Under the pieces are notes generated by a model. It did no database searches. It had not been told where the DNA came from and saw only the letters and a list, made by a program, of their open reading frames with translations. The position numbers and the translations under genes are program-made. From the NCBI RefSeq assembly GCF_008180155.1, contig NZ_VSZS01000068.1:248001-312000 (forward strand): a stretch of 64,000 nucleotides of DNA, given 5' to 3'. Each line of letters opens with the position of its first letter. Position 1 is the first letter of the stretch. The stretch is from Neoaquamicrobium microcysteis. GTDB lineage: Bacteria; Pseudomonadota; Alphaproteobacteria; Rhizobiales; Rhizobiaceae. Positions 1 to 64,000 of the stretch are shown in pieces.

Positions 1-2
1 AC

Positions 3-425
3 AACTCCATAGCATACCTGCAACTGGAGCGGGCGCGGCGATACATTCAGTTGCATCTCCAGAATCCGACGCTCGATGCGCAGATGCTGCTGCAGGCGCT
101 CGGCCTTTCGAGATCGAGGCTCTACAGGCTTTTCGAAACGGCCGACGGGGTGATGCATTACATCCAGCGGAGACGGCTTGCCGCCGCCCACGCGGCACTT
201 GCCGACCCCACGGATGTCAGGCGCATCCTCGATATCGCCGAATGCTACTGCTTCGGTGACGCAGCGCAGTTCAGCCGAGCCTTCCGGCGCGAGTTCGGCT
301 ACAGCCCATCGGACGTACGGGCCGACGCAAGCCATCGCCTGCCCGGCGCCGGGCGGCCCAGCCAAGGCTGCGAGGACACGCCCGTACAGCGCCTTAACGG
401 GCTCCTGCGCCGCCTGCAGGGCTGA
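3..425 (+). CDS. AraC-family transcriptional regulator, C-terminal part (5' end outside window)
   Basis: The reading frame is open from the left edge, so only the C-terminal DNA-binding half is present. The visible part begins with a short helix leading into the first helix-turn-helix (LGLSRSRLYRLF, about residues 33-44 of the visible part). It ends with the family signature region 'FGDAAQFSRAFRREFGYSPSD' (second helix-turn-helix), which is diagnostic for AraC/XylS regulators. A 35-residue tail follows that is not part of the domain. The sensor domain lies outside the window, so the ligand cannot be guessed. It reads towards the DUF308 gene with a 189-base gap in which I see no other gene. 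Confidence 0.85.
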   Translation, partial: NSIAYLQLERARRYIQLHLQNPTLDAQMLLQALGLSRSRLYRLFETADGVMHYIQRRRLAAAHAALADPTDVRRILDIAECYCFGDAAQFSRAFRREFGYSPSDVRADASHRLPGAGRPSQGCEDTPVQRLNGLLRRLQG

Positions 426-614
426 CGCTGCCGATGATCGGGGTCTCAGGCGTGAGGTGCGCCCCTCTACCGCGACACGTCCCGATTGCATGGTCAGGGC
501 CGCAATCTGGGACGTAGGGCCAAACGCCGAGACTGCCGGCTCGTTTCGAGTTTTGCTCTCCAAGCTAGGATTGCCTCATTACAGGTCTGTGGTTGCGAAC
601 AGGAAGGGCGGGCC

Positions 615-1178
615 ATGCCGATCGATAATTCCAGAAGGCTGCAGGTGGCGCTGACCGCGTTGCGAGGCATCGTGATGATACTGGCTGGCATTTTCGCGTT
701 TCTGATGCCGGCTCAGGCGGTCAAGTTCGTGCTCCTGGCGGGCGGCGGTCTTCTTCTCGTGGATGGCTGCCTCGGCCTCGCGTCGATGGATTTTGCCAGC
801 CGGCGCGTTCATGCCTACTACCTTGCGCTGTCGCGAAACCTGCTCTGCATCGCAGCTGGCGCGATCGTTCTGGCGAGCGGGTTCCTGACCGGCCTGTTCA
901 CGCTCAGCTTCCTGGCAACCGTTGTGGGCCTGCTTGTGATCCTGGCCGGCCTCGTCGAACTCGTCTCGATCCTGATGGACCACGAACGTTACGCAAGCCC
1001 GATGATGGCGATGGTCGGCGGCGGGCTCTACGTCGTTGCCGGTCTGGTGCTGATCTTCATGCCGCTTTCGAGCGCGGCCGTGCTGATGCGGCTGGCCACG
1101 ATCCTGCTCATCGCCTACGCGCTTAGCCTGCTGTACCGCGCATGGCGCATAAGGGCAGCCTCGCCCGACGCAGGCTGA
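615..1178 (+). CDS. DUF308/HdeD-family membrane protein
   Basis: A 187-residue, very hydrophobic protein with about six predicted membrane segments in three hairpin pairs. This is the pattern of the HdeD/DUF308 family, named for an acid-resistance membrane protein of E. coli. The ATG at 615 is chosen because AGGAAGG lies 8 bases upstream; the longer frame from 486 has no such site. Its C-terminus is short and charged (RIRAASPDAG). A second DUF308 protein is encoded on the opposite strand at 1594-2160, with a SHOCT-domain gene between them. The function is not established; a role in envelope or acid stress is inferred from the family name only. Confidence 0.8.
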   Translation: MPIDNSRRLQVALTALRGIVMILAGIFAFLMPAQAVKFVLLAGGGLLLVDGCLGLASMDFASRRVHAYYLALSRNLLCIAAGAIVLASGFLTGLFTLSFLATVVGLLVILAGLVELVSILMDHERYASPMMAMVGGGLYVVAGLVLIFMPLSSAAVLMRLATILLIAYALSLLYRAWRIRAASPDAG

Positions 1179-1192
1179 GAGGGTTCAGCCTC

Positions 1193-1480
1193 TCAGGCCA
1201 GAAGCCTTGCCTTCTGCTCGGCAAATTCTGCATCGGACAGAATGCCCGCCTTGTGCATTTCGGCCAGCTTCTCCAACCGCGCTATCGCCTCGTCGGAAAG
1301 CCCCGCGGGCCGGGAGGAACCTGCAGATGCAGAGGCTGCTGGATCGATCGACCCTGCATCCTGCTTCGGGCGCGACATCTTGTTGGCGACAGTGGTCGCG
1401 GTGGCCGTGATAAGCGCCGTTCGCGCCGCAGTCTTTGCGGCGCGGCCGACCAGTCCGGGACCGCTCTTGCGGAATACCAT
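1193..1480 (-). CDS. Small SHOCT-domain protein
   Basis: A 95-residue protein. The N-terminal half (about residues 1-35) is basic with a short hydrophobic stretch. A low-complexity Ala/Ser/Pro linker follows, then a C-terminal SHOCT domain (about residues 61-95) with the characteristic pattern LSDEAIARLEKLAEMHKAG-I-L-D-EF...K..LL. SHOCT is a short oligomerisation-type module found at the C-termini of many bacterial proteins. The ATG at 1480 has AAGGAG 8 bases upstream. It lies between two DUF308 genes and ends 14 bases from the end of the convergent one. The precise role is unknown. Confidence 0.75.
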   Translation of the reverse strand: MVFRKSGPGLVGRAAKTAARTALITATATTVANKMSRPKQDAGSIDPAASASAGSSRPAGLSDEAIARLEKLAEMHKAGILSDAEFAEQKARLLA

Positions 1481-1519
1481 GGCTGCAACTCCTTCAACTG
1501 GCGGGCGCAGCGGCCCACT

Positions 1520-1569
1520 GGAGCATCGGACCGAAAAGTGGAACCGGTATCCCGGCCGTCCGATGCTCC
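1520..1569. repeat. Rhizobial-type intergenic inverted repeat
   Basis: Perfect 12-base arms (GGAGCATCGGAC at 1520-1531 and its complement at 1558-1569) enclose a centre containing CGAAAAGTGGAACCGG. Elements with 'GGACCGAAAAGTGGAACCGG' and complementary 'GCATCGGA/TCCGATGC' ends are, from memory, recurrent in intergenic DNA of Mesorhizobium and relatives. It lies between the SHOCT gene start and the DUF308 gene end, where transcription of the minus-strand genes would pass through it. It could fold as an RNA hairpin and act as a processing or termination site. Confidence 0.65.
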
Positions 1570-1593
1570 TCCGACTACGGCTTCGCACATCGT

Positions 1594-2160
1594 CTAGTGC
1601 GCGGCCGGTGACCTTTTGAACCCGAACCCGTAGGTGACGTAGGACAATCCCTGAAGCATCAGGTCGACGGCCAGGAAAAGACCGAGCACCCACAGGCTGT
1701 TGATCGGCCAGCGCAGCAGAATGACCAGGCCTACCGCCAGTGTCACGATACCGCCGAAGACGACCCAGCCCCAACCGCTGGAACCGCGATGGGTGAATCC
1801 GGCCACGATGCGCACCGCGCCGGCCGCGATCAGGCTTGCCGCAATCATCAGCGTGATGATCGCCGATGCGAGCAACGGATTGTAGAAGGTAAGGACGCCT
1901 GCCGCCGTATAAAGGATGCCGGCCAGCAACCACAGGGCGAAGCCGCCCCATGTCCTGACGCCGAACGCATGCACGATCTCGGCGATCCCGCCGATAATCA
2001 TCATCACGCCCACCATCAGAACGCTGACGAATGTTGCCACAAGGAGGTTCGCCGCCGCGAACAGACCGGCGGCGAACACGATTACGCCAAGCACGACGAA
2101 CCAGAGAGACCTCTTTCCCGCCTGCCCGGCATTGACCTGATCTTGCGTTACCTCTGCCAT
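1594..2160 (-). CDS. DUF308/HdeD-family membrane protein
   Basis: A 188-residue protein with a short polar N-terminus (MAEVTQDQVNAGQAGKRS) followed by about six membrane segments arranged as three hairpins, typical of HdeD/DUF308. It resembles the family member at 615-1178 in fold but is clearly diverged. The ATG at 2160 follows GGTGATATC, so the ribosome site is weak but the start fits the family. It sits downstream of the META-domain gene (78 bases) and upstream of the SHOCT gene on the same strand, which suggests a small envelope-stress group. That role is an inference. Confidence 0.8.
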   Translation of the reverse strand: MAEVTQDQVNAGQAGKRSLWFVVLGVIVFAAGLFAAANLLVATFVSVLMVGVMMIIGGIAEIVHAFGVRTWGGFALWLLAGILYTAAGVLTFYNPLLASAIITLMIAASLIAAGAVRIVAGFTHRGSSGWGWVVFGGIVTLAVGLVILLRWPINSLWVLGLFLAVDLMLQGLSYVTYGFGFKRSPAAH

Positions 2161-2238
2161 GATATCACCGCCGTTTATCTGGTTGCTGTCTGTCTTGTTA
2201 CCCGATCCGCCATCGGCCTCGACTGGAGGCGCGACGGT

Positions 2239-2700
2239 CTAGTTCGCCGGCGCAAGCCGTGCGACGACCTCCTCCTTCGCATCCAGAAGAAGAAGTTCAC
2301 CCGCTTCGAAACGAAAGGCGGCCGTTTGCGCCAGAGCCTCGTGGAAGGCCGCTTCCTGCTGCGAGTTCGCATCCGCGCAAGCCATCATGGTCGAGGCGAT
2401 ATCGCCGAATTTCAGCGTCCCGCCATCGATCTCCACGGAACCCCTGAACCGGTTGCATCCTCCGTTGCCGAAGGCGCCCCCATCCTCATCGAAACCGAGC
2501 GATGAGCCGATCTCCGGCTCAACGTCGTTTCCGCGAAGCGACTTGAGCAGCCATTCCGTCCCTGCAAGTTCCGGCATCGCATCATCAGAATCGGCCTGCG
2601 CCCACAGCATCCCGTGCCCGTGTGGCGCAGGGCCCGAAGGTGCGATGTCCGCGCCGAGGACGGCGGCAATCGCCAGGGGCAGCAAGTGCACAAGCGACAT
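2239..2700 (-). CDS. META-domain (HslJ-like) secreted protein
   Basis: A 153-residue protein with an N-terminal signal peptide (MSLVHLLPLAIAAVLGA) and a META domain from about residue 44. Markers are 'LAGTEWLLKSLRGND', the central 'GGCNRFRGSVEIDGGTLKFGDIASTMMAC' region and a C-terminal strand. META/HslJ proteins are small exported or lipid-linked beta proteins of unclear function. The usual Cys pair is present (GGC and MMAC). The start at 2700 is preferred over the upstream in-frame one at 2739 because it places the signal peptide at the N-terminus. It heads the minus-strand group that continues into the DUF308 gene. Confidence 0.78.
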   Translation of the reverse strand: MSLVHLLPLAIAAVLGADIAPSGPAPHGHGMLWAQADSDDAMPELAGTEWLLKSLRGNDVEPEIGSSLGFDEDGGAFGNGGCNRFRGSVEIDGGTLKFGDIASTMMACADANSQQEAAFHEALAQTAAFRFEAGELLLLDAKEEVVARLAPAN

Positions 2701-3056
2701 TGTTGCGCTCCCCGTGCCGAATGAAGGCACGAACCCCAAGCCCTAAGTCGAGCCGGAGCCTTTCATATAGGAAGCAGCAAGTTACAACCGATAGCAATGG
2801 CTTATCGATACTTCCCGAAGCATTGGCGATCCGAAACAAGAAAAATGGGACGCCATGCAAAGTCTGGAGATTCATTGCGCCTTAAAGCTGCGAATCTTGC
2901 CCATCCTCTTGTTCGCAGATTGGGACGTACGGCACAAGGGACGGATTCTGTGCCGATCACTTGCAACGCAGCGTAAGCCTATACTTGCGTGTTCTTGAAC
3001 ATTCGTCGCTTCGTCGGCGTATCGGGGGTACATCAGATGGTTGTGATGGAAACGCG
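2701..3056. other. Divergent intergenic region between the META gene and arcD
   Basis: 356 bases without a credible gene. It must hold promoters for both flanking transcription units. The only clear structure is a 7-base dyad at 2930-2955. I looked for an FNR/ANR-type TTGAT-N4-ATCAA box, which often controls arginine deiminase genes, and did not see one. Confidence 0.6.
2930..2955. promoter_or_regulatory. Dyad upstream of arcD
   Basis: CGGCACA at 2930-2936 and TGTGCCG at 2949-2955 form a perfect 7-base inverted repeat with a 12-base spacer, about 100 bases upstream of the arcD start. It could be an operator or a hairpin; no partner protein is evident. Confidence 0.3.
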
Positions 3057-4493
3057 ATGAGTTCGGGCTCGGTCCAGAAGCTGTCGCTTTTTGCGCTGAC
3101 GGCGATGGTGGTCGGCTCGATGGTGGGGTCGGGCATTTTCTCCCTGCCGCGCACGTTTGCCGGGGCGACCGGGCCCTTCGGCGCCTTGATCGCATGGACG
3201 ATCGCGGCCGGCGGAATGTACATGCTCGCGCGCGTATTCCAGTTCCTCGCCGAGCGAAAACCCGATCTCGATGCCGGTGTCTACGCATACGCCAAAGAAG
3301 GCTTCGGCGACTATCCGGGCTTTCTTTCCGCCTTCGGATACTGGATCGGCTCGTGCATCGGCAACGTCTCCTACTGGGTGCTGATCAAATCGACGCTGGG
3401 CGCGTTCTTTCCCGTCTTCGGCGACGGCAACACCGTCATCGCCATCCTCGTCGCTTCGGTCGGCATCTGGCTGTTTCACTTCATGATCCTGCGCGGGATC
3501 CAGCAGGCCGCCTTCATCAACATGGTCGTGACCATCGCCAAGATCGTGCCGATCCTGGCCTTCATCCTGATCCTGTTCGTGGCCTTCAAGGCGGACATGT
3601 TCCGCGCCAATTTCTGGGGCGGCGAGGGCATGCCGGAACTGAGCCTGTTCGAGCAGGTCCGTGCCACGATGCTCGTCACCGTCTTCGTGTTCCTGGGCAT
3701 CGAGGGGGCCAGCGTCTACTCGCGCTATGCCAAGGAACGCCGCCATGTCGGCATCGCGACGATCCTCGGCTTCGTCGGCGTCACGGCGCTGATGGTCCTG
3801 GTGTCGCTCTTGCCTTATGCGGTGCTGCCGCAGGCGGAGATCGCAGGCATGCGCCAGCCATCCATGGCGACCGTGCTCGAAGCGGTCGTGGGACCGTGGG
3901 GAGCGGTCTTTGTCAGCGTCGGCCTGCTGGTTTCAGTGCTCGGCGCCTATCTCGCATGGTCGCTGATCGCCGCGGAAGTGCTTTCCATCGCCGCAAAGAC
4001 GCGGGACATGCCGCGCCGCTTCGGCACCGAGAACGAGAACAAGGTGCCCGCGGCCGCGCTGTGGCTCACCAACATCGTGGTTCAGCTTTTCGTCATCAGC
4101 ACCTACTGGTCGCAGGATGCATTCTCGCTGATGCTGAACCTCACCAGCGTGATGTCGCTGGTTCCATTCTTCCTCGTCGCGGCCTTCGGCTTCATGCTGG
4201 TCCAGCGCCGCGAGACCTATGACACACGCCCCAGCGAGCGCAATCGCGACTACGTCTTCGCGTTCATCGCGGTCGTCTACACGCTGTTTCTGGTCTATGC
4301 CGCGGGGGCAAAGTTCCTGCTGCTTTCAGCGATCCTCTACGGTCCCGGTACCGTTCTCTATTTCTGGGCCAGGCGCGAACAAAGCAGGAGCGGCCTGTTC
4401 GACCGGCCGGTCGACTGGATCATCTTCGGCGCCGCCGCGGTCGGCTGCATCGTCGGCATCCACGGGCTCGTGACCGGCTACATCACCATCTAA
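3057..4493 (+). CDS. arcD: Arginine:ornithine antiporter-type amino-acid permease
   Basis: A 478-residue APC-superfamily transporter of the basic amino acid/polyamine antiporter family. The N-terminal motif '[21 protein letters not shown]' (about residues 20-40) is the substrate-binding unwound TM1 signature, and about twelve membrane segments follow. The gene ends 17 bases before arginine deiminase, so arginine/ornithine (or arginine/citrulline) exchange is the best prediction. ATG 3057 is chosen because the longer frame from 2961 adds a non-hydrophobic, atypical extension; the ribosome site (GGAAACG) is weak. No ornithine carbamoyltransferase or carbamate kinase gene follows. Confidence 0.85.
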
Positions 4494-4510
4494 CCTTGTG
4501 GAGTCTCGTC

Positions 4511-5773
4511 ATGGCAAGCGTGCATCCGGCGTCCTCTGTCCAGTTCGGTGTCCACTCGGAAGTCGGCCAGTTGCGCAAGGTGATGGTGTGCGCGCCCGGA
4601 CGCGCGCACCAGCGCCTCACGCCTAGCAATTGCGACGCCCTGCTTTTTGATGACGTGCTGTGGGTGGACAACGCCAAGCGCGACCATTTCGATTTCATGA
4701 CCAAGATGCGCGACCGCGGCATCGAGGTGGTGGAGATGCACAACCTGCTTGCAGAAACGGTCGCACTTCCCGAGGCCAGAAACTGGATACTGGACAATCA
4801 GGTGGTGCCCAACCAGGTGGGCTTCGGGCTGCTTGACGAACTGCGCAGCTATCTGGAGGGGCTCGCCCCGCGCCAGCTGGCAGAGACGCTGATCGGCGGG
4901 CTGTCGACTGTCGAGTTTCCCGAGGATGTCGGGGGCGAGATGCTCACGATGATCCGCGATGCGGCTGGCGTCACCGAATATCTCCTGCCTCCGCTTCCCA
5001 ACACACTCTACACCCGCGACACAACCTGCTGGATCTACGGCGGGGTGACGCTCAATGCACTGTTCTGGCCCGCCCGCCACGAGGAGACGATCCTCGCCAC
5101 CGCCATCTACAAGTTCCACCCGGACTTCGCCGGCAAGGTCAATGTCTGGTGGGGCGACCCGTTGCAGGACCACGGCCTTGCGACCTTCGAGGGCGGCGAC
5201 GTGATGCCAATCGGCAAGGGCAACGTGCTGGTCGGCATGAGCGAGCGAACGTCGCGACAGGCGATCAGCCAGGTGGCGCAGTCCCTGTTCGAAAAGGGGG
5301 TGGCGGAGCGCGTCATCGTCGCCGCAATGCCCAAGCTGCGCGCGGCCATGCACCTCGACACGGTGTTCACCTTCGCTGACCGCGACTGTGTTCTGCTCTA
5401 TCCCGACATCGTCGACAAGATCCACGCCTACTCGTACCGGCCCGGCGAAACGCCCGACAAGATCGACCTGCGCAAGGACAAGGGATCGTTCGTGGAAACG
5501 GTGCGCGATGCGCTGGGTCTCAAGCAGATGCGCGTGGTAGAGACCGGCGGCACCGACTACATGCGCGAGCGCACCCAGTGGGACAGCGGCGCCAATCTGG
5601 TGTGCGCGTCTCCGGGTGTAGTCTTCGCCTACGACAGGAACGTCTACACCAATACGTTGCTGCGCAAGGCCGGAATCGAGGTCATCACCATCTCTGGCTC
5701 GGAGCTCGGACGCGGCCGCGGCGGAGGCCACTGCATGACGTGTCCTATCATCCGAGACGCCGCGAATTACTAA
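4511..5773 (+). CDS. arcA: Arginine deiminase
   Basis: A 420-residue cytosolic enzyme that hydrolyses L-arginine to L-citrulline and ammonia. Visible signatures are 'YTRDTT' near the middle, '[10 protein letters not shown]', 'MHLDTVF' carrying the catalytic His, and the C-terminal 'GGGHCMTCP' with the nucleophilic Cys408. All are expected of active members. ATG 4511 gives the standard length; the frame could start 15 bases earlier without a better ribosome site. It follows arcD closely, giving import of arginine plus deimination. ATP formation by the full pathway would need arcB and arcC from elsewhere in the genome. Confidence 0.95.
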
Positions 5774-5820
5774 ACCTCGGATAGACCTAACCTCGGATGG
5801 CGCTCGGGCCGGCCCTCAGG

Positions 5821-7545
5821 CTATTGCGAGCCCGCTTCGCCCTGCAATGCCCCGATACGGCCGGCGAGGTCTTCCTTCAGGCGCGCCAGCTTCGCCATCG
5901 ACCAGCCATCGGGCTCGGTCAGGGCGACCCAGGCATCGACATAGTGTCCGGGCGCATAGACGTGGCCGTATCCGATCGGCGTCGTCGTTGCGAGCGCCAT
6001 GTCGAGGGTGAGCTGCAACATCGTGACAACAGGATACCAGCGCAGTTCGGGAGAGACATCCGGCCCGCGCGGTGTCTCGAGCCATGCCGGCTGGCGATAG
6101 AAGTCCCTCGGATCGAAGAAGACCACGGGGTCGCTCGCATATTGCAGGTAGATCACGCGCATCGTGCCCCAGCGCGTTTCCGGTGGAACGGTCGAACCTT
6201 TCTGGTTCATAAAGCGCACCACGGAGCCGTCGCGAAATTCCGGCAGCCATGCCGGGGAGCCCGCATTGCGGCCATCCGTCACGCGCCGCCATACGCTGCT
6301 TTCGAAAGGCGGCCCGCTCCACAGCGCGCCCTGTATCGGATCGTCGAGGATTTCAAACAATTGAGCCGAGCGTTCCGAATTCATCGCACCCAGGCTGAGC
6401 CCGTGCAGATATAGCCTAGGTCGCTGCGCCTGCGGCAGGGTCGTCCAATACTCATAGACCACCTGAAACAGCGCCCTTGCCGCCTCGGAAGCATAGTCCG
6501 GTTCCACCATCAGCGACAGCGGGCTCGACAGATAGGAATATTGCAGCGCGACGCTGGCGATATCGCCATTGTGAAGATACTCCACCGCGTCCATCGCCGC
6601 CGGATCGATCCAGCCAGTGCCGGTCGGTGTGATGACGATCAGCGTCGACCGTTCGAACGCACCGACCCGCTGCATTTCGGCAAGCGCAAGCTGTGCCCTT
6701 TCCTCGGCAGTATCGGCTGCGCGCAGGCCGACATAGACCCGGATCGGCTCTATAGCGGGCAGTTCCGTCAGCGTTTCAATCTCGGATGCCGACGGCCCGG
6801 TGGCTACATACTCACGGCCCGCCCGCCCGAGCTCCTCCCACTGCACCAGAGATGCCGTGCTGCCGGTCTTGGTTGGCGAGGAGGGCTGTGCCCGCTCAGG
6901 CTCGATCAGCGCGTCGAACGTAGCAAACGAGGAATCCAGCACGTGCAGCGTATAGCGGAAGAGCACCCCGTTCGCGATCGTCCAGAACACGAGCACGGCG
7001 AGCGTGAACCCGATGAGGCGCGACACCTTCGGCGGGACGAACTGCGGCAGAAGCCGCAGAAAGAGGTTTATCGCGACCTTGAACAACCGTGCCAGACCTA
7101 TGAGCAGCAGGAAGGTCGCTATCGCCACGAGGCAAAGCTTGATCGGGTGGGCGCTGGTAATGGGTTCCATGCCCATGAGTTCGCGAATGGAGTTCTGCCA
7201 TTCGGCCGTCCGCCAGAGGAACACGAACCCCACCACGACGCACAGCGCGGCAAGCGCCGCCTTGATGCCGAGCAACAGCCGCTCGCGCGCTTCCGGTAGT
7301 TCCAGATACGCCCACAGCCAACGCAGGCCGACACCGACGGCATAGCCGACCGCGAAGCATGCGCCGGAAAGCGCCCCCTGGGTGAAGAAGTCGCGAGGGA
7401 TGAGCGTCGGCGTCAGCGAGGCGATGAAGAACAGCGTTCCCAAAAAGAGCCCGCCGGCCGACAGCGAGAGACCGAACCGCAGCAGCCAACCGGGCAGGAT
7501 TCGTCCCCGTTCGACATCCCCGCGTCTCGTATCCGCGCCCGTCAT
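5821..7545 (-). CDS. Membrane-anchored alpha/beta hydrolase (Abhydrolase_9 family)
   Basis: A 574-residue protein. The N-terminal half (about residues 15-240) has five or so membrane segments. The C-terminal half is a hydrolase-like domain with 'LYLHGLSLGAMNSERS', a nucleophile elbow of type G-x-S-x-G with Ser in GLSLG. This two-part arrangement matches the family with an N-terminal membrane region and a C-terminal alpha/beta-hydrolase domain. The start ATG 7545 lies one base after the stop of the upstream lipoprotein gene, so the two are translationally coupled. Longer in-frame starts up to 7656 would overlap that gene and add a non-hydrophobic basic stretch. The substrate is unknown; an ester or lipid is the family expectation. 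Confidence 0.8.
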   Translation of the reverse strand: MTGADTRRGDVERGRILPGWLLRFGLSLSAGGLFLGTLFFIASLTPTLIPRDFFTQGALSGACFAVGYAVGVGLRWLWAYLELPEARERLLLGIKAALAALCVVVGFVFLWRTAEWQNSIRELMGMEPITSAHPIKLCLVAIATFLLLIGLARLFKVAINLFLRLLPQFVPPKVSRLIGFTLAVLVFWTIANGVLFRYTLHVLDSSFATFDALIEPERAQPSSPTKTGSTASLVQWEELGRAGREYVATGPSASEIETLTELPAIEPIRVYVGLRAADTAEERAQLALAEMQRVGAFERSTLIVITPTGTGWIDPAAMDAVEYLHNGDIASVALQYSYLSSPLSLMVEPDYASEAARALFQVVYEYWTTLPQAQRPRLYLHGLSLGAMNSERSAQLFEILDDPIQGALWSGPPFESSVWRRVTDGRNAGSPAWLPEFRDGSVVRFMNQKGSTVPPETRWGTMRVIYLQYASDPVVFFDPRDFYRQPAWLETPRGPDVSPELRWYPVVTMLQLTLDMALATTTPIGYGHVYAPGHYVDAWVALTEPDGWSMAKLARLKEDLAGRIGALQGEAGSQ

Positions 7546-7546
7546 C

Positions 7547-7870
7547 TCACCCCGTGCCCGGCTGCATCGACAGCACGTTGCCCTGCGCATCGATGAGGCA
7601 GGTTCTCGTCGCGCCCGCGACGTTGAGGTCCACCTGATAGGTTGCGGCATCGACACGTCGCGATGTCACGGGAAGAGCGCTGGCGCCCCCGGCCGCATTG
7701 GCACATAGGAGCTGGAGGTCTGCAGGCGCGGTATCGGCCGCAGTTCGCGCCATCTGGGTCGGCTCCGGGGTACTGGCGCTGCACGCGCACAGCAGCGCGG
7801 CCACAGAAAGAGCTCCGGCGGCAAGGGCCGGTCGCCCGATGCGGGAACGGCTGTCGTGTCGCGTGTTCAT
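7547..7870 (-). CDS. Small putative lipoprotein
   Basis: A 107-residue protein with a basic N-terminus, a hydrophobic stretch (ALAAGALSVAALL) and a Cys-containing lipobox-like sequence LLCAC-S around residues 26-31. The mature part has two further Cys (LLCANAA and TRTCLID), which could form a disulfide. I do not recognise a named domain. It is sandwiched between the L,D-transpeptidase gene and the membrane hydrolase gene, with its stop one base from the hydrolase start. Envelope location is inferred from the signal peptide and from its neighbours. Confidence 0.6.
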   Translation of the reverse strand: MNTRHDSRSRIGRPALAAGALSVAALLCACSASTPEPTQMARTAADTAPADLQLLCANAAGGASALPVTSRRVDAATYQVDLNVAGATRTCLIDAQGNVLSMQPGTG

Positions 7871-7891
7871 TTGCTGACCTCTCCGATAATT

Positions 7892-8587
7892 CTAGACACC
7901 CTTGTAGAGCGCCGCCCCCTGCATCAGCACGATGACCTTGGCGCCGACCTTCACCCGGGAATGCAGGTCGATGATGTCGTCGTTGACCATGCGGATGCAG
8001 CCGGACGAGACGCTCAGCCCCATCGTCCAGGGCTCCGGCGTTCCGTGAATGCGGTAGATCGTGTCCTGATCGCCTTCGTAGAGGTAGAGGGCGCGCGCGC
8101 CGAGCGGGTTGTCCGGCCCTCCTGGCTGCCCGCCGGCCCATTTTCGGGCATTCGGATCGCGGGCCACCATCTCGGCCGGCGGCGTCCATCGCGGCCATTC
8201 GGCAGTACGGCCGACACGCACGATACCGGCCCAACCGAACCCCTCCCTGCCAACGCCGATGCCGTATCGTATCGCCTGCTGGCCCGGCTGGACGAGATAG
8301 AGGAAGTGCTGGTTTCCATCGATGATGATGGTGCCCGGCTCCTCGGCGGTCCTGAACGTCACCACCTGACGCCGGAAGGGCTCGGGAACCTGCTGGTGCT
8401 GGCGATAATACTGGTATGCCTTGGTCCGGTCGTAGTCGACCCAACTGCGCGTCTTCGGGTCGTAGACTTGAGTCTGCGCGACCGCCTGCCCGGTCAGCAG
8501 AGAAAGCCCCAGAACCATCAATAGGGCGGGCGCTCTCGAGATGCAGCCTCTCATCAAGCAAAAGATCGCAGACCGGCCCGCTCTCAT
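7892..8587 (-). CDS. L,D-transpeptidase (YkuD domain), exported
   Basis: A 231-residue periplasmic enzyme that forms or edits 3-3 peptidoglycan cross-links or attaches proteins to peptidoglycan. The signal peptide ends near GQAVAQ. The YkuD domain begins at 'EEPGTIIIDGNQHFLYLV' and ends with the catalytic motif 'IHGTPEPWTMGLSVSSGCIRM', in which Cys197 is the nucleophile. The chosen ATG 8587 overlaps the stop of the preceding binding-protein gene (ATGA). A later ATG at 8554 would also give a good signal peptide. The coupling to a glycine-betaine-type binding protein is unusual. Confidence 0.88.
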   Translation of the reverse strand: MRAGRSAIFCLMRGCISRAPALLMVLGLSLLTGQAVAQTQVYDPKTRSWVDYDRTKAYQYYRQHQQVPEPFRRQVVTFRTAEEPGTIIIDGNQHFLYLVQPGQQAIRYGIGVGREGFGWAGIVRVGRTAEWPRWTPPAEMVARDPNARKWAGGQPGGPDNPLGARALYLYEGDQDTIYRIHGTPEPWTMGLSVSSGCIRMVNDDIIDLHSRVKVGAKVIVLMQGAALYKGV

Positions 8588-9552
8588 GGTCTTGCCCATG
8601 CTTCTACCCGTTCTGCGTTCTTCGAAACCCACTCCTCGGCAAACTCCTGCGGATCGCGCCGTTCGACCTGAAGGGCGTAACTCATCGCGATCGCTTCCTC
8701 CGGCTCGAAGGCGACCCTCTCCAGAAACGCGGCCAGGTCGGGATGCCTGCTGCGAAGCGAGGAGGCGTAGGCGATATGATAGTGGGCCGCATCCCACGCC
8801 ACCGTCGCGCTCGACTTCGACAGCCAGGCCGGATCGTCGGAGGGCAGCACGATGTTCCATTTGGCGGGATCGTATGGCGGTTCCGTCAGGCGCACGATGT
8901 CGTGCAGTTCGAACACAGCGTGGGGGGCGTAGCACGCGAATACCAATGGCTTGTCCGTTGCCTGCGCCGCATCCACCGCCGCCATGCCCACATCCTCAGG
9001 CATCTCAAGCAGCGTCAGTTGCTTCGCATATCCGTAGCTGTTGGCGCGCACCCGCTCGATGCCTGTCGACGACCACGTCTGCGCGCCGATCCACATCTCG
9101 CCCCGGCCGTCGCCGTCGGTGTCCAGCGCAGCGGTCTTCTGCGGGTCGCTGAGGTCGGATATGTCCTTGATGCCGTATATGTCGGCGGCGTTGCGGGTCG
9201 CACAGATGCCTTGCCACGCCGGCACGCCGATGGGGCTTATCGCAACCGATCCCGCACCCGTCACGTAGCGCTCAACGAGGTTGTCGAGGTTGGGCAGCCA
9301 GACCTCGGGATGGATATCGACCTTGCCGGAATCCAGCCCCGCAAATGCAATAAGCGTTCCCATCTCGACAGCATCGGCCTCAAGCCCGAACTGCTTGTCG
9401 ATTGCTACCTTCAGAATATGCGCCGTGGCCTGCCCCGACGACCAGTTCGGCATCGCGATGACGAGATCGGCGGTTCGCCCGGGCATAGCGGCGAAAGCGG
9501 ATAGCGACATGGCCAGCGCAACTGGGCCAAGCAGCCGCAAGATACGTCCCAT
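8584..9552 (-). CDS. Glycine betaine/choline-type ABC substrate-binding protein (OpuAC family)
   Basis: A 322-residue exported binding protein. The signal peptide (about residues 1-27, LALSLSA-type core ending GRTA) is followed by 'DLVIAMPNWSSGQATAHILKVAIDKQFG', the start of the OpuAC/ProX fold, and by aromatic residues typical of the quaternary-amine box. ATG 9552 has GGGAG 8 bases upstream; the in-frame TTG at 9558 is less likely. No permease or ATPase gene adjoins it, so it is an orphan component here. It must work with a membrane complex encoded elsewhere or serve another role. Confidence 0.85.
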   Translation of the reverse strand: MGRILRLLGPVALAMSLSAFAAMPGRTADLVIAMPNWSSGQATAHILKVAIDKQFGLEADAVEMGTLIAFAGLDSGKVDIHPEVWLPNLDNLVERYVTGAGSVAISPIGVPAWQGICATRNAADIYGIKDISDLSDPQKTAALDTDGDGRGEMWIGAQTWSSTGIERVRANSYGYAKQLTLLEMPEDVGMAAVDAAQATDKPLVFACYAPHAVFELHDIVRLTEPPYDPAKWNIVLPSDDPAWLSKSSATVAWDAAHYHIAYASSLRSRHPDLAAFLERVAFEPEEAIAMSYALQVERRDPQEFAEEWVSKNAERVEAWARP

Positions 9553-9696
9553 CGGCAAGCTCCCGACGTCATCGCACTGGTCGTTTTCTTTGCTGCCCGA
9601 AGTCTAGTTGCGCCGAAACCAAAGTCATTGGCGCTCAGTCCCGCGCGTTGGCAGCGTGTCCGAATTGCCGGGCTGATCGCCCTGCCAGCGCCTGCG

Positions 9697-10977
9697 TCAA
9701 TCGACCGTTTCTTCCAGCAGCTGACCTTGTTGCCGCAGTTGCTCCAGCACGCGCGCAAGCTGCACGGGGTAGTCGTCGGTGAACGTCCAGTAGGCGACGC
9801 CGGAGGGTGTGACATCGCGATGAAGCCCCCGGTCGCCCGGTCCCAGATGATAGAGCAGGGTTATGAGCACATCGCTGCTGACCCACGGGTCGTCGTACCA
9901 GAAGGTGTGCGACCGGGCCGACAGGCCGGGGATGTTTTCCGGTCTCACGCGCAGCACCTCGAAGCCGTAGTTCCGCGCGCCGTCCAGCAGCCACCTGGTT
10001 TCTTCCGGGCCCAGTTCCCGCATGTCCGGCCGGCCGGCGCGCGACGCGCGATTTATAGCCTGCGACAGCCGCAGCGCGCTGTCGTTGAGGTTGACCGAGA
10101 CTGTGATCCTTCGCGCAAGAGACGCATAGTCGCGCATCTCCGCGACGAAAGTTGCGAAGTCGGCATCGGGTGCCGCGTGATAGACCTCGCCGAGGCGCAC
10201 CGCATCCATCTGCTGTGCGCCGGCCTGCCCCGCCAGCGCCAGCGCACTGCTGCCCACCGTGCCGCCGGCGCTGTAGGTGAAGACGTCGACGTGCGATGCA
10301 CCGGTATGCTGAGAGAGAAGCTCTACCAGCTTGAGCAACTGCGGCGCAGCACCGAAGGCGGTGACCATGTCGCGCGAATAGCGCAGGAAATTTTCGGCCG
10401 TCGGCCACGCAAACAGGACCACCACCGCATTGCGGCCCGTGAAATGGTAGAGTTGCGCTGCCTGCCCGGCGGCACGCTCCACGGTGGTGTTGGCACCGTG
10501 CACATAGACGATGACATCGCTGTCTGCGCCGCGCAGGCGCGCTTCCTCTATGCTGCGGAACCACGCCGCCGCATCGGGCGTGAGCGGCTGGGCGGGGTCG
10601 ACGCTCGCGATCTCTCTAAGGTTATCGAGGTGCAGAAACGGCCGACGGTCGTCGCCCGCGCCGGTCGACCAGGCATATATCTTGTCCCAGGTCGTCCCCT
10701 CCTCGCCGATCCGGATCGTCGCTTCTCCCAGATGCAGGTCGCGACCGGGCACTATCGCGTAGATGCGATCTTCGAGTGGGCCGACGCCGAGGCGGTTCGT
10801 GGCATAGAAGAGAGAAATCTCAGACTCGGTAGCGTGCGCCTGGTTGGTCGCGAACACGCTGGTACGGTCGTCGAGAAAAATGGCCGGGGCCGGCATGAGC
10901 CGCATCGGCGGTTGATGAAAGGAAAAGGCCACCACTACGCCGATGACCAGAAGCAGGGCGATGACGACATAGCGCAA
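9697..10977 (-). CDS. Alpha/beta hydrolase, DUF900 type, membrane-anchored
   Basis: A 426-residue protein with one N-terminal membrane segment (MRYVVIALLLVIGVVVAF) and a large outside domain. The region 'FYATNRLGVG' and the later 'DVIVYVHGANTTVERAAGQAAQLYHF' followed by 'VDVFTYSAGGTVGS' (nucleophile Ser in Y-S-A-G-G) are characteristic of DUF900/COG4782 esterase-like proteins. It is followed 21 bases before its ATG by the stop of the convergent-direction neighbour? No such convergent gene exists: the neighbour at 10999-11748 lies upstream on the same strand and ends 21 bases before this start, so the two probably form one transcript. The substrate is not predictable. Confidence 0.78.
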   Translation of the reverse strand: MRYVVIALLLVIGVVVAFSFHQPPMRLMPAPAIFLDDRTSVFATNQAHATESEISLFYATNRLGVGPLEDRIYAIVPGRDLHLGEATIRIGEEGTTWDKIYAWSTGAGDDRRPFLHLDNLREIASVDPAQPLTPDAAAWFRSIEEARLRGADSDVIVYVHGANTTVERAAGQAAQLYHFTGRNAVVVLFAWPTAENFLRYSRDMVTAFGAAPQLLKLVELLSQHTGASHVDVFTYSAGGTVGSSALALAGQAGAQQMDAVRLGEVYHAAPDADFATFVAEMRDYASLARRITVSVNLNDSALRLSQAINRASRAGRPDMRELGPEETRWLLDGARNYGFEVLRVRPENIPGLSARSHTFWYDDPWVSSDVLITLLYHLGPGDRGLHRDVTPSGVAYWTFTDDYPVQLARVLEQLRQQGQLLEETVD

Positions 10978-10998
10978 TGTCCCCTCCCCTGCTCGCCG

Positions 10999-11748
10999 TC
11001 AGTTCTCGAACGCGCGATTGAACAGTTCACGCATCGTAAGTCCATGGTCGAAGCGGCCTTCGCGCAGGAAATTCACCACCTGGGCGACGACGAGCGGGTT
11101 GTTCATCATGAAGGTGTGGGATGTCGGCAGCACGATGTGGTCGGCCATGCCTTCCAGCTTCGTACTCTCCACCGACACCTTCCCGTCGTTGGGCCCGTCG
11201 AACACCCGCGACAATACCGGATTGACCGACCTGTCGCCGGCGACGATGCCGAGATCGAAATCAGCGGGGCCGAGCGTGTTCGGGACACTGCCCGGGCCGG
11301 TGCCGAGCTTCATGCCGGTCGGTCCGGTGACGAGTTCGAAGAGCGCCAGATCGCCGAACGCATCGACGATCTCCGATCCTTTGTTGGGCGGGCCCAGCAT
11401 GACGACGCGACCGAGATTGCCGGGCCGGTGCTCGTGCAGCCAGGCCCGGACGAGAATGCCGCCAAGCGAGTGGGTGACGAAGTGAACCTTGCCGGCATCG
11501 CCGCACCGGGCGACGGAGTTGTCGACATGCGCCATCAACAGGTCGATCGGCGTATCGGTGGACGAGTAGCCTTCGTTAACGACCTGGAAGTCGAACGTCT
11601 CCAGCACCTCCTCCATCAGCAGAAGGGACGACGTGCCGCGTCCGAGCCCGTGGAGCAGCACGACGCAATCGCGCGCAGCAGCGACCGATGGCCAAAGCGC
11701 TAGCATGAAGGCAATGAGAAGCCAGATACTCGGGCAAGGGCGGCTCAA
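10999..11748 (-). CDS. Exported lipase/esterase-like alpha/beta hydrolase
   Basis: A 249-residue protein. The signal peptide [19 protein letters not shown] precedes '[23 protein letters not shown]' (oxyanion loop) and '[17 protein letters not shown]' (nucleophile Ser in H-S-L-G-G). The catalytic His probably lies in '[11 protein letters not shown]'. The pattern resembles PGAP1-like/LipA-type triacylglycerol lipases. I choose the TTG at 11748 because it overlaps the TGA stop of the upstream glycine-zipper gene (TTGA) and gives a complete signal peptide. The only ATG nearby (11706) would cut the signal peptide in half. Confidence 0.78.
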
Positions 11749-11993
11749 CAGCGCGCCGTGTAGATTTGCCCTGTGCGGGGATTGCGGTATTCGCAATAGC
11801 CGTTGCGCATATTGCGAACGAGCAGCCCGCCCGCGGCGCCGATCGCGGCGCCGGTGGCCGCCGCCTCGGTGGTGCCGCCCACGGCAGCACCCGTTGTCGC
11901 ACCGATGGCGGTGCCGGCCGCGATGTCCCTTTCGGTCGTCGTGCAGCCGGCCAGTGCCGCGACCACAAGCAATGCCAGAGCGAGGTTCTTCAT
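11745..11993 (-). CDS. Glycine-zipper lipoprotein
   Basis: An 82-residue protein. The lipoprotein signal [14 protein letters not shown] places the lipidated Cys at about residue 17. A glycine/alanine-rich double zipper (about residues 25-60) follows, then a C-terminal tail '[19 protein letters not shown]' with two Cys. Glycine-zipper segments of this kind associate with membranes or form helical packing in the outer membrane. It resembles the protein at 13657-13914 in order of elements and in the Cys-ending tail. Its stop overlaps the start of the lipase gene, so it is the first gene of the hydrolase operon. Confidence 0.8.
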
Positions 11994-12085
11994 CACCGTT
12001 CCATCACGACCGAGTTCTGCATGGCTGAACCAGTCTAGCGCCTCCGACCCATGCAGTGATGAGCGCGAAATCCCGGCACTGGTCG

Positions 12086-13570
12086 TCACGTCCCATTTGT
12101 CGGGACGGCCTGTTCGGGGTTCCGACCAAACATGCGGATGCCGAATAGGGCCGCGAGAATGGGCAGCAGGGGGCTGGTGAAGTTGAACACCGCGTAGGGC
12201 AGGTATTCGAAGGTGGAGACGCCTAGCGTGGCAGCCATATACGCGCCGCAGCTGTTCCACGGGACGAGGGCGGAGGTCGGCGTCGCCGAAGCACCGATTG
12301 ATCGCGACAGCACCACCTCGGCCAGGCCGCGTTGCCGGAACGCGCCCTTGAACATGCGCCCGGGAAGCACGACCGCCAGATACTGGTCAGCAGTCGCGAC
12401 ATTGGTGACGATGACTGCACCGACGAGCGAGGAAACCAGCGCGGTCGTTGTCCGGGCCGCCGCGATGATAGGCCCTACCAGCCTGTCCAGCATGCCCGTT
12501 CTCTCGATGACGCCACCGAACGCGAAAGCGGTTATCACCAGCCAGATCGTGTTCAGCATGCTGCTCATTCCGCCGCGCGAAGCGAGCACATCAAGCGCCG
12601 GGATGCCTGTCGATGCGGTGTAGCCGCTGGCAAGCGCCAGCCAAACGCCCTTGATGAGCGCCAGCGCGGTGGGGACGGATTCGTCAGCCGCGGCGAACAC
12701 CAGCACGCGCTCGGGCGAAAGGATGACGGCCATCAGGCCGCCGACCAGCGCGCCGATGAATATGGTGGTGAAGGGCGGCAGCTTGAACAGCGCCAGCACG
12801 ATGACGACAAGCAAGGGGAGGAACAGCCATGGCGTGATATGGAAAGCGCCGACGATCGCCTGTTCCTTCGCAGACGAATCGACCTCGTTGGCCGCCTGCC
12901 CGAAAAACCAGAACACGAAGAGCGCCGCCCCAAGGGCTATCGCCGAGGTCAGCGCCGTCTCGCGGATGTGGTCGTAGAAATCCGCCGACGCCGCGCCGGC
13001 TGCAAGGTGGGTCGAGCTCGACAGGGGTGACGTGGTGTCGCCGAAATAGGCACCGGATATGATTGCCGCAGCCGCGATCGCGGGGTCGAGATCCATGTTG
13101 ACGGCAATGCCCATCAGGCCGATGCCGATGGTGCCGACCACCGTCCATGAACTGCCGATGCCGACGGAAACCGCCGCGCAGAGTGCTGCCGCCGTGACGT
13201 AGAAGTAGTTGGGGTCCAGCACCTTCATGCCGTAGTAGACCATCGCCATGAGCGTGCCGCTCAGTGCCCACGTCCCGATTAGCGCGCCGACCGCGAACAG
13301 GATGAAAATCGCCCCCATGCCGGAGCCGACGCTTCCGATGGCGGCGTCGCTGAGCGACTGAAGGCTGAAACCTCGCCGTCTCGCGACGAAGACGGCGATC
13401 ATCGTCGCAACGACGAGAGCCACCTGGTTGGGGCCGGAGGATCCGGCGTCTCCGAACAGATAGTAGGAAAGCGCAACGAGCAGGATCAGGCTCAACGCCG
13501 GAACGAGGGCCTCGACGAGCGAAAGCTGCTTCGGCTCAGGCGTTTCGACCGGCTCATTCGTTTCGACCAC
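12086..13570 (-). CDS. nhaC: Na+/H+ antiporter, NhaC family
   Basis: A 494-residue inner-membrane protein with about eleven membrane segments. Family markers include 'GSGMGAIFILFAVGALIGTWALSGT', 'GIGSSWTVVGTIGIGLMGIA', 'GAYFGDTTSPLSSSTHLA' and 'NVATADQYLAVVLPGRMF', which belong to the NhaC/IT superfamily. It exchanges sodium for protons and supports pH and salt homeostasis. The start is GTG 13570, with GAGG about 8 bases upstream; there is no in-frame ATG before the second membrane segment. It is flanked on both sides, on the same strand, by small glycine-zipper lipoproteins. Confidence 0.9.
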   Translation of the reverse strand: MVETNEPVETPEPKQLSLVEALVPALSLILLVALSYYLFGDAGSSGPNQVALVVATMIAVFVARRRGFSLQSLSDAAIGSVGSGMGAIFILFAVGALIGTWALSGTLMAMVYYGMKVLDPNYFYVTAAALCAAVSVGIGSSWTVVGTIGIGLMGIAVNMDLDPAIAAAAIISGAYFGDTTSPLSSSTHLAAGAASADFYDHIRETALTSAIALGAALFVFWFFGQAANEVDSSAKEQAIVGAFHITPWLFLPLLVVIVLALFKLPPFTTIFIGALVGGLMAVILSPERVLVFAAADESVPTALALIKGVWLALASGYTASTGIPALDVLASRGGMSSMLNTIWLVITAFAFGGVIERTGMLDRLVGPIIAAARTTTALVSSLVGAVIVTNVATADQYLAVVLPGRMFKGAFRQRGLAEVVLSRSIGASATPTSALVPWNSCGAYMAATLGVSTFEYLPYAVFNFTSPLLPILAALFGIRMFGRNPEQAVPTNGT

Positions 13571-13656
13571 TGGGCGACCTCGCGAAATTGCCGACCGGCA
13601 GCCCGGCCGACCCCGGCACGTGATATCCCTTCAAGGTCGGCCGCGACTTGTCCGCC

Positions 13657-13914
13657 TCAGCAGCGCACCTGGACAGGCCGTCCGTAGCGGTCCCGTCCCC
13701 AGCACTCGCGAGGTGCGGTCGCGGCCCCGACGACCGCTCCGGTCGCGCCGCCGACGGCTGTACCGACCAGCGCGCCGCGGCTGCCGCCGGTCAGCCCGCC
13801 GATGACGGCGCCGGTGCCGGCTCCCGCAAGCGCGCCGCCTGCGGTCCGCTGTTCGGTAGACGTACATGCGGCAGCCGAAAGTCCGACAAGTGCCGCGAAA
13901 ACTATCCTGAGCAT
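13657..13914 (-). CDS. Glycine-zipper lipoprotein
   Basis: An 85-residue protein with lipoprotein signal 'MLRIVFAALVGLSAAAC' (lipidated Cys17). A long G/A-rich zipper region (about residues 25-68) with repeated G-x3-G spacing follows, and a tail 'RECWGRDRYGRPVQVRC' with two Cys. ATG 13914 has a near-consensus AGGAGG 7 bases upstream, suggesting high expression. It is similar in plan to the lipoprotein at 11745-11993, and nhaC lies between the two. A duplication is likely. Confidence 0.8.
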   Translation of the reverse strand: MLRIVFAALVGLSAAACTSTEQRTAGGALAGAGTGAVIGGLTGGSRGALVGTAVGGATGAVVGAATAPRECWGRDRYGRPVQVRC

Positions 13915-14060
13915 CCCGTTCCTCCTGCGGCAATCGCCGCGTCTCGTCCGGAGGTGAATTGCTAGCAGATAAATCGGGCCGGGTGATTGGCTGGCAGTCC
14001 CCGAGATGCGCCGGGCGTCCTGCAGGCGCGGCAAACAGCAGGAAGTGAGCTTTCCGGAGC

Positions 14061-14771
14061 TCAGCCGAGCTTGAGGCCGAGATAGCGTTCGAGGGTAGGT
14101 CCGTCGCGCAGCAGGTCCGCGGAGGGTGCGCGGTGCGCTACCATCCCGCGCTCGAGGATGACGGCTTCCTGTGTCAGCCGCAGCGCCACTTCGGCGTGCT
14201 GCTCGACGAGGATGATGGCGACGCCTTCGTCCTGCGTCATCTTCTTTACCGCCGCGGTCAGTTCCTCGATGATGATGGGGGCAAGGCCCTCGAACGGCTC
14301 GTCCAGAAGCAGCACGGAAGGGTTGGTCATGAGGGTGCGGGCCAGCGCCAGCATCTGCTGCTCGCCGCCGGAGAGCTGGTTTCCCATGTTGGCCCGCCGC
14401 TCCCGCAGCCTCGGAAACAGGGCATAGATCGACGTCACGTCCCAGCGGCCGGGCCGGGCTGCGACACCCAGATTTTCCTCGACGCTGAGAGAAGGGAATA
14501 TCTCCCGCTCCTGCGGCACCCAGCCCAGCCCCAGCCGCGCCCGCTTGTGCGGTGCGACGCGCGAGATGTCATTTGCCGCGAGCCGTACGGCACCGCGCGA
14601 AATGCCGACGAATCCCATCGCGGTGAGCAGCAGCGTCGTCTTGCCCACACCGTTGCGGCCGAGCAGTGCGAGGCTGCCGTTGGCAGGCAGGGACAGCGAC
14701 ACACCGTCCAGCACCACGGCCTCGCCATAGCCCGATCGCACCTCGTGGAACTCGAGCAACGCGTCAGGCAT
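14061..14771 (-). CDS. livF: Branched-chain-type ABC importer, ATP-binding protein LivF
   Basis: A 236-residue cytosolic ATPase. Walker A 'GRNGVGKTT' (about residues 34-42), the signature 'LSGGEQQMLALARTL', Walker B 'VLLLDEP' and the switch His in 'IILVEQHAE' are all intact. It ends with the LivF-type tail 'ERYLGLKLG'. The start ATG 14771 overlaps the stop of livG by 8 bases. It is the last gene of the livK-H-M-G-F order, the standard arrangement for hydrophobic amino acid and aromatic acid importers. Confidence 0.93.
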   Translation of the reverse strand: MPDALLEFHEVRSGYGEAVVLDGVSLSLPANGSLALLGRNGVGKTTLLLTAMGFVGISRGAVRLAANDISRVAPHKRARLGLGWVPQEREIFPSLSVEENLGVAARPGRWDVTSIYALFPRLRERRANMGNQLSGGEQQMLALARTLMTNPSVLLLDEPFEGLAPIIIEELTAAVKKMTQDEGVAIILVEQHAEVALRLTQEAVILERGMVAHRAPSADLLRDGPTLERYLGLKLG

Positions 14772-15522
14772 GACCGGCTCCGCCCAGATAGACTTCGCGA
14801 ACGCGCGGGTCGGTGCGCACTGTCTCGGGGTCTGCTTCCAGCAGCACGCCGCCCGCCACCAGAACGACGATGCGGGTTGCGAAGCGGAAGACGATGTCCA
14901 TGTCATGCTCGATGAAAAGCACGGATATGTCCTGCGGCAGTGCCGATATCACGTCGAAGAGCACCGCGCTCTCGTCCTTGGGGACGCCGGCGGCAGGCTC
15001 GTCGAGCAGGAGCACGCGGGGCCTGGTGGCGAGCGCCAGCGCGATCTCCAGCAGCCGCTGCTGCCCGTATGGCAGGGTGCGTGTCGTGCGGGTGGCGACG
15101 TCGCCCAGGCCCAGTTGCGTGAGGATGGCGAAGCTCTCGTCGATGGCTTCTTCATGGGCGAACAGCCCGCGCCAGAACTGGCCGGCCGTGCGCTGCCGCT
15201 CGCAGACGGCGAGCGTCACCGCCTCCAGCGGCGTCAGGTCGGGGAACAGCGTGTTGATCTGGAATGTGCGGGTAAGGCCGCGCCGCACGCGCGTGGCTGC
15301 TGGTGTGGCGGTGATGTCCTCCCCCTCCAGAGAGATCGTGCCCGAATCCGGCTTGAGCTGTCCGGTGATGAGGTTGATGAGCGTCGTCTTGCCGGCGCCG
15401 TTGGGCCCGATCAGCGCGTGGCGGCATCCGCGCGGCAGCGAAAGCGATACGTCGCGCGCCACCTCGAGCGAGCCGAACCTTTTCCGCAGCGCGTCCGTGC
15501 GCAGCACTATGGGTTCGCTCAT
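14764..15522 (-). CDS. livG: Branched-chain-type ABC importer, ATP-binding protein LivG
   Basis: A 252-residue ATPase with Walker A 'GPNGAGKTT', a Q-loop region 'RTFQINTLFPDLTPLEAV' and the signature 'LPYGQQRLLEIALAL'. The signature deviates from LSGGQ in the way usual for LivG. Walker B is 'VLLLDEP' and the H-loop 'LFIEHDMDIVF'. The start ATG 15522 overlaps the livM stop (ATGA). Paired with LivF it forms the heterodimeric motor. Confidence 0.93.
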   Translation of the reverse strand: MSEPIVLRTDALRKRFGSLEVARDVSLSLPRGCRHALIGPNGAGKTTLINLITGQLKPDSGTISLEGEDITATPAATRVRRGLTRTFQINTLFPDLTPLEAVTLAVCERQRTAGQFWRGLFAHEEAIDESFAILTQLGLGDVATRTTRTLPYGQQRLLEIALALATRPRVLLLDEPAAGVPKDESAVLFDVISALPQDISVLFIEHDMDIVFRFATRIVVLVAGGVLLEADPETVRTDPRVREVYLGGAGHA

Positions 15523-16514
15523 CGGCCGCTCCAACGCGATGCAAGCGCGGAGAGGCCGCCGAGGATGCCCTTGGGCATCACGAGCACGACGACCATCAGC
15601 AGCAGGCCGATCCAGAAATACCAGTACTGCGGATTGACGCCCGAGAGCTGGTCGCGTGCGATGAGGAAGATCGCCGCGCCGACGATCGCGCCATAAAGCC
15701 GGCCGGTGCCGCCCAGAATGAGCATGACGACAACGTCTGCGGAACGCTGGAAGCTCAGCGCATCGAGCGCGACCACATTGGTGGTCTGGGCCATCAGCGC
15801 TCCAGCGAGCCCCGCGATGGCTGCCGAAATGGTGTAAATTTTTTGCAGGTGCCCACGATAGTCCGACCCGATGGCAGGCATGCGCCTCACGTTCTCGCGT
15901 ACGCCGCGAAGCGCAAGCCCGAAGGAAGAATTGACGATCCGGCGGCTGACGAGGAAGCAGACGAAGAGCGCTGCCAGTGAGTACGAATAAGCGGTGTAGC
16001 CCCACAGGTCGAAGCGGAAATAGTTGAAGATCGGCCAGGTGCGAATGCCGCGCAGGCCGTCCGTGCCGCCCGTCAGCCACGACATGGAGTTTGCAAGCTC
16101 ATAGGTGAGCAGGCCCAGGCCGAGCGTTATCATGATGAGCGCCAGATGCTGGACGCGCACGATCATGAAACTGACGACGAAGCCTACCAGCCCGGCAAAG
16201 GCCGCTGCCAAAAGCAGGCCGCTGAGCGGCTCGCCCCATCCATAGACGCTGATGAGGCCGGCGGCATAGGCGCCCAGCCCGAAGAACATGGCATGGCCGA
16301 GCGTGACGATGCCGGCATAGCCGAGGATGAGATCGACGGAGATTGCGAACAGGGCTGCGATGGCGATCTGGCTTGCCAGCGTCAGATAGGTCGGGAAGAA
16401 GAAGAACGGCAGCAGCAGCGCCAGCCAGAACACCACCTCCAGCGGCGACCAGCGGCTTTGTCGCCGGAGCCAACCCTGAGCATCGAAAGGCGCGTTTGCC
16501 GTCACGTCACTCAT
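15519..16514 (-). CDS. livM: Branched-chain-type ABC importer, permease LivM
   Basis: A 331-residue inner-membrane protein with an N-terminal cytosolic stretch (about 25 residues) and about nine or ten membrane segments. 'ILGYAGIVTLGHAMFFGLGAYAAGL' near the N-terminus and 'GLALRGVRENVRRMPAIG', the coupling helix facing the ATPases, are LivM hallmarks. Its start lies 4 bases from the livH stop. Together with LivH it forms the channel. Confidence 0.92.
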   Translation of the reverse strand: MSDVTANAPFDAQGWLRRQSRWSPLEVVFWLALLLPFFFFPTYLTLASQIAIAALFAISVDLILGYAGIVTLGHAMFFGLGAYAAGLISVYGWGEPLSGLLLAAAFAGLVGFVVSFMIVRVQHLALIMITLGLGLLTYELANSMSWLTGGTDGLRGIRTWPIFNYFRFDLWGYTAYSYSLAALFVCFLVSRRIVNSSFGLALRGVRENVRRMPAIGSDYRGHLQKIYTISAAIAGLAGALMAQTTNVVALDALSFQRSADVVVMLILGGTGRLYGAIVGAAIFLIARDQLSGVNPQYWYFWIGLLLMVVVLVMPKGILGGLSALASRWSGR

Positions 16515-16518
16515 CCGG

Positions 16519-17394
16519 TCACCGCTTTCCGAACAGGCCGAGCGGCTTGACGAACAGGATGGCCACCAGCAGCAGATAGATGAGGAAGGAGCCGATCTCC
16601 GGCATGAAATATTTGCCGGCCACGTCTCCGATGCCGAGAAGGGCGGCACCCGCGAAGGAACCCGCGATGGAGCCAAGCCCGCCTACGGCCACCACGATCA
16701 AAACGTAGACGAGGAAGTGGAAGCCGAAGGCCGGGTCGAGACCGACGATCTCGATCGCCAGCGCGCCGCCCAGCCCCGCAAGCCCGCTGCCCAGCGCAAA
16801 GGTGATGGCGAAAATGCGCTCGACATCGAGGCCCAGCCCCTGCGCCACGCGCTGGTTATCGACCGCAGCGCGGATCTGCGCGCCCAGCCGCGTACGCTCC
16901 AGCCCGAAGACGAGAACAGCGGTCACCGCCAGCGCGACAACGATGAGGAAGATGCGATAGACGCCCAGGCGCAGCCCGAACACCTCGACGGATCCACGCA
17001 GCCACGACGGCAGGATGATGACCTGCTGCACGGTGCCGAACGCATATGTTGCAATCGCCGCCGCGACGAACACGACGCCGATGGTGAACAGTACCTGATT
17101 GAGCTCACCTGCCTTGTAGAGCCGGCGAAACAGCGTGCGCTCGAACACCACGCTGACCAGTGCCGCCCCCAGAAACGCCGCGGGCAGCGCGAGCAGGAAA
17201 GGCAGCCCGAGCTGGCGCATCGTCAACACGGCGATGTAGCCGCCAAGCATGCCAAATGCACCGTGCGCGAGGTTGATGAAATTCATCAACCCCAGCGTCA
17301 CCGACAGGCCCACCGACAGGACGAACAGAAGCATCCCGAAGGCGAACCCGTCGAAGAGGACGATGGCGATCTGGTTGACCACGATCGGAATCAC
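16519..17394 (-). CDS. livH: Branched-chain-type ABC importer, permease LivH
   Basis: A 291-residue inner-membrane protein. 'LSVTLGLMNFINLAHGAFGMLGGYIA' and the coupling segment 'RAAVDNQRVAQGLGLDV' mark LivH. The start codon is GTG 17394, 8 bases after the livK stop. Unlike three other substrate-binding-protein genes in the window, no stem-loop fits in the gap between livK and livH. Confidence 0.92.
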   Translation of the reverse strand: MIPIVVNQIAIVLFDGFAFGMLLFVLSVGLSVTLGLMNFINLAHGAFGMLGGYIAVLTMRQLGLPFLLALPAAFLGAALVSVVFERTLFRRLYKAGELNQVLFTIGVVFVAAAIATYAFGTVQQVIILPSWLRGSVEVFGLRLGVYRIFLIVVALAVTAVLVFGLERTRLGAQIRAAVDNQRVAQGLGLDVERIFAITFALGSGLAGLGGALAIEIVGLDPAFGFHFLVYVLIVVAVGGLGSIAGSFAGAALLGIGDVAGKYFMPEIGSFLIYLLLVAILFVKPLGLFGKR

Positions 17395-17401
17395 GCCTGT
17401 G

Positions 17402-18580
17402 TCAGTTGGCGCCGTGCAGCGGGTCCTTCACCTCCGGTATTTCGTGGATGATGACGTTCTGAAGTTCGCCATCCACTTCCTGGACCTCGCGGATATAGAC
17501 GGTCTGCACCACATCGCGCGTCTCGGGGTCGATGCTCATCGGCCCGCGCGGGCTCTCCCACGCCATGCCTTTCGCCGCCTCCACCAACGCGTCGCCGGAA
17601 GCGTCGCCGTCGGTCGCCTTCAGCGCCTCGTAGATGAGATGCATGCCGTCATAGCCGCCGATGGAGAACAGGTCGGGTTTGCGGCCGTTGTTGGCCGCCG
17701 TGTAGCCTTCGACATATTCCTTGTTGAGCGGATCATCGCGCTCCAGCGTGTAGTGGAACGTGGTGATGATGCCGCGCGCGGTCTCGCCCATGCTTTCCAG
17801 CGCCTCGGGGTGGGTCAGTTCACCCTGTGCGAATATCTTGGTTTCCGGAGGAGCCAGGCCCCGATCAGCAAGCGCCTTGCCGATGGCCGCAGGCTGGGCA
17901 CCGCCGGGTACGAAGATGTATACGGCTTCGGGGTTGGCATCGCGAACGCGCTGAACGAAAGCGGAGAAGTCCGGATTGGCAACGGGCGTGCGATCCGAGC
18001 CGAGGATTTCCCCACCGGCTTCGGTGAAGCCCTGCGAGAACGACTTCTCGGCATCGTGGCCCGGCCCGTAATCCGACACGAGCGTGTAGGCCTGCTTTAT
18101 GCCCGCCTCGTCGAAGGCCCATTTGCCGAAGGAATAGTTGAGCTGCGGGATGGTGACCGACGTACGCACGATGTACGGCGACTGCTCGGTGACGATGGAT
18201 GTGGCGGCGTTCATCACCACCATCAGCTTCTGCGCTTCCTGCGACACGGGGGCCGCGCCCAGCGCCTCCGGCGTCAGGGCAAAGCCCGCCAGGATGTCTA
18301 CGCCGTCGCGCACGACAAGCTCCTGCGCGAGGCGCTGCGCCACATCGGGGGCCGGGCCGCCGGTATCGCGCTTGATGATCTCGATCTTCTTTCCAGCGAC
18401 CTCATCGCCGTGTTTTGCCATGTAAAGGTCGATGCCGGCCTGAAGCTGGTTGGCCGCGTCCGCGAACGGGCCGGAATAGGGCAGGATGACGCCGATCTTG
18501 ACCGTCTCCTGCGCGATGGCCGCGCCCGACCATGCAAGGCCCAGCCCAAGCGCCGTGGCCGCTGCTGCATTCTTCAACAT
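17402..18580 (-). CDS. livK: Branched-chain-type ABC importer, substrate-binding protein LivK
   Basis: A 392-residue periplasmic binding protein. Signal peptide 'MLKNAAAATALGLGLAWSGAAIAQ' is followed by the type I binding-protein start 'TVKIGVILPYSGPFADAANQLQAGIDLYM'. ATG 18580 has GGGAGG 9 bases upstream; the longer in-frame extension is not hydrophobic. Two TGTATACA dyads lie upstream (18651-18660 and 18850-18859), matching those in front of ligM and metF. The importer is therefore probably co-regulated with the demethylation genes. An aromatic or methoxylated acid is the inferred substrate; family members also carry branched-chain amino acids. Confidence 0.9.
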   Translation of the reverse strand: MLKNAAAATALGLGLAWSGAAIAQETVKIGVILPYSGPFADAANQLQAGIDLYMAKHGDEVAGKKIEIIKRDTGGPAPDVAQRLAQELVVRDGVDILAGFALTPEALGAAPVSQEAQKLMVVMNAATSIVTEQSPYIVRTSVTIPQLNYSFGKWAFDEAGIKQAYTLVSDYGPGHDAEKSFSQGFTEAGGEILGSDRTPVANPDFSAFVQRVRDANPEAVYIFVPGGAQPAAIGKALADRGLAPPETKIFAQGELTHPEALESMGETARGIITTFHYTLERDDPLNKEYVEGYTAANNGRKPDLFSIGGYDGMHLIYEALKATDGDASGDALVEAAKGMAWESPRGPMSIDPETRDVVQTVYIREVQEVDGELQNVIIHEIPEVKDPLHGAN

Positions 18581-18650
18581 GCGAAATACCTCCCTTTGCT
18601 GCCTTTTGCCGGTCAGCCACCAGGGGCTTTTCCGGCTCCTCCAACGATGA

Positions 18651-18660
18651 GTGTATACAT
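18651..18660. promoter_or_regulatory. Candidate GntR operator upstream of livK (proximal)
   Basis: GTGTATACAT, with the perfect 8-base palindrome TGTATACA, lies 71 bases upstream of the livK ATG. It fits the general GntR-family half-site pattern (y-GT-N-AC-r) and is identical over 10 bases to the site at 19828. Confidence 0.65.
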
Positions 18661-18849
18661 CGTTTTCAGGATCGCCAAGGGGATGCAACGCAATCGTGAA
18701 CGGCACCGCGGCGGGTTGAGCAGATGTCAGTTGGAGCTACTGGGCAGCTAAAGCGCTAGCTGCAAAAGGATTTTCGTAACGCCAGAACCAGCTGCCTTGC
18801 CGCCGCCTCGACGCTTCGCATATCGATCCCAGAGCGAGATCGACACGGC

Positions 18850-18859
18850 CTGTATACAG
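18850..18859. promoter_or_regulatory. Candidate GntR operator upstream of livK (distal)
   Basis: CTGTATACAG is a perfect 10-base palindrome carrying the same TGTATACA core. It sits 20 bases beyond the purU stop and about 270 bases upstream of livK, so with the proximal site it could support looping repression. Confidence 0.55.
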
Positions 18860-18878
18860 AGCAATGCCTTCCCATCAG

Positions 18879-19745
18879 CTATTCGGGAAAGACGATCGTC
18901 CTCATGCCGTTGATCAACACGCGGTCTTCCAGATGCGAGCGCACGGCGCGCGCCAGCACCCGCCGCTCGATGTCGCGGCCCTTGCGAACCAGTTCGTCGG
19001 CACTGTCGCGATGGCTGATGCGCTCGATGTCCTGCTCGATGATGGGGCCTTCGTCGAGGTCGCTGGTCACGTAATGTGCGGTCGCCCCGATCAATTTCAC
19101 GCCCCGCTCATAAGCCTGGTGATAGGGCTTGGCACCCTTGAAACCCGGCAGGAAGGAATGGTGAATGTTGATGCAGCGCCCGGCCAGACGCGCCGAAAGC
19201 TCATGTGAGAGCACCTGCATGTAGCGGGCGAGCACGACCAGATCGATCTGCTCTGCCTCGATCAGCGCTGCGAGCTTGTCCTCTTGCTCGGCCTTGTTTT
19301 CCTTGCTTACCGGCAGGTAGTGAAACGGGATGTCGGCGAACGACAGGTTGGCATAGGTCTCGCGCGGATGGTTCGAGACGATGGCGCGCACATCCATCGG
19401 CAGCTCTCCGATCTGCCAGCGATAGAGAAGGTCCGCCAGGCAATGGTCGAACTTCGACGCCATAAGCAGCACCCTGCGCCGCTCGCCCTGAACGCGCAGG
19501 GACCATGTCATCGCGAAGCCATCCATGACCGGGGCCAGAGCCCGGCGCGCGGTATCCGCGTCGAGCGGGCCGGAAACGCCCCGAAACACGACGCGCGAGA
19601 AGAACTGGCCGGTGCCCGCGTCGTCGAACTGCTGCAGATCGAGGATGTCGCCTCCGAGGTCGAACACGGCCTTGGAAAGCGCGGCGACGATGCCTGCCCT
19701 GTTGGTGCAGTAGGCTGTGAGAACCAGTGAAGCGTCGGTGGTCAT
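18879..19745 (-). CDS. purU: Formyltetrahydrofolate deformylase
   Basis: A 288-residue cytosolic enzyme that hydrolyses 10-formyl-THF to formate and THF. An N-terminal ACT domain (about residues 8-85, '[25 protein letters not shown]') is followed by a formyltransferase-type domain. Its triad residues are visible in '[12 protein letters not shown]' (Asn193, His195) and '[10 protein letters not shown]' (Asp229). ATG 19745 fits the family length; two in-frame ATGs upstream add only 12 to 18 residues. Placed beside a THF-dependent O-demethylase and a MetF homologue, it would drain methyl-derived one-carbon units as formate and free THF for the next demethylation. Confidence 0.93.
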
Positions 19746-19827
19746 CGTTGTTCCGTTTGGTGCGTGGCTGAAGTCGCGCATGTCTATCCGCTGCGCCACG
19801 CCATGCCTATAGCTTGGGCGATGTGTC

Positions 19828-19837
19828 GTGTATACAT
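19828..19837. promoter_or_regulatory. Candidate GntR operator between purU and gntR
   Basis: GTGTATACAT lies 83 bases upstream of purU and 110 bases upstream of the divergent gntR, so one bound dimer could control both, including autoregulation. Confidence 0.65.
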
Positions 19838-19947
19838 CCTTGGGAAAGGAGACTTATGGAGCCGCGCTTTCGGTGTTAGAATGCGCCTGCGATGGATACA
19901 TCGCTCCCGATAGTTTGCGCACAGCGAAGGGGCAAGAGGCTAGACCT

Positions 19948-20685
19948 ATGTTGCAGACCACGGCCAAGACGCATGCAATGCGCGCGCTGATCGACCTGCG
20001 CAAGAAGATACTGGCGGGCGACTATCCCGGCGGTACGCGGCTGTTCGAGGTCGCCCTGGCGGAGGACATGGGCATTTCACGCACGCCGGTGCGTGAGGCG
20101 ATGTCGCGCCTAGCCGAGGAAGGGCTGCTCGACCGCGCGCGTGGCGGCGGCTTCATCGTGCGCACTTTCGGCTTTGCCGACGTGGTCGATGCCATAGAAC
20201 TGCGTGGGGTGCTGGAGGGAACGGCCGCGCGGCTTGCGGCCGAGCGTGGCGTTGCGCCGGACGCCCTCGCCCGCATTCGGGACACGGTCTCCAGGCTCGA
20301 CAAATGTTTCGGAGAGACACCGGACGATGTCGATTTCGATGCCTATTCAGAACTGAATGCCCGCTTCCACAGCGAGCTGGCCGGCCTTGCGGGCAGCGAG
20401 ATCATCCGGCGCGAGGTGGAGCGCGCGGCGCGGCTGCCCTTCGCATCGCCCTCGGCATTTTCGCCCAGCACGGCGGGCATCGCGGCATTCCGCCGGTCGC
20501 TGGCCACCGCGCAGGAGCAGCACAAGGCGATCCTGTCCGCCATCGTCGCACGCGAAGGCGCGCGCGCCGAAGCCATCGCGCGCGAACACGCCCGTGTCGC
20601 ACGCCGCAATCTGGAATACGTCATGGGCGAAGGCCGCAGCCTCATTGCCCGCGTGCCCGGCCTCGCGCTCGTCAAGAACGCCTGA
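19948..20685 (+). CDS. GntR-family regulator (FadR/FCD subfamily)
   Basis: A 245-residue DNA-binding protein. The winged helix-turn-helix (about residues 10-72) contains 'LAEDMGISRTPVREAMSRLAEEGLL' and 'GGGFIVRTF', both diagnostic of GntR. The C-terminal all-helical FCD ligand domain carries the usual metal-ligand-like Asp/His positions (…'NARFHSELAGLAGS'…). ATG 19948 lies 9 bases after AGAGGC; an in-frame extension to 19828 would start inside the operator and is unlikely. It is divergent from purU and precedes ligM. I infer that it recognises TGTATACA and represses the liv, purU, ligM and metF units until a substrate or intermediate binds. Confidence 0.9.
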   Translation: MLQTTAKTHAMRALIDLRKKILAGDYPGGTRLFEVALAEDMGISRTPVREAMSRLAEEGLLDRARGGGFIVRTFGFADVVDAIELRGVLEGTAARLAAERGVAPDALARIRDTVSRLDKCFGETPDDVDFDAYSELNARFHSELAGLAGSEIIRREVERAARLPFASPSAFSPSTAGIAAFRRSLATAQEQHKAILSAIVAREGARAEAIAREHARVARRNLEYVMGEGRSLIARVPGLALVKNA

Positions 20686-20764
20686 CGGCCGGAAAAAGGC
20701 GTCCGCGCGCCAGCGTGCATCGCCGCGTTCCACCTCTTGCTTTTGGCTGCCATGTACGCGCATA

Positions 20765-20774
20765 ATGTATACAT
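20765..20774. promoter_or_regulatory. Candidate GntR operator upstream of ligM
   Basis: ATGTATACAT, a perfect 10-base palindrome, lies 27 bases upstream of the ligM ATG. It overlaps a -10-like CATAAT, so binding would block promoter access. The 15-base string CATAATGTATACATT recurs exactly before metF. Confidence 0.75.
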
Positions 20775-20801
20775 TCAATGATCCACTCGGGAGGAGAGAG
20801 A

Positions 20802-22217
20802 ATGTCGAAATCCAGCCTGGAAGCCATTTTGAGCGAGAAAGGCAATGCCGTGGAGATGCTGCGCAACTCCCGAATCGGCATGTATGTATACCCCGTGGTT
20901 GCGCCGGAGTTTTCCAACTGGCGTGACGAGCAGCGCGCGTGGCGCGACTCGGCCGTGCTTTTCGACCAGACGCACCACATGGACGAACTGATCGTCGAAG
21001 GCCCCGATGCCGAGAAGTTCCTCGCGCATCACGGTATCAACTCGTTCTCCAACTTCGACCTTAACCGTGCGAAGCATTTCGTCCCGGTCACCCCCAACGG
21101 GCATGTGATCGGCGATCACATCATCTTCCGCGAGCGGCAGGACAAGTTCATCCTCGTGGGGCGCGCGCCGACCGCCAACTGGCTGCAGTTCTGCGCCGCG
21201 TATGGCGAGTGGAACGTGCGTATCAAGCACGATCCGCGCTCGCCGTCGCGCCCGGAGGGCGAGCGCGTGCTGCGCACCCACTACCGCTACCAGATACAGG
21301 GGCCGGAAGCGCCGAAGATCTTCGAGAAGCTCAACCGCGGCCCGATCCCTGACATCAAGTTCTTCCATGTGGACAAGATCAATATCGGCTCCAAGAAGGT
21401 GCAGGCGCTGCGCCACGGCATGTCGGGTGCGCCGGGCCTGGAAATCTGGGGGCCGTATGAGGACAAGCCCTACATTCTGGCCTGCATTCTGGAAGCCGCA
21501 AAGGAAGCCGGCGTCGATCTGGTACGATGCGGCAGCCGCGCCTACTCGACCAACACACTGGAATCCGGATGGATTCCCTCTCCGCTTCCGGGCATCTATA
21601 CCGGCGACGGGATGCTCAAGGCCTACCGTGAATGGCTGGGCGCCGACAGCTACGAGGCCGGCGGCTCGATCGGCGGCAGCTTCATCTCCAAGAACATCGA
21701 GGACTACTACGTCAACCCGTTTGAGCTCGGCTACGACTTCTACATCGGCTGGAAGAAAGACGACTTCATCGGCAAGGCGGCGCTCCAAAAGATGAAGGGC
21801 CAGAAGAACCGCAAGAAGGTTACGTTCGAGTGGAATGCCGAGGACGTCGTCAACGTCATCGCGTCAGCCTTCCGTCCGGGCGAGGACCACTACAAGTGGA
21901 TCGACTTCCCGCAACCCAACTACGCCTCCTCGAGCGCCGACATGGTGATGCATGACGGCAAGATGGTCGGTATGTCGATGTTCAACGGCTACAGCTACAA
22001 CGAGCGCTGCATGCTGTCGCTCGGCGTCGTCGATCAGAGCGTCAACGAAGGCGACGTGCTGACCCTGATCTGGGGCGAGCCGGACGGCGGCAGCGGCAAG
22101 ACCTCCACCGAGCGGCACAAGCAGGCCGAGATCCGCGTGCGCGTTTCGCCTACGCCGTATGCCCGCGAGGCACGCGAAAACTACGCCGACAGCTGGCGCA
22201 CCAAGAAGACCGCCTGA
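20802..22217 (+). CDS. ligM: Tetrahydrofolate-dependent O-demethylase, LigM type (GcvT superfamily)
   Basis: A 471-residue enzyme of the GcvT-like aminomethyltransferase superfamily, the length of Sphingobium LigM. LigM moves the methoxy methyl of vanillate or 3-O-methylgallate to THF, giving 5-methyl-THF and protocatechuate or gallate. The N-terminal 'NAVEMLRNSRIGMYVYPVVAPE', 'FDQTHHM' (His58/His59), 'VGRAPTANWL' (Arg121), 'GAPGLEIWGPYE' (Glu214) and 'RAYSTNTLESGWIPSPLPGIYTGD' (Tyr248) correspond, by my recollection, to LigM active-site positions. ATG 20802 follows GGAGGAGAG; an earlier in-frame ATG at 20778 lacks such a site. It is followed by a strong terminator and so forms its own unit. 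Confidence 0.88.
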   Translation: MSKSSLEAILSEKGNAVEMLRNSRIGMYVYPVVAPEFSNWRDEQRAWRDSAVLFDQTHHMDELIVEGPDAEKFLAHHGINSFSNFDLNRAKHFVPVTPNGHVIGDHIIFRERQDKFILVGRAPTANWLQFCAAYGEWNVRIKHDPRSPSRPEGERVLRTHYRYQIQGPEAPKIFEKLNRGPIPDIKFFHVDKINIGSKKVQALRHGMSGAPGLEIWGPYEDKPYILACILEAAKEAGVDLVRCGSRAYSTNTLESGWIPSPLPGIYTGDGMLKAYREWLGADSYEAGGSIGGSFISKNIEDYYVNPFELGYDFYIGWKKDDFIGKAALQKMKGQKNRKKVTFEWNAEDVVNVIASAFRPGEDHYKWIDFPQPNYASSSADMVMHDGKMVGMSMFNGYSYNERCMLSLGVVDQSVNEGDVLTLIWGEPDGGSGKTSTERHKQAEIRVRVSPTPYAREARENYADSWRTKKTA

Positions 22218-22270
22218 CCGGCGGGCCTCCGCGAGGGGGCGACACGCAGGCTATCTACGGGGCGGGCATA

Positions 22271-22310
22271 AAAGCCGTGGCAGGACAAACCCTGCCACGG
22301 CTTTCTCTCT
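22271..22310 (+). terminator. Rho-independent terminator after ligM
   Basis: A 14-base perfect stem (22271-22284 with 22291-22304; core GCCGTGGCAGG) with a 6-base loop ends in a pyrimidine run (CTTTCTCTCTT). It lies 54 bases after the ligM stop. Confidence 0.85.
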
Positions 22311-22442
22311 TGCCTCCGTGCAGGGAATGTATGCAGCACACTACTCCATGGGCACATGCCATCAGCCTGCGTGACCCATATCGCGCCCTTTTGGCGCTCG
22401 CGCGTCTATAAATGCAACCACTTGCGGCTTCCTGCATTCATA

Positions 22443-22452
22443 ATGTATACAT
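22443..22452. promoter_or_regulatory. Candidate GntR operator upstream of metF
   Basis: ATGTATACAT, a perfect palindrome 27 bases upstream of the metF ATG, has the same sequence, spacing and -10-like CATAAT overlap as the ligM operator. This shows that metF has its own regulated promoter after the ligM terminator. Confidence 0.75.
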
Positions 22453-22479
22453 TGACTCCACGTCTAACGGGAGGATGCA

Positions 22480-23406
22480 ATGGCTTGGTGGGAGCGTTTC
22501 GGGGGTGGGAAGGACGAACCGGCAGCCGCGGATGATGCGCTCGGCGCCATGGTGGCCGGCCATTCCATCGAGGTCATGCCTCGCACGGCAGCCAAGATCG
22601 AGGACTTTCGAGCCATATTGCCGGCAGGTACGCGCGTATACATTGCCCATATCGACGGAACGCCTATCGAAGACATGGTCGCGACAGCGCGACGCCTGCG
22701 CGACGAGGGCTTTGCCGTCATGCCGCATCTGCCGGCCCGCAGCATAGAAAGCGAAGCGGTGCTGGAAGAGTGGCTGTTGCGGTATCGCGAAGAGGCGGGC
22801 GTTGAAGAAGCCCTGCTGCTTGCCGGCGGGGTGGAGACCCCGCGCGGCAACCTCGACAGTTCGATCCAGATGATTGAAACGGGCCTTTTCGACAAGCACG
22901 GCTTTCGCCGCCTGCACGTTGCCGGCCACCCCGAAGGCAACAAGGATATCGATCCCGACGGTTCCACCAAGGAGGTCGACAAGGCGCTGGCCTGGAAGCA
23001 GGCGTTTTCCGAGAGCACCGACGCGCAGATGGCGATCGTCACCCAGTTTGCGTTCGACGCAAAGCCGGTGATCGCGTGGACCGAGCGTCTGCGCCAGCAA
23101 GGCATCACGCTGCCGGTGCATGTGGGCATCGCCGGGCCGGCAAAACTGCAGACGCTTATCAAATGCGCGATGGCGTGCGGTGTCGGCCCATCGCTCAAGG
23201 TGCTCCAGCGCCGCGCAATGGACCTCACCAAGCTGATGCTGCCCTATAAGCCGACCGAGGTTACGGGCGAGCTTGCGGCGTGGCGGGCCGCGCACCCGGA
23301 AAGCCTGATCGAGCAGCTTCACATCTTCCCGCTGGGCGGCATTGCGGCCAGTGCCGACTGGGCTCGTGTGCATGCCGCGCCACAGGAAATGGCCATGGCT
23401 GGCTGA
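22480..23406 (+). CDS. metF: Methylenetetrahydrofolate reductase-like protein
   Basis: A 308-residue MetF-fold protein. 'SIEVMPRTAAKIEDFRAILPAGTRVYIAHI' (about residues 28-57) is the strand and loop where MetF carries its catalytic Glu. 'EALLLAGG', 'VAGHPEGNKDI', 'AIVTQFAFDAKPVIAWTE' and 'PVHVGIAGPA' follow the order of flavin- and folate-contact regions. In this setting it would run towards 5-methyl-THF oxidation, regenerating methylene-THF after demethylation. GGGAGG lies 9 bases before ATG 22480. Sphingobium also keeps a metF next to ligM, which supports a dedicated role rather than methionine synthesis. Confidence 0.85.
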   Translation: MAWWERFGGGKDEPAAADDALGAMVAGHSIEVMPRTAAKIEDFRAILPAGTRVYIAHIDGTPIEDMVATARRLRDEGFAVMPHLPARSIESEAVLEEWLLRYREEAGVEEALLLAGGVETPRGNLDSSIQMIETGLFDKHGFRRLHVAGHPEGNKDIDPDGSTKEVDKALAWKQAFSESTDAQMAIVTQFAFDAKPVIAWTERLRQQGITLPVHVGIAGPAKLQTLIKCAMACGVGPSLKVLQRRAMDLTKLMLPYKPTEVTGELAAWRAAHPESLIEQLHIFPLGGIAASADWARVHAAPQEMAMAG

Positions 23407-23433
23407 CGCGGTTATTCCGGCGACCGCGTCTTT
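23405..23433 (+). terminator. Possible terminator after metF
   Basis: GACGCGGT (23405-23412) pairs perfectly with ACCGCGTC (23423-23430), followed by TTT. The stem begins inside the metF stop codon region. The short U-run makes full termination uncertain; it could be an attenuation point before galB. Confidence 0.4.
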
Positions 23434-23506
23434 CCATAGGCAGCATCGCATTGGCTACATCGCGCTTTACGGCTAGACCTTCAAGGCGGCATCGAGGGAG
23501 GACACG

Positions 23507-24238
23507 ATGAGCGACAGGACGGCGCTGGTCATCAGCGCGCATTCGGCGGATTTCGTCTGGCGTTGTGGCGGCGCGATAGCGTTGCACGCGCAGAAGGGCG
23601 TAAACGTCACAGTCGTCTGCCTTTCCTATGGCGAGCGCGGCGAAAGCGCCAAACTGTGGAAGCAGGAGGGCATGACGCTCGAGCAGGTCAAGGCCGGCCG
23701 GCGCGCGGAAGCCGAAAACGCAGCAAAGGCGCTCGGCGTTCACGACATCCAGTTTTTCGACTGCGGTGACTATCCGCTCGAACTCGACCGTGAACAGAAG
23801 TTCCGGCTGGTCGACGTGATCCGCAAGGTACAGCCGGATTTCATGCTCTCGCATTCGCTGGACGACCCTTACAATACCGACCATCCCTATGCCACGCGCG
23901 TGGCGCTGGAATGCCGCATGGTCGCGCAGGCGTGGGGGCACAATCCCGGCGAGAAGGTGCTGGGGGCGCCTCAGCTGTACCTCTTCGAGCCCCACCAGAC
24001 CGAGCAGTGCGCATGGAAGCCGGACACCATTCTCGACATCACCGATGTGTGGGAAAAGAAGAAGGCCGCGATCGAGTGCATGGAAGGCCAACAGCACCTG
24101 TGGGACTACTACACCAACGTCGCCCAGAACCGCGCCAACCAGTTCCGCCGCAATTCGGGCGGGCAGGCTGGCGGCCGGGAAGCGAAATATGCCGAGGCTT
24201 TCCAGTCGATCTTCCCGCGCACCGTGGATGAACTGTGA
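23507..24238 (+). CDS. galB: 4-oxalomesaconate hydratase-like protein, GalB type (PIG-L fold)
   Basis: A 243-residue protein of the PIG-L/LmbE zinc-hydrolase fold. The usual AHPDD metal motif reads '[14 protein letters not shown]' (about residues 9-22), keeping His and the second Asp. The downstream '[16 protein letters not shown]' region supplies further zinc-type ligands. This variant motif is what I recall for GalB of Pseudomonas putida, which hydrates 4-oxalomesaconate in gallate degradation. It is followed directly by aldolase and tautomerase homologues of the same pathway, which strongly supports the call over a sugar deacetylase. GGGAGG precedes the ATG by 8 bases. Confidence 0.8.
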
Positions 24239-24912
24239 TGGGCGGGATCGTGGTTCGGAACATCGAGCGCGCAGACCCATCCGCCATTGACGGGCTCGGC
24301 AAGTGCGGGGTTGCGACCGTGCACGAGGCGATGGGCCGAACCGGCCTGATGCGCTCCTACATGCGGCCGATCTATGCCGGGGCGCGCATCTCAGGTTCGG
24401 CCGTCACCGTTTCGGTTGCGCCGGGCGACAACTGGATGATCCATGTCGCCGTTGAGCAGTGCCATGAAGGCGACATTCTCGTCGTCGCGCCGACCAGCCC
24501 CTGTGAGGACGGATATTTCGGCGAGCTTCTGGCACGCTCGCTGATGGCGCGCGGCGTGAAGGGGCTCATCATCGAAGCCGGCGTGCGCGACGTGCGCGAC
24601 CTTACCGAGATTGGCTTTCCGGTGTGGTCGAAGGCGGTATTCGCGCAAGGGACGGTGAAGGAGACGGTGGGCTCCGTCAACGTACCCGTTGTCTGTGCCG
24701 GTGCGGCGGTGAACCCAGGAGACGTGATCGTCGCAGACGATGACGGTGTATGCGTCGTTCCACGTGCGCAGGCCGGCACGGCACTGCAGGCAAGCCTCAC
24801 CCGCGAGGCGAAGGAAGGCGAAGTACGCCAGCGGCTGATGGCCGGAGAGGCCGGGCTCGACATCTATGGCATGCGCGACAAGCTGGCGGCCAAGGGCCTC
24901 AAATATGTCTAG
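24238..24912 (+). CDS. galC: 4-carboxy-4-hydroxy-2-oxoadipate (CHA/HMG) aldolase
   Basis: A 224-residue member of the RraA-like class II pyruvate aldolase family (LigK/ProA/GalC). It cleaves 4-carboxy-4-hydroxy-2-oxoadipate to pyruvate and oxaloacetate. Visible features are '[16 protein letters not shown]' near the N-terminus, '[25 protein letters not shown]' with the Arg-Asp metal-site pair, and '[29 protein letters not shown]'. ATG 24238 shares one base with the galB stop (TGATG). The gene overlaps galD by 8 bases, so galBCD is a tight operon. Confidence 0.88.
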
Positions 24913-25963
24913 AGGAGGCGTCCGCTGCATGTGGATGCGCGGCGGCACGTCGAAGGGCGGATATTTTCTCGCCGACGATCTGCCTGCCGACGCCACTGCA
25001 CGTAACACCTTCCTGCTGCGCGCGATGGGGTCTCCCGACGCGCGGCAGATCGACGGCATGGGCGGAGCAGACCCCCTCACCTCCAAAGTGGCGGTTGTGA
25101 CCAAATCGGCGCGCGATGGCGTCGATGTCGATTACCTGTTCCTTCAGGTGTTCGTGGACCGGCCCATCGTGACCGATGCGCAGAACTGCGGCAACATCCT
25201 CGCTGGCGTCGGCCCATTCGCAATCGAACGGAGGCTGGTCGCGGCGCAGGAGGGCGTCACCGATGTGCGCATCTTCATGGAAAATACCGGCCAGGTAGCG
25301 GTGGCGCGCATCTCTACACCGGGCGGCGAGGTGAACTACGAGGGCGATGCCCGCATCGACGGCGTGCCCGGGACCGCATCAGCCGTGCCGATCGAGTTCA
25401 AGGAAACGGACGGTTCATCGTGCGGCGCGCTGCTGCCGACGGGCAATGTCGTGGACACCCTCGAAGGTGTCGCGGTGACGATGATCGACAACGGCATGCC
25501 CTGCGTCGTGATGCGCGCTGCCGATTTCGGCGTAACCGGCTATGAGGAGCCCTCCGATCTTGAGGCGAACGAAACGTTGCGTGCGAAGGTCGAGGCCATC
25601 CGGCTCAAGGCCGGACCGCTGATGAACCTCGGCGATGTGGCGGAGAAATCGGTTCCCAAGATGACGCTCGTCGCCAGTCCGCGCAAAGGCGGCGCGATCT
25701 CGACACGCACCTTCATCCCGCATCGCTGCCATTCGTCCATCGGCGTGCTGGGAGCTGTCAGCGTCGCCACCGCCTGCCTGTTGCCGGGCAGCCCGGCGGC
25801 GGCACTTGCAGACGTGGGCTCTGGCTTGCAGCGCACCCTTTCCATCGAGCATCCGACAGGCGAGATGAGTGTCGTGGCAACGATGGACGACAGCGGCGCG
25901 GTGATATCGGCCGCCATCCTGCGCACGGCGCGCAAGCTGTTCGACGGCTTGGTGTTCGGCTAG
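24905..25963 (+). CDS. galD: 4-oxalomesaconate tautomerase (PrpF family)
   Basis: A 352-residue protein of the PrpF/diaminopimelate-epimerase fold. The N-terminus '[18 protein letters not shown]' is the PrpF signature. '[18 protein letters not shown]' carries the first catalytic Cys region, and '[19 protein letters not shown]' is the second conserved block. In the gallate/protocatechuate 4,5-cleavage pathway GalD converts keto and enol forms of 4-oxalomesaconate before GalB acts. ATG 24905 lies within the end of galC. A methylaconitate isomerase role is possible for the family but unlikely next to galB and galC. Confidence 0.85.
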
Positions 25964-26136
25964 CCGCCACTCGCCGAAAAGACACTGCATTCCATCGATT
26001 GAACATTCGTGGCTCGCCTCTCAGGGCAGCATGGGGGGAAACTGCGATTCCGAACTTGCAAGCACACATACAACCTACTAACATGTCACTACGTTGGAGC
26101 CGAGAAACGTCGGCCCCGGAAGCGGACCCAAAGGCA

Positions 26137-27018
26137 ATGAACAAGACATTCGGCATCTCGGCTGCGCTTACCACGCCTTTCCGCCCCGACCATTCCGTAG
26201 ACAACTCTCGGCTGGCGAGCCATGCGGCGTCGCTTCTGGAGGAAGGCTGCGCCGGCGTGACGCTGTTCGGGACGACCGGCGAAGGCCCATCGCTTGGCGC
26301 GCGGGAACGCATAGATGCACAGGCCGCGCTGCTCGATGCCGGCATTGCACCGGATCGCATCACGGTAGCGATCGGCAGTTCGTCGTCGGCCACGGCCGCC
26401 GAACAGGCCGATGCGGCGCTGGATGCGGGTATCAGGTCGTTGCTCGTCACACCGCCCTTCTATTTCAAGGGTGTCGGCGACGAAGGTCTGTTTGCGTGGT
26501 TTGCGGCGTTCCTGGAGCGCATCGGCAATCGGGCGCCGCGCGCGATCCTCTACCACATTCCGCAGGTCACCGGCGTCGGCCTGTCGATCGGCCTCGTCCG
26601 CCGGCTCAAGGCAGAGTTCGGCGAGGCCGTATTCGCCATCAAGGATTCCGCCGGCCACTGGCCCACGACGACGGCTTTCCTAGAGCAGAAGGACATTGCC
26701 ATCCTGGTGGGCGACGAGCGCCACCTTGCGGCGGCAGCACGGCTTGGCGGGGCGGGAGCGATCAGCGGCATGGCAAACCTTTTTCCGCTGGTGCTTGACG
26801 ATCTCGTGCGGACGGGCGACGAAAACGAGGCGCTCAACGAGCTGGTGGATGCGCTGGTAAGTCTGCCCGTGACGCCTGCGGTGAAGGCGCTGGTTGCCGC
26901 CAAGCGGCACGACGCCGAATGGATGCGGGTGCGTGCGCCGCTGGAGCAGACACCTGCGGCAGACGCCACCCGGCTGAAGGCGATGGCAGCGGCGCTGGCC
27001 AGCAGGAAGGCTGCCTAA
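26137..27018 (+). CDS. Dihydrodipicolinate synthase/N-acetylneuraminate lyase family protein
   Basis: A 293-residue class I aldolase-type barrel. 'GTTGEGPSL' (residues 45-53), Tyr139 in 'ILYHIPQVTGV' and the Schiff-base Lys169 in 'VFAIKDSAG' are intact, so it is probably active on pyruvate. Being next to a 4-oxalomesaconate operon and followed by a GntR gene 3 bases away, it is more likely a catabolic lyase than the biosynthetic DapA. The reaction cannot be told from sequence. ATG 26137 matches the family start; an earlier in-frame ATG at 26083 adds a non-conserved segment. The 173-base gap from galD shows no clear operator. Confidence 0.82.
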   Translation: MNKTFGISAALTTPFRPDHSVDNSRLASHAASLLEEGCAGVTLFGTTGEGPSLGARERIDAQAALLDAGIAPDRITVAIGSSSSATAAEQADAALDAGIRSLLVTPPFYFKGVGDEGLFAWFAAFLERIGNRAPRAILYHIPQVTGVGLSIGLVRRLKAEFGEAVFAIKDSAGHWPTTTAFLEQKDIAILVGDERHLAAAARLGGAGAISGMANLFPLVLDDLVRTGDENEALNELVDALVSLPVTPAVKALVAAKRHDAEWMRVRAPLEQTPAADATRLKAMAAALASRKAA

Positions 27019-27021
27019 GCC

Positions 27022-27684
27022 ATGGAGATGGAAGTGCGCGAAACGGCAACGCTGAGAGAGAAAGCTTACGACGCTTTCAAGAAGCGTCTGTTCTCGCGCG
27101 ACATCCGTCCCGGCCAGTTCCTTTCTCAGCGCGAATTGGTTGAGGTCACCGGCATGCCGCTCGGCGCGATCCGGGAGCTGGTGCCGCGGCTCGAGGCCGA
27201 CGGTCTCATCAAGACGGTTCCGCAGCGCGGGATGCAGATCGCGCATGTCGATGTCGACCTCATTCGCAACGCCTTCCAGCTTCGCCTCATCCTCGAGCGC
27301 GAGGCTGCGGCCGAGTTCTGCCGCAAGGCCGAGGACACAACCCTTCTGCGTCTTCGCGACGAGCATCTGGCTGTGAAGCGGGAGGCCAGCGAAGGTGTTA
27401 CGCCGGACCTGCTTGAACGCGCGCAGCAGATGGACTGGCTGTTCCACGACCAGATGATCGACACGCTCGGCAACGCACTGATTTCAAGCGTCTACCGGGT
27501 CAACTCGATCAAGATCAGGCTGATTAGGCAGCAGGATACGCGCATGTTGCCAGAGCTCGTCACCTCGGTCATGGACGAGCACATGCGCATCATCGACGCG
27601 CTGGTGGCTCGCGACGAGGCCGGTTCGGTGCAGGCGCTGGAGGCGCATATCGACATTGCGAGGAGGCGCGCGCTGGGCATTTAG
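27022..27684 (+). CDS. GntR-family regulator (FCD domain)
   Basis: A 220-residue regulator. A winged helix-turn-helix (about residues 8-72) includes 'QRELVEVTGMPLGAIRELVPRLEADGLI' and 'PQRGMQIA', followed by an FCD-type helical domain. Its start is 3 bases after the lyase stop, so it is co-transcribed with the lyase. It precedes the TRAP transporter and probably controls the lyase and/or that transporter. It is only distantly similar to the GntR protein at 19948, and I see no TGTATACA dyad near it. Confidence 0.87.
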   Translation: MEMEVRETATLREKAYDAFKKRLFSRDIRPGQFLSQRELVEVTGMPLGAIRELVPRLEADGLIKTVPQRGMQIAHVDVDLIRNAFQLRLILEREAAAEFCRKAEDTTLLRLRDEHLAVKREASEGVTPDLLERAQQMDWLFHDQMIDTLGNALISSVYRVNSIKIRLIRQQDTRMLPELVTSVMDEHMRIIDALVARDEAGSVQALEAHIDIARRRALGI

Positions 27685-27691
27685 GGCGAAG

Positions 27692-27708
27692 CCGGCCGGG
27701 AGGGCCGG
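27692..27708 (+). terminator. Short GC stem-loop after the GntR gene
   Basis: CCGGCC and GGCCGG pair around a 5-base loop, 7 bases after the stop codon. There is no U-run, so termination is doubtful. Confidence 0.3.
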
Positions 27709-27793
27709 ACAGAAATGGACCTTCGGTATCGATCAGGCTTTCGGTGCCGAGCCATGAGCACAAACCAAGACGAACCAACGGGAGGAGTTCATC

Positions 27794-28792
27794 ATGAAAA
27801 CGAAGTTCAATCGCCGGACAATGCTGGCATCGGTTGCCGCTGCGGCCATCGCCATCACGACACTCGGCCAGTCAGCGCTTGCGCAGGACAAGGTCACGCT
27901 GCGCCTTTCCACTCCGGCATCGGAAACCGACCAGCGCGCCGTAGCCCTCGTCGAGAAGTTCGGCCCCGCCGTCAGCGAGTTCGCCAATTTCGAGCCGCAC
28001 TGGAACGCGACGCTGTTCAACCAGGGCACCGAGCTGGAGGCCATCGCACGTGGCAACCTCGAAATGTCGATCGCCTCGGCACAGGAACTGGCCGTCTTCT
28101 TTCCCGAGTTCTCGATCTTCACGGCCGGTTACGTGCATCGCGACGCCGCGCATCAGGTTGCCGTCTTCAACGATCCGCTGATGGATCCATTCAAGCAGAA
28201 GGTCGAGGAAGAGCTGGGCGTCAAGCTGCTGACCGTCATGTATCTCGGCCGCCGGCAGGTCAACCTGCGCACCGACAAGGAAGTTCGTACGCCGGCCGAT
28301 CTTGCGGGGGTGAAGCTGCGCATGCCGAACACCGATGCCTGGCTGTTCCTGGGCGAAGCGCTGGGTGCCAGCCCGACACCAGTCGCCTTCACCGAAATCT
28401 ACACCGCTCTGCAGACCGGCGCGGTTGACGGGCAGGACAACCCGCTGCCGACCGTCGTTGACGCAAAATTCTACGAGGTGACCAAGCAGGTGGTGCTGAC
28501 CAGCCACCTCGTCGATCTCAACTATCTTGCCATGTCGAAAAGCGTGTGGGACGCGCTGACGCCGGAACAGCAGCAGGCTGTGCAGAAGGCTGCCGATGAC
28601 GCGGCCGAGTTCGGGCGCCAAAACCAGCTTGCGAAGGAGGAGGAACTCGTCTCCTTCCTCGAGGAGCAGGGGCTGAAAGTCTACGAGCCCGACCTCGACG
28701 CGTTCCGCACGACGGTGCAGCAGAAGTATCTCGAGTCCGATTTCGCCAAGGACTGGCCGGAAGGCACGCTCGAGAAGATCAACGCGCTCTAA
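27794..28792 (+). CDS. dctP: TRAP transporter substrate-binding protein, DctP family
   Basis: A 332-residue periplasmic binding protein with a twin-arginine-containing signal (KFNRRTMLASVAAAAIAITTLGQSALAQ). The body carries TRAP features such as 'VKLRMPNTDAWLFLGEALGASPTPVAFTEIYTALQTGAVDGQDNPLPTV'; the conserved Arg in 'LRMPN' normally binds a substrate carboxylate. GGAGGAG precedes the ATG by 7 bases. A stem-loop separates it from the membrane subunit genes. The substrate is therefore probably an organic acid, perhaps related to the preceding lyase. Confidence 0.92.
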   Translation: MKTKFNRRTMLASVAAAAIAITTLGQSALAQDKVTLRLSTPASETDQRAVALVEKFGPAVSEFANFEPHWNATLFNQGTELEAIARGNLEMSIASAQELAVFFPEFSIFTAGYVHRDAAHQVAVFNDPLMDPFKQKVEEELGVKLLTVMYLGRRQVNLRTDKEVRTPADLAGVKLRMPNTDAWLFLGEALGASPTPVAFTEIYTALQTGAVDGQDNPLPTVVDAKFYEVTKQVVLTSHLVDLNYLAMSKSVWDALTPEQQQAVQKAADDAAEFGRQNQLAKEEELVSFLEEQGLKVYEPDLDAFRTTVQQKYLESDFAKDWPEGTLEKINAL

Positions 28793-28814
28793 CGGCTGTG
28801 CGCCGAGGCGGCAT

Positions 28815-28848
28815 CCGGGCTTAGGCGGCAAGGCCGTGCCGAGCCCGG
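28815..28848 (+). other. Intercistronic stem-loop after dctP
   Basis: CCGGGCT (28815-28821) pairs with AGCCCGG (28842-28848), with an inner GGC/GCC helix at 28824-28826 and 28838-28840. It lies between dctP and dctQ, without a U-run, in the position of stabilising hairpins known for binding-protein mRNAs. Confidence 0.6.
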
Positions 28849-28915
28849 CTGCGCCGCGCCTCAGTGATGCAGAGCGGCTGCGCTCCGCGTCCCCAGACCC
28901 AGCGAGGACGGACCG

Positions 28916-29419
28916 ATGCAGGCGATAGGACGCTGGCTGCATTTGCGGGCAGAAAACGTGGCGGTGGCGCTGCTCGCCGCCATGTTCCTCACTTTCATCC
29001 TGCAGATTTTCGCGCGCTATGTGCTGGTGATGCCAGTAGGTTGGACGCTGGAACTCTGCCTGACACTGTGGATATGGATCGTTTTCTGGGGCAACGCCTT
29101 CCTCGTGCGCCATCGCGATCATGTCACGTTCGACATTCTCTATCTGGCGGTGCCGTCCGGCATACGGCGCATCATGGCGCTGACGGCTGCGGCGGCCATC
29201 GTCGTCGGCTTCGCCGTCACCCTGCTGCCGACTTGGGACTATATCGACTTCCTGAAGATCAAGCGCAGCTCGACAATGCGGATTCCGATGCGCACGGTCT
29301 TCAGCATCTACGCGCTGTTCATGGTCGCCGTGATCGTCCGTTACGCATTCATGTTCTACCTCGTCTGGCGCCATGGCGCCGACCGGGAGCACCGTCACCT
29401 GGAGGTCACTGACGAATGA
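28916..29419 (+). CDS. dctQ: TRAP transporter small permease, DctQ family
   Basis: A 167-residue inner-membrane protein with four predicted membrane segments. 'LQIFARYVLVMPVGWTLELCLTLWIWIVFWGNAFLVRHRDHV' is the typical DctQ core. Its stop overlaps the dctM start (ATGA). It links the binding protein cycle to the large subunit. Confidence 0.88.
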   Translation: MQAIGRWLHLRAENVAVALLAAMFLTFILQIFARYVLVMPVGWTLELCLTLWIWIVFWGNAFLVRHRDHVTFDILYLAVPSGIRRIMALTAAAAIVVGFAVTLLPTWDYIDFLKIKRSSTMRIPMRTVFSIYALFMVAVIVRYAFMFYLVWRHGADREHRHLEVTDE

Positions 29420-30711
29420 GCCTCCAGTTCGCGCTTTGCCTCGTCACATTGTTCGTCCTCGCCGGCATCGGCACGCCGGTCGGCTACGCGATCATCCTGT
29501 CATCGACGGTCTACCTCATGGCCGTGGGACAGGATCTTGCGCTGTCGGGCGAAAAAATCCTGCAGGGGCTCTACGACAGCTTCATACTGCTCGCCGTGCC
29601 GCTCTTTATCGTTGCAGCCAACATCATGAATGCCGGCACGATCTCGGAACGCCTGCTCAACTTCTGCGTAGCTGCCGTAGGGCGTTTCCGCGGCGGGCTC
29701 GGTCACGTCAACATCGTCGCATCTCTCATCTTTTCCGGCATGTCCGGTTCCGCAGTGGCCGATGCCGCCGGTATCGGCAAGATCATCATCGGCATTATGA
29801 CCAAGGGAGGCCGCTATGCGCGCGGCTATGCGGCAGCCGTGACGGCAGCATCAGCCACCATCGGGCCGATCATCCCGCCGTCGATTCCCATGGTGCTCTA
29901 CGCGCTAGTTTCCAACACCTCGATCGGCTACCTGTTCCTCGGCGGCATCCTGCCGGGCTTGTTGATGGGCGTCGTTCTGATGGCGATGAACCATTGGCTG
30001 TCGGCACGACGCGGCTTTGCGCTTGAACAGCCCGTACCGTTGCGCGAATTGCCCGGCTACACACTGAACGCCTTCCCTGCCCTGCTGATGCCAGCGATCC
30101 TGCTCTACGGCATCTATGGCGGCGTTACGACGCCGACCGAGGCCGCAGCCGTCGCGGCCGCCTACGCGCTATTGCTGGCGGGCTTGTTCTACCGTGCGCT
30201 GTCGTGGCGGACGCTTTACTCGATCTTCGCCGAAAGCGCGCGGTCGTCTGCGGCGGTGGGCCTCGTCATCGGCGGTGCGCTCATACTCAACTATGTCGTG
30301 GCATCGGAGAATATTCCCAATCAGGTTGCGGGCGCACTGGTCGGGCTAGACGTACACCCGCTGGTCTTCCTGCTGGGTGTGAACCTTCTTCTTTTGTTGC
30401 TGGGCTGCGTGCTGGACGCCACGACGATCATTCTCGTCATCATCCCGCTCTTCCTGCCGACTTGCCGCGAGCTTGGCATCGACCTCGTGCATTTCGGCGT
30501 CGTGGCGGTGGTCAACTGTATGATCGGGCTTATTACGCCGCCCTATGGCATACTGCTCTTCGTCATCAACGCCGTCACCGATATCCCGCTTCGCGAGATC
30601 ATTGCTGAAATTTGGCCTTTCCTGGCCGCGCTTGTCGTCGCTCTGCTCATCATGATCCTGTTTCCCGGTGTGGTGCTGTTCCTGCCGCAGCAGTTCGGCT
30701 ATCTGGGCTGA
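29416..30711 (+). CDS. dctM: TRAP transporter large permease, DctM family
   Basis: A 431-residue inner-membrane protein with about twelve membrane segments. '[17 protein letters not shown]' and '[26 protein letters not shown]' are the DctM signatures, and '[23 protein letters not shown]' lies near the C-terminus. It carries out sodium- or proton-coupled uptake. An acyl-CoA dehydrogenase gene follows 49 bases later on the same strand. Confidence 0.92.
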
Positions 30712-30760
30712 AGTCCGCGCCGGGAAGCCCCAACGCGAAATCGGAGAGGGAGGCAGGCTC

Positions 30761-31900
30761 ATGCTGCTCAACGAAGAACAGACGATGGTGCGCGACATGG
30801 CGCGGCGCTTTGCGCAGGAACGCCTCAAACCCTTTGCCGCAGGATGGGATCGCACCAAGACGTTTCCGCGCGAACGCATCGCCGAGATGGGCGAACTCGG
30901 GCTCATGGGCATGCTGGTACCCGAAGAATATGACGGGTCGAAAACGGACTACATCGCCTACGCTCTTGCCATAGAGGAAATTGCAGCCGGCGACGGCGCG
31001 CTTTCCACGGTGATGAGCGTGCACAATTCGGTCGGTTGCGGGCCCATCCTCGCATTCGGCAGCGAGGAACAGAAGCAGCGCTTCCTCAAGCCGATGGCGC
31101 GCGGTGAATGGCTTGGCGCGTTCTGCCTCACGGAGCCGCATACCGGCTCGGATGCCTCGGCCATCCGGACGCGTGCGCGCAAGGACGGCAACCGCTACAT
31201 ATTGAGCGGCACCAAGCAGTTCATTACCTCAGGCAAGAATGCCGATGTCGCCATCGTCTTCGCCGTAACCGACCCGGATGCCGGCAAGCGCGGCATAAGC
31301 GCGTTCATCGTGCCGACATCGACGCCCGGTTTTCGGGTTGCCAGCCTGGAAAACAAGCTCGGTCAGAATCTGTCGGACACGGCACAGATCGTGTTCGAGG
31401 ACATGGAACTGACGCCCGACCTGCTGCTGGGCGAGGAAGGCCAAGGCTACAGGATAGCGCTCGCCAATCTGGAAGGCGGACGCGTCGGCATCGCTGCGCA
31501 ATCGGTTGGCATGGCGCGGGCCGCGCTCGATGCCGCGCTGGCCTATGCTCAGGATCGCGAGACCTTCGGCGTCAAGCTGATGGAGCATCAGGCGGTAGCC
31601 TTCCGGCTGGCCGACATGGCAACGAAGATCGAGGTTGCTCGTCAGATGGTACTGCACGCAGCCTTGCTGCGCGAAGCGGGCAAGCCGGCGCTCAAGGAGG
31701 CCTCTATGGCCAAGCTTTTTGCATCGGAGATGGCGGAGCGCGTGTGTTCAGACGCGATCCAGATACATGGCGGCTATGGCTATGTCGCCGACTTCCCAGT
31801 CGAACGCATCTATCGCGACGTACGCGTTTGCCAGATTTACGAGGGCACCAGCGACATCCAGAGGCTGGTCATTGCGCGCGCGCTGGCGCAGGAAGGTTAA
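30761..31900 (+). CDS. Acyl-CoA dehydrogenase
   Basis: A 379-residue flavoenzyme of the acyl-CoA dehydrogenase family that introduces an alpha,beta double bond into an acyl-CoA. '[18 protein letters not shown]' and '[15 protein letters not shown]' (FAD and substrate loops), '[35 protein letters not shown]' and the catalytic base Glu361 in YEGTSD are present. The chosen ATG follows GGAGAGGGAGGCAGG. It is probably the last gene of the TRAP operon, so the imported acid may enter metabolism as a CoA ester. No CoA ligase gene is present here. Confidence 0.92.
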
Positions 31901-31987
31901 AGCGCGTCGCAATCTACTTTCGGGTCGCGATCCGCTTTCGGGGAGACAGGCCTTGGGCGACCGGTTCCCACAGTAAATTCAATTTAA

Positions 31988-31999
31988 GTAAAATTTTAC
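31988..31999. repeat. 12-base palindrome in AT-rich island
   Basis: GTAAAATTTTAC is a perfect palindrome in a local AT-rich patch of otherwise GC-rich DNA. It could be a protein-binding site or the remnant of a promoter; nothing starts downstream. Confidence 0.35.
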
Positions 32000-32132
32000 C
32001 GTGTTGTTCACTTCATGTTTGAGGACCCGGAGGGCCTGATCGACATTGTTGTCGCGTACGATGACCTGCAATTGGTTTCCTGACATTCTACGGGTTCGCC
32101 CGGCATGTTCTGGACATGATGGACATGGAAGC

Positions 32133-32150
32133 GGATCGCATCTGCGATCC
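32133..32150. terminator. 18-base dyad, possible terminator or binding site
   Basis: GGATCGCA (32133-32140) and TGCGATCC (32143-32150) are perfect inverted arms around TC. They lie 122 bases beyond the end of the sulfur operon. There is no U-run on either strand. Confidence 0.35.
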
Positions 32151-32271
32151 TGCGAAGCGGCGCCAGGGTCACGAAAGGTGATGGACGAGCTATCCCGAAT
32201 CCTGCGGGCGCCAGAAGATGTACCCGATATAGACCGCTGCGGGCTTTATGCAACCCCGAAGGCGATAAAGG

Positions 32272-32805
32272 TCAGGCGGCTGGCCGCCGACGCCACGAGT
32301 AGGCGGCACCCTGCTCGCCGGCCGTTGCCGCAGGCTGATAGTGGAACGGAATGCCGCCGACGCGGCCTTCCTCCAGACGCCGCAGAGCCGTCTCGTTCGT
32401 CACCTCGAACTCCGAAAAGCCGGTGCGGATCATCAGCGGTATCTGGTCGATCAGCACATCGCCGGATGCGCGTACGATGCCGCCATAGCCGTGGCGTCCC
32501 CGCAGAAGCTCGGCCTTGGAATAGCTGCGCCCGTCGTTGAAAGCCGGAAAGGCCAGCGAAACCAGAGGCAGCACCGCCAGATGAGGCACCAGCGCATCCA
32601 GCGCCTCGCTGGGCAGTACATGAACGCCGATGCGCCCTTCTGCCGCCTCGCGCGCGGCATGATCCAGCGCCAGAAAGGCTGCCAGCGGCAGGATGATGCG
32701 GCGGTTACCGGCAAGCGCTTCCGCGCTTTCAGCATGCTGCCACTCATCCTCGCGGAAGCCGTCCTGCGTCCAGAGGCGCATCGTCGGGGTGTCGGTGTCG
32801 CTCAT
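32272..32805 (-). CDS. DUF934 protein of the sulfite-reductase operon
   Basis: A 177-residue protein of the DUF934 family, seen mainly next to sulfite reductase genes of proteobacteria. Characteristic are 'RLWTQDGF', 'VLPLVSLAFPAFNDGRSYSKAELLRGRHGYGGIVRASGDVLIDQIPLMIRTGFSEFEV' and 'FHYQPA'. It has no signal peptide or membrane segment. It is the last gene after cysH (9-base gap). The molecular role is unknown; an accessory function in sulfite reduction is inferred from context. Confidence 0.85.
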   Translation of the reverse strand: MSDTDTPTMRLWTQDGFREDEWQHAESAEALAGNRRIILPLAAFLALDHAAREAAEGRIGVHVLPSEALDALVPHLAVLPLVSLAFPAFNDGRSYSKAELLRGRHGYGGIVRASGDVLIDQIPLMIRTGFSEFEVTNETALRRLEEGRVGGIPFHYQPAATAGEQGAAYSWRRRPAA

Positions 32806-32814
32806 CGAACCATC

Positions 32815-33570
32815 CTAAAGCGAAGAAGCGGCCAGGGACTGCTCCGCCCCGGCAAGGTGGATACCGCATTCGGTCTTGGCCTGCCCGGCCCAGCGGCCCG
32901 AGCGCGGGTCGCTGCCGGGAGCTGCCGGCTGCGTGCAGGGAAAGCAACCTATGGACAGGTAGCCATAAGCGACCAGTGGGTTCTCGCGCAGGTCGTGGCG
33001 GCGCATGTAATCCGCCAGATCGGCCGTCGTCCATCGCGCGAGCGGGTTGATGCGGACACGTGGGCCGACCGCCTCGAAGACCGGCATGACGCCGCGCGTG
33101 CCGGCCTGGAAGCGCTTGCGTCCCGTAAACCATGCCCTGAACGGTGCAAGGCCGCGCGCCATCGGCTCGACCTTTCGCACCGCGCAGCAGGCATCGGTGT
33201 CGGACTTGTGAAGATCGCCCGTCGGGTCCGCCCGCCGAAGAGCCGCTTCTTGCGGCCTCACGACACGAATGTCGGTGAGACCCAGATCGGCGACGAGCCG
33301 ATCTCGATAGTCGATGATCTCGCCGAAATGCTTGCCCGTGTCCAGAAAGACCACCGGCAGTGCGGGATCGATGCGCGAGATCATGTGCAGAAGCACGGCC
33401 GAATCCGCACCGAAGGACGACAGAACGGCAACCTCGCCCGGCTCGAACCGCCCGCAGGAAAGCGCGATGGCATGCTCCGGCTCCAGGGCGCCGAAACGTG
33501 CCTCGAGCGAGGCAGCCGTCTCGCGCGCGACCCGTGCGTCGTCGTCAAGCTGCCTTTGCTTCGCTTCCAT
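32815..33570 (-). CDS. cysH: Assimilatory adenylylsulfate (APS/PAPS) reductase
   Basis: A 251-residue cytosolic enzyme that reduces activated sulfate to sulfite. 'LSSFGADSAVLLHMI' is the nucleotide-binding P-loop-like motif. The Cys pairs 'DACCAVRK' (Cys128, Cys129) and 'GCFPC' (Cys209, Cys212) are ligands for a [4Fe-4S] cluster, indicating the APS-using type. 'KTECGIH' carries the catalytic Cys235. Its start lies within the 3' end of cysI (26-base overlap). Confidence 0.93.
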   Translation of the reverse strand: MEAKQRQLDDDARVARETAASLEARFGALEPEHAIALSCGRFEPGEVAVLSSFGADSAVLLHMISRIDPALPVVFLDTGKHFGEIIDYRDRLVADLGLTDIRVVRPQEAALRRADPTGDLHKSDTDACCAVRKVEPMARGLAPFRAWFTGRKRFQAGTRGVMPVFEAVGPRVRINPLARWTTADLADYMRRHDLRENPLVAYGYLSIGCFPCTQPAAPGSDPRSGRWAGQAKTECGIHLAGAEQSLAASSL

Positions 33571-35215
33571 AGAGGGCCTCCTTGAACGGGGCGGCCCCCA
33601 GCCGCCGGTATGCTTCCAGAAACGTCTCCTCGCGGCCTTTGCGCACGGCTAGATAGGTTTCCACGACGGTCTCGATGGCGTCGGTGATCTCCTCGGGGCC
33701 GAAGCCGCGTCCGACGATCTCGCCGATCGAGCTGTTCTCGTCGCCCGAACCGCCCAGCGTGACCTGGTAGAGCTCCGCGCCCTTCTTCTCGACGCCGAGA
33801 ATGCCGATGTGGCCGACATGGTGATGGCCGCAAGCGTTGATGCAGCCGGAAATCTTCAGCTTCAGTTCGCCGATCTCCTCCTGCCGCTCCTGCGAAGAAA
33901 AACGCAGCGAGATGTCCTGGGCTACCGAGATCGACCGGGCGTTCGCCAGCGCGCAGTAGTCGAGGCCGGGGCATGCAATGATATCGGTGACGAGGCCGGC
34001 ATTGGCAGTCTCCAGCCCGATGGCGACCAGCCGGTCGTAGACGGCCTTGAGGTCGGCGCGCGCTACATGCGGCAGGATCAGGTTCTGCTCGTGGCTGACG
34101 CGGATTTCGTCGAACGCGAGGACTTCCGCGATGTCCGCAACCGCATCCATCTGCGCGTCGGTCGCATCGCCCGGCGCCTCGCCGATGCCCTTGAGCGAAA
34201 TCGTGACGGCGGCGTAGTCGGGATTGACGTGGGTCGTCACGTTGCGCCGCAGCCATGCTGCAAAGGTGCGATTGTCGAGCTGCGCCTGTTTCACCACGGC
34301 ATCGCCTTCCGGCCGAGCCGGGAGCGAAGGCGGCGCGAAATAGGCCTCGATGGCGCGGATGTCCGCGTCGGGCAGCTTGAGCTCGCCGTCCCTGAGTGCT
34401 GCGAACTCCTTCTCAACCCAGCCGGTCAGTTCCTCCGTGCCCGTCTCGTGCACGAGTATCTTGATGCGCGCCTTGTACTTGTTGTCGCGGCGTCCGTTGA
34501 GGTTGTAGACCCGCAGGATCGCGGTGCAGTAGGCGAGCAAATCCTTCTCGGGCAGGAAATCGCGTATCTTCTTGGCGATCATCGGCGTGCGGCCTTGCCC
34601 GCCACCGACATAGACGGCGAAGCCCAGTTCGCCCGCCTCGTTCTTCTTGAGATGAAGCCCGATGTCGTGAACCTGGATGGCGGCGCGGTCGCGCTCGGCG
34701 CCGGTCACCGCGATCTTGAACTTGCGCGGTAGGTACGAAAACTCGGGATGAACCGACGACCACTGGCGCAGGATTTCGGCGTAGGGGCGCGGGTCGGCAA
34801 CCTCGTCGGCGGCGGCGCCGGCAAAATGGTCGGCCGTGACGTTGCGAATGCAGTTGCCGCTGGTCTGGAGTGCGTGCATCTCGACGCTCGCCAGATCGTC
34901 GAGAATGGCAGGAATGTCGGACAACGCCGGCCAGTTGTACTGGATGTTCTGGCGCGTGGTGAAATGGCCGTAGCCCTTGTCGTACTTTCTCGCGATATGC
35001 GCCAGCACGCGCATCTGCCGCGCGTTCAGCGTGCCGTAGGGGATCGCGACGCGCAGCATGTAGGCGTGAAGTTGCAGGTAGACGCCGTTCATCAGCCTCA
35101 GCGGCTTGAACTGGTCTTCCGTAATTTCGCCTGCCAGGCGGCGTTCGACCTGGTCGCGAAACTCTGCGACGCGGGCCTGAACAAAGCCATGGTCGAATTC
35201 GTCGTAGCGATACAT
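33545..35215 (-). CDS. cysI: Sulfite reductase, hemoprotein (nitrite/sulfite reductase family)
   Basis: A 556-residue siroheme and [4Fe-4S] enzyme reducing sulfite to sulfide. The duplicated ferredoxin-like half domains are visible as 'GYGHFTTRQNIQYNWPALSDIPAILDDLASVEMHALQTSGNCIRNV' and 'DEIRVSHEQNLILPHV'. The cluster/siroheme Cys motifs are 'CPGLDYC' and 'SGCINACGHHHVGHIG'. A flavoprotein subunit gene (cysJ) is absent, so electrons probably come from ferredoxin. The gene follows DUF2849 with a 31-base gap. Confidence 0.92.
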   Translation of the reverse strand: MYRYDEFDHGFVQARVAEFRDQVERRLAGEITEDQFKPLRLMNGVYLQLHAYMLRVAIPYGTLNARQMRVLAHIARKYDKGYGHFTTRQNIQYNWPALSDIPAILDDLASVEMHALQTSGNCIRNVTADHFAGAAADEVADPRPYAEILRQWSSVHPEFSYLPRKFKIAVTGAERDRAAIQVHDIGLHLKKNEAGELGFAVYVGGGQGRTPMIAKKIRDFLPEKDLLAYCTAILRVYNLNGRRDNKYKARIKILVHETGTEELTGWVEKEFAALRDGELKLPDADIRAIEAYFAPPSLPARPEGDAVVKQAQLDNRTFAAWLRRNVTTHVNPDYAAVTISLKGIGEAPGDATDAQMDAVADIAEVLAFDEIRVSHEQNLILPHVARADLKAVYDRLVAIGLETANAGLVTDIIACPGLDYCALANARSISVAQDISLRFSSQERQEEIGELKLKISGCINACGHHHVGHIGILGVEKKGAELYQVTLGGSGDENSSIGEIVGRGFGPEEITDAIETVVETYLAVRKGREETFLEAYRRLGAAPFKEALYGSEAKAA

Positions 35216-35246
35216 ACTGGGCTATCCTTGTCCGCCGCCGGACCGA

Positions 35247-35555
35247 TCAGGCGGCGACTGCGATTTCGGGGCGGGCCTGCTTGCCGAGGTCGATGCGATT
35301 GGTCGGGCCGGCAGCGCGAATGCGCTCGCGCAGGCGCAGCGGGCGGATTTCGCCGTCAGCTACCGTCACGTCGATAAGGTTCACATCCACCACTTCGTTC
35401 TTAAGCAGCGCTGCCTTGCCGGCGCGCTCAAGCTTTTCTTCGGTGGCCTTGTCGCGCGCGATTTCAGCCGCTTCGATGGAAGCAGCCCAGGAATGATCGG
35501 CCGCAAGCCAAACCGCCTCGCCGTCCCTCAGTCTGTTTGCCGTCAGTATCTTCAT
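35247..35555 (-). CDS. DUF2849 protein of the sulfite-reductase operon
   Basis: A 102-residue protein matching DUF2849, a small family found between siroheme synthase and sulfite reductase genes in Alphaproteobacteria. Typical are 'MKILTANRLRDGEAVWLAADHSWAASI', the central acidic/basic helix and 'DVTVADGEIRPLRLRERIRAAGPTNRIDLGKQ'. There is no signal peptide. A helper or binding role for sulfite reductase is inferred from conserved context only. Confidence 0.85.
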   Translation of the reverse strand: MKILTANRLRDGEAVWLAADHSWAASIEAAEIARDKATEEKLERAGKAALLKNEVVDVNLIDVTVADGEIRPLRLRERIRAAGPTNRIDLGKQARPEIAVAA

Positions 35556-35567
35556 GGAGATGCTCCT

Positions 35568-37007
35568 TCAGATGACCACGTCCGCGCCGATGCGCGCGGC
35601 AAGTGGTTGGGATTTGTCGAAGTTGGCGCCGGCAACCGCGTCGCCGATGATCGTCATGACCGGGCCGATGAGATCGTTGCGATCCTGCAGGAGAGGCAGG
35701 TCGGCAAGCGTGCCGTGGAACAGGCGCTTGTGCCCGAGGCTGGCGTTTTCCACCACGGCGACGGCCGTATCAGGCGACAGGCCAGCGTCGGCAAGCCGGC
35801 CGGCAACGTCGGCCGCATTGCTGCGCCCCATGTAGACGGCCACGGTCGCGCCATCGATGGCGAGTTGCGCCCAATCCGGTAGCGTCTTGCCCTTGAGGTC
35901 GTGGCCGGTGGTGAATACCATCGACGAGGAGACGCCGCGCAGCGTCAGCGGCAGTTCGAAATCGGCAGCCGCCGCGAAGGCGGCGGTGACGCCCGGCACA
36001 ATCTCGTAGGAAATGCCCGCGGCGCGAAGCGCGGCCATTTCCTCACCAGCGCGCCCGAACACGAGCGGGTCGCCCGACTTGAGCCGAACCACGCGCTTGC
36101 CGGCGCGGCCAAGCTCCACCAGCAGGTCGTTGATCTCTTTCTGCGTCTTCGAATGGCAACCCTTGCGCTTGCCGGCCGAGATGCGCTCGGCGTCGCGGCG
36201 GCCCAGAGCGATCACCGCGTCAGGCACCAGCGCGTCATGAACGATGACGTCGGCTTCCATGAGCAGCCGATGGGCGCGAAGCGTGATGAGATCTTCCGAG
36301 CCGGGACCTGCCCCGACGAGCGCGACATGACCGCCGGCCTTGCCGCCCGCCTCCAGCAGGGCAGATACGGCGCGTTCGGCGCCGGCCGCATCTCCGGCTT
36401 CCACCGCGCGCGCAGGCGCACCGGAAAAGAATGCCTTCCAGAATGCGCGGCGGGCGGCGCCCCTCGGCAACACACGCTCGGCCGCATCGCGCCATGCGGC
36501 AGCGAGTGCAGCGAGCGGGCCAAGCGAGGGCGACAGCATGGTGTCGATGCGCGCGCGGATCATCTGGGCCAGAACCGGGCCAGCGCCTTCGGTTCCGATC
36601 GCGACGGCCACGGGAGCGCGGTTCACCAGCGCGGGCGTGAAGAAATCGCAAAGGGCGGGACGGTCCACCGCGTTGGCGGCAACGCCCGCCCTGCGCGCGT
36701 CGCTGACGATTGCGGCGTCGCGCGCCTCATCGCCCGTAGCTGCGAAGACCAGTACGGCATTTGCAAGATGTTCGGTAGACCACTCGGCGGGCACCAGTTC
36801 GGCATCGTTGTCGCGCACCCAGCGCGCGAGATCGGCCTCCGGCTTTACGGAGACGATGCGGATGGTTGCCGCCGACTGTCCCAGAAGCCGCGCCTTCGCA
36901 AGCGCTTCGTCGCCGTCTCCAACAACGACGACCACGCGTCCCTCGACCCGCAGGAAGACGGGGAAGGCGTTCAGCTTGGCATTGGCGTGTTCGGGTTTTT
37001 CGACCAT
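35568..37007 (-). CDS. cysG: Siroheme synthase (trifunctional CysG type)
   Basis: A 479-residue enzyme. The N-terminal NAD-binding domain (about residues 14-120, 'RVVVVVGDGDEALAKARLL') is the precorrin-2 dehydrogenase/ferrochelatase part. The C-terminal uroporphyrinogen III methyltransferase domain starts at 'GHVALVGAGPGSEDLITLRAHRLLMEADVIVHD' and includes 'VVRLKSGDPLVFGRAGEE' and 'VPGVTAA'. It makes siroheme for the downstream cysI. It is the first gene of the operon. The upstream gap to the divergent gene holds the promoter and an 11-base CCTTC-T-GAAGG dyad at 37034-37044. Confidence 0.92.
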   Translation of the reverse strand: MVEKPEHANAKLNAFPVFLRVEGRVVVVVGDGDEALAKARLLGQSAATIRIVSVKPEADLARWVRDNDAELVPAEWSTEHLANAVLVFAATGDEARDAAIVSDARRAGVAANAVDRPALCDFFTPALVNRAPVAVAIGTEGAGPVLAQMIRARIDTMLSPSLGPLAALAAAWRDAAERVLPRGAARRAFWKAFFSGAPARAVEAGDAAGAERAVSALLEAGGKAGGHVALVGAGPGSEDLITLRAHRLLMEADVIVHDALVPDAVIALGRRDAERISAGKRKGCHSKTQKEINDLLVELGRAGKRVVRLKSGDPLVFGRAGEEMAALRAAGISYEIVPGVTAAFAAAADFELPLTLRGVSSSMVFTTGHDLKGKTLPDWAQLAIDGATVAVYMGRSNAADVAGRLADAGLSPDTAVAVVENASLGHKRLFHGTLADLPLLQDRNDLIGPVMTIIGDAVAGANFDKSQPLAARIGADVVI

Positions 37008-37210
37008 GCCGCAATTTTCGCTGCTCGACCCGGCCTTCTGAAGGAATGGTCTCGCGCGATGCCAGACGCGATGAAATCGGTTTTCCCTGTCAAGGCGAGT
37101 GTCGGCAATTCCATGCTCCTGATGTCCATCATGCGTCGCGGGGACGGAACATGAGAGTGTTGGCCCGCGTTGGGAAACCAGGCGGTAACAACCTCGAAAA
37201 GGAGCAGAAA

Positions 37211-37660
37211 ATGCCGGGTATGAAGTTGAAGCACGATGTGTGGGTGGTGGTTGCCGATGGCGAGAAGGCGTTGTTCCTGAGGAACGAGGGCGACGAAAAA
37301 TATCCTAACCTCGAAGTCTTTCGCGAAATGAAGGAGGAGAACCCTCCAACGCACGATCAGGGGACCGACAGGCCCGGCCGATTCAATGACGGGCCGAGCG
37401 TCCACAGGAGCGCCGTTCAGGAAACCGACTGGCACCGTATCGAGAAGGAGCGCTTCGCAAAGGAAATAGCCGAGCGGCTCTACAAGTCGGCCCACCGAGG
37501 CGATTTCGAGCGGCTGGTCATCGTGGCTCCGCCTCTCGTGATGGGCGAGATGCGCAAGGAACTGCACAAGGAGGTGGAGGACCGGGTCATCGGCGAAGTG
37601 TCGAAGACGCTGACCAATCACACCATCGACGAGATCGAGAAGATCCTGACTAAGGAGTAG
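37211..37660 (+). CDS. Host-attachment-protein family (COG5622)
   Basis: A 149-residue soluble protein. 'HDVWVVVADGEKALFLRNEGDEKYPNLEVFREMKEENPPTHDQGTDRPGRFNDG' and 'FERLVIVAPPLVMGEMRKELHKEVEDRVIGEVSKTLTNHTIDEIEKIL' match proteins annotated as required for attachment to host cells, related to the bacterial-archaeal eRF1-like fold. It has no export signal, so a direct surface role is doubtful. GGAG lies 7 bases before ATG 37211. Its stop codon touches the stop of the opposite-strand hydrolase with no intervening base. Confidence 0.8.
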   Translation: MPGMKLKHDVWVVVADGEKALFLRNEGDEKYPNLEVFREMKEENPPTHDQGTDRPGRFNDGPSVHRSAVQETDWHRIEKERFAKEIAERLYKSAHRGDFERLVIVAPPLVMGEMRKELHKEVEDRVIGEVSKTLTNHTIDEIEKILTKE

Positions 37661-38500
37661 CTACTCCGAGAGAAAGTCGCGCAGCAGCGCGATCTCGAAC
37701 TCGCTGGCGAGCGTGGGAGCATGTCCGCAGTCGGGCATCACCTCCAGCCGGGGGCGCGGCCCCCGGCGAACCATCTCTTCAGCCACCCCTGCCGCCAGAA
37801 CGTCGGAGCCTTCGCCCCGTATCAGCAGCGTCTTCGCAGTGATCGCGTCATAGGCGTCCCAGACGTCGAGGTCGGACTTGTGGTGCGTGAACTGCGAGAC
37901 GATGTCTGGATCGTAATGCACCGTCACCCGGCCGTCGTCGGTACGCCGCGACGACGTATCGGCCATCCGCCGCCAGAAGGCTTCGGTGTTCTTGCCGAAG
38001 GGCGCGTAGTTGGTCCGCAGCCACGCTTCCAGTTCTCCGACCGTGTCGTAGACCGGAGGCGTCCCGACATAGGATGAGATACGCTCTGCACCGGCTGCCG
38101 GAATATCCGGGCCGATATCGTTGATGACGAGATGGGTGATGCGCTCGCGCAGCGCGCCGGCTGCGAGCGTCACCCCGATGAGCCCGCCCATGGAGGTGCC
38201 GATCCAGCGCAGGTCGCCGATGCCGTAGTGGTCGAGGATGCCAATCGCCGTCTCGCCGAAGACCCGGTAGGAATAGTCCACCGTATAGTCGCGCGCCCAG
38301 CTCGAAAGGCCGCGCCCAAGCGTATCGGGACAGATCACGAAATAGGTATCGGATAGGGCTTCCGCCGCCTCGTCAAAATCGCGACCCGTCCGCGCCAGCC
38401 CGTGCCACATCACCAGCGCCGGCTTTGCCTTCTCGCCCCACTCGGTGACATGGATCTCGAAGCCCGCGGCCTGGATGTATGATGAGCGTGATGCCGTCAT
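37661..38500 (-). CDS. Alpha/beta hydrolase
   Basis: A 279-residue cytosolic alpha/beta hydrolase. 'VMWHGLARTGRDFDEAA' (oxyanion region), nucleophile elbow 'WIGTSMGGLIG', the acid in 'LLIRGEGSDVL' and the catalytic His in 'PDCGHAPTLAS' complete the triad. The start ATG 38500 overlaps the stop of livM (ATGA), so it is the last gene of the importer operon. An ester, lactone or amide imported by that system is the likely substrate. Confidence 0.88.
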   Translation of the reverse strand: MTASRSSYIQAAGFEIHVTEWGEKAKPALVMWHGLARTGRDFDEAAEALSDTYFVICPDTLGRGLSSWARDYTVDYSYRVFGETAIGILDHYGIGDLRWIGTSMGGLIGVTLAAGALRERITHLVINDIGPDIPAAGAERISSYVGTPPVYDTVGELEAWLRTNYAPFGKNTEAFWRRMADTSSRRTDDGRVTVHYDPDIVSQFTHHKSDLDVWDAYDAITAKTLLIRGEGSDVLAAGVAEEMVRRGPRPRLEVMPDCGHAPTLASEFEIALLRDFLSE

Positions 38501-39588
38501 TTGTGTCCCCCCTTGCCCATCAGTGTGCCTGCTATGCCCGCCGGGAAGAAGTAGACGAGCAGGATGAAGACGATGCCGAGCCAGAGCAGCCACCGATCGG
38601 GATTGAGCATGTCGGGCAGCAGCGGCATATCGGCGGTTGCCGATGCGCCAGCCTCCATCAGATCCTTCAGATAGAACTGCGCCAACGTCATGATGACGAC
38701 GCCGATGACCGCGCCCATCATGGTGCCCATTCCACCAATCACCACCATCAGCAGGACATCCAGCATGATGTCGAAAGAAAGTGTGACGTCCGGTCCCGTG
38801 TAGCGCAGCCATACGGCGCGCAGAATGCCAGCAAGCGCGGCGATCACGGCGGCGATGCAGAATATGGCCGTGCGGTAGGACACGACGCGATAGCCTATGG
38901 CTTCCGCGCGCATCTCGTTTTCGCGGATGGCTTCAAGCACGGTGCCCAGCGGCGAGGCGACGATGCGCAGCATGGCCAGAAACAGGAACAGCGACGAAAG
39001 GAACACGAAGTAGTAGAGCGCGAGCCTGCCGTTCAACGCCACGCCGAAGATGCGCAACGCCTTGCCATCGGCATCCTCGACGAGGGTGTTGGCGGGCGAG
39101 AAAAAGCGCGGGATGGTATAGGTCATCCCGTCCTCGCCGCCGGTGAATTCCGAAAGCTGGCTTGCCAGCACCATCATCACGGACGCTGCCGCCAACGTTA
39201 TCATGGCGAAGAAGATCGCCTTGACGCGCAGGGAGAGAAGGCCGATCAGCACCGCCAGCACCAGCGCCGCCAGAACGCCCAGCGAGCCGCCCAACAGGAT
39301 GGCGTCGAATCCTGGCCCCATGGTGCGCAGCGCGATGGCCGTGCCGTATGCGCCGAGCCCGAAGAACATTGTGTGAGCGAAAGACACGATGCCGGTATAG
39401 CCGATCAGCAGATCATAGCTGGCGACCAGCACGATGAACACGCAGATGCGCGCCGCCACCTCCTGTGCCCGCACATCGGGAAACAGAAATGGCGCGAACA
39501 TCAGGCACAGGCCCACGACGAGCACGACGCCGTAGACGACGAGCCTGCCGACGGGCACGCGGCGCGAGGTGTTGACGAGAAGGCTCAT
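38497..39588 (-). CDS. livM: Branched-chain-type ABC importer 2, permease LivM
   Basis: A 363-residue membrane protein. 'LLIGYTGIVSFAHTMFFGLGAYGTAIAL' and the coupling segment 'GTVLEAIRENEMRAEAIGY' mark LivM. About ten membrane segments are predicted. It includes an extra loop 'FSPANTLVEDADGKALRIFG', seen in urea/aromatic-type LivM proteins. It starts 4 bases after the livH stop. Confidence 0.9.
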   Translation of the reverse strand: MSLLVNTSRRVPVGRLVVYGVVLVVGLCLMFAPFLFPDVRAQEVAARICVFIVLVASYDLLIGYTGIVSFAHTMFFGLGAYGTAIALRTMGPGFDAILLGGSLGVLAALVLAVLIGLLSLRVKAIFFAMITLAAASVMMVLASQLSEFTGGEDGMTYTIPRFFSPANTLVEDADGKALRIFGVALNGRLALYYFVFLSSLFLFLAMLRIVASPLGTVLEAIRENEMRAEAIGYRVVSYRTAIFCIAAVIAALAGILRAVWLRYTGPDVTLSFDIMLDVLLMVVIGGMGTMMGAVIGVVIMTLAQFYLKDLMEAGASATADMPLLPDMLNPDRWLLWLGIVFILLVYFFPAGIAGTLMGKGGHK

Positions 39589-39592
39589 GCGT

Positions 39593-40591
39593 TCACCCCT
39601 TTACCGCCGGCTTGAGCCCGTAGGGCCGCCACAACAGGATCGCCATCATCAGGATCATGTTCGAGGCCAGCGACATCTTGGGAAACAGGAAGGCGACGTA
39701 GTTGGCCATCAACCCGACGAGAATCGCGCCGAGCAGCGACCCTTCGATGGAGCCCAGCCCGCCGATGATGACGACGATGAAGACGAGGATCATCATCTCG
39801 GAACCGATGGCCGGGGTGATGAGCCCCTGATAGCCGGCCCACATGGCCCCGCCCATTGCGGCCAGCGCCGAGCCCGCCATGAACACCGCGATGAACAGCC
39901 GGTCGATGCGGAAGCCGAGTGCCTCAACCATCTCGCGGTTTTCCACCCCGGCGCGGATCAGGAGACCAACCCGCGTACGGTTCAGCGCGAAATGCATGGC
40001 GATATAGACTGCGAGCCCCAGCAGAAAGGCGAAGACGCGATACACCTCGATGGAGATGTTGCCGAACACGAACGAGCCGGTCAGCACGGCCGGGCGCGGC
40101 ACCGGCAGCGGCGACCCGCCCCAGACCATGAGGATGATCTCCTCGGCCACGATCAGCGCGCCCATGGTAATGAGTATCTGCCGCAGATGGTCCTTGTAGA
40201 CCGGCTTGACGATGATGCGCTCGAACGCCCAGCCCGCGAGTGCGCCGAAGGCGGTGGCTGCCGCGATGGCCGCCATCAGCGCCAGGATGTTCATGGCCGC
40301 GCTCCCGCCGGTCACCCAGACGCCGAGCGAGGCCAGCACGCTCGCCGCGATGAATGCGCCGAACGAGACGAAGGCCGAGTGGCCGAAATTCAGCACATCC
40401 ATCAGCCCGAAAATCAGCGACAGTCCGGACGCCATCAGGAAGATCATCATACCCATCGCGAGGCCCGCGACTGTAAGCGTCACCCATGTCGACGGCCGCC
40501 CGATCAGCAGGAAGGCGACGAGGCCGAGGATAACCGGGAGAAGGAACACACCGCCGAAGCGCTCGAACGTGTCTGAAATCGTCTTCGTCAT
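39593..40591 (-). CDS. livH: Branched-chain-type ABC importer 2, permease LivH
   Basis: A 332-residue membrane protein. 'GLSLIFGLMDVLNFGHSAFVSFGAFIAA' and 'RAGVENREMVEALGFRIDRLF' are LivH signatures. It starts one base after the livF stop. The gene order here is K-G-F-H-M, unlike the K-H-M-G-F order of the first importer, so the two are not recent duplicates. Confidence 0.9.
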   Translation of the reverse strand: MTKTISDTFERFGGVFLLPVILGLVAFLLIGRPSTWVTLTVAGLAMGMMIFLMASGLSLIFGLMDVLNFGHSAFVSFGAFIAASVLASLGVWVTGGSAAMNILALMAAIAAATAFGALAGWAFERIIVKPVYKDHLRQILITMGALIVAEEIILMVWGGSPLPVPRPAVLTGSFVFGNISIEVYRVFAFLLGLAVYIAMHFALNRTRVGLLIRAGVENREMVEALGFRIDRLFIAVFMAGSALAAMGGAMWAGYQGLITPAIGSEMMILVFIVVIIGGLGSIEGSLLGAILVGLMANYVAFLFPKMSLASNMILMMAILLWRPYGLKPAVKG

Positions 40592-40592
40592 A

Positions 40593-41312
40593 TCAGTGCG
40601 CCTCCATCGAGAGGCTGAGGAACCGGTTCTGCAGCGCCTCGTCACCGGCCAGTTCGGCCATCGACCCGCGATGGACGATGCGGCCGTCGTCGATCACCGC
40701 CACCGTCTCGCCGAGCGCACGGGCAAAGTGGAAGTTCTGCTCCACGAGCAGGATGGTCGTCTCCTGCGCGATCTCGCGGAACGCGTCGATCATCGCGCGG
40801 ATGATCGCGGGCGCCAGGCCCTTGGTGGGTTCGTCGATGAGGATGAGGTCGCGCTTCTCGATAATGGCGCGAGAGATTGCCAGCATCTGCTTCTGCCCGC
40901 CCGACAGCGCGTGCGCCTGCCGGTCCCAGAACTTCTCCATCGCCGGAAACAGCGCGAAGATGCGTTGCAGACGCTGGTCGTCGAAGCGGCCATGCGCGGC
41001 CGCCAGCCGCATGTTCTCCTCGACGGTCAGGCCGCCGAAGATGCCCATGTTCTCCGGCACGAAAGCCACGCCCAGCCGGGCAATGTCGGGGGTCTTCATT
41101 GCCGTGATGTCGTGATGACGAAACACGATCGCGCCCTTGCGCGCGCGCCACAGCCCCATGATCGTGCGCAGCGTCGTCGTCTTGCCCGCGCCGTTGCGAC
41201 CCAGAAGAACGTGCACGCCGCCCTCTGGCACGTCGAGCGATATGCCGTGCAGCACATGGTATTGCGCGATGTCGGTGTAGACGTCGTCCAGGCGCAGGAT
41301 CGCGTTGCTCAT
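40593..41312 (-). CDS. livF: Branched-chain-type ABC importer 2, ATPase LivF
   Basis: A 239-residue ATPase with Walker A 'GRNGAGKTT', signature 'LSGGQKQMLAISRAI', Walker B 'LILIDEP' and H-loop 'ILLVEQNFHFA'. Its start ATG overlaps the livG stop by 4 bases (ATGA). Confidence 0.92.
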   Translation of the reverse strand: MSNAILRLDDVYTDIAQYHVLHGISLDVPEGGVHVLLGRNGAGKTTTLRTIMGLWRARKGAIVFRHHDITAMKTPDIARLGVAFVPENMGIFGGLTVEENMRLAAAHGRFDDQRLQRIFALFPAMEKFWDRQAHALSGGQKQMLAISRAIIEKRDLILIDEPTKGLAPAIIRAMIDAFREIAQETTILLVEQNFHFARALGETVAVIDDGRIVHRGSMAELAGDEALQNRFLSLSMEAH

Positions 41313-42106
41313 GCCACCTCCTCCGCGCCGACGCCGAGATAAATCTCGCGCACGATGGGCAGCGCCATCACCTCACCCGGCCTGCCGTCGGCCACCAGTT
41401 CGCCGTTGTGCAGAACGACGATGCGGTCGGCCAGCGCGCGCACCACGTCCATCTTGTGCTCGACCAGAAGAACCGTCTTCGACGTGTCCTTCTTGATCTC
41501 GGCGATCAATTCCAGAATGGCGGGCGCCTCGTCTACCGACATGCCGGCCGTCGGCTCATCGAACATGAAGATGTCGGGCTCCATCGCCGCCAGCAGCGCC
41601 ACTTCCAGCTTGCGCTGGTCGCCGTGAGGCAGGGCAGCAGCCGGCAGATGCGCGACGGAGGCGAGCCTTGTCGCTTCCACGAAGCCGTAGGCCTTGTCGC
41701 GAATATCGGTCATCGACGACGCGCGCGTGAAGATGCGCGGCCCCTGCCCTGCCCTGGCCTGTACCACAAGACGCACATTCTCCAGCACCGAGAGCTTGGG
41801 GAACAGATTGGTCAACTGAAACGCTCGCCCGATACCGGCTTTCGCCCGCGCGGAAGGCGACAGGCCGGTTATGTCGTTCTCGCCCTTGAAGATGCGACCC
41901 TCGGTCGGCTTCAGCTGACCTGAGACGAGGTTGAACCAAGTCGTCTTGCCCGCCCCGTTCGGCCCGACAATCACCGTCAGCTCGCCGGGACGAAACGCGC
42001 AGCTCACGTCGTTGACTGCCGCATGGCCGCCGAAGCGGATCGTCAGGTTCTCGGTGCGCAGGGAGGGGGTCAATGTTCTCGTAGCCCAGATGGAAGAAGC
42101 ACCCAC
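41309..42106 (-). CDS. livG: Branched-chain-type ABC importer 2, ATPase LivG
   Basis: Up to 265 residues. Walker A 'GPNGAGKTT', Q-loop 'GRAFQLTNLFPKLSVLENVRL', signature 'LPHGDQRKLEVALL', Walker B 'IFMFDEP' and H-loop 'LLVEHKMDVV' are intact. The start is unclear. GTG 42106 is the longest option, and TTG 42073 would give a family-like N-terminus; neither has a strong ribosome site, which is unusual for this operon. A stem-loop lies just upstream. Confidence 0.88.
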   Translation of the reverse strand: MGASSIWATRTLTPSLRTENLTIRFGGHAAVNDVSCAFRPGELTVIVGPNGAGKTTWFNLVSGQLKPTEGRIFKGENDITGLSPSARAKAGIGRAFQLTNLFPKLSVLENVRLVVQARAGQGPRIFTRASSMTDIRDKAYGFVEATRLASVAHLPAAALPHGDQRKLEVALLAAMEPDIFMFDEPTAGMSVDEAPAILELIAEIKKDTSKTVLLVEHKMDVVRALADRIVVLHNGELVADGRPGEVMALPIVREIYLGVGAEEVA

Positions 42107-42143
42107 GGCTTCGCGCTTCGTGCGATGCCGTGGGGTGTGTTGC

Positions 42144-42168
42144 GTCCCCGGCGACCAGCGCCGGGGAC
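42144..42168 (-). other. Intercistronic stem-loop after livK of importer 2
   Basis: GTCCCCGGC (42144-42152) and GCCGGGGAC (42160-42168) form a perfect 9-base stem with a 7-base loop, 14 bases after the livK stop. There is no U-run, which fits an mRNA-stabilising or partial termination element. Confidence 0.65.
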
Positions 42169-42181
42169 TATGCGAACCGCG

Positions 42182-43378
42182 CTACTCCTGATTGTTCCGG
42201 CCGAGCGGGATGTCCATCTCGTCGGCCTTGATCTCGCGAACGAGTTCGGGAACCGCCCAGTCGACGCCGTCCTCCACCTTGATCTTGAAGTGGTACATGG
42301 ACTGCAGGGCCTGATGATCCTCGGGGCGGAAGGTCATCTCGCCCTTCGGAGTCTCGAAGGTCATGCCTTCCATCGTGGCGATGAGGGTTTCGGTGTCCCA
42401 CTCCTCGGCCTTCTGGAGCGCGGTGACGATCGCCATGGCAGATGCCATGCCACCAGCAGTAAAGAAGTCCGGGGGCGAACCGAAGCGCTCCTGATGCTGC
42501 TCGACCAGCCAGTCGTTCACCGGATTGTCTGGCGCCTCGTAGTAGTAGTACATCGCGCCTTCCATGCCCGGCACCTGCTTGTAGGCGACGAGGGCCGGCA
42601 GGATGTTGCCGCCGGACGAAAGCTCGATGTCGTAGCGCCCGGGATTGGCAGCGGCGAGCGGGGTCATCGCATCGATGCCGGCTACGTTCATGAAGATGAC
42701 CTTGCGGCCTTCCTTGTCGCGCAGCGCATTGAAGAGCCGCTCGATGGTGGCCGTGAAGTCGGTCGTCTGCTGCGGCACATATTCTTCGGCCACGATATTC
42801 GCGCCCGTGCCGTCGAGTGCCGCCTTGAACGCGGCGATGCCGTCGCGACCGAATGCGTAGTCCTGCGCCAGCGTGGCGACATGGAGGTTTTCGTCCGGCT
42901 GAAGAGCCAGTGCCTGCGCCTGCATGTCCATCGACGAATTTCGCGAGGTCTTGAAGACGTAGCGGTTGGAGTCAGGCCCTGTCAGGCTGTCGGCAACCGC
43001 CGGCTCGACCAGCAGGATCTTCTCGTATTCCTCGGCTATCGGCAGCAGGGCCATGGCCACGCCCGACGAGGTGTCGCCCACCGCGATCAATGCGTCGTCG
43101 TCGCCATAGGCTTCGGCCAGCAGTGCGCGCGCAACGTCCGGCTTGAACTGGGTATCCTTGACGATGACCTCTATCTTGCGGCCCTTGACCTCCATCGTGC
43201 CGTCGGTGGCATATTCGAGGCCGAGCTGGAAGCCGGCATGGGTCTGCTTGGAATAGGCTTCGAGCGGTGACCCCGACAGTCCGTGCAGCAGGGCGATCTT
43301 GACCGGATCATCCTGCGCAAGGGCCTGTGTGCCAGACAAAGCGGTGGCCGCGGCCAGCGCGGCAAAAAGCATCTTCAT
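42182..43378 (-). CDS. livK: Branched-chain-type ABC importer 2, substrate-binding protein LivK
   Basis: A 398-residue exported type I binding protein. Signal peptide 'MKMLFAALAAATALSGTQALAQ' is followed by 'PVKIALLHGLSGSPLEAYSKQTHAGFQLGLEYA'. It is of the subgroup that binds amides, aromatic acids or short carboxylates rather than leucine (inference from the diverged binding loop). GGGAGGAG lies 9 bases before ATG 43378. It is divergent from the PAS-LuxR regulator. Confidence 0.88.
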   Translation of the reverse strand: MKMLFAALAAATALSGTQALAQDDPVKIALLHGLSGSPLEAYSKQTHAGFQLGLEYATDGTMEVKGRKIEVIVKDTQFKPDVARALLAEAYGDDDALIAVGDTSSGVAMALLPIAEEYEKILLVEPAVADSLTGPDSNRYVFKTSRNSSMDMQAQALALQPDENLHVATLAQDYAFGRDGIAAFKAALDGTGANIVAEEYVPQQTTDFTATIERLFNALRDKEGRKVIFMNVAGIDAMTPLAAANPGRYDIELSSGGNILPALVAYKQVPGMEGAMYYYYEAPDNPVNDWLVEQHQERFGSPPDFFTAGGMASAMAIVTALQKAEEWDTETLIATMEGMTFETPKGEMTFRPEDHQALQSMYHFKIKVEDGVDWAVPELVREIKADEMDIPLGRNNQE

Positions 43379-43470
43379 GATGTGCTCCTCCCAGAGTAAG
43401 ACGAACGCGTCCGATTGGCGCGGTGCAGTCTGGTGGCTATTATCCGCAACGGGCAGCCGACATCGCAATA

Positions 43471-43484
43471 TCGTAGGAATACGA
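43471..43484. promoter_or_regulatory. Candidate operator of the PAS-LuxR regulator
   Basis: TCGTA-GGAA-TACGA is a perfect 5-base dyad in the 121-base divergent region between livK and the regulator gene, 16 bases upstream of the regulator ATG. Confidence 0.4.
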
Positions 43485-43499
43485 ACGGTAGAGTTCCAA

Positions 43500-44057
43500 A
43501 TGAACTGGGCGGACAATCTGCATGAGGTGGCGTTCGAGAACGCCCCGATCGGGCTGGTGGTGACGGAAAGCCGCGTCATCAGGGCGTGCAATCCGCGCTT
43601 TGCCGAGATGTTCGGCTATGGCCGCGACGAATTGATCGACCGCTCCTTCGCCATTCTCTACCCGTCGTTCGAGGAGTTCGTGCGCATCCGCGACGTCGGC
43701 GTGGAGCCCCTGAAGAAGAACAACCGCTATTCGGATGAGCGCATCATGGCGCGCAAGGACGGCACGCTCTTCTGGTGCCGTGTGCGCGGCCATTCACTGA
43801 CGCCGGACGACGACCCGCTTCGGCGTGCGGTGTGGAGCATCGCTGATTTGTCCGAGACGCGACAGGTGATGGACCTGACGACGCGCGAACGCCAGATCGT
43901 CATGCATCTGGGCGAAGGCCGCACCTCGAAGGAGATCGCGCGCATGCTCTCGATTTCGCCGCGCACGGTCGAAGCCTATCGGGCGCGGCTGCTGAAGAAA
44001 TGCGGCGCAGCCAACGTTGCCGAGTTGCTGTCGCACCTCTCCTCGATGCCACACTAA
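43500..44057 (+). CDS. PAS domain-LuxR-type response regulator
   Basis: A 185-residue protein. An N-terminal PAS domain (about residues 8-115: 'FENAPIGLVVTESRVIRACNPRFAEMFGYGRDELIDRSF' and 'RKDGTLFWCRVRGHSL') is followed by a C-terminal LuxR helix-turn-helix (about 120-180, 'LTTRERQIVMHLGEGRTSKEIARMLSISPRTVEAYRARLLKKCGAANVAELL'). It has no kinase or receiver domain, so it probably senses a small molecule or redox state directly. Its position suggests control of the divergent importer. Confidence 0.88.
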   Translation: MNWADNLHEVAFENAPIGLVVTESRVIRACNPRFAEMFGYGRDELIDRSFAILYPSFEEFVRIRDVGVEPLKKNNRYSDERIMARKDGTLFWCRVRGHSLTPDDDPLRRAVWSIADLSETRQVMDLTTRERQIVMHLGEGRTSKEIARMLSISPRTVEAYRARLLKKCGAANVAELLSHLSSMPH

Positions 44058-44061
44058 GTGG

Positions 44062-44811
44062 TCAGACGTGCTGGCCGCCGTTGATGTGGATTTCCGAGCC
44101 GCTCACATAGTTGGCCTGGTCGGAGCACAGGAAATAGATGATGTCGGCCACTTCCGCTGTCGTGCCGAGGCGGCGCAGCGGGATGGTTTCGACGATCTTC
44201 TCCGTGCCAGGCGACAGGATCGCGGTGTCGATCTCGCCGGGAGCAATGGCATTCACGCGGATACCATGCGGGCCGAAATCGGCAGCCATCTCGCGCGTCA
44301 GCGACGCCAGCGCCGCCTTGGACGTCGCGTAGGCGGTGCCGGCAAACGGATGCACCCGGCTGCCGACGATGGAGGTCACGTTGACGATGGAGCCCTTCGC
44401 CGAAGCCAGTTCCTTGAACAGGCCGCGCCCCAGCATGATGGGCGCGAAGAAATTGACCTGAAACACGTCGCGCCAAACGTGCATCGGCGTGTCGATGGAG
44501 TTCATGCGCGCGCCGCCGTCCAGCTTGGGCGAGATCGCCGCGTTGTTGACGAGCGCATCGAGATGCCCGCCGTCACTTTCCAGCCGATGCCTGATTTCGG
44601 CGACCGCCTGGCCGACATCCTCAGGGTCTGACAGGTCGACCTTGATGTGGTCTTCCGGGCCGGACGGCCACGGACAGTTTTCCGCAAACGCCTGCCGCGA
44701 GCATGTGATGACCCGCCACCCCTCGCGCGAGAAGCGCTTCACGGTGGCATGGCCGATCCCCCGGCTCGCGCCGGTCAGGACGATGGTCTTTCTGGGTTCG
44801 GCAGCGGCCAT
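44062..44811 (-). CDS. Short-chain dehydrogenase/reductase
   Basis: A 249-residue classical SDR. 'TGASRGIGHATVKRF' (cofactor binding), 'LVNNAAISP', 'SSIVGS...YATSKAAL' (Ser-Tyr-Lys triad; here 'TSIVGS') and 'RVNAIAPGEIDTAIL' are present. The substrate is unknown. It is convergent with the PAS-LuxR gene (4-base gap) and lies 59 bases downstream of the PBP1A gene on the same strand. Confidence 0.88.
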   Translation of the reverse strand: MAAAEPRKTIVLTGASRGIGHATVKRFSREGWRVITCSRQAFAENCPWPSGPEDHIKVDLSDPEDVGQAVAEIRHRLESDGGHLDALVNNAAISPKLDGGARMNSIDTPMHVWRDVFQVNFFAPIMLGRGLFKELASAKGSIVNVTSIVGSRVHPFAGTAYATSKAALASLTREMAADFGPHGIRVNAIAPGEIDTAILSPGTEKIVETIPLRRLGTTAEVADIIYFLCSDQANYVSGSEIHINGGQHV

Positions 44812-44870
44812 GGCAAATCTCCTGGCCGCTATCTAGCGGAAGGCGGAAGGCAAGGCGAGAGGACCGCCGA

Positions 44871-47054
44871 TCAATTGCCCATGATGATATCCATGATCGA
44901 CCCTACCGGCCGTGCGGGCTCGCCGACATTACCCTGCGGCGTCGGGGCATCGATGGACGCGGTATGATTCGGGCCGGTATCGCGGCGAAGAATGTCTTCG
45001 ATGCGGGCCAGGACGCCGGTGCCAGTGCCGTTGCCGCCGCTTCCGGGCGTCCAGCTACCGGGCAGGTTCGCAACCGGAACGCCCTCGTGCGCTGCGGCCA
45101 TGAACTCGTTCCACGCCATCGCGGGCAGCGAGCCGCCGGTCATGTTCTTGGTGGCCGACGCGTCGTCGTTGCCGAACCAGACGCCGGTCGTCAGGTTGGC
45201 CGTGTAGCCGACGAACCAGGCGTCGCGCGAGTTCTGCGAGGTGCCGGTCTTGCCGGCCGCCGGCCAACCGAAGGCGGCCCTGCGCGCGGTGCCCTGCGAC
45301 ACCGTCTCGCTCATCATCGCGTTCATCATGCCGATGATCTCGGGGCGGGCGATGCGCGGTCCGTTCGCGGTGCGGTGCTGGTAAAGCACCTCGCCCTTGG
45401 CGTTGGTGATGCGGTTGACGAAATGGATGTCGGGCCGGTAGCCGCCGTTTGCAAACGGCACATAGGCGGCAGTCAGTTCCAGCGGGGTGACCTCGGAAGT
45501 ACCGAGAGCGATGGACAGATTGGGCTCCAGGTTGGACTCGATGCCCATGCGCCATGCGTTTTCCACGATCGCCGCCGGCGTGACCTCGCGCGCAAGCTGT
45601 ACGGCAACTGAATTGTGCGACTTGGCTAGCGCTTCCTTCAGCGTGACGGGGCCGTGGTACTTGTCGTTGAAGTTGCGCGGCGCCCAGTTGCCGATTTTGA
45701 TCGGCGCATCGTCGCGCACCGTGTCGGGCGAGAGGCCCTTTTCCATCGCGGCCATGAAGACGAACGGCTTGAAAGCCGAGCCCGGCTGGCGGCGCGCTTC
45801 GGAAGCACGGTCGAACTGGCTGGTGGCGTAGTCGTAGCCGCCCACCATCGCGCGCACCGCGCCGGAAGCGTCGATGGAGACCAGCGCGCCCTGGGAAACG
45901 TTGTGCTTCTTGCCTTCGTCGTCGATGAGCCTGCGGATGGAGGCTTCAGCAAAAGTCTGCAGCACGAGATCGACCGTGGTTTCCACCACGATGTCCTGCC
46001 GCACCTCGCCGATGAGGTCGCGCAGCTCGGCCATCACACGGTCGGCGAAATAGTGCTCCGAGCCCGTCCAGTATGCGGCGGTGCGCGTGGCAGGCGTGCT
46101 CATGGCGGTTGCCAGTTCGCGGTCGCCGATCATGTCTTCGTCGCGCATGGCGGCCAGCACGAGCTGCGTCCTGCGCTCGGCCGCCTGCGGATCACGCGCC
46201 GGCGAAAGGCGCGATGGTGCTTGAAGCAGTCCTGCCAGAAGGGCCGCCTCGGGTAGCGTAACATCCTTGGCCGACTTGCCGAAATAGCGCCGCGAGGCCG
46301 CCTCCACGCCATAGGCGCCCGAGCCGAAATACACCCGGTTCAGATACATCTCCATGATCTGATCCTTGGTGAACTTGTGCTCCAGCCAGAAGGCCATGAG
46401 CATTTCCTGCGCCTTGCGGCCGTAGGTTCGGTCGGGCTTCAGGAACAGGTTCTTGGCAAGCTGCTGCGTCAGCGTGGAACCGCCCTGGCTCACGCGCCGG
46501 CTGACCACGTTGGAAACCATGGCGCGGCTGAGGCCCACGGGATCAATGCCGAAATGCGAATAGAAGCGGCGATCCTCGATCGCCATCACCGCCTGCGGGA
46601 TATAGGGCGACATTTCGTGCAGGCCGACCGCCTCGCCACCCGTCATGCCGCGGTTGGCGACAAGCTGCCCGCTCACCGAAACGATGCGCACATTCGGCGG
46701 CCGGTCGGGCACCGCCCATGTGGTGGCCGCCGGCATCTGCGCGCCGTAATAGGCGATCATGCCTGCACCGGCTATGCCGACCCACAGGCCCAGAACCATC
46801 GTCCAGTAGACCGCGCCGCGCAGCAAACCGAAGAAGCCGCGCCGCCTTTTTGCCTTGCGCCCGCGTGCGCCGCCACCATTCCTGCCACCCCCACTGCCGC
46901 CGGATGTCGCCCTGCGTTTCGTGGAGGCCTTGCCCTTGCGCGCGCCCGGCACGACACGGTCTTCCTCGCTGACGAAGAAGCCTGACGCCCCATCATCCGG
47001 CAGCGGGCCGCCGAATGTAGGCTCTATGCGTGCGTTTCTGTCTCGACGGGCCAT
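44871..47054 (-). CDS. Penicillin-binding protein 1A (bifunctional)
   Basis: A 727-residue inner-membrane enzyme that polymerises and cross-links peptidoglycan. A basic, Gly/Ser/Arg-rich cytosolic tail (about residues 36-72) precedes a single membrane segment (about 78-103). The glycosyltransferase domain has catalytic Glu160 in 'AIEDRRFYSHFG' and 'GGSTLTQQLAKNLFL'. The transpeptidase domain has Ser426 in 'PGSAFKP', then 'SHNS' and 'KTGTSQNSRDAWFVGY'. The C-terminus is a low-complexity Gly/Pro tail. No obvious essential motif is missing. Confidence 0.93.
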   Translation of the reverse strand: MARRDRNARIEPTFGGPLPDDGASGFFVSEEDRVVPGARKGKASTKRRATSGGSGGGRNGGGARGRKAKRRRGFFGLLRGAVYWTMVLGLWVGIAGAGMIAYYGAQMPAATTWAVPDRPPNVRIVSVSGQLVANRGMTGGEAVGLHEMSPYIPQAVMAIEDRRFYSHFGIDPVGLSRAMVSNVVSRRVSQGGSTLTQQLAKNLFLKPDRTYGRKAQEMLMAFWLEHKFTKDQIMEMYLNRVYFGSGAYGVEAASRRYFGKSAKDVTLPEAALLAGLLQAPSRLSPARDPQAAERRTQLVLAAMRDEDMIGDRELATAMSTPATRTAAYWTGSEHYFADRVMAELRDLIGEVRQDIVVETTVDLVLQTFAEASIRRLIDDEGKKHNVSQGALVSIDASGAVRAMVGGYDYATSQFDRASEARRQPGSAFKPFVFMAAMEKGLSPDTVRDDAPIKIGNWAPRNFNDKYHGPVTLKEALAKSHNSVAVQLAREVTPAAIVENAWRMGIESNLEPNLSIALGTSEVTPLELTAAYVPFANGGYRPDIHFVNRITNAKGEVLYQHRTANGPRIARPEIIGMMNAMMSETVSQGTARRAAFGWPAAGKTGTSQNSRDAWFVGYTANLTTGVWFGNDDASATKNMTGGSLPAMAWNEFMAAAHEGVPVANLPGSWTPGSGGNGTGTGVLARIEDILRRDTGPNHTASIDAPTPQGNVGEPARPVGSIMDIIMGN

Positions 47055-47167
47055 AGTCTGCGCGGTCCGGTTGCAATCTGGGTTACCGGGTGTCGCGGTG
47101 GAGACTAAATGCGGCGATTTAAAGGGGCGTTAAGCTTACCGGACGCAGAGCGGTGACGTCTGGCAGC

Positions 47168-47416
47168 TCAACCTTCGCTTCGCCTAAGATGCAGCGCTAT
47201 CACTTCGCTGCGCGCATGGCGTGATGGCTGAGCCTTCGGCCGCCTCTTGGCTGCATCGTTGAGAATTTCCGTCATCTCTGAGGCGGTGGAGCCGGTCAGT
47301 CCGACCAGAACGATCTCGCCGAACTCGGCAGGAAAATCCCGCGCGTTGTCCCACACCATCCAGCCGCCCATCGGCTCCTCGATCGCTTCGAAACGCTGGT
47401 TGCTGTTGCCCGCCAT
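47168..47416 (-). CDS. Small conserved-looking protein of unknown function
   Basis: An 82-residue protein, 'MAGNSNQRFEAIEEPMGG-WMVWD...' then 'EFGEIVLVGLTGSTASEMTEILNDAAKRR' and a basic tail. It has no signal peptide or membrane segment and matches no family I know. Its coding-like composition and position (114 bases upstream of PBP1A, same strand) make it a plausible gene. The first Met with a reasonable context is at 47416. It may be part of the PBP1A transcript. Confidence 0.5.
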   Translation of the reverse strand: MAGNSNQRFEAIEEPMGGWMVWDNARDFPAEFGEIVLVGLTGSTASEMTEILNDAAKRRPKAQPSRHARSEVIALHLRRSEG

Positions 47417-47585
47417 ATTCGCCTGCCGGTTGAAAGTCGGGGGCGTATGCACGCCGCATGGTTTACAGAGCGTTAAGGTCGAAGTGCCGTTGAAAATCTA
47501 ATGAAAACAATCCGTGAGCGGATGCGGCGACGCTCAGGAAGGTATCCCGAGCGACTTTGATTGTTCGCTATATGTTGACAGACCG

Positions 47586-47613
47586 TTGACCAAACTGAAA
47601 ACAGTGCTATTCA
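47586..47613 (+). promoter_or_regulatory. Possible plus-strand promoter ahead of the 47632 hairpin
   Basis: TTGACC (47586-47591), a 16-base spacer and TATTCA (47608-47613) resemble a sigma-70-type promoter. The only structure downstream is the terminator hairpin, so a small RNA of about 50-60 bases is conceivable. Confidence 0.3.
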
Positions 47614-47631
47614 GCGGATCTCAGGCAACAA

Positions 47632-47672
47632 CCCCGCCGATTCCCGTTCGGGAGCGGCGGGGATTTTGATTT
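47632..47672. terminator. Rho-independent terminator hairpin
   Basis: CCCCGCCG (47632-47639) pairs with CGGCGGGG (47655-47662), with an inner CCCG/CGGG helix. On the plus strand it is followed by ATTTTGATTTT. It lies 17 bases after the stop of the minus-strand L-fucose dehydrogenase gene, but the better U-run points in the plus direction. Confidence 0.75.
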
Positions 47673-47678
47673 TCGCGC

Positions 47679-49738
<2,060 letters not shown>

Positions 49739-49769
49739 CTTGAAATCCGCAATGGCGATGTAAGAGGCA

Positions 49770-49794
49770 GCCGGAGGCGGCGCCCGCCTCCGGC
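49770..49794 (-). other. Intercistronic stem-loop after the sugar-binding protein gene
   Basis: GCCGGAGGCGG (49770-49780) pairs with CCGCCTCCGGC (49784-49794) in a perfect 11-base stem with a 3-base loop, between the binding-protein gene and fucD. There is no U-run. Confidence 0.65.
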
Positions 49795-49810
49795 CCGGAA
49801 AGGTGGGCGG

Positions 49811-50755
49811 TCAGTCGTAGAGAACTGCCGCGATCTCGGGATCGTCGATGTTCGACTTGTCGTACCAGAAGAAGCCGGTGTCGATGTTCTTCTCCACCGC
49901 TTCGCCCTTGGAGGCCTTCACCGCCGCCACGACGGTCTCGTAACCGATGCCGACGGGGTTCTGCGTGATCGCGCCGGCCATTAGCCCGTCCCGGATAGCC
50001 TGTTTCTGCTGCGCGCCCGAATCGTAGCCGATGATGACCAGGTCGGTCTTGCCCAGTTCGCGTGCACCGTTGACGACGCCGATGGCCGAGCCCTCGTTCG
50101 CGCCGAACATGCCCTTGAGGTCCGGGTTGGCCTGCAGGATCGATTTGGTGATCTCGGTCGACTGGAGATGATCGCCGCCGCCATACTGGATCGTGACGAT
50201 CTCGACGTTCGGATAGGCTTCCTGCATGCGGTTGACGAAACCGTCGCGCCGGTCGATGCCTGTGCGGCTGGTCTGGTCGTGGACGACGAGCGCGACCTTG
50301 CCCTCGCCACCGATAAGCTCGGCCATCTTGTCGGCCGCAAGCGCGGCGGCCGCGATGTTGTCGGTCGATGCGGTTGCAACCGGGATGTCTGAATCCACGC
50401 CCGAGTCGAAGGCGATCACCGGAATGTTGGCTTCCTGCGCTTGCCGCAGCAGCGGGATCGCCGCCTGGCTGTCGAGCGCCGCAAAGCCGATGGCCTGCGG
50501 GTTCTTGGCAAGGGCTGCCGCGAGCATGTCGATCTGGCGATCGACCTGCGCTTCCGTGTCCGGTCCCTCGAAGGTGACCGTGACGCCCAGTTCTGCCGCC
50601 GCTTTGTCGGCGCCAGCCTTCACCGCCTGCCAGAACTGGTGCTGAAAGCCCTTCGAGATAAGCGGAACATAGACGTCCTGCGCGCTGGCCGGCAGCGCGG
50701 TGCCGAGCATCGCGAGCGCGCCGATGGTTCCGATGAGACTGCGTCTTGTGAACAT
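49811..50755 (-). CDS. Sugar ABC importer, substrate-binding protein (RbsB type)
   Basis: A 314-residue periplasmic protein. Signal 'MFTRRSLIGTIGALAMLGTALPASAQ' is followed by 'DVYVPLISKGFQHQFWQAVKAGADKAAAELGVTVTFEGPDTEAQVDRQIDML', the ribose-binding fold. Aromatic and Asp residues ('FDSGVDSD', 'DQTSRTGIDRRDGF') line the likely sugar site. L-fucose is inferred as substrate from the adjacent catabolic genes. GGAGG lies 8 bases before ATG 50755. Confidence 0.9.
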   Translation of the reverse strand: MFTRRSLIGTIGALAMLGTALPASAQDVYVPLISKGFQHQFWQAVKAGADKAAAELGVTVTFEGPDTEAQVDRQIDMLAAALAKNPQAIGFAALDSQAAIPLLRQAQEANIPVIAFDSGVDSDIPVATASTDNIAAAALAADKMAELIGGEGKVALVVHDQTSRTGIDRRDGFVNRMQEAYPNVEIVTIQYGGGDHLQSTEITKSILQANPDLKGMFGANEGSAIGVVNGARELGKTDLVIIGYDSGAQQKQAIRDGLMAGAITQNPVGIGYETVVAAVKASKGEAVEKNIDTGFFWYDKSNIDDPEIAAVLYD

Positions 50756-50814
50756 TGCATTTCCTCCATGGTTACACGGTATGCGTACCTGTCCTCGGGG
50801 CGCTGGCCGCCCTC

Positions 50815-51819
50815 TTAAAGCTTGCGCCGCCGAAGCATGTCCACGTAGACGGCGAGGATGATGATCGAGCCGGTGACGACGGTCTGCCATTCCTGCGCCA
50901 CCGACATGATGCGCAGGCCGTTGAGCAGCACCGCCATGATGAGCGCGCCGATCAGCGTGCCCAGGACCGTGCCGCGACCGCCCGAAAGCGAGGTGCCGCC
51001 GATGACGACGGCGGCGATGGCGTCGAGCTCGTAGCCCTGCCCGAGCGCCGGCTGGGCCGAGTTAAGACGCGAGGCGATGAGAAGGCCGGCGATCCCGCAG
51101 ATCGAGCCCGCCAGGGTGTAGACGGCGATCTTCCAGCGGTCGGTGTTCACGCCCGACAGCCGCAGCGCCTCCTCGTTGCTGCCGAGCGCGAAGGTGTAAC
51201 GGCCGAGTGCTGTCTTCGACAGGATGAAGCTCGCCACGATGGCGACGATGAAGAGTACGAGCACGCCGTTGGGCACCGGTACGGCGGGGATGATTGCGCC
51301 CACCAGCGAGCCCTGCGCGATCTGCGTGAAGCCGGGCGTGTCGTTGAAGTAGATCGGCCGCGTGCCGGAAATGACCAGCGACAGCCCCTTGAGGATCAGC
51401 ATCATGCCCAGCGTGGCGATGAAGGGCGGCACCTTGAGCTTGGCGACGAAGGTGCCGGAGCAGAAGCCGGCCGCAGCGCCGGCGAGGATCGCAGCGATCA
51501 CCCCCAGCGGCAGCGGCATGCCCATATAGGTCAGCACAACGCCGCAGATGACCGCGCAAAAGGTCATCAACGTGCCGACCGACAGGTCGATGCCGCCGGT
51601 GATGATGACCAGTGTGGCCGCGATCGCCAGCACGCCATTCACCGACGTGGCCTGAAGGATGGCCAGCACGTTGCTCGTCTGCATGAAATTGGGCGAGGCG
51701 AGGCTGAAGCCAACCACAAGCACGATCAGGCTGGCGAAGGCCAGAAGCCGATGGTGCGCGCCGGAAAGGCGAGGTGCCGCTGCCGCCGTCGCGGTCTGTG
51801 TCGTCGCTTCCGTGCTCAT
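50815..51819 (-). CDS. Sugar ABC importer, permease (RbsC type)
   Basis: A 334-residue inner-membrane protein with about nine or ten membrane segments. '[25 protein letters not shown]' and '[26 protein letters not shown]' (coupling helix) are family marks. It probably acts as a homodimer. Its start ATG overlaps the stop of the ATPase gene (ATGA). Confidence 0.9.
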
Positions 51820-53333
51820 GCCACGTCCTCCGCTGCTACGCCGTTGCGTTGCGTCGCCAGTTGCATGATTTCCTCCTGCGATGAGCCGCCGGGCAGGAAG
51901 CCCGTCAGCCGCCCCTCGCACATCACCGCGATGCGGTGCGAAAGGCGCAATATCTCCGGCAGTTCGGACGAAATCACGATCACCGCGCGGCCCTGCGCTG
52001 CGAGCGAATTGAGCAGCTTGTAGATCTCGCTTTTCGCCCCCACGTCGATGCCGCGCGTCGGTTCGTCGAAGATGAGGATGTCGCAGTCGCGCAGCAGCCA
52101 CTTGGCGATCACCACCTTCTGCTGGTTGCCGCCCGAAAGGAGCCGCGCCTCCTGCCTGTCCGACGGGGTCTTGATCGCCAGCCGGTCGATATAGGTCACG
52201 GCGGCCTCGCGCATCCCCCCTTCGTCGAGCACGCCGCCTCGCCCTGTGAAGCGCGGCAGGCTGGCCAGGGCGATGTTGTTGCGCACGTCCATGCCGGTCG
52301 CGAGCCCGAACTGCTTGCGGTCTTCGGAAAGGTAGCCGATGCCGGCGCGCACCGCGTCCTGCGGCATGCGGATCGCAACCTTCTCGCCGTGAACGAACAC
52401 TTCGCCCGCCTCGACCGGATCCGCGCCGAATATGGCGCGCGCGACCTCCGTGCGCCCGGCGCCCATCAGGCCGGCAAAGCCCAGTATCTCGCCCTTGCGC
52501 ACCGAAAAGCTGACATCGCGGATTTCCCTGCCGCGCCGCAGGCCGCGCACTTCGAGCGCTATCTCGGAACCCGAAAGATCGGGCACCGAAACGGCCTCAT
52601 CCGTCAGCTTGCGGCCCACCATCATCGAAATGATGGTCTCGACAGGAGTTTCCGACGCCGGCACCGTGCCGACGGTTTCGCCATCGCGCATCACCGTCAC
52701 CCTGTCGGCGATGCGTTTCAACTCGTCCATCTTGTGGGAGATATAGACGATGCCGACACCCTCGCCCCTCAGCTTGCGAATGATGGCAAAGAGTTCGGCG
52801 ATCTCGGTATCGTTCAGTGCGGCCGTCGGCTCGTCCATGATGAGGACGCGCGAGCGGTAGGATAGTGCCTTGGCGATCTCGACCATCTGCTGCTTCGCGA
52901 TCGTCAGCCCGGCTACGGGCGTGCGCGGGTCTAGCTGCAGATGCATGCTGCGGAGGATCGCGGCGGCCTGGTCGTTGAGCGCCGCCTCGTCGAGCAACAG
53001 CCCTCCCGCCTTGCGCGGCTCGCGGCCGATCAGGATGTTCTGCGCCGCCGTTAGGTCGGGCATCAGCGACAGTTCCTGATGGATGATGCCGATGCCCAGT
53101 TCCTGCGCAGCGCGCGGCGAGGTTACCGCCGTCGGATTTCCATCGATCAGGATGGCGCCCCGATCACGCTGGTAGATGCCGGCAAGTATCTTCATCAGCG
53201 TGGATTTGCCCGCGCCGTTCTCGCCCATCAGCGCGTGAACCTCGCCCGGCAACAGCTCGAAACGCGCGCCGTTGAGCGCGCGCACGCCGGGAAACATCTT
53301 GTCGATACCGGCCATGGAGACGAGCGGGGTCAT
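51816..53333 (-). CDS. Sugar ABC importer, duplicated ATPase (RbsA type)
   Basis: A 505-residue protein with two ATPase domains. The first has Walker A 'GENGAGKST', signature '[15 protein letters not shown]', Walker B 'VLIMDEP' and 'ISHKMDEL'. The second (from about residue 255) has the degenerate Walker A 'GLMGAGRTE', signature '[15 protein letters not shown]' and '[16 protein letters not shown]'. This two-domain plan is standard for ribose/galactose/fucose-type importers. It is the first gene of the operon, divergent from the IclR gene. ATG 53333 is preferred to 53393, which adds a basic non-conserved segment. Confidence 0.9.
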
Positions 53334-53438
53334 GAGCCGAACGCTCCCGCGCCGCAGTCGGGCTCGGTCAGGTCGGGCGATGTCGTCCCGCATAAGCGCA
53401 TGAGCCGATTGTCCTCCCAGTCAATCCGCAGCGTGATG

Positions 53439-53472
53439 TTCTATATACAAATAGATCGTTCATATGTAAATT
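53439..53472. promoter_or_regulatory. AT-rich divergent promoter region of the fucose genes
   Basis: An AT-rich stretch (TTCTATATACAAATAGATC and CATATGTAAAT) stands out in GC-rich surroundings between the divergent ATPase and IclR genes. It includes the dyad CTAT-ATACAA-ATAG, a candidate IclR site. Confidence 0.4.
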
Positions 53473-53504
53473 CCCCTTTGGGATATGCAGGGAGGAACGC
53501 GGCC

Positions 53505-54293
53505 ATGGACGCGCCGGTCCTGAAGGCAGGCAAGGCCCGTGAGGCTGACGATCGCTACCGCGCGCCGGCGCTCGACAAGGGGCTCGATATTCTCGAATTG
53601 CTCTCTGACCAGCCGCGCGGGCTGACGCGGGGCGAGATCGTCAAGGCGATGGGGCGCAGCGCCAGCGAGATTTACCGGATGCTGGAGCGCCTTGTGGCAC
53701 GCGACTATGTCAGCCGCTCGGCCGAGGGCGATCGCTATGCGCTGACGATGAAGCTATTCCTTCTGGCGCATCGTCACCCGCCGGTACGCCGGCTCGTCAC
53801 CCGCGCTTTGCCGCTGATGGACGCCTTTGCGCGCACGGCCCTGCAGTCGTCGCATCTCGTCGTACCGGACCGCGAACATGCCATCGTCGTCGCGCAGGCG
53901 ACCTGCCCCGGCAACTGGGAGTTCGGCATCAGGGTCGGCACACAGATCGACCTGCTGGCGACCGGCTCAGGGCGCACCCTGCTTGCATTTCAGGACCCGC
54001 ACCTGACCGACGACGCAGTCGCAGGCTGGCAGGAGAACGAGGCGCGGTTGCGGGAGTTCACCGCCATGGCGCCTGAGCTGGAATCGTGTCGCAATGCCGG
54101 CTACCGCATTGGCCCGAGCCAGCAAATCCGCGGCGTGGACGATATTTCCGTGCCGATCCTGTCGCCGGAGGGTCGCGCCATCGCAGTGCTGACCTGCCCG
54201 TTCATCCAGCGGCTGGACGGGAAGGCCCAGCCCGGCACCGAAGAGGTGCTCGCGCTGCTGCGCGAGGTGGCGGAGAAACTGTCGTTATCCTGA
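53505..54293 (+). CDS. IclR-family regulator next to the fucose genes
   Basis: A 262-residue regulator. A winged helix-turn-helix (about residues 22-80: 'LDKGLDILELLSDQPRGLTRGEIVKAMGRSASEIYRMLERLVARDYV') is followed by an IclR ligand domain with 'GIRVGTQIDLLATGSGRTLLAF' and 'DDISVPILSPEGRAIAVLTCPF'. GGGAGG precedes the ATG by 10 bases. It is divergent from the sugar importer operon and likely controls it. It converges on the TRAP dctM gene with a 15-base gap. Confidence 0.9.
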   Translation: MDAPVLKAGKAREADDRYRAPALDKGLDILELLSDQPRGLTRGEIVKAMGRSASEIYRMLERLVARDYVSRSAEGDRYALTMKLFLLAHRHPPVRRLVTRALPLMDAFARTALQSSHLVVPDREHAIVVAQATCPGNWEFGIRVGTQIDLLATGSGRTLLAFQDPHLTDDAVAGWQENEARLREFTAMAPELESCRNAGYRIGPSQQIRGVDDISVPILSPEGRAIAVLTCPFIQRLDGKAQPGTEEVLALLREVAEKLSLS

Positions 54294-54308
54294 CGCGATC
54301 CTGCTCGG

Positions 54309-55586
54309 TCAGTAGAAGAGCCTTGCCGGTGTCATCACCAGTTGCGGGAACAGAACGAGCAGGAACATCAGCAGGAACTGCGCCAGCATGAACGGCAGCA
54401 CGCCCACGATCACCTGATCCATCTTCAGCCGGCCGACGCCGGCAACGGTGTTGAGCACGACACCAACGGGCGGCGTGATCAGCCCGATGGAGCAGTTGAT
54501 CATGAACATCACGCCGAAATAGACCGGGTCTATGCCGGCCGCCTTGACCAGCGGCATGAGCACGGGGACGAGGATGAGAATCGTCGGCGTCAGGTCGAGC
54601 GCGGTGCCGACCATCATGACCAGCACCATGATCGCCACCATCAGCAGCACGGGGTTTTCGATCAGCGGATCCAGCAGCGCGACGACCTGCTGCGGGATGT
54701 TGGCGACCGTTATGAGCCAGGCGCTTACCGCCGCCGCAGCAACGAGGAACATCACCACCGCGCTGGTGCGCGCGGCATCGGCGAACGCCTTGTAGAGCTG
54801 CTGCAACGTCAGTTCGCGATAGACGAAGGTGGCGATAGCGAATGCGTAGACCGCTGCGACGACGCCGGCTTCCGTCGGCGTGAATACACCCATCTTGAGC
54901 CCAGCGATGATGATGACCGGCATCACCAGCGCGAAGGAGGCTTCGCGCAGTGCCGTCAGCACTTCGGCCCCCGAGCGCCGCGCCTGCGGCTTCACGTTTT
55001 CGCGGCGGGAAAGCCACCACCACGTGAGCCACAAGGCAAGGCCCAGCATGAGGCCGGGCGCGATGCCTGCCATAAAGAGGCGCGAGATCGAGACGTTGGC
55101 TGCGACGCCGAAGATGATGAACCCGATGCTGGGCGGGATGACCGGGGCGATGATGCTGGATGCGGAGATGAGACCGGCCGAGCGCGCCGGATCGTGGCCC
55201 GCGGCAATCATCATCGGCAGAAGCAGCGCCGCCAGCATCGCTGCATCGGCAACCGCAGAGCCCGAAAGCGCAGCCATCATCACGGCGGCGAGAATGGTGA
55301 CGTATCCGAGGCCGCCGTGAATGTGCCCGATCAGGGTCATGGCCAGATTGATGAGCCGCCGCGACAGGCCGCCGGCATTCATGATCTCGCCCGCCAGCAG
55401 AAAGAAGGGAACCGCCAGCAGGGGATAGCTGTCCGCGCCATGGATGACGTTTTCGGCAATGATCTGGGCGTTGAACATGCCGAGCTGCCACATCAGCACG
55501 GCGCCGGAGATCAGCAGCGCAAATGCGATCGGCACGCCAAGCGCCATCGCGGCAAGCAGCGAACCGATGAAGATGGCGATCGTCAC
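54309..55586 (-). CDS. dctM: TRAP transporter 2 large permease, DctM family
   Basis: A 425-residue membrane protein. '[22 protein letters not shown]', 'SASSIIAPVIPPSIGFIIFGVAANVSIS' and 'GLITPPVGVVLNTVAGVG' are DctM signatures. The start is the GTG at 55586, which overlaps the dctQ stop (GTGA). The alternative longer frame has no hydrophobic logic. Confidence 0.9.
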   Translation of the reverse strand: MTIAIFIGSLLAAMALGVPIAFALLISGAVLMWQLGMFNAQIIAENVIHGADSYPLLAVPFFLLAGEIMNAGGLSRRLINLAMTLIGHIHGGLGYVTILAAVMMAALSGSAVADAAMLAALLLPMMIAAGHDPARSAGLISASSIIAPVIPPSIGFIIFGVAANVSISRLFMAGIAPGLMLGLALWLTWWWLSRRENVKPQARRSGAEVLTALREASFALVMPVIIIAGLKMGVFTPTEAGVVAAVYAFAIATFVYRELTLQQLYKAFADAARTSAVVMFLVAAAAVSAWLITVANIPQQVVALLDPLIENPVLLMVAIMVLVMMVGTALDLTPTILILVPVLMPLVKAAGIDPVYFGVMFMINCSIGLITPPVGVVLNTVAGVGRLKMDQVIVGVLPFMLAQFLLMFLLVLFPQLVMTPARLFY

Positions 55587-56080
55587 AGCCGCTCCTCCCC
55601 GCTGGTGGGCATAGAGCAGTCCCCGCGCAAAAGCCTGATCAGCTGCTCGATCAGGATGAGCGCGGCCGAAACGCTGAAGACCATCCCCGACATGTAGAAC
55701 CAGGCTACGGACAGGCCGCTTGAAGGGGCAGTCACGTTCCAGTTGAGCCGCGTCTGCGCCAGTGCACCGGCAAACAACAGCCAGCAGACCCACAGCATGA
55801 AGCCGTGGCCGACCAGGACACAGGCGAGCCGCCCTTTTGGACCGAAGCGCGACACCAGCACATCCGTGCCGAGATGCTGGTGCTCGCGCAGCGCATAGAT
55901 GCTGCCGAGGAAGGTCAGCCAGACGAAGAGCCAGCGCGACAGTTCTTCCGATATGGTGATCCCGGAATTGAAGGCGTAGCGCAACACGACATTGCTGAAG
56001 ACCAGAGCCACCATGATGGCCAGAAGAGCCACCACCACGACCTTCAAGGCGCGGCAGTAGTGGTCAAGAATGAGGTCCAT
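55583..56080 (-). CDS. dctQ: TRAP transporter 2 small permease, DctQ family
   Basis: A 165-residue membrane protein with four segments; 'NVVLRYAFNSGITISEELSRWLFVWLTFLGSIYALREHQHLG' is the typical DctQ core. It lies 36 bases downstream of the EthD-like gene and is coupled to dctM. Confidence 0.88.
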   Translation of the reverse strand: MDLILDHYCRALKVVVVALLAIMVALVFSNVVLRYAFNSGITISEELSRWLFVWLTFLGSIYALREHQHLGTDVLVSRFGPKGRLACVLVGHGFMLWVCWLLFAGALAQTRLNWNVTAPSSGLSVAWFYMSGMVFSVSAALILIEQLIRLLRGDCSMPTSGEERL

Positions 56081-56116
56081 GATTCTCCTCCCGTGGCGGC
56101 CCGCTGACAGCCTCCC

Positions 56117-56791
56117 CTAGACGTCCTGCGGCACCATTGCATGCACGAGGCGATACGGCTCGCCATGAACCGTTGCCGCCGCGCCGTACTCTTCAAGAAC
56201 GCCCTGATCGAGCACCACAGAGCAAACCGTCCGCAGGGCTGCAAGGTTGTGGCCGTTGACGAGAATGATCCAGTCGGCCACCGCATCGCCGCCGCGTATC
56301 TGCTGCTCCGTCGTCAGCGCCGCCTGTGGCGTCTCGGTGCGAAGCAGGTGTGCGCCCGTCACGCCGAACCTTTCCGGAAGGCGTGAAAGAAGTGGCACAA
56401 GATGCCGCTCGAGCTTCTCGCGGGCTCCTTCCTGCGGCGAGAGGCGAACGGTGCTGACATAGGTCGCAACGCCCCGTCCTTCGCTCGCGACCACACGGCA
56501 TTGGCTGCGGACCATGTCGCGATGCAACGGCATCATGGTTTTCGACCAGAGCGTGGGGTTATTCAGGCGCGTCAGATAGGCATCCGACGTCAGCGTCTCG
56601 TAGGCGGCGAGTTCGTAGAGAACGAAGAAATCGCCGCCTTCCTCCTGTTGCCATCGCGAGCCGCGATTAAAGCCGGGGATGCCGAGGCGCTCCGGGAGAT
56701 GCTCTTTCGAATGCCATTCGTGGAACTCTGTCCGGTGTGTATCCGCCACATTCCACCACATGGCGACGGCTGCATTTCCCAGGAGCGTCAT
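56117..56791 (-). CDS. EthD-like dimeric alpha/beta-barrel protein in a TRAP operon
   Basis: A 224-residue soluble protein. The N-terminal half shows 'WWNVADTHRTEFHEWHSKEHLPERLGIPGFNRGSRW' (about residues 12-47), typical of EthD/DUF4286-type ferredoxin-like barrels with a conserved H..EH..ER pattern. The second half (from about 110) could be another such repeat ('VSTVRLSPQEGAREKLERHLVPLLSRLPERFGVTGAHLL'). There is no signal peptide. It sits between dctP (14-base gap) and dctQ. A role in handling the imported compound is inferred. The catalytic function is unknown. Confidence 0.7.
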   Translation of the reverse strand: MTLLGNAAVAMWWNVADTHRTEFHEWHSKEHLPERLGIPGFNRGSRWQQEEGGDFFVLYELAAYETLTSDAYLTRLNNPTLWSKTMMPLHRDMVRSQCRVVASEGRGVATYVSTVRLSPQEGAREKLERHLVPLLSRLPERFGVTGAHLLRTETPQAALTTEQQIRGGDAVADWIILVNGHNLAALRTVCSVVLDQGVLEEYGAAATVHGEPYRLVHAMVPQDV

Positions 56792-56805
56792 GATCGGTCG
56801 GCCGC

Positions 56806-57816
56806 CTAGCGCATTTCGGCGAGCTGTGCGTTCGCCTTTTCCATCACCGAGGCGCCGGCTTCCTCGGCGAACTTGTCGATGACGGGCTTTGCCGCCTCGC
56901 GCATCCGCGCCACCTCTTCCACGGCGAGTTCGTTGACTTCCATCTCCTGCCCGAGGCTCTCGATGGCAGCGACTTCCTGCTCCTGCACGAGATCGCGCCC
57001 TATCTGCTTGGCCTCGTCGGCAGCCTCGGCGATGATCTTCTGCTCGTCCGCCGACAGGGAGTCCCACGTCTTGCCGCTCATCAGGAAGGGCATGCCGGTA
57101 TAGATGTGGCGCGTGATCGAGAGATAATCCTGCACCTCGGCGAACTTGGCCGACTGGATGACGGCAAGCGGATTGTCCTGACCGTCGATGGCGCCCGATT
57201 CGAGCGCGCCGTAGACCTCGCCGAACGTCATCGGCACCGGATTTGCGCCGAGCTGGGTGAACAGGTCGATATAGACCGGCGCGGCGATGACGCGCAGCTT
57301 GAGCCCCTGAATGTCTTCCAGCTTCGCGATCGGCCGGCGATTGTTGGTCATGTTGCGGAAGCCGAGGTCCCAGATGCCGAGGCCGTGGATGCCCTCGCTC
57401 GACAGCTTTTCCATCAGTTCCGTTCCGACCGGGCCGTCGCTCAGTGCGTATGCCTCTTGGGAATTGTTGCACATGAAGGGCAGGTCGAAGACCATGAACT
57501 CCTTGTTGATGCCCGCCAGCAGGCCCGTCGCCATGGTCGTAAAGTCGAGCGTGCCACCGCGCACCGCCGAGAGATTCTGCTGGTCGCTGCCGAGCACCGC
57601 ACCGGCATAGAGCGAGACCTTGAGCTTGCCGTCGCTCTTTTCCGAAACGATGTCGGCGAAACGCTGACCCGCGACCCCGAGCGGATGATCGGCGGCAAGG
57701 CTCATCGCGAAGCGCAGCTCACGCTCCTGAATATCCTGGGAAAAGGCACCGGATGCCGAAAACGAGAGAACGGCGCCCAGCATAAGCCCGCACGCGCGGC
57801 GTGTGATCGTGTTCAT
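56806..57816 (-). CDS. dctP: TRAP transporter 2 substrate-binding protein, DctP family
   Basis: A 336-residue periplasmic protein. Signal 'ITRRACGLMLGAVLSFSASGAFSQ' is followed by 'LRFAMSLAADHPLGVAGQRFADIVSEKSDGKLKVSLYAGAVLGSDQQNLSAVRGGTLDFTTM'. 'GLKLRVIAAPVYIDLFTQLGANPVPMTFGEVYGALESGAIDGQDNPLAVI' carries the conserved carboxylate-binding Arg. No stem-loop separates it from the next gene. It is divergent from the IclR gene. Confidence 0.92.
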   Translation of the reverse strand: MNTITRRACGLMLGAVLSFSASGAFSQDIQERELRFAMSLAADHPLGVAGQRFADIVSEKSDGKLKVSLYAGAVLGSDQQNLSAVRGGTLDFTTMATGLLAGINKEFMVFDLPFMCNNSQEAYALSDGPVGTELMEKLSSEGIHGLGIWDLGFRNMTNNRRPIAKLEDIQGLKLRVIAAPVYIDLFTQLGANPVPMTFGEVYGALESGAIDGQDNPLAVIQSAKFAEVQDYLSITRHIYTGMPFLMSGKTWDSLSADEQKIIAEAADEAKQIGRDLVQEQEVAAIESLGQEMEVNELAVEEVARMREAAKPVIDKFAEEAGASVMEKANAQLAEMR

Positions 57817-57909
57817 TAAATTCCTCCCAAACGAGGCGGCAGGCCGCCCGCAAACCGTAACGGCACGACCATACGCAAAATCAGAACGGCGTCTACAATT
57901 TTTTTATGG

Positions 57910-57926
57910 CATTCATTTTTTGAATG
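57910..57926. promoter_or_regulatory. Candidate IclR operator
   Basis: CATTCA-TTTTT-TGAATG is a perfect 6-base dyad in an AT-rich stretch of the divergent region between dctP and the IclR gene. It adjoins a -10-like TATACT (57929-57934). Confidence 0.5.
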
Positions 57927-57997
57927 ATATACTATTTTTGTAAATGCTGGCTTGGCTTGATCGAGTCCTGTAGAGCCGAGGTAACAGGGAGGACCCG

Positions 57998-58801
57998 ATG
58001 AGCGGCGCAATCGACAAGACACTGGGCATATTGGAGTTTCTCGCCGCCCGGCCGCAGGGGGCGGAACTCGTCGAGATCGCGACCGATTTGAACCAGTCGC
58101 GTAGCGGCTGCCATCGCACGCTTCTCGAACTCGTCGGCTACGGCTATGTGCGCCAGACCCAGCGCGGCGCATATAGGCTGACGACCAAGCTGCCGGCCAT
58201 GGGGCTCAACTGGCTCAGCAAATCAGGACTTGTCGATATCGCCCAGCCCGCCCTGCGCCGCCTGGCAGAAAGCTCGCGCGAACTGGTGCGTCTTGGCATC
58301 GTCGATGGCGACCGCATGACGCTTGTCGCAAAGGCGCAGGGCGTCAATTCCGGCGTCCTCTACGATCCCGACATGGGCATCGACCTGAAGCTCTCATGCA
58401 GCGCAGCCGGTCATGCCCTGCTGATGACGCTTTCGGACGAGGAAGCCGCGCTGGCGGTCAGCAAACAGGGATTCGGAAATCCCAAGGATTTCGGGCCGAA
58501 TGCCCCGACGACGCTCCCCGCACTTCTGGCCATGCTGCAGGAGCATCGCATGCGGGGGTTCAGCCTTATCCGCGACGTCTATGCGCCGGGAATGAGTTCG
58601 ATGGCTGCACCCGTCCAACGGCGCGGCGAAGGCGTCACCGCCGCCGTTGTCATCGCCGGGCCTTCCATCCGCTTCACGGAGGAGCGCATGCTTGCATGCG
58701 GCTCCGACCTTCTGGCCACGGCCGGCGAACTGGCACTGCTGGGCAACGCGTCGCCGCTGCTGGAGTCTCGCGACGAAGGCACATGGGGGAACAGGGGCTA
58801 G
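57998..58801 (+). CDS. IclR-family regulator next to TRAP system 2
   Basis: A 267-residue regulator with helix-turn-helix 'IDKTLGILEFLAARPQGAELVEIATDLNQSRSGCHRTLLELVGYGYV' (about residues 5-51). The ligand domain includes 'GIDLKLSCSAAGHALLMTLSDEE' and 'SLIRDVYAPGMSSMAAPV'. GGGAGGA precedes the ATG by 8 bases. It probably controls the divergent TRAP operon. Confidence 0.9.
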   Translation: MSGAIDKTLGILEFLAARPQGAELVEIATDLNQSRSGCHRTLLELVGYGYVRQTQRGAYRLTTKLPAMGLNWLSKSGLVDIAQPALRRLAESSRELVRLGIVDGDRMTLVAKAQGVNSGVLYDPDMGIDLKLSCSAAGHALLMTLSDEEAALAVSKQGFGNPKDFGPNAPTTLPALLAMLQEHRMRGFSLIRDVYAPGMSSMAAPVQRRGEGVTAAVVIAGPSIRFTEERMLACGSDLLATAGELALLGNASPLLESRDEGTWGNRG

Positions 58802-58819
58802 GCCAAGCCCCAAAAGAAG

Positions 58820-58852
58820 AAGAGGCCGCCTCCCTATCGGGAGCGGCCTCTT
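58820..58852. terminator. Bidirectional terminator between iclR and gyrB
   Basis: AAGAGGCCGC..TCCC pairs with GGGAGCGGCCTCTT (one bulged C, 4-base loop). The minus strand continues into CTTCTTCTTTT, a good U-run for gyrB. Confidence 0.85.
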
Positions 58853-58875
58853 GCACAGAAAGCGGACGACGGTCG

Positions 58876-62900
<4,025 letters not shown>

Positions 62901-62913
<13 letters not shown>

Positions 62914-63275
62914 AAGATGTTCTCGACATGCACCGGCCAGCGGCGGGGCAGTACGGCGACCATGTCGAAGCGGATGGACAGCCGTGCATGGTCGGGCTGG
63001 CGGGCGAGCCAAAGATCGGTGGCGGCCTCGATCCGCCTTTCCGACATGCGCGCTATGGCTTCCATCGCCTGCACCAGTGTCGGCCGCACCTTGACCTCGA
63101 CGATCAGTACGAGATCGCCGCGCCGCGCGATGAGGTCGATCTCGCCCAGCCTGGTGCGATGGCGACGGGCAACGATACGATACCCCTTGAGCCTGAGCGC
63201 CAGCGCTGCCAGCCATTCGCCGCGGTGCCCGCGACGTTCATGAAGCTGTCGGCTGGCGCGGCCTCTATCCGGCAT
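62901..63275 (-). CDS. YraN/UPF0102 family endonuclease-like protein
   Basis: A 124-residue protein of the UPF0102 (YraN) family with a restriction-endonuclease-like fold. '[52 protein letters not shown]' carries the Glu and the GEIDLI/VEVK active-site pattern. It regularly follows rsmI in proteobacteria, as here (11-base overlap). The function is uncertain; a role in DNA processing is proposed for the family. Confidence 0.9.
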
Positions 63276-64000
63276 CGCCCTTCAATTCCATGAGCCGTCG
63301 GTAGAGATCTCCCTTGCGCGCGCCCGTCATCTTCGCCGCTTCGCCGGCCGCCCGGGACGCGCCCAGTTCGGACGACAGCGAAACCAGCAGCGCATCGATG
63401 TCCTGCGCATCGGGTTGGGCCGATGCCGCCGGTGGACCGATGCAGATGACGATCTCGCCGCGAGGCGTATCCTCCTCCGCATAGGCCCGCGCCAGTTCCT
63501 GCAAGGAAGCACGGCGCATTTCCTCGAACGTCTTGGTGAGCTCGCGGCCAACGGCGGCGTCCCGTTCGCCCAGCACCTCGGCCATGGCGCCAAGCGTGTC
63601 GGCAAGCCGGCGCGGCGATTCGTAGAACACAAGCGTCGCCGGCACGGCCCGCAGTTCCTCCAGCCTCGACCTACGCTGCCCAGCCTTGGACGGCAGGAAA
63701 CCCGCGAAGAGGAACGCATCCGAAGGTAGGCCCGAGGCGGTCAGCGCCGCCAGCAGCGCCGAGGGGCCGGGAATAGGTACCACGCGCCCACCCGCCTGCG
63801 TCACCTCGCCCACCAGCCGGAATCCGGGGTCGGAAACGAGCGGCGTGCCTGCATCCGACACTAGCGCGACGCTTCGTCCGCCAAGCACCGCCTCAACCAA
63901 CTTCGGCCCCGCTTCGGCTGCGTTGTGTTCGTGATAGGCAGTGGTTCGCCGCCTTATGCCGTAGCGGTCGAGCAACACGCGGGTGACACGGGTATCCTCG
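63265..64000 (-). CDS. rsmI: 16S rRNA (cytidine1402-2'-O)-methyltransferase RsmI, C-terminal part
   Basis: The frame is open to the right edge, so the N-terminus is missing. The visible part starts at '[15 protein letters not shown]', the conserved segment after the first glycine loop. It continues with '[41 protein letters not shown]', '[29 protein letters not shown]' and '[14 protein letters not shown]'. It methylates the 2'-OH of C1402 of 16S rRNA. It overlaps the start of yraN by 11 bases. Confidence 0.93.

Follow-up and report, generated by a model that had tools for sequence, protein, structure and literature searches.

Clustered and paired palindromes at a ligM O-demethylation locus as predicted operators of an Atu1419-type GntR repressor

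Which protein reads the palindromes that recur between the genes of a ligM locus, and which genes does it control? In the 64-kb window (the whole stretch of DNA analysed here) we found five copies of TGTATACA, at positions 18652, 18851, 19829, 20766 and 22444, the corresponding 10-mers beginning one base earlier. An earlier note had placed five intergenic palindromes at 18651, 18850, 19828, 20765 and 22443, and the shuffle control bears this out: shuffled windows contained 0.08 copies of TGTATACA on average, and none of 100 shuffles reached five. The full-genome scan proposed there recovered eight copies in 4.84 Mb, five of them inside 3.8 kb of the window (binomial p = 1.7e-14, calculated post hoc with the cluster already seen), and the reversed pattern, used as a whole-genome control, occurred five times. 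As the other three exact copies (on contigs C35, C41 and C43) match chance numbers, a regulon dispersed over the genome was not supported. The copy on C43 precedes ahcY; of 17 further genomes that carry this gene, two (G780 and G778, both of the same genus) have a dyad at most 150 bp upstream of it, and the other 15 have none there.

Two predicted operators, GTGTATACAT (18651..18660), about 71 bp upstream of livK, and CTGTATACAG (18850..18859), 199 bp from it, both lie in the purU-livK gap and are thus most simply assigned to livK. This gene (17402..18580, minus strand, start inferred) encodes the periplasmic binding protein of a liv-type ABC importer (PF13458), and the open reading frames at 14061..17394 on the same strand, whose homologues adjoin livK in relatives, are presumably the remaining importer genes livH, livM, livG and livF. 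A further predicted operator GTGTATACAT (19828..19837), with one mismatch to ATGTATACAT, lies between gntR and the divergent purU (18879..19745, minus strand, start inferred), a formyltetrahydrofolate deformylase gene (TIGR00655, 335 bits, above the cut-off of 286). The exact 10-mer ATGTATACAT has two genomic occurrences, both predicted operators, upstream of ligM (20765..20774) and upstream of metF (22443..22452). The product of ligM (20778..22217, plus strand, likely start 20802) is a tetrahydrofolate-dependent vanillate/3-O-methylgallate O-demethylase according to NCBIfam NF047885 (659 bits, above the cut-off of 580) and PDB 5x1i (E = 3.3e-172). The sites thus precede livK, purU/gntR, ligM and metF, as had been claimed. 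The name metF is weak, since the Atu1418-type product (22480..23406, plus strand) scored 26.9 bits with TIGR00676, far under the curated cut-off of 293.7; it had no match in the Pfam search either, and we call the gene metF-like. From TGTATACA through the ATG there are 39 bases at ligM and at metF alike, so that the earlier claim of a common 15-mer located 27 bases before both start codons holds. Genes of a lower pathway follow 3' of metF (23507..25963, plus strand), possibly on the same transcript, namely, a PIG-L protein (galB-like), the ligK aldolase and the galD tautomerase; TIGR02798 and NF033377 exceed their cut-offs, and the PIG-L protein was recognized by PF02585 only. A LigA search of the genome returned no match, and neither did its positive controls. 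A sigma-70 promoter scan of the region found no consensus promoter.

When at most two mismatches were allowed with G3 and C8 retained, the window contained 12 copies, counting the five exact ones, of which two lie outside this cluster. Five weaker copies had been overlooked in the earlier note, namely, ATGTATACGG within livK (17916..17925), ATGGATACAT upstream of gntR (19892..19901), ATGTATACCC within ligM (20884..20893), ATGTATGCAG 116 bp upstream of the metF operator (22327..22336), and GCGTATACAT within metF, 191 bp from that operator (22634..22643). The copy within ligM, a candidate second operator, spans the codons TAT GTA TAC at a distance of 119 bp from the operator before this gene. 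Judged singly and on the window sequence alone, the intragenic copies do not reach significance by codon resampling (p 0.07-0.14), and the one in livK (p 0.14) may be due to chance.

The gntR gene (19948..20685, plus strand) encodes a 245-aa repressor with GntR winged-helix (PF00392, 55.6 bits) and FCD (PF07729, 61.6 bits) domains, both over the cut-off. The protein shares 69% identity with Agrobacterium fabrum Atu1419 (PDB 6z74 chain), a GntR-superfamily protein of the FCD family and VanR group with structures 6z74, 6za0, 6za3, 6za7 and 6zab, and the two fall into one set of the tree (24 of 52 rows, or 27 of 61 in a larger tree) with 100/100 support. Judged by sequence, the window GntR is the Atu1419 orthologue and belongs to the VanR/Atu1419 group, not to FadR, the six-helix effector domain that bears on this choice being read from the 69% identity to a solved protein. 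The earlier description of the palindromes as GntR/FadR-type operators is corrected accordingly. The DNA-contact residues E34, R45, T46 and R49 are identical in the window protein and all 52 aligned proteins, and the contact residue G66 as well as the pocket and zinc residues R86, Y133, N137, H141, S169, R183, H192, H214 and N221, among them the zinc ligands N137, H141, H192 and H214, are retained in it, with roles assigned from Atu1419 (PMC7797058). Residue 175 is Thr here and Lys in Atu1419, where it touches citrate in one orientation (PMC7797058). Since Lys occupies this position in 17 of 24 LigM-clade rows, we did not take it as defining.

The ligM/metF genes of SYK-6 are regulated by a protein of another family. 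That system has the LigM family and the one-carbon logic in common with the present locus (as cited in PMC7797058). Much closer is Atu1419, for which PMC7797058 gives ATGTATACAT as the operator and ligM, the metF-like gene and its own gene as targets; there, DNA binding, repression and a tetramer were shown in A. fabrum, electron microscopy revealed a loop joining two promoter sites, an in-gene site was shifted in gel shift, and methylene-THF was the effector. Given the 69% identity and this published operator and target set, both regulator and operator are of a known kind. The likeness covers the 10-bp operator, the core targets ligM, metF-like and gntR itself, and the DNA-contact, zinc and most pocket residues. 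Both systems have paired sites: the published distances are 109 and 190 bp (PMC7797058), which, if counted from edge to edge, would put the starts about 119 and 200 bp apart, and in the window the starts are 119 and 199 bp apart. Unlike the window gntR, the gene for Atu1419 belongs to a hydroxycinnamate cluster that also includes HcaR. In the window organism livK and purU are additional likely targets, and the gene order is another.

Among related genomes, TGTATACA was the most widespread of the 256 palindromic 8-mers, occurring in 37 of 43 loci after removal of near-copies; the de-duplicated counts of 8-mers, second sites and motif extent leave out loci L024-L030 and L089. Comparing the same regions in relatives, as the earlier note had advised, we found the dyad no farther than 3 kb from gntR in all 22 ligM-linked loci and in 22 of 23 loci linked to genes that we take to be vanA and vanB (Rieske vanillate demethylase). 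The VanR-type GntR proteins of the latter form a sister clade that shares the TGTATACA operator, but are linked to a demethylase whose chemistry differs from that of LigM, carry Gln at residue 175 in 27 of 28 rows, and lie on the opposite side of the tree (100/100 support). In the ligM-linked loci the symmetric motif is 10 bp long, with the outer A at 77% and little conservation beyond, and therefore the 15-mer shared by ligM and metF was rejected as a longer operator. The dyad precedes livK in 14 of 15 loci with both ligM and livK, eight of these loci being near-copies, and directly precedes purU in one of four de-duplicated loci plus one more locus (L204). We infer that both are true targets: livK seems, on this comparison, to lie inside the regulon, beyond the published targets of Atu1419, and purU may be a direct target, with the thinnest support of all. 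This footprinting, together with an A. fabrum orthologue that was studied by experiment and has the same operator (PMC7797058), supports the one GntR regulon for uptake, O-demethylation and one-carbon handling that had been proposed from the window sequence.

What is new here is that the operators occur in pairs, the second one often intragenic. A second site lies at most 350 bp from the primary one for 31 of 37 ligM-linked and 30 of 37 vanAB-linked primary sites, compared with fractions of 0.119 and 0.042, respectively, among background positions. The codon counts in ligM start from 36 ligM-type genes with a Gly-x-Tyr-Val/Ile-Tyr-Pro-Val motif, less three of these that have Ile; more distant ligM-like genes were omitted. 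Where a dyad lies upstream, 21 of 27 genes encode the valine of Tyr-Val-Tyr by the rare codon GTA, whereas none of the six genes lacking such a dyad does so (Fisher p 8e-4, uncorrected for kinship), and the in-gene site lies 117-122 bp from the promoter site in 20 genes. At the 27 other conserved valine columns, compared over 22 such genes, GTA accounts for at most 14%. In vanA, which is unrelated to ligM, all 13 genes of one clade carry an in-gene site, an exact TGTATACA in 12 of them. Many related bacteria carry a second copy of the site within an enzyme gene. A literature search, with subscription journals mostly outside reach, found no conserved in-gene operators of this kind, and nothing on purU or liv as targets.

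Predicted operators, orthology, conservation, pairing and codon constraint are thus what we observe at this locus, and we are rather confident that the dyads are operators of the locally encoded GntR, which would act as a tetramer that loops between paired sites and is released by 5,10-methylene-THF. By analogy with A. fabrum, whose binding, repression, tetramer, loop and effector would carry over here, the repressor is most likely tetrameric, with DNA looping and sensing of a one-carbon folate; the paired sites with conserved spacing are consistent with such a loop, and the effector pocket is largely retained. The tetramer, a dimer of dimers, would occupy one 10-bp promoter palindrome together with another that is often weaker, mostly lies 64-310 bp off and in several cases is intragenic, and would repress via a loop or roadblock. 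LigM would demethylate methoxylated aromatics of the lignin type to yield methyl-THF, which the metF-like enzyme would convert to 5,10-methylene-THF; on entering the pocket of the FCD domain, where three His and one Asn surround zinc, the latter would release the repressor, so that liv uptake, ligM, the metF-like gene, purU and gntR would rise jointly.

One rival reading concerns the effector. Vanillate is an inducer of VanR proteins, the sister clade mostly adjoins vanAB, and R86, Y133, N137, H141, H192 and H214 are kept in 52 of 52 aligned proteins of both clades; the same repressor and operators might therefore respond to an aromatic substrate or product (vanillate, protocatechuate), which we consider a serious possibility, if short of even. 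However, Atu1419 is freed from DNA by methylene-THF and not by pathway intermediates, and induction is reduced on loss of atu1418 (PMC7797058). The reader of the sites may also be questioned. The same-genus genomes G780 and G783 keep the ligM and liv dyads, and G780 the purU dyad, while the only GntR found there at E up to 1e-50 is a VanR-clade member grouping beside the paralogue on contig C46 of the window organism, which has 52% identity and identical DNA-contact residues ESRTR. The local GntR may thus not be the sole reader, and in some species these sites may also be recognized by a GntR paralogue. Nevertheless, that the C46 protein mainly reads the dyads here, alone or with the local one, is unlikely, as no dyad (at most two mismatches) surrounds its gene in this genome and the LigM-clade gntR sits among the sites.

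GTA could also reflect the speed of translation, the structure of the mRNA or common ancestry, without any DNA site: the codon is close to the 5' end of ligM, many of the genes compared are kin, six lack GTA despite an upstream dyad, and of the six dyad-less genes three come from a single genus and two more from a second one. We consider this improbable, because codons differ at other conserved valines, GTA is absent wherever the upstream dyad is absent, the spacing holds in 20 genes, vanA offers a parallel with an exact TGTATACA in 12 of 13 genes, and in vitro binding was shown for the in-gene site of A. fabrum (PMC7797058). As for chance clustering of an AT-rich palindrome, which the other three genomic copies resemble in number, the excess over shuffles, the rank of TGTATACA across loci, the excess of second sites and the conservation of the dyad beside gntR across the order make it negligible.

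These results extend a repressor known from one strain to an order-wide regulon that can be searched for with an 8-bp word, and the regulon gains uptake and probably formate release. The codon constraint in two unrelated enzyme genes lends evolutionary support to the looping model. They also raise the question why regulators of folate-dependent and oxygen-dependent demethylases share an operator and a core pocket, to which the formation of methylene-THF from formaldehyde and THF may be one answer. Tentatively, and with the odds somewhat against it, one operator and repressor family could form a switch that responds to one-carbon load wherever aromatics are demethylated, be it by LigM, by Rieske VanAB or perhaps by a MetE-like methyltransferase, and whose loops, anchored by a second operator inside demethylase genes, would constrain synonymous codons in two unrelated genes, and which here would also include an importer and a formyl-THF deformylase.

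The palindrome TGTATACA occurs in the window at 18652, 18851, 19829, 20766 and 22444, a number reached in none of 100 shuffles of the window, and a scan of the full genome (4.84 Mb, 68 contigs), as the earlier note had suggested, found eight copies, five of them here. The five-copy cluster is thus borne out, and the GntR regulon of import, demethylation and C1 oxidation that the earlier note read from it proved right in substance. The exact 10-mer ATGTATACAT has only two copies in the genome, one before ligM and one before metF, and in both the stretch that begins with TGTATACA and ends with the ATG is 39 bases long. With up to two mismatches and G3 and C8 of the 10-mer kept, the window holds twelve copies, ten of them at 17.9-22.7 kb. 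Another, different GntR gene, preceded by a DHDPS-family gene and followed by TRAP transporter genes (27022-30711), has no exact dyad nearby and a single two-mismatch copy at 28181. TGTATACA also lies 51 bp before ahcY, presumably encoding S-adenosylhomocysteine hydrolase, in another stretch (L003:1501-1508); it precedes ahcY in genomes G780 and G778 as well, and was absent there in 15 other genomes checked.

The window GntR is 69% identical to Atu1419 of Agrobacterium fabrum and retains its DNA-contact and zinc residues and most of those lining the pocket, although position 175 is Lys in Atu1419 and Thr here. According to the published study (PMC7797058), Atu1419 is a tetramer that binds the operator ATGTATACAT, represses atu1418 (metF-like), atu1419 and atu1420 (ligM), and is released by methylene-THF; electron micrographs show a loop between two sites 190 bp apart, and a weaker site inside atu1420, 109 bp away, was bound in gel shift. 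In the window, LigM and PurU score above the curated family cut-offs and the metF-like gene below its own, while livK encodes a periplasmic binding protein.

A search for GntR relatives (E up to 1e-50) gave 60 matches in 58 of the 397 genomes of the order. We compared the window, stretches around 40 of these matches (including the paralogue of the same genome) and 10 further loci, each classed by its neighbour genes up to 4.5 kb away. A copy of TGTATACA no more than 3 kb from gntR is present in 22/22 ligM-linked, 22/23 vanAB-linked, 2/3 metE-linked and 1/3 other loci. With near-copies removed, it ranks first among the 256 palindromic 8-mers, occurring in 37/43 loci; if only the 28 of them that lack ligM are considered, it is second (22/28), behind GGCGCGCC (23/28). 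In the ligM set (15 loci after de-duplication), an exact dyad located at the start of a gene's aligned region or up to 450 bp ahead of it was found for ligM in 14/15, gntR in 10/15, metF in 10/12, livK in 2/3 and purU in 1/4, and for pigL and galD in 0/6 and 0/7.

Where ligM and livK occur together, the dyad precedes livK in 14 of 15 loci (window, L023-L030, L198-L200, L204, L205), L064 being the sole negative, or in 7/8 when the near-copies L023-L030 are counted once; in L198, L199, L200, L204 and L205 the dyad is exact and under about 150 bp from livK. A livK homologue also occurs in five vanAB-type loci (L086, L094, L097, L098, L101), and none of them has a dyad in the 420 bp upstream of it, even with two mismatches allowed. 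Since purU is divergent from ligM with two dyads in between in L204, adjoins gntR in the same direction in L063, L064 and L065, and follows ligM in L076 and galD in L198, it is part of the cluster, but the window and L204 are the only loci where it has a dyad to itself. In L198 (7535-9543), a hydrolase-ligA-ligB set diverges from gntR and the dyad at 9460 separates the two, and ring cleavage may therefore be drawn into the regulon in such relatives. Downstream of metF, the window carries 4-oxalomesaconate lower pathway genes (galB-like, ligK, galD; 23507-25963); despite these, the only match in a LigB-family search of this genome (contig C37) is DOPA-dioxygenase-like.

The operators tend to be paired. 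A second site (up to two mismatches, within 350 bp) lies beside 31/37 primary sites in 15 ligM-linked loci vs 0.119 of background positions, and beside 30/37 in 23 vanAB-linked loci vs 0.042, counts that are descriptive only because both pair members are counted and the loci are related. In ligM the second site falls on the codons TAT GTA TAC (Tyr-Val-Tyr), 117-122 bp from the promoter site in the 20 genes with the word. The valine codon is GTA in 21/27 ligM genes with an upstream dyad vs 0/6 without. Among the 22 of these genes examined first, GTA is used in 82% (18/22), compared with at most 14% (mean 3.5%) at 27 other conserved valine columns; with near-copies removed, the values are 12/15 and at most 18%. 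Genes with an upstream dyad and without GTA are those of L024, L125, L126, L127, L199 and L200, and L128 has GTA without the full word; L070 and L072 (G020, G185) carry ATGTATGCAT 73-74 bp upstream in place of the in-gene site. In L199 and L200, which lack the in-gene ligM operator, two GntR genes, one per clade, flank ligM. One or two stop codons were reported inside the ligM-type matches of L106-L108, L111, L117, L119-L121, L125 and L126.

At the matching position of vanA, 13/23 genes encode Cys-Val-Tyr-Met, with GTA for the valine in 13/13 and TGT for the cysteine in 12/13, and 19 other conserved valine columns have GTA in at most one gene each. Of the other ten genes, nine have a different residue and lack the in-gene site; the tenth (L091) is a fragment. 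Among 30 class-level vanA-type loci, two more (L139, L140) have the site; L145, L148, L158, L159 and L168 have the valine, as GTG or GTC, and no exact dyad nearby, and L142 has upstream dyads and GTC. For metF, the second site is inside the gene in 4/19 loci (window, L070, L072, L076), upstream only in 10 and missing in three, and L066 and L067 have no operator before metF.

In the regulator tree, ligM-linked and vanAB-linked proteins separate into sets of 24 and 28 of the 52 rows (support 100/100), with the ligM-linked regulator of L071 in the vanAB set as the one exception; nine added rows kept the split (27 and 34 of 61). Residue 175 is Gln in 27/28 vanAB-set rows and Lys in 17/24 of the other set. 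The paralogue on contig C46 (L082, G000:C46:27500-46500; gntR at 9317-10018) belongs to the VanR clade, is 52% identical and lies beside a MetE-like gene; its stretch has no TGTATACA-like dyad, and the same-genus L201 and L203 do have one. G780 (94% complete) and G783 keep the ligM/liv dyads, and the only GntR relative that the search (E up to 1e-50) gave for them belongs to the VanR clade; the sites can therefore outlive the local regulator.

By analogy with A. fabrum, the repressor tetramer would bridge two operators and be released by methylene-THF, a scheme that would explain the pairing, the in-gene sites and why genes for demethylation and C1 metabolism are controlled together. The regulator and its operator were already known; what is new is the wider regulon and the conservation of operators inside genes, both predicted from sequence comparison.
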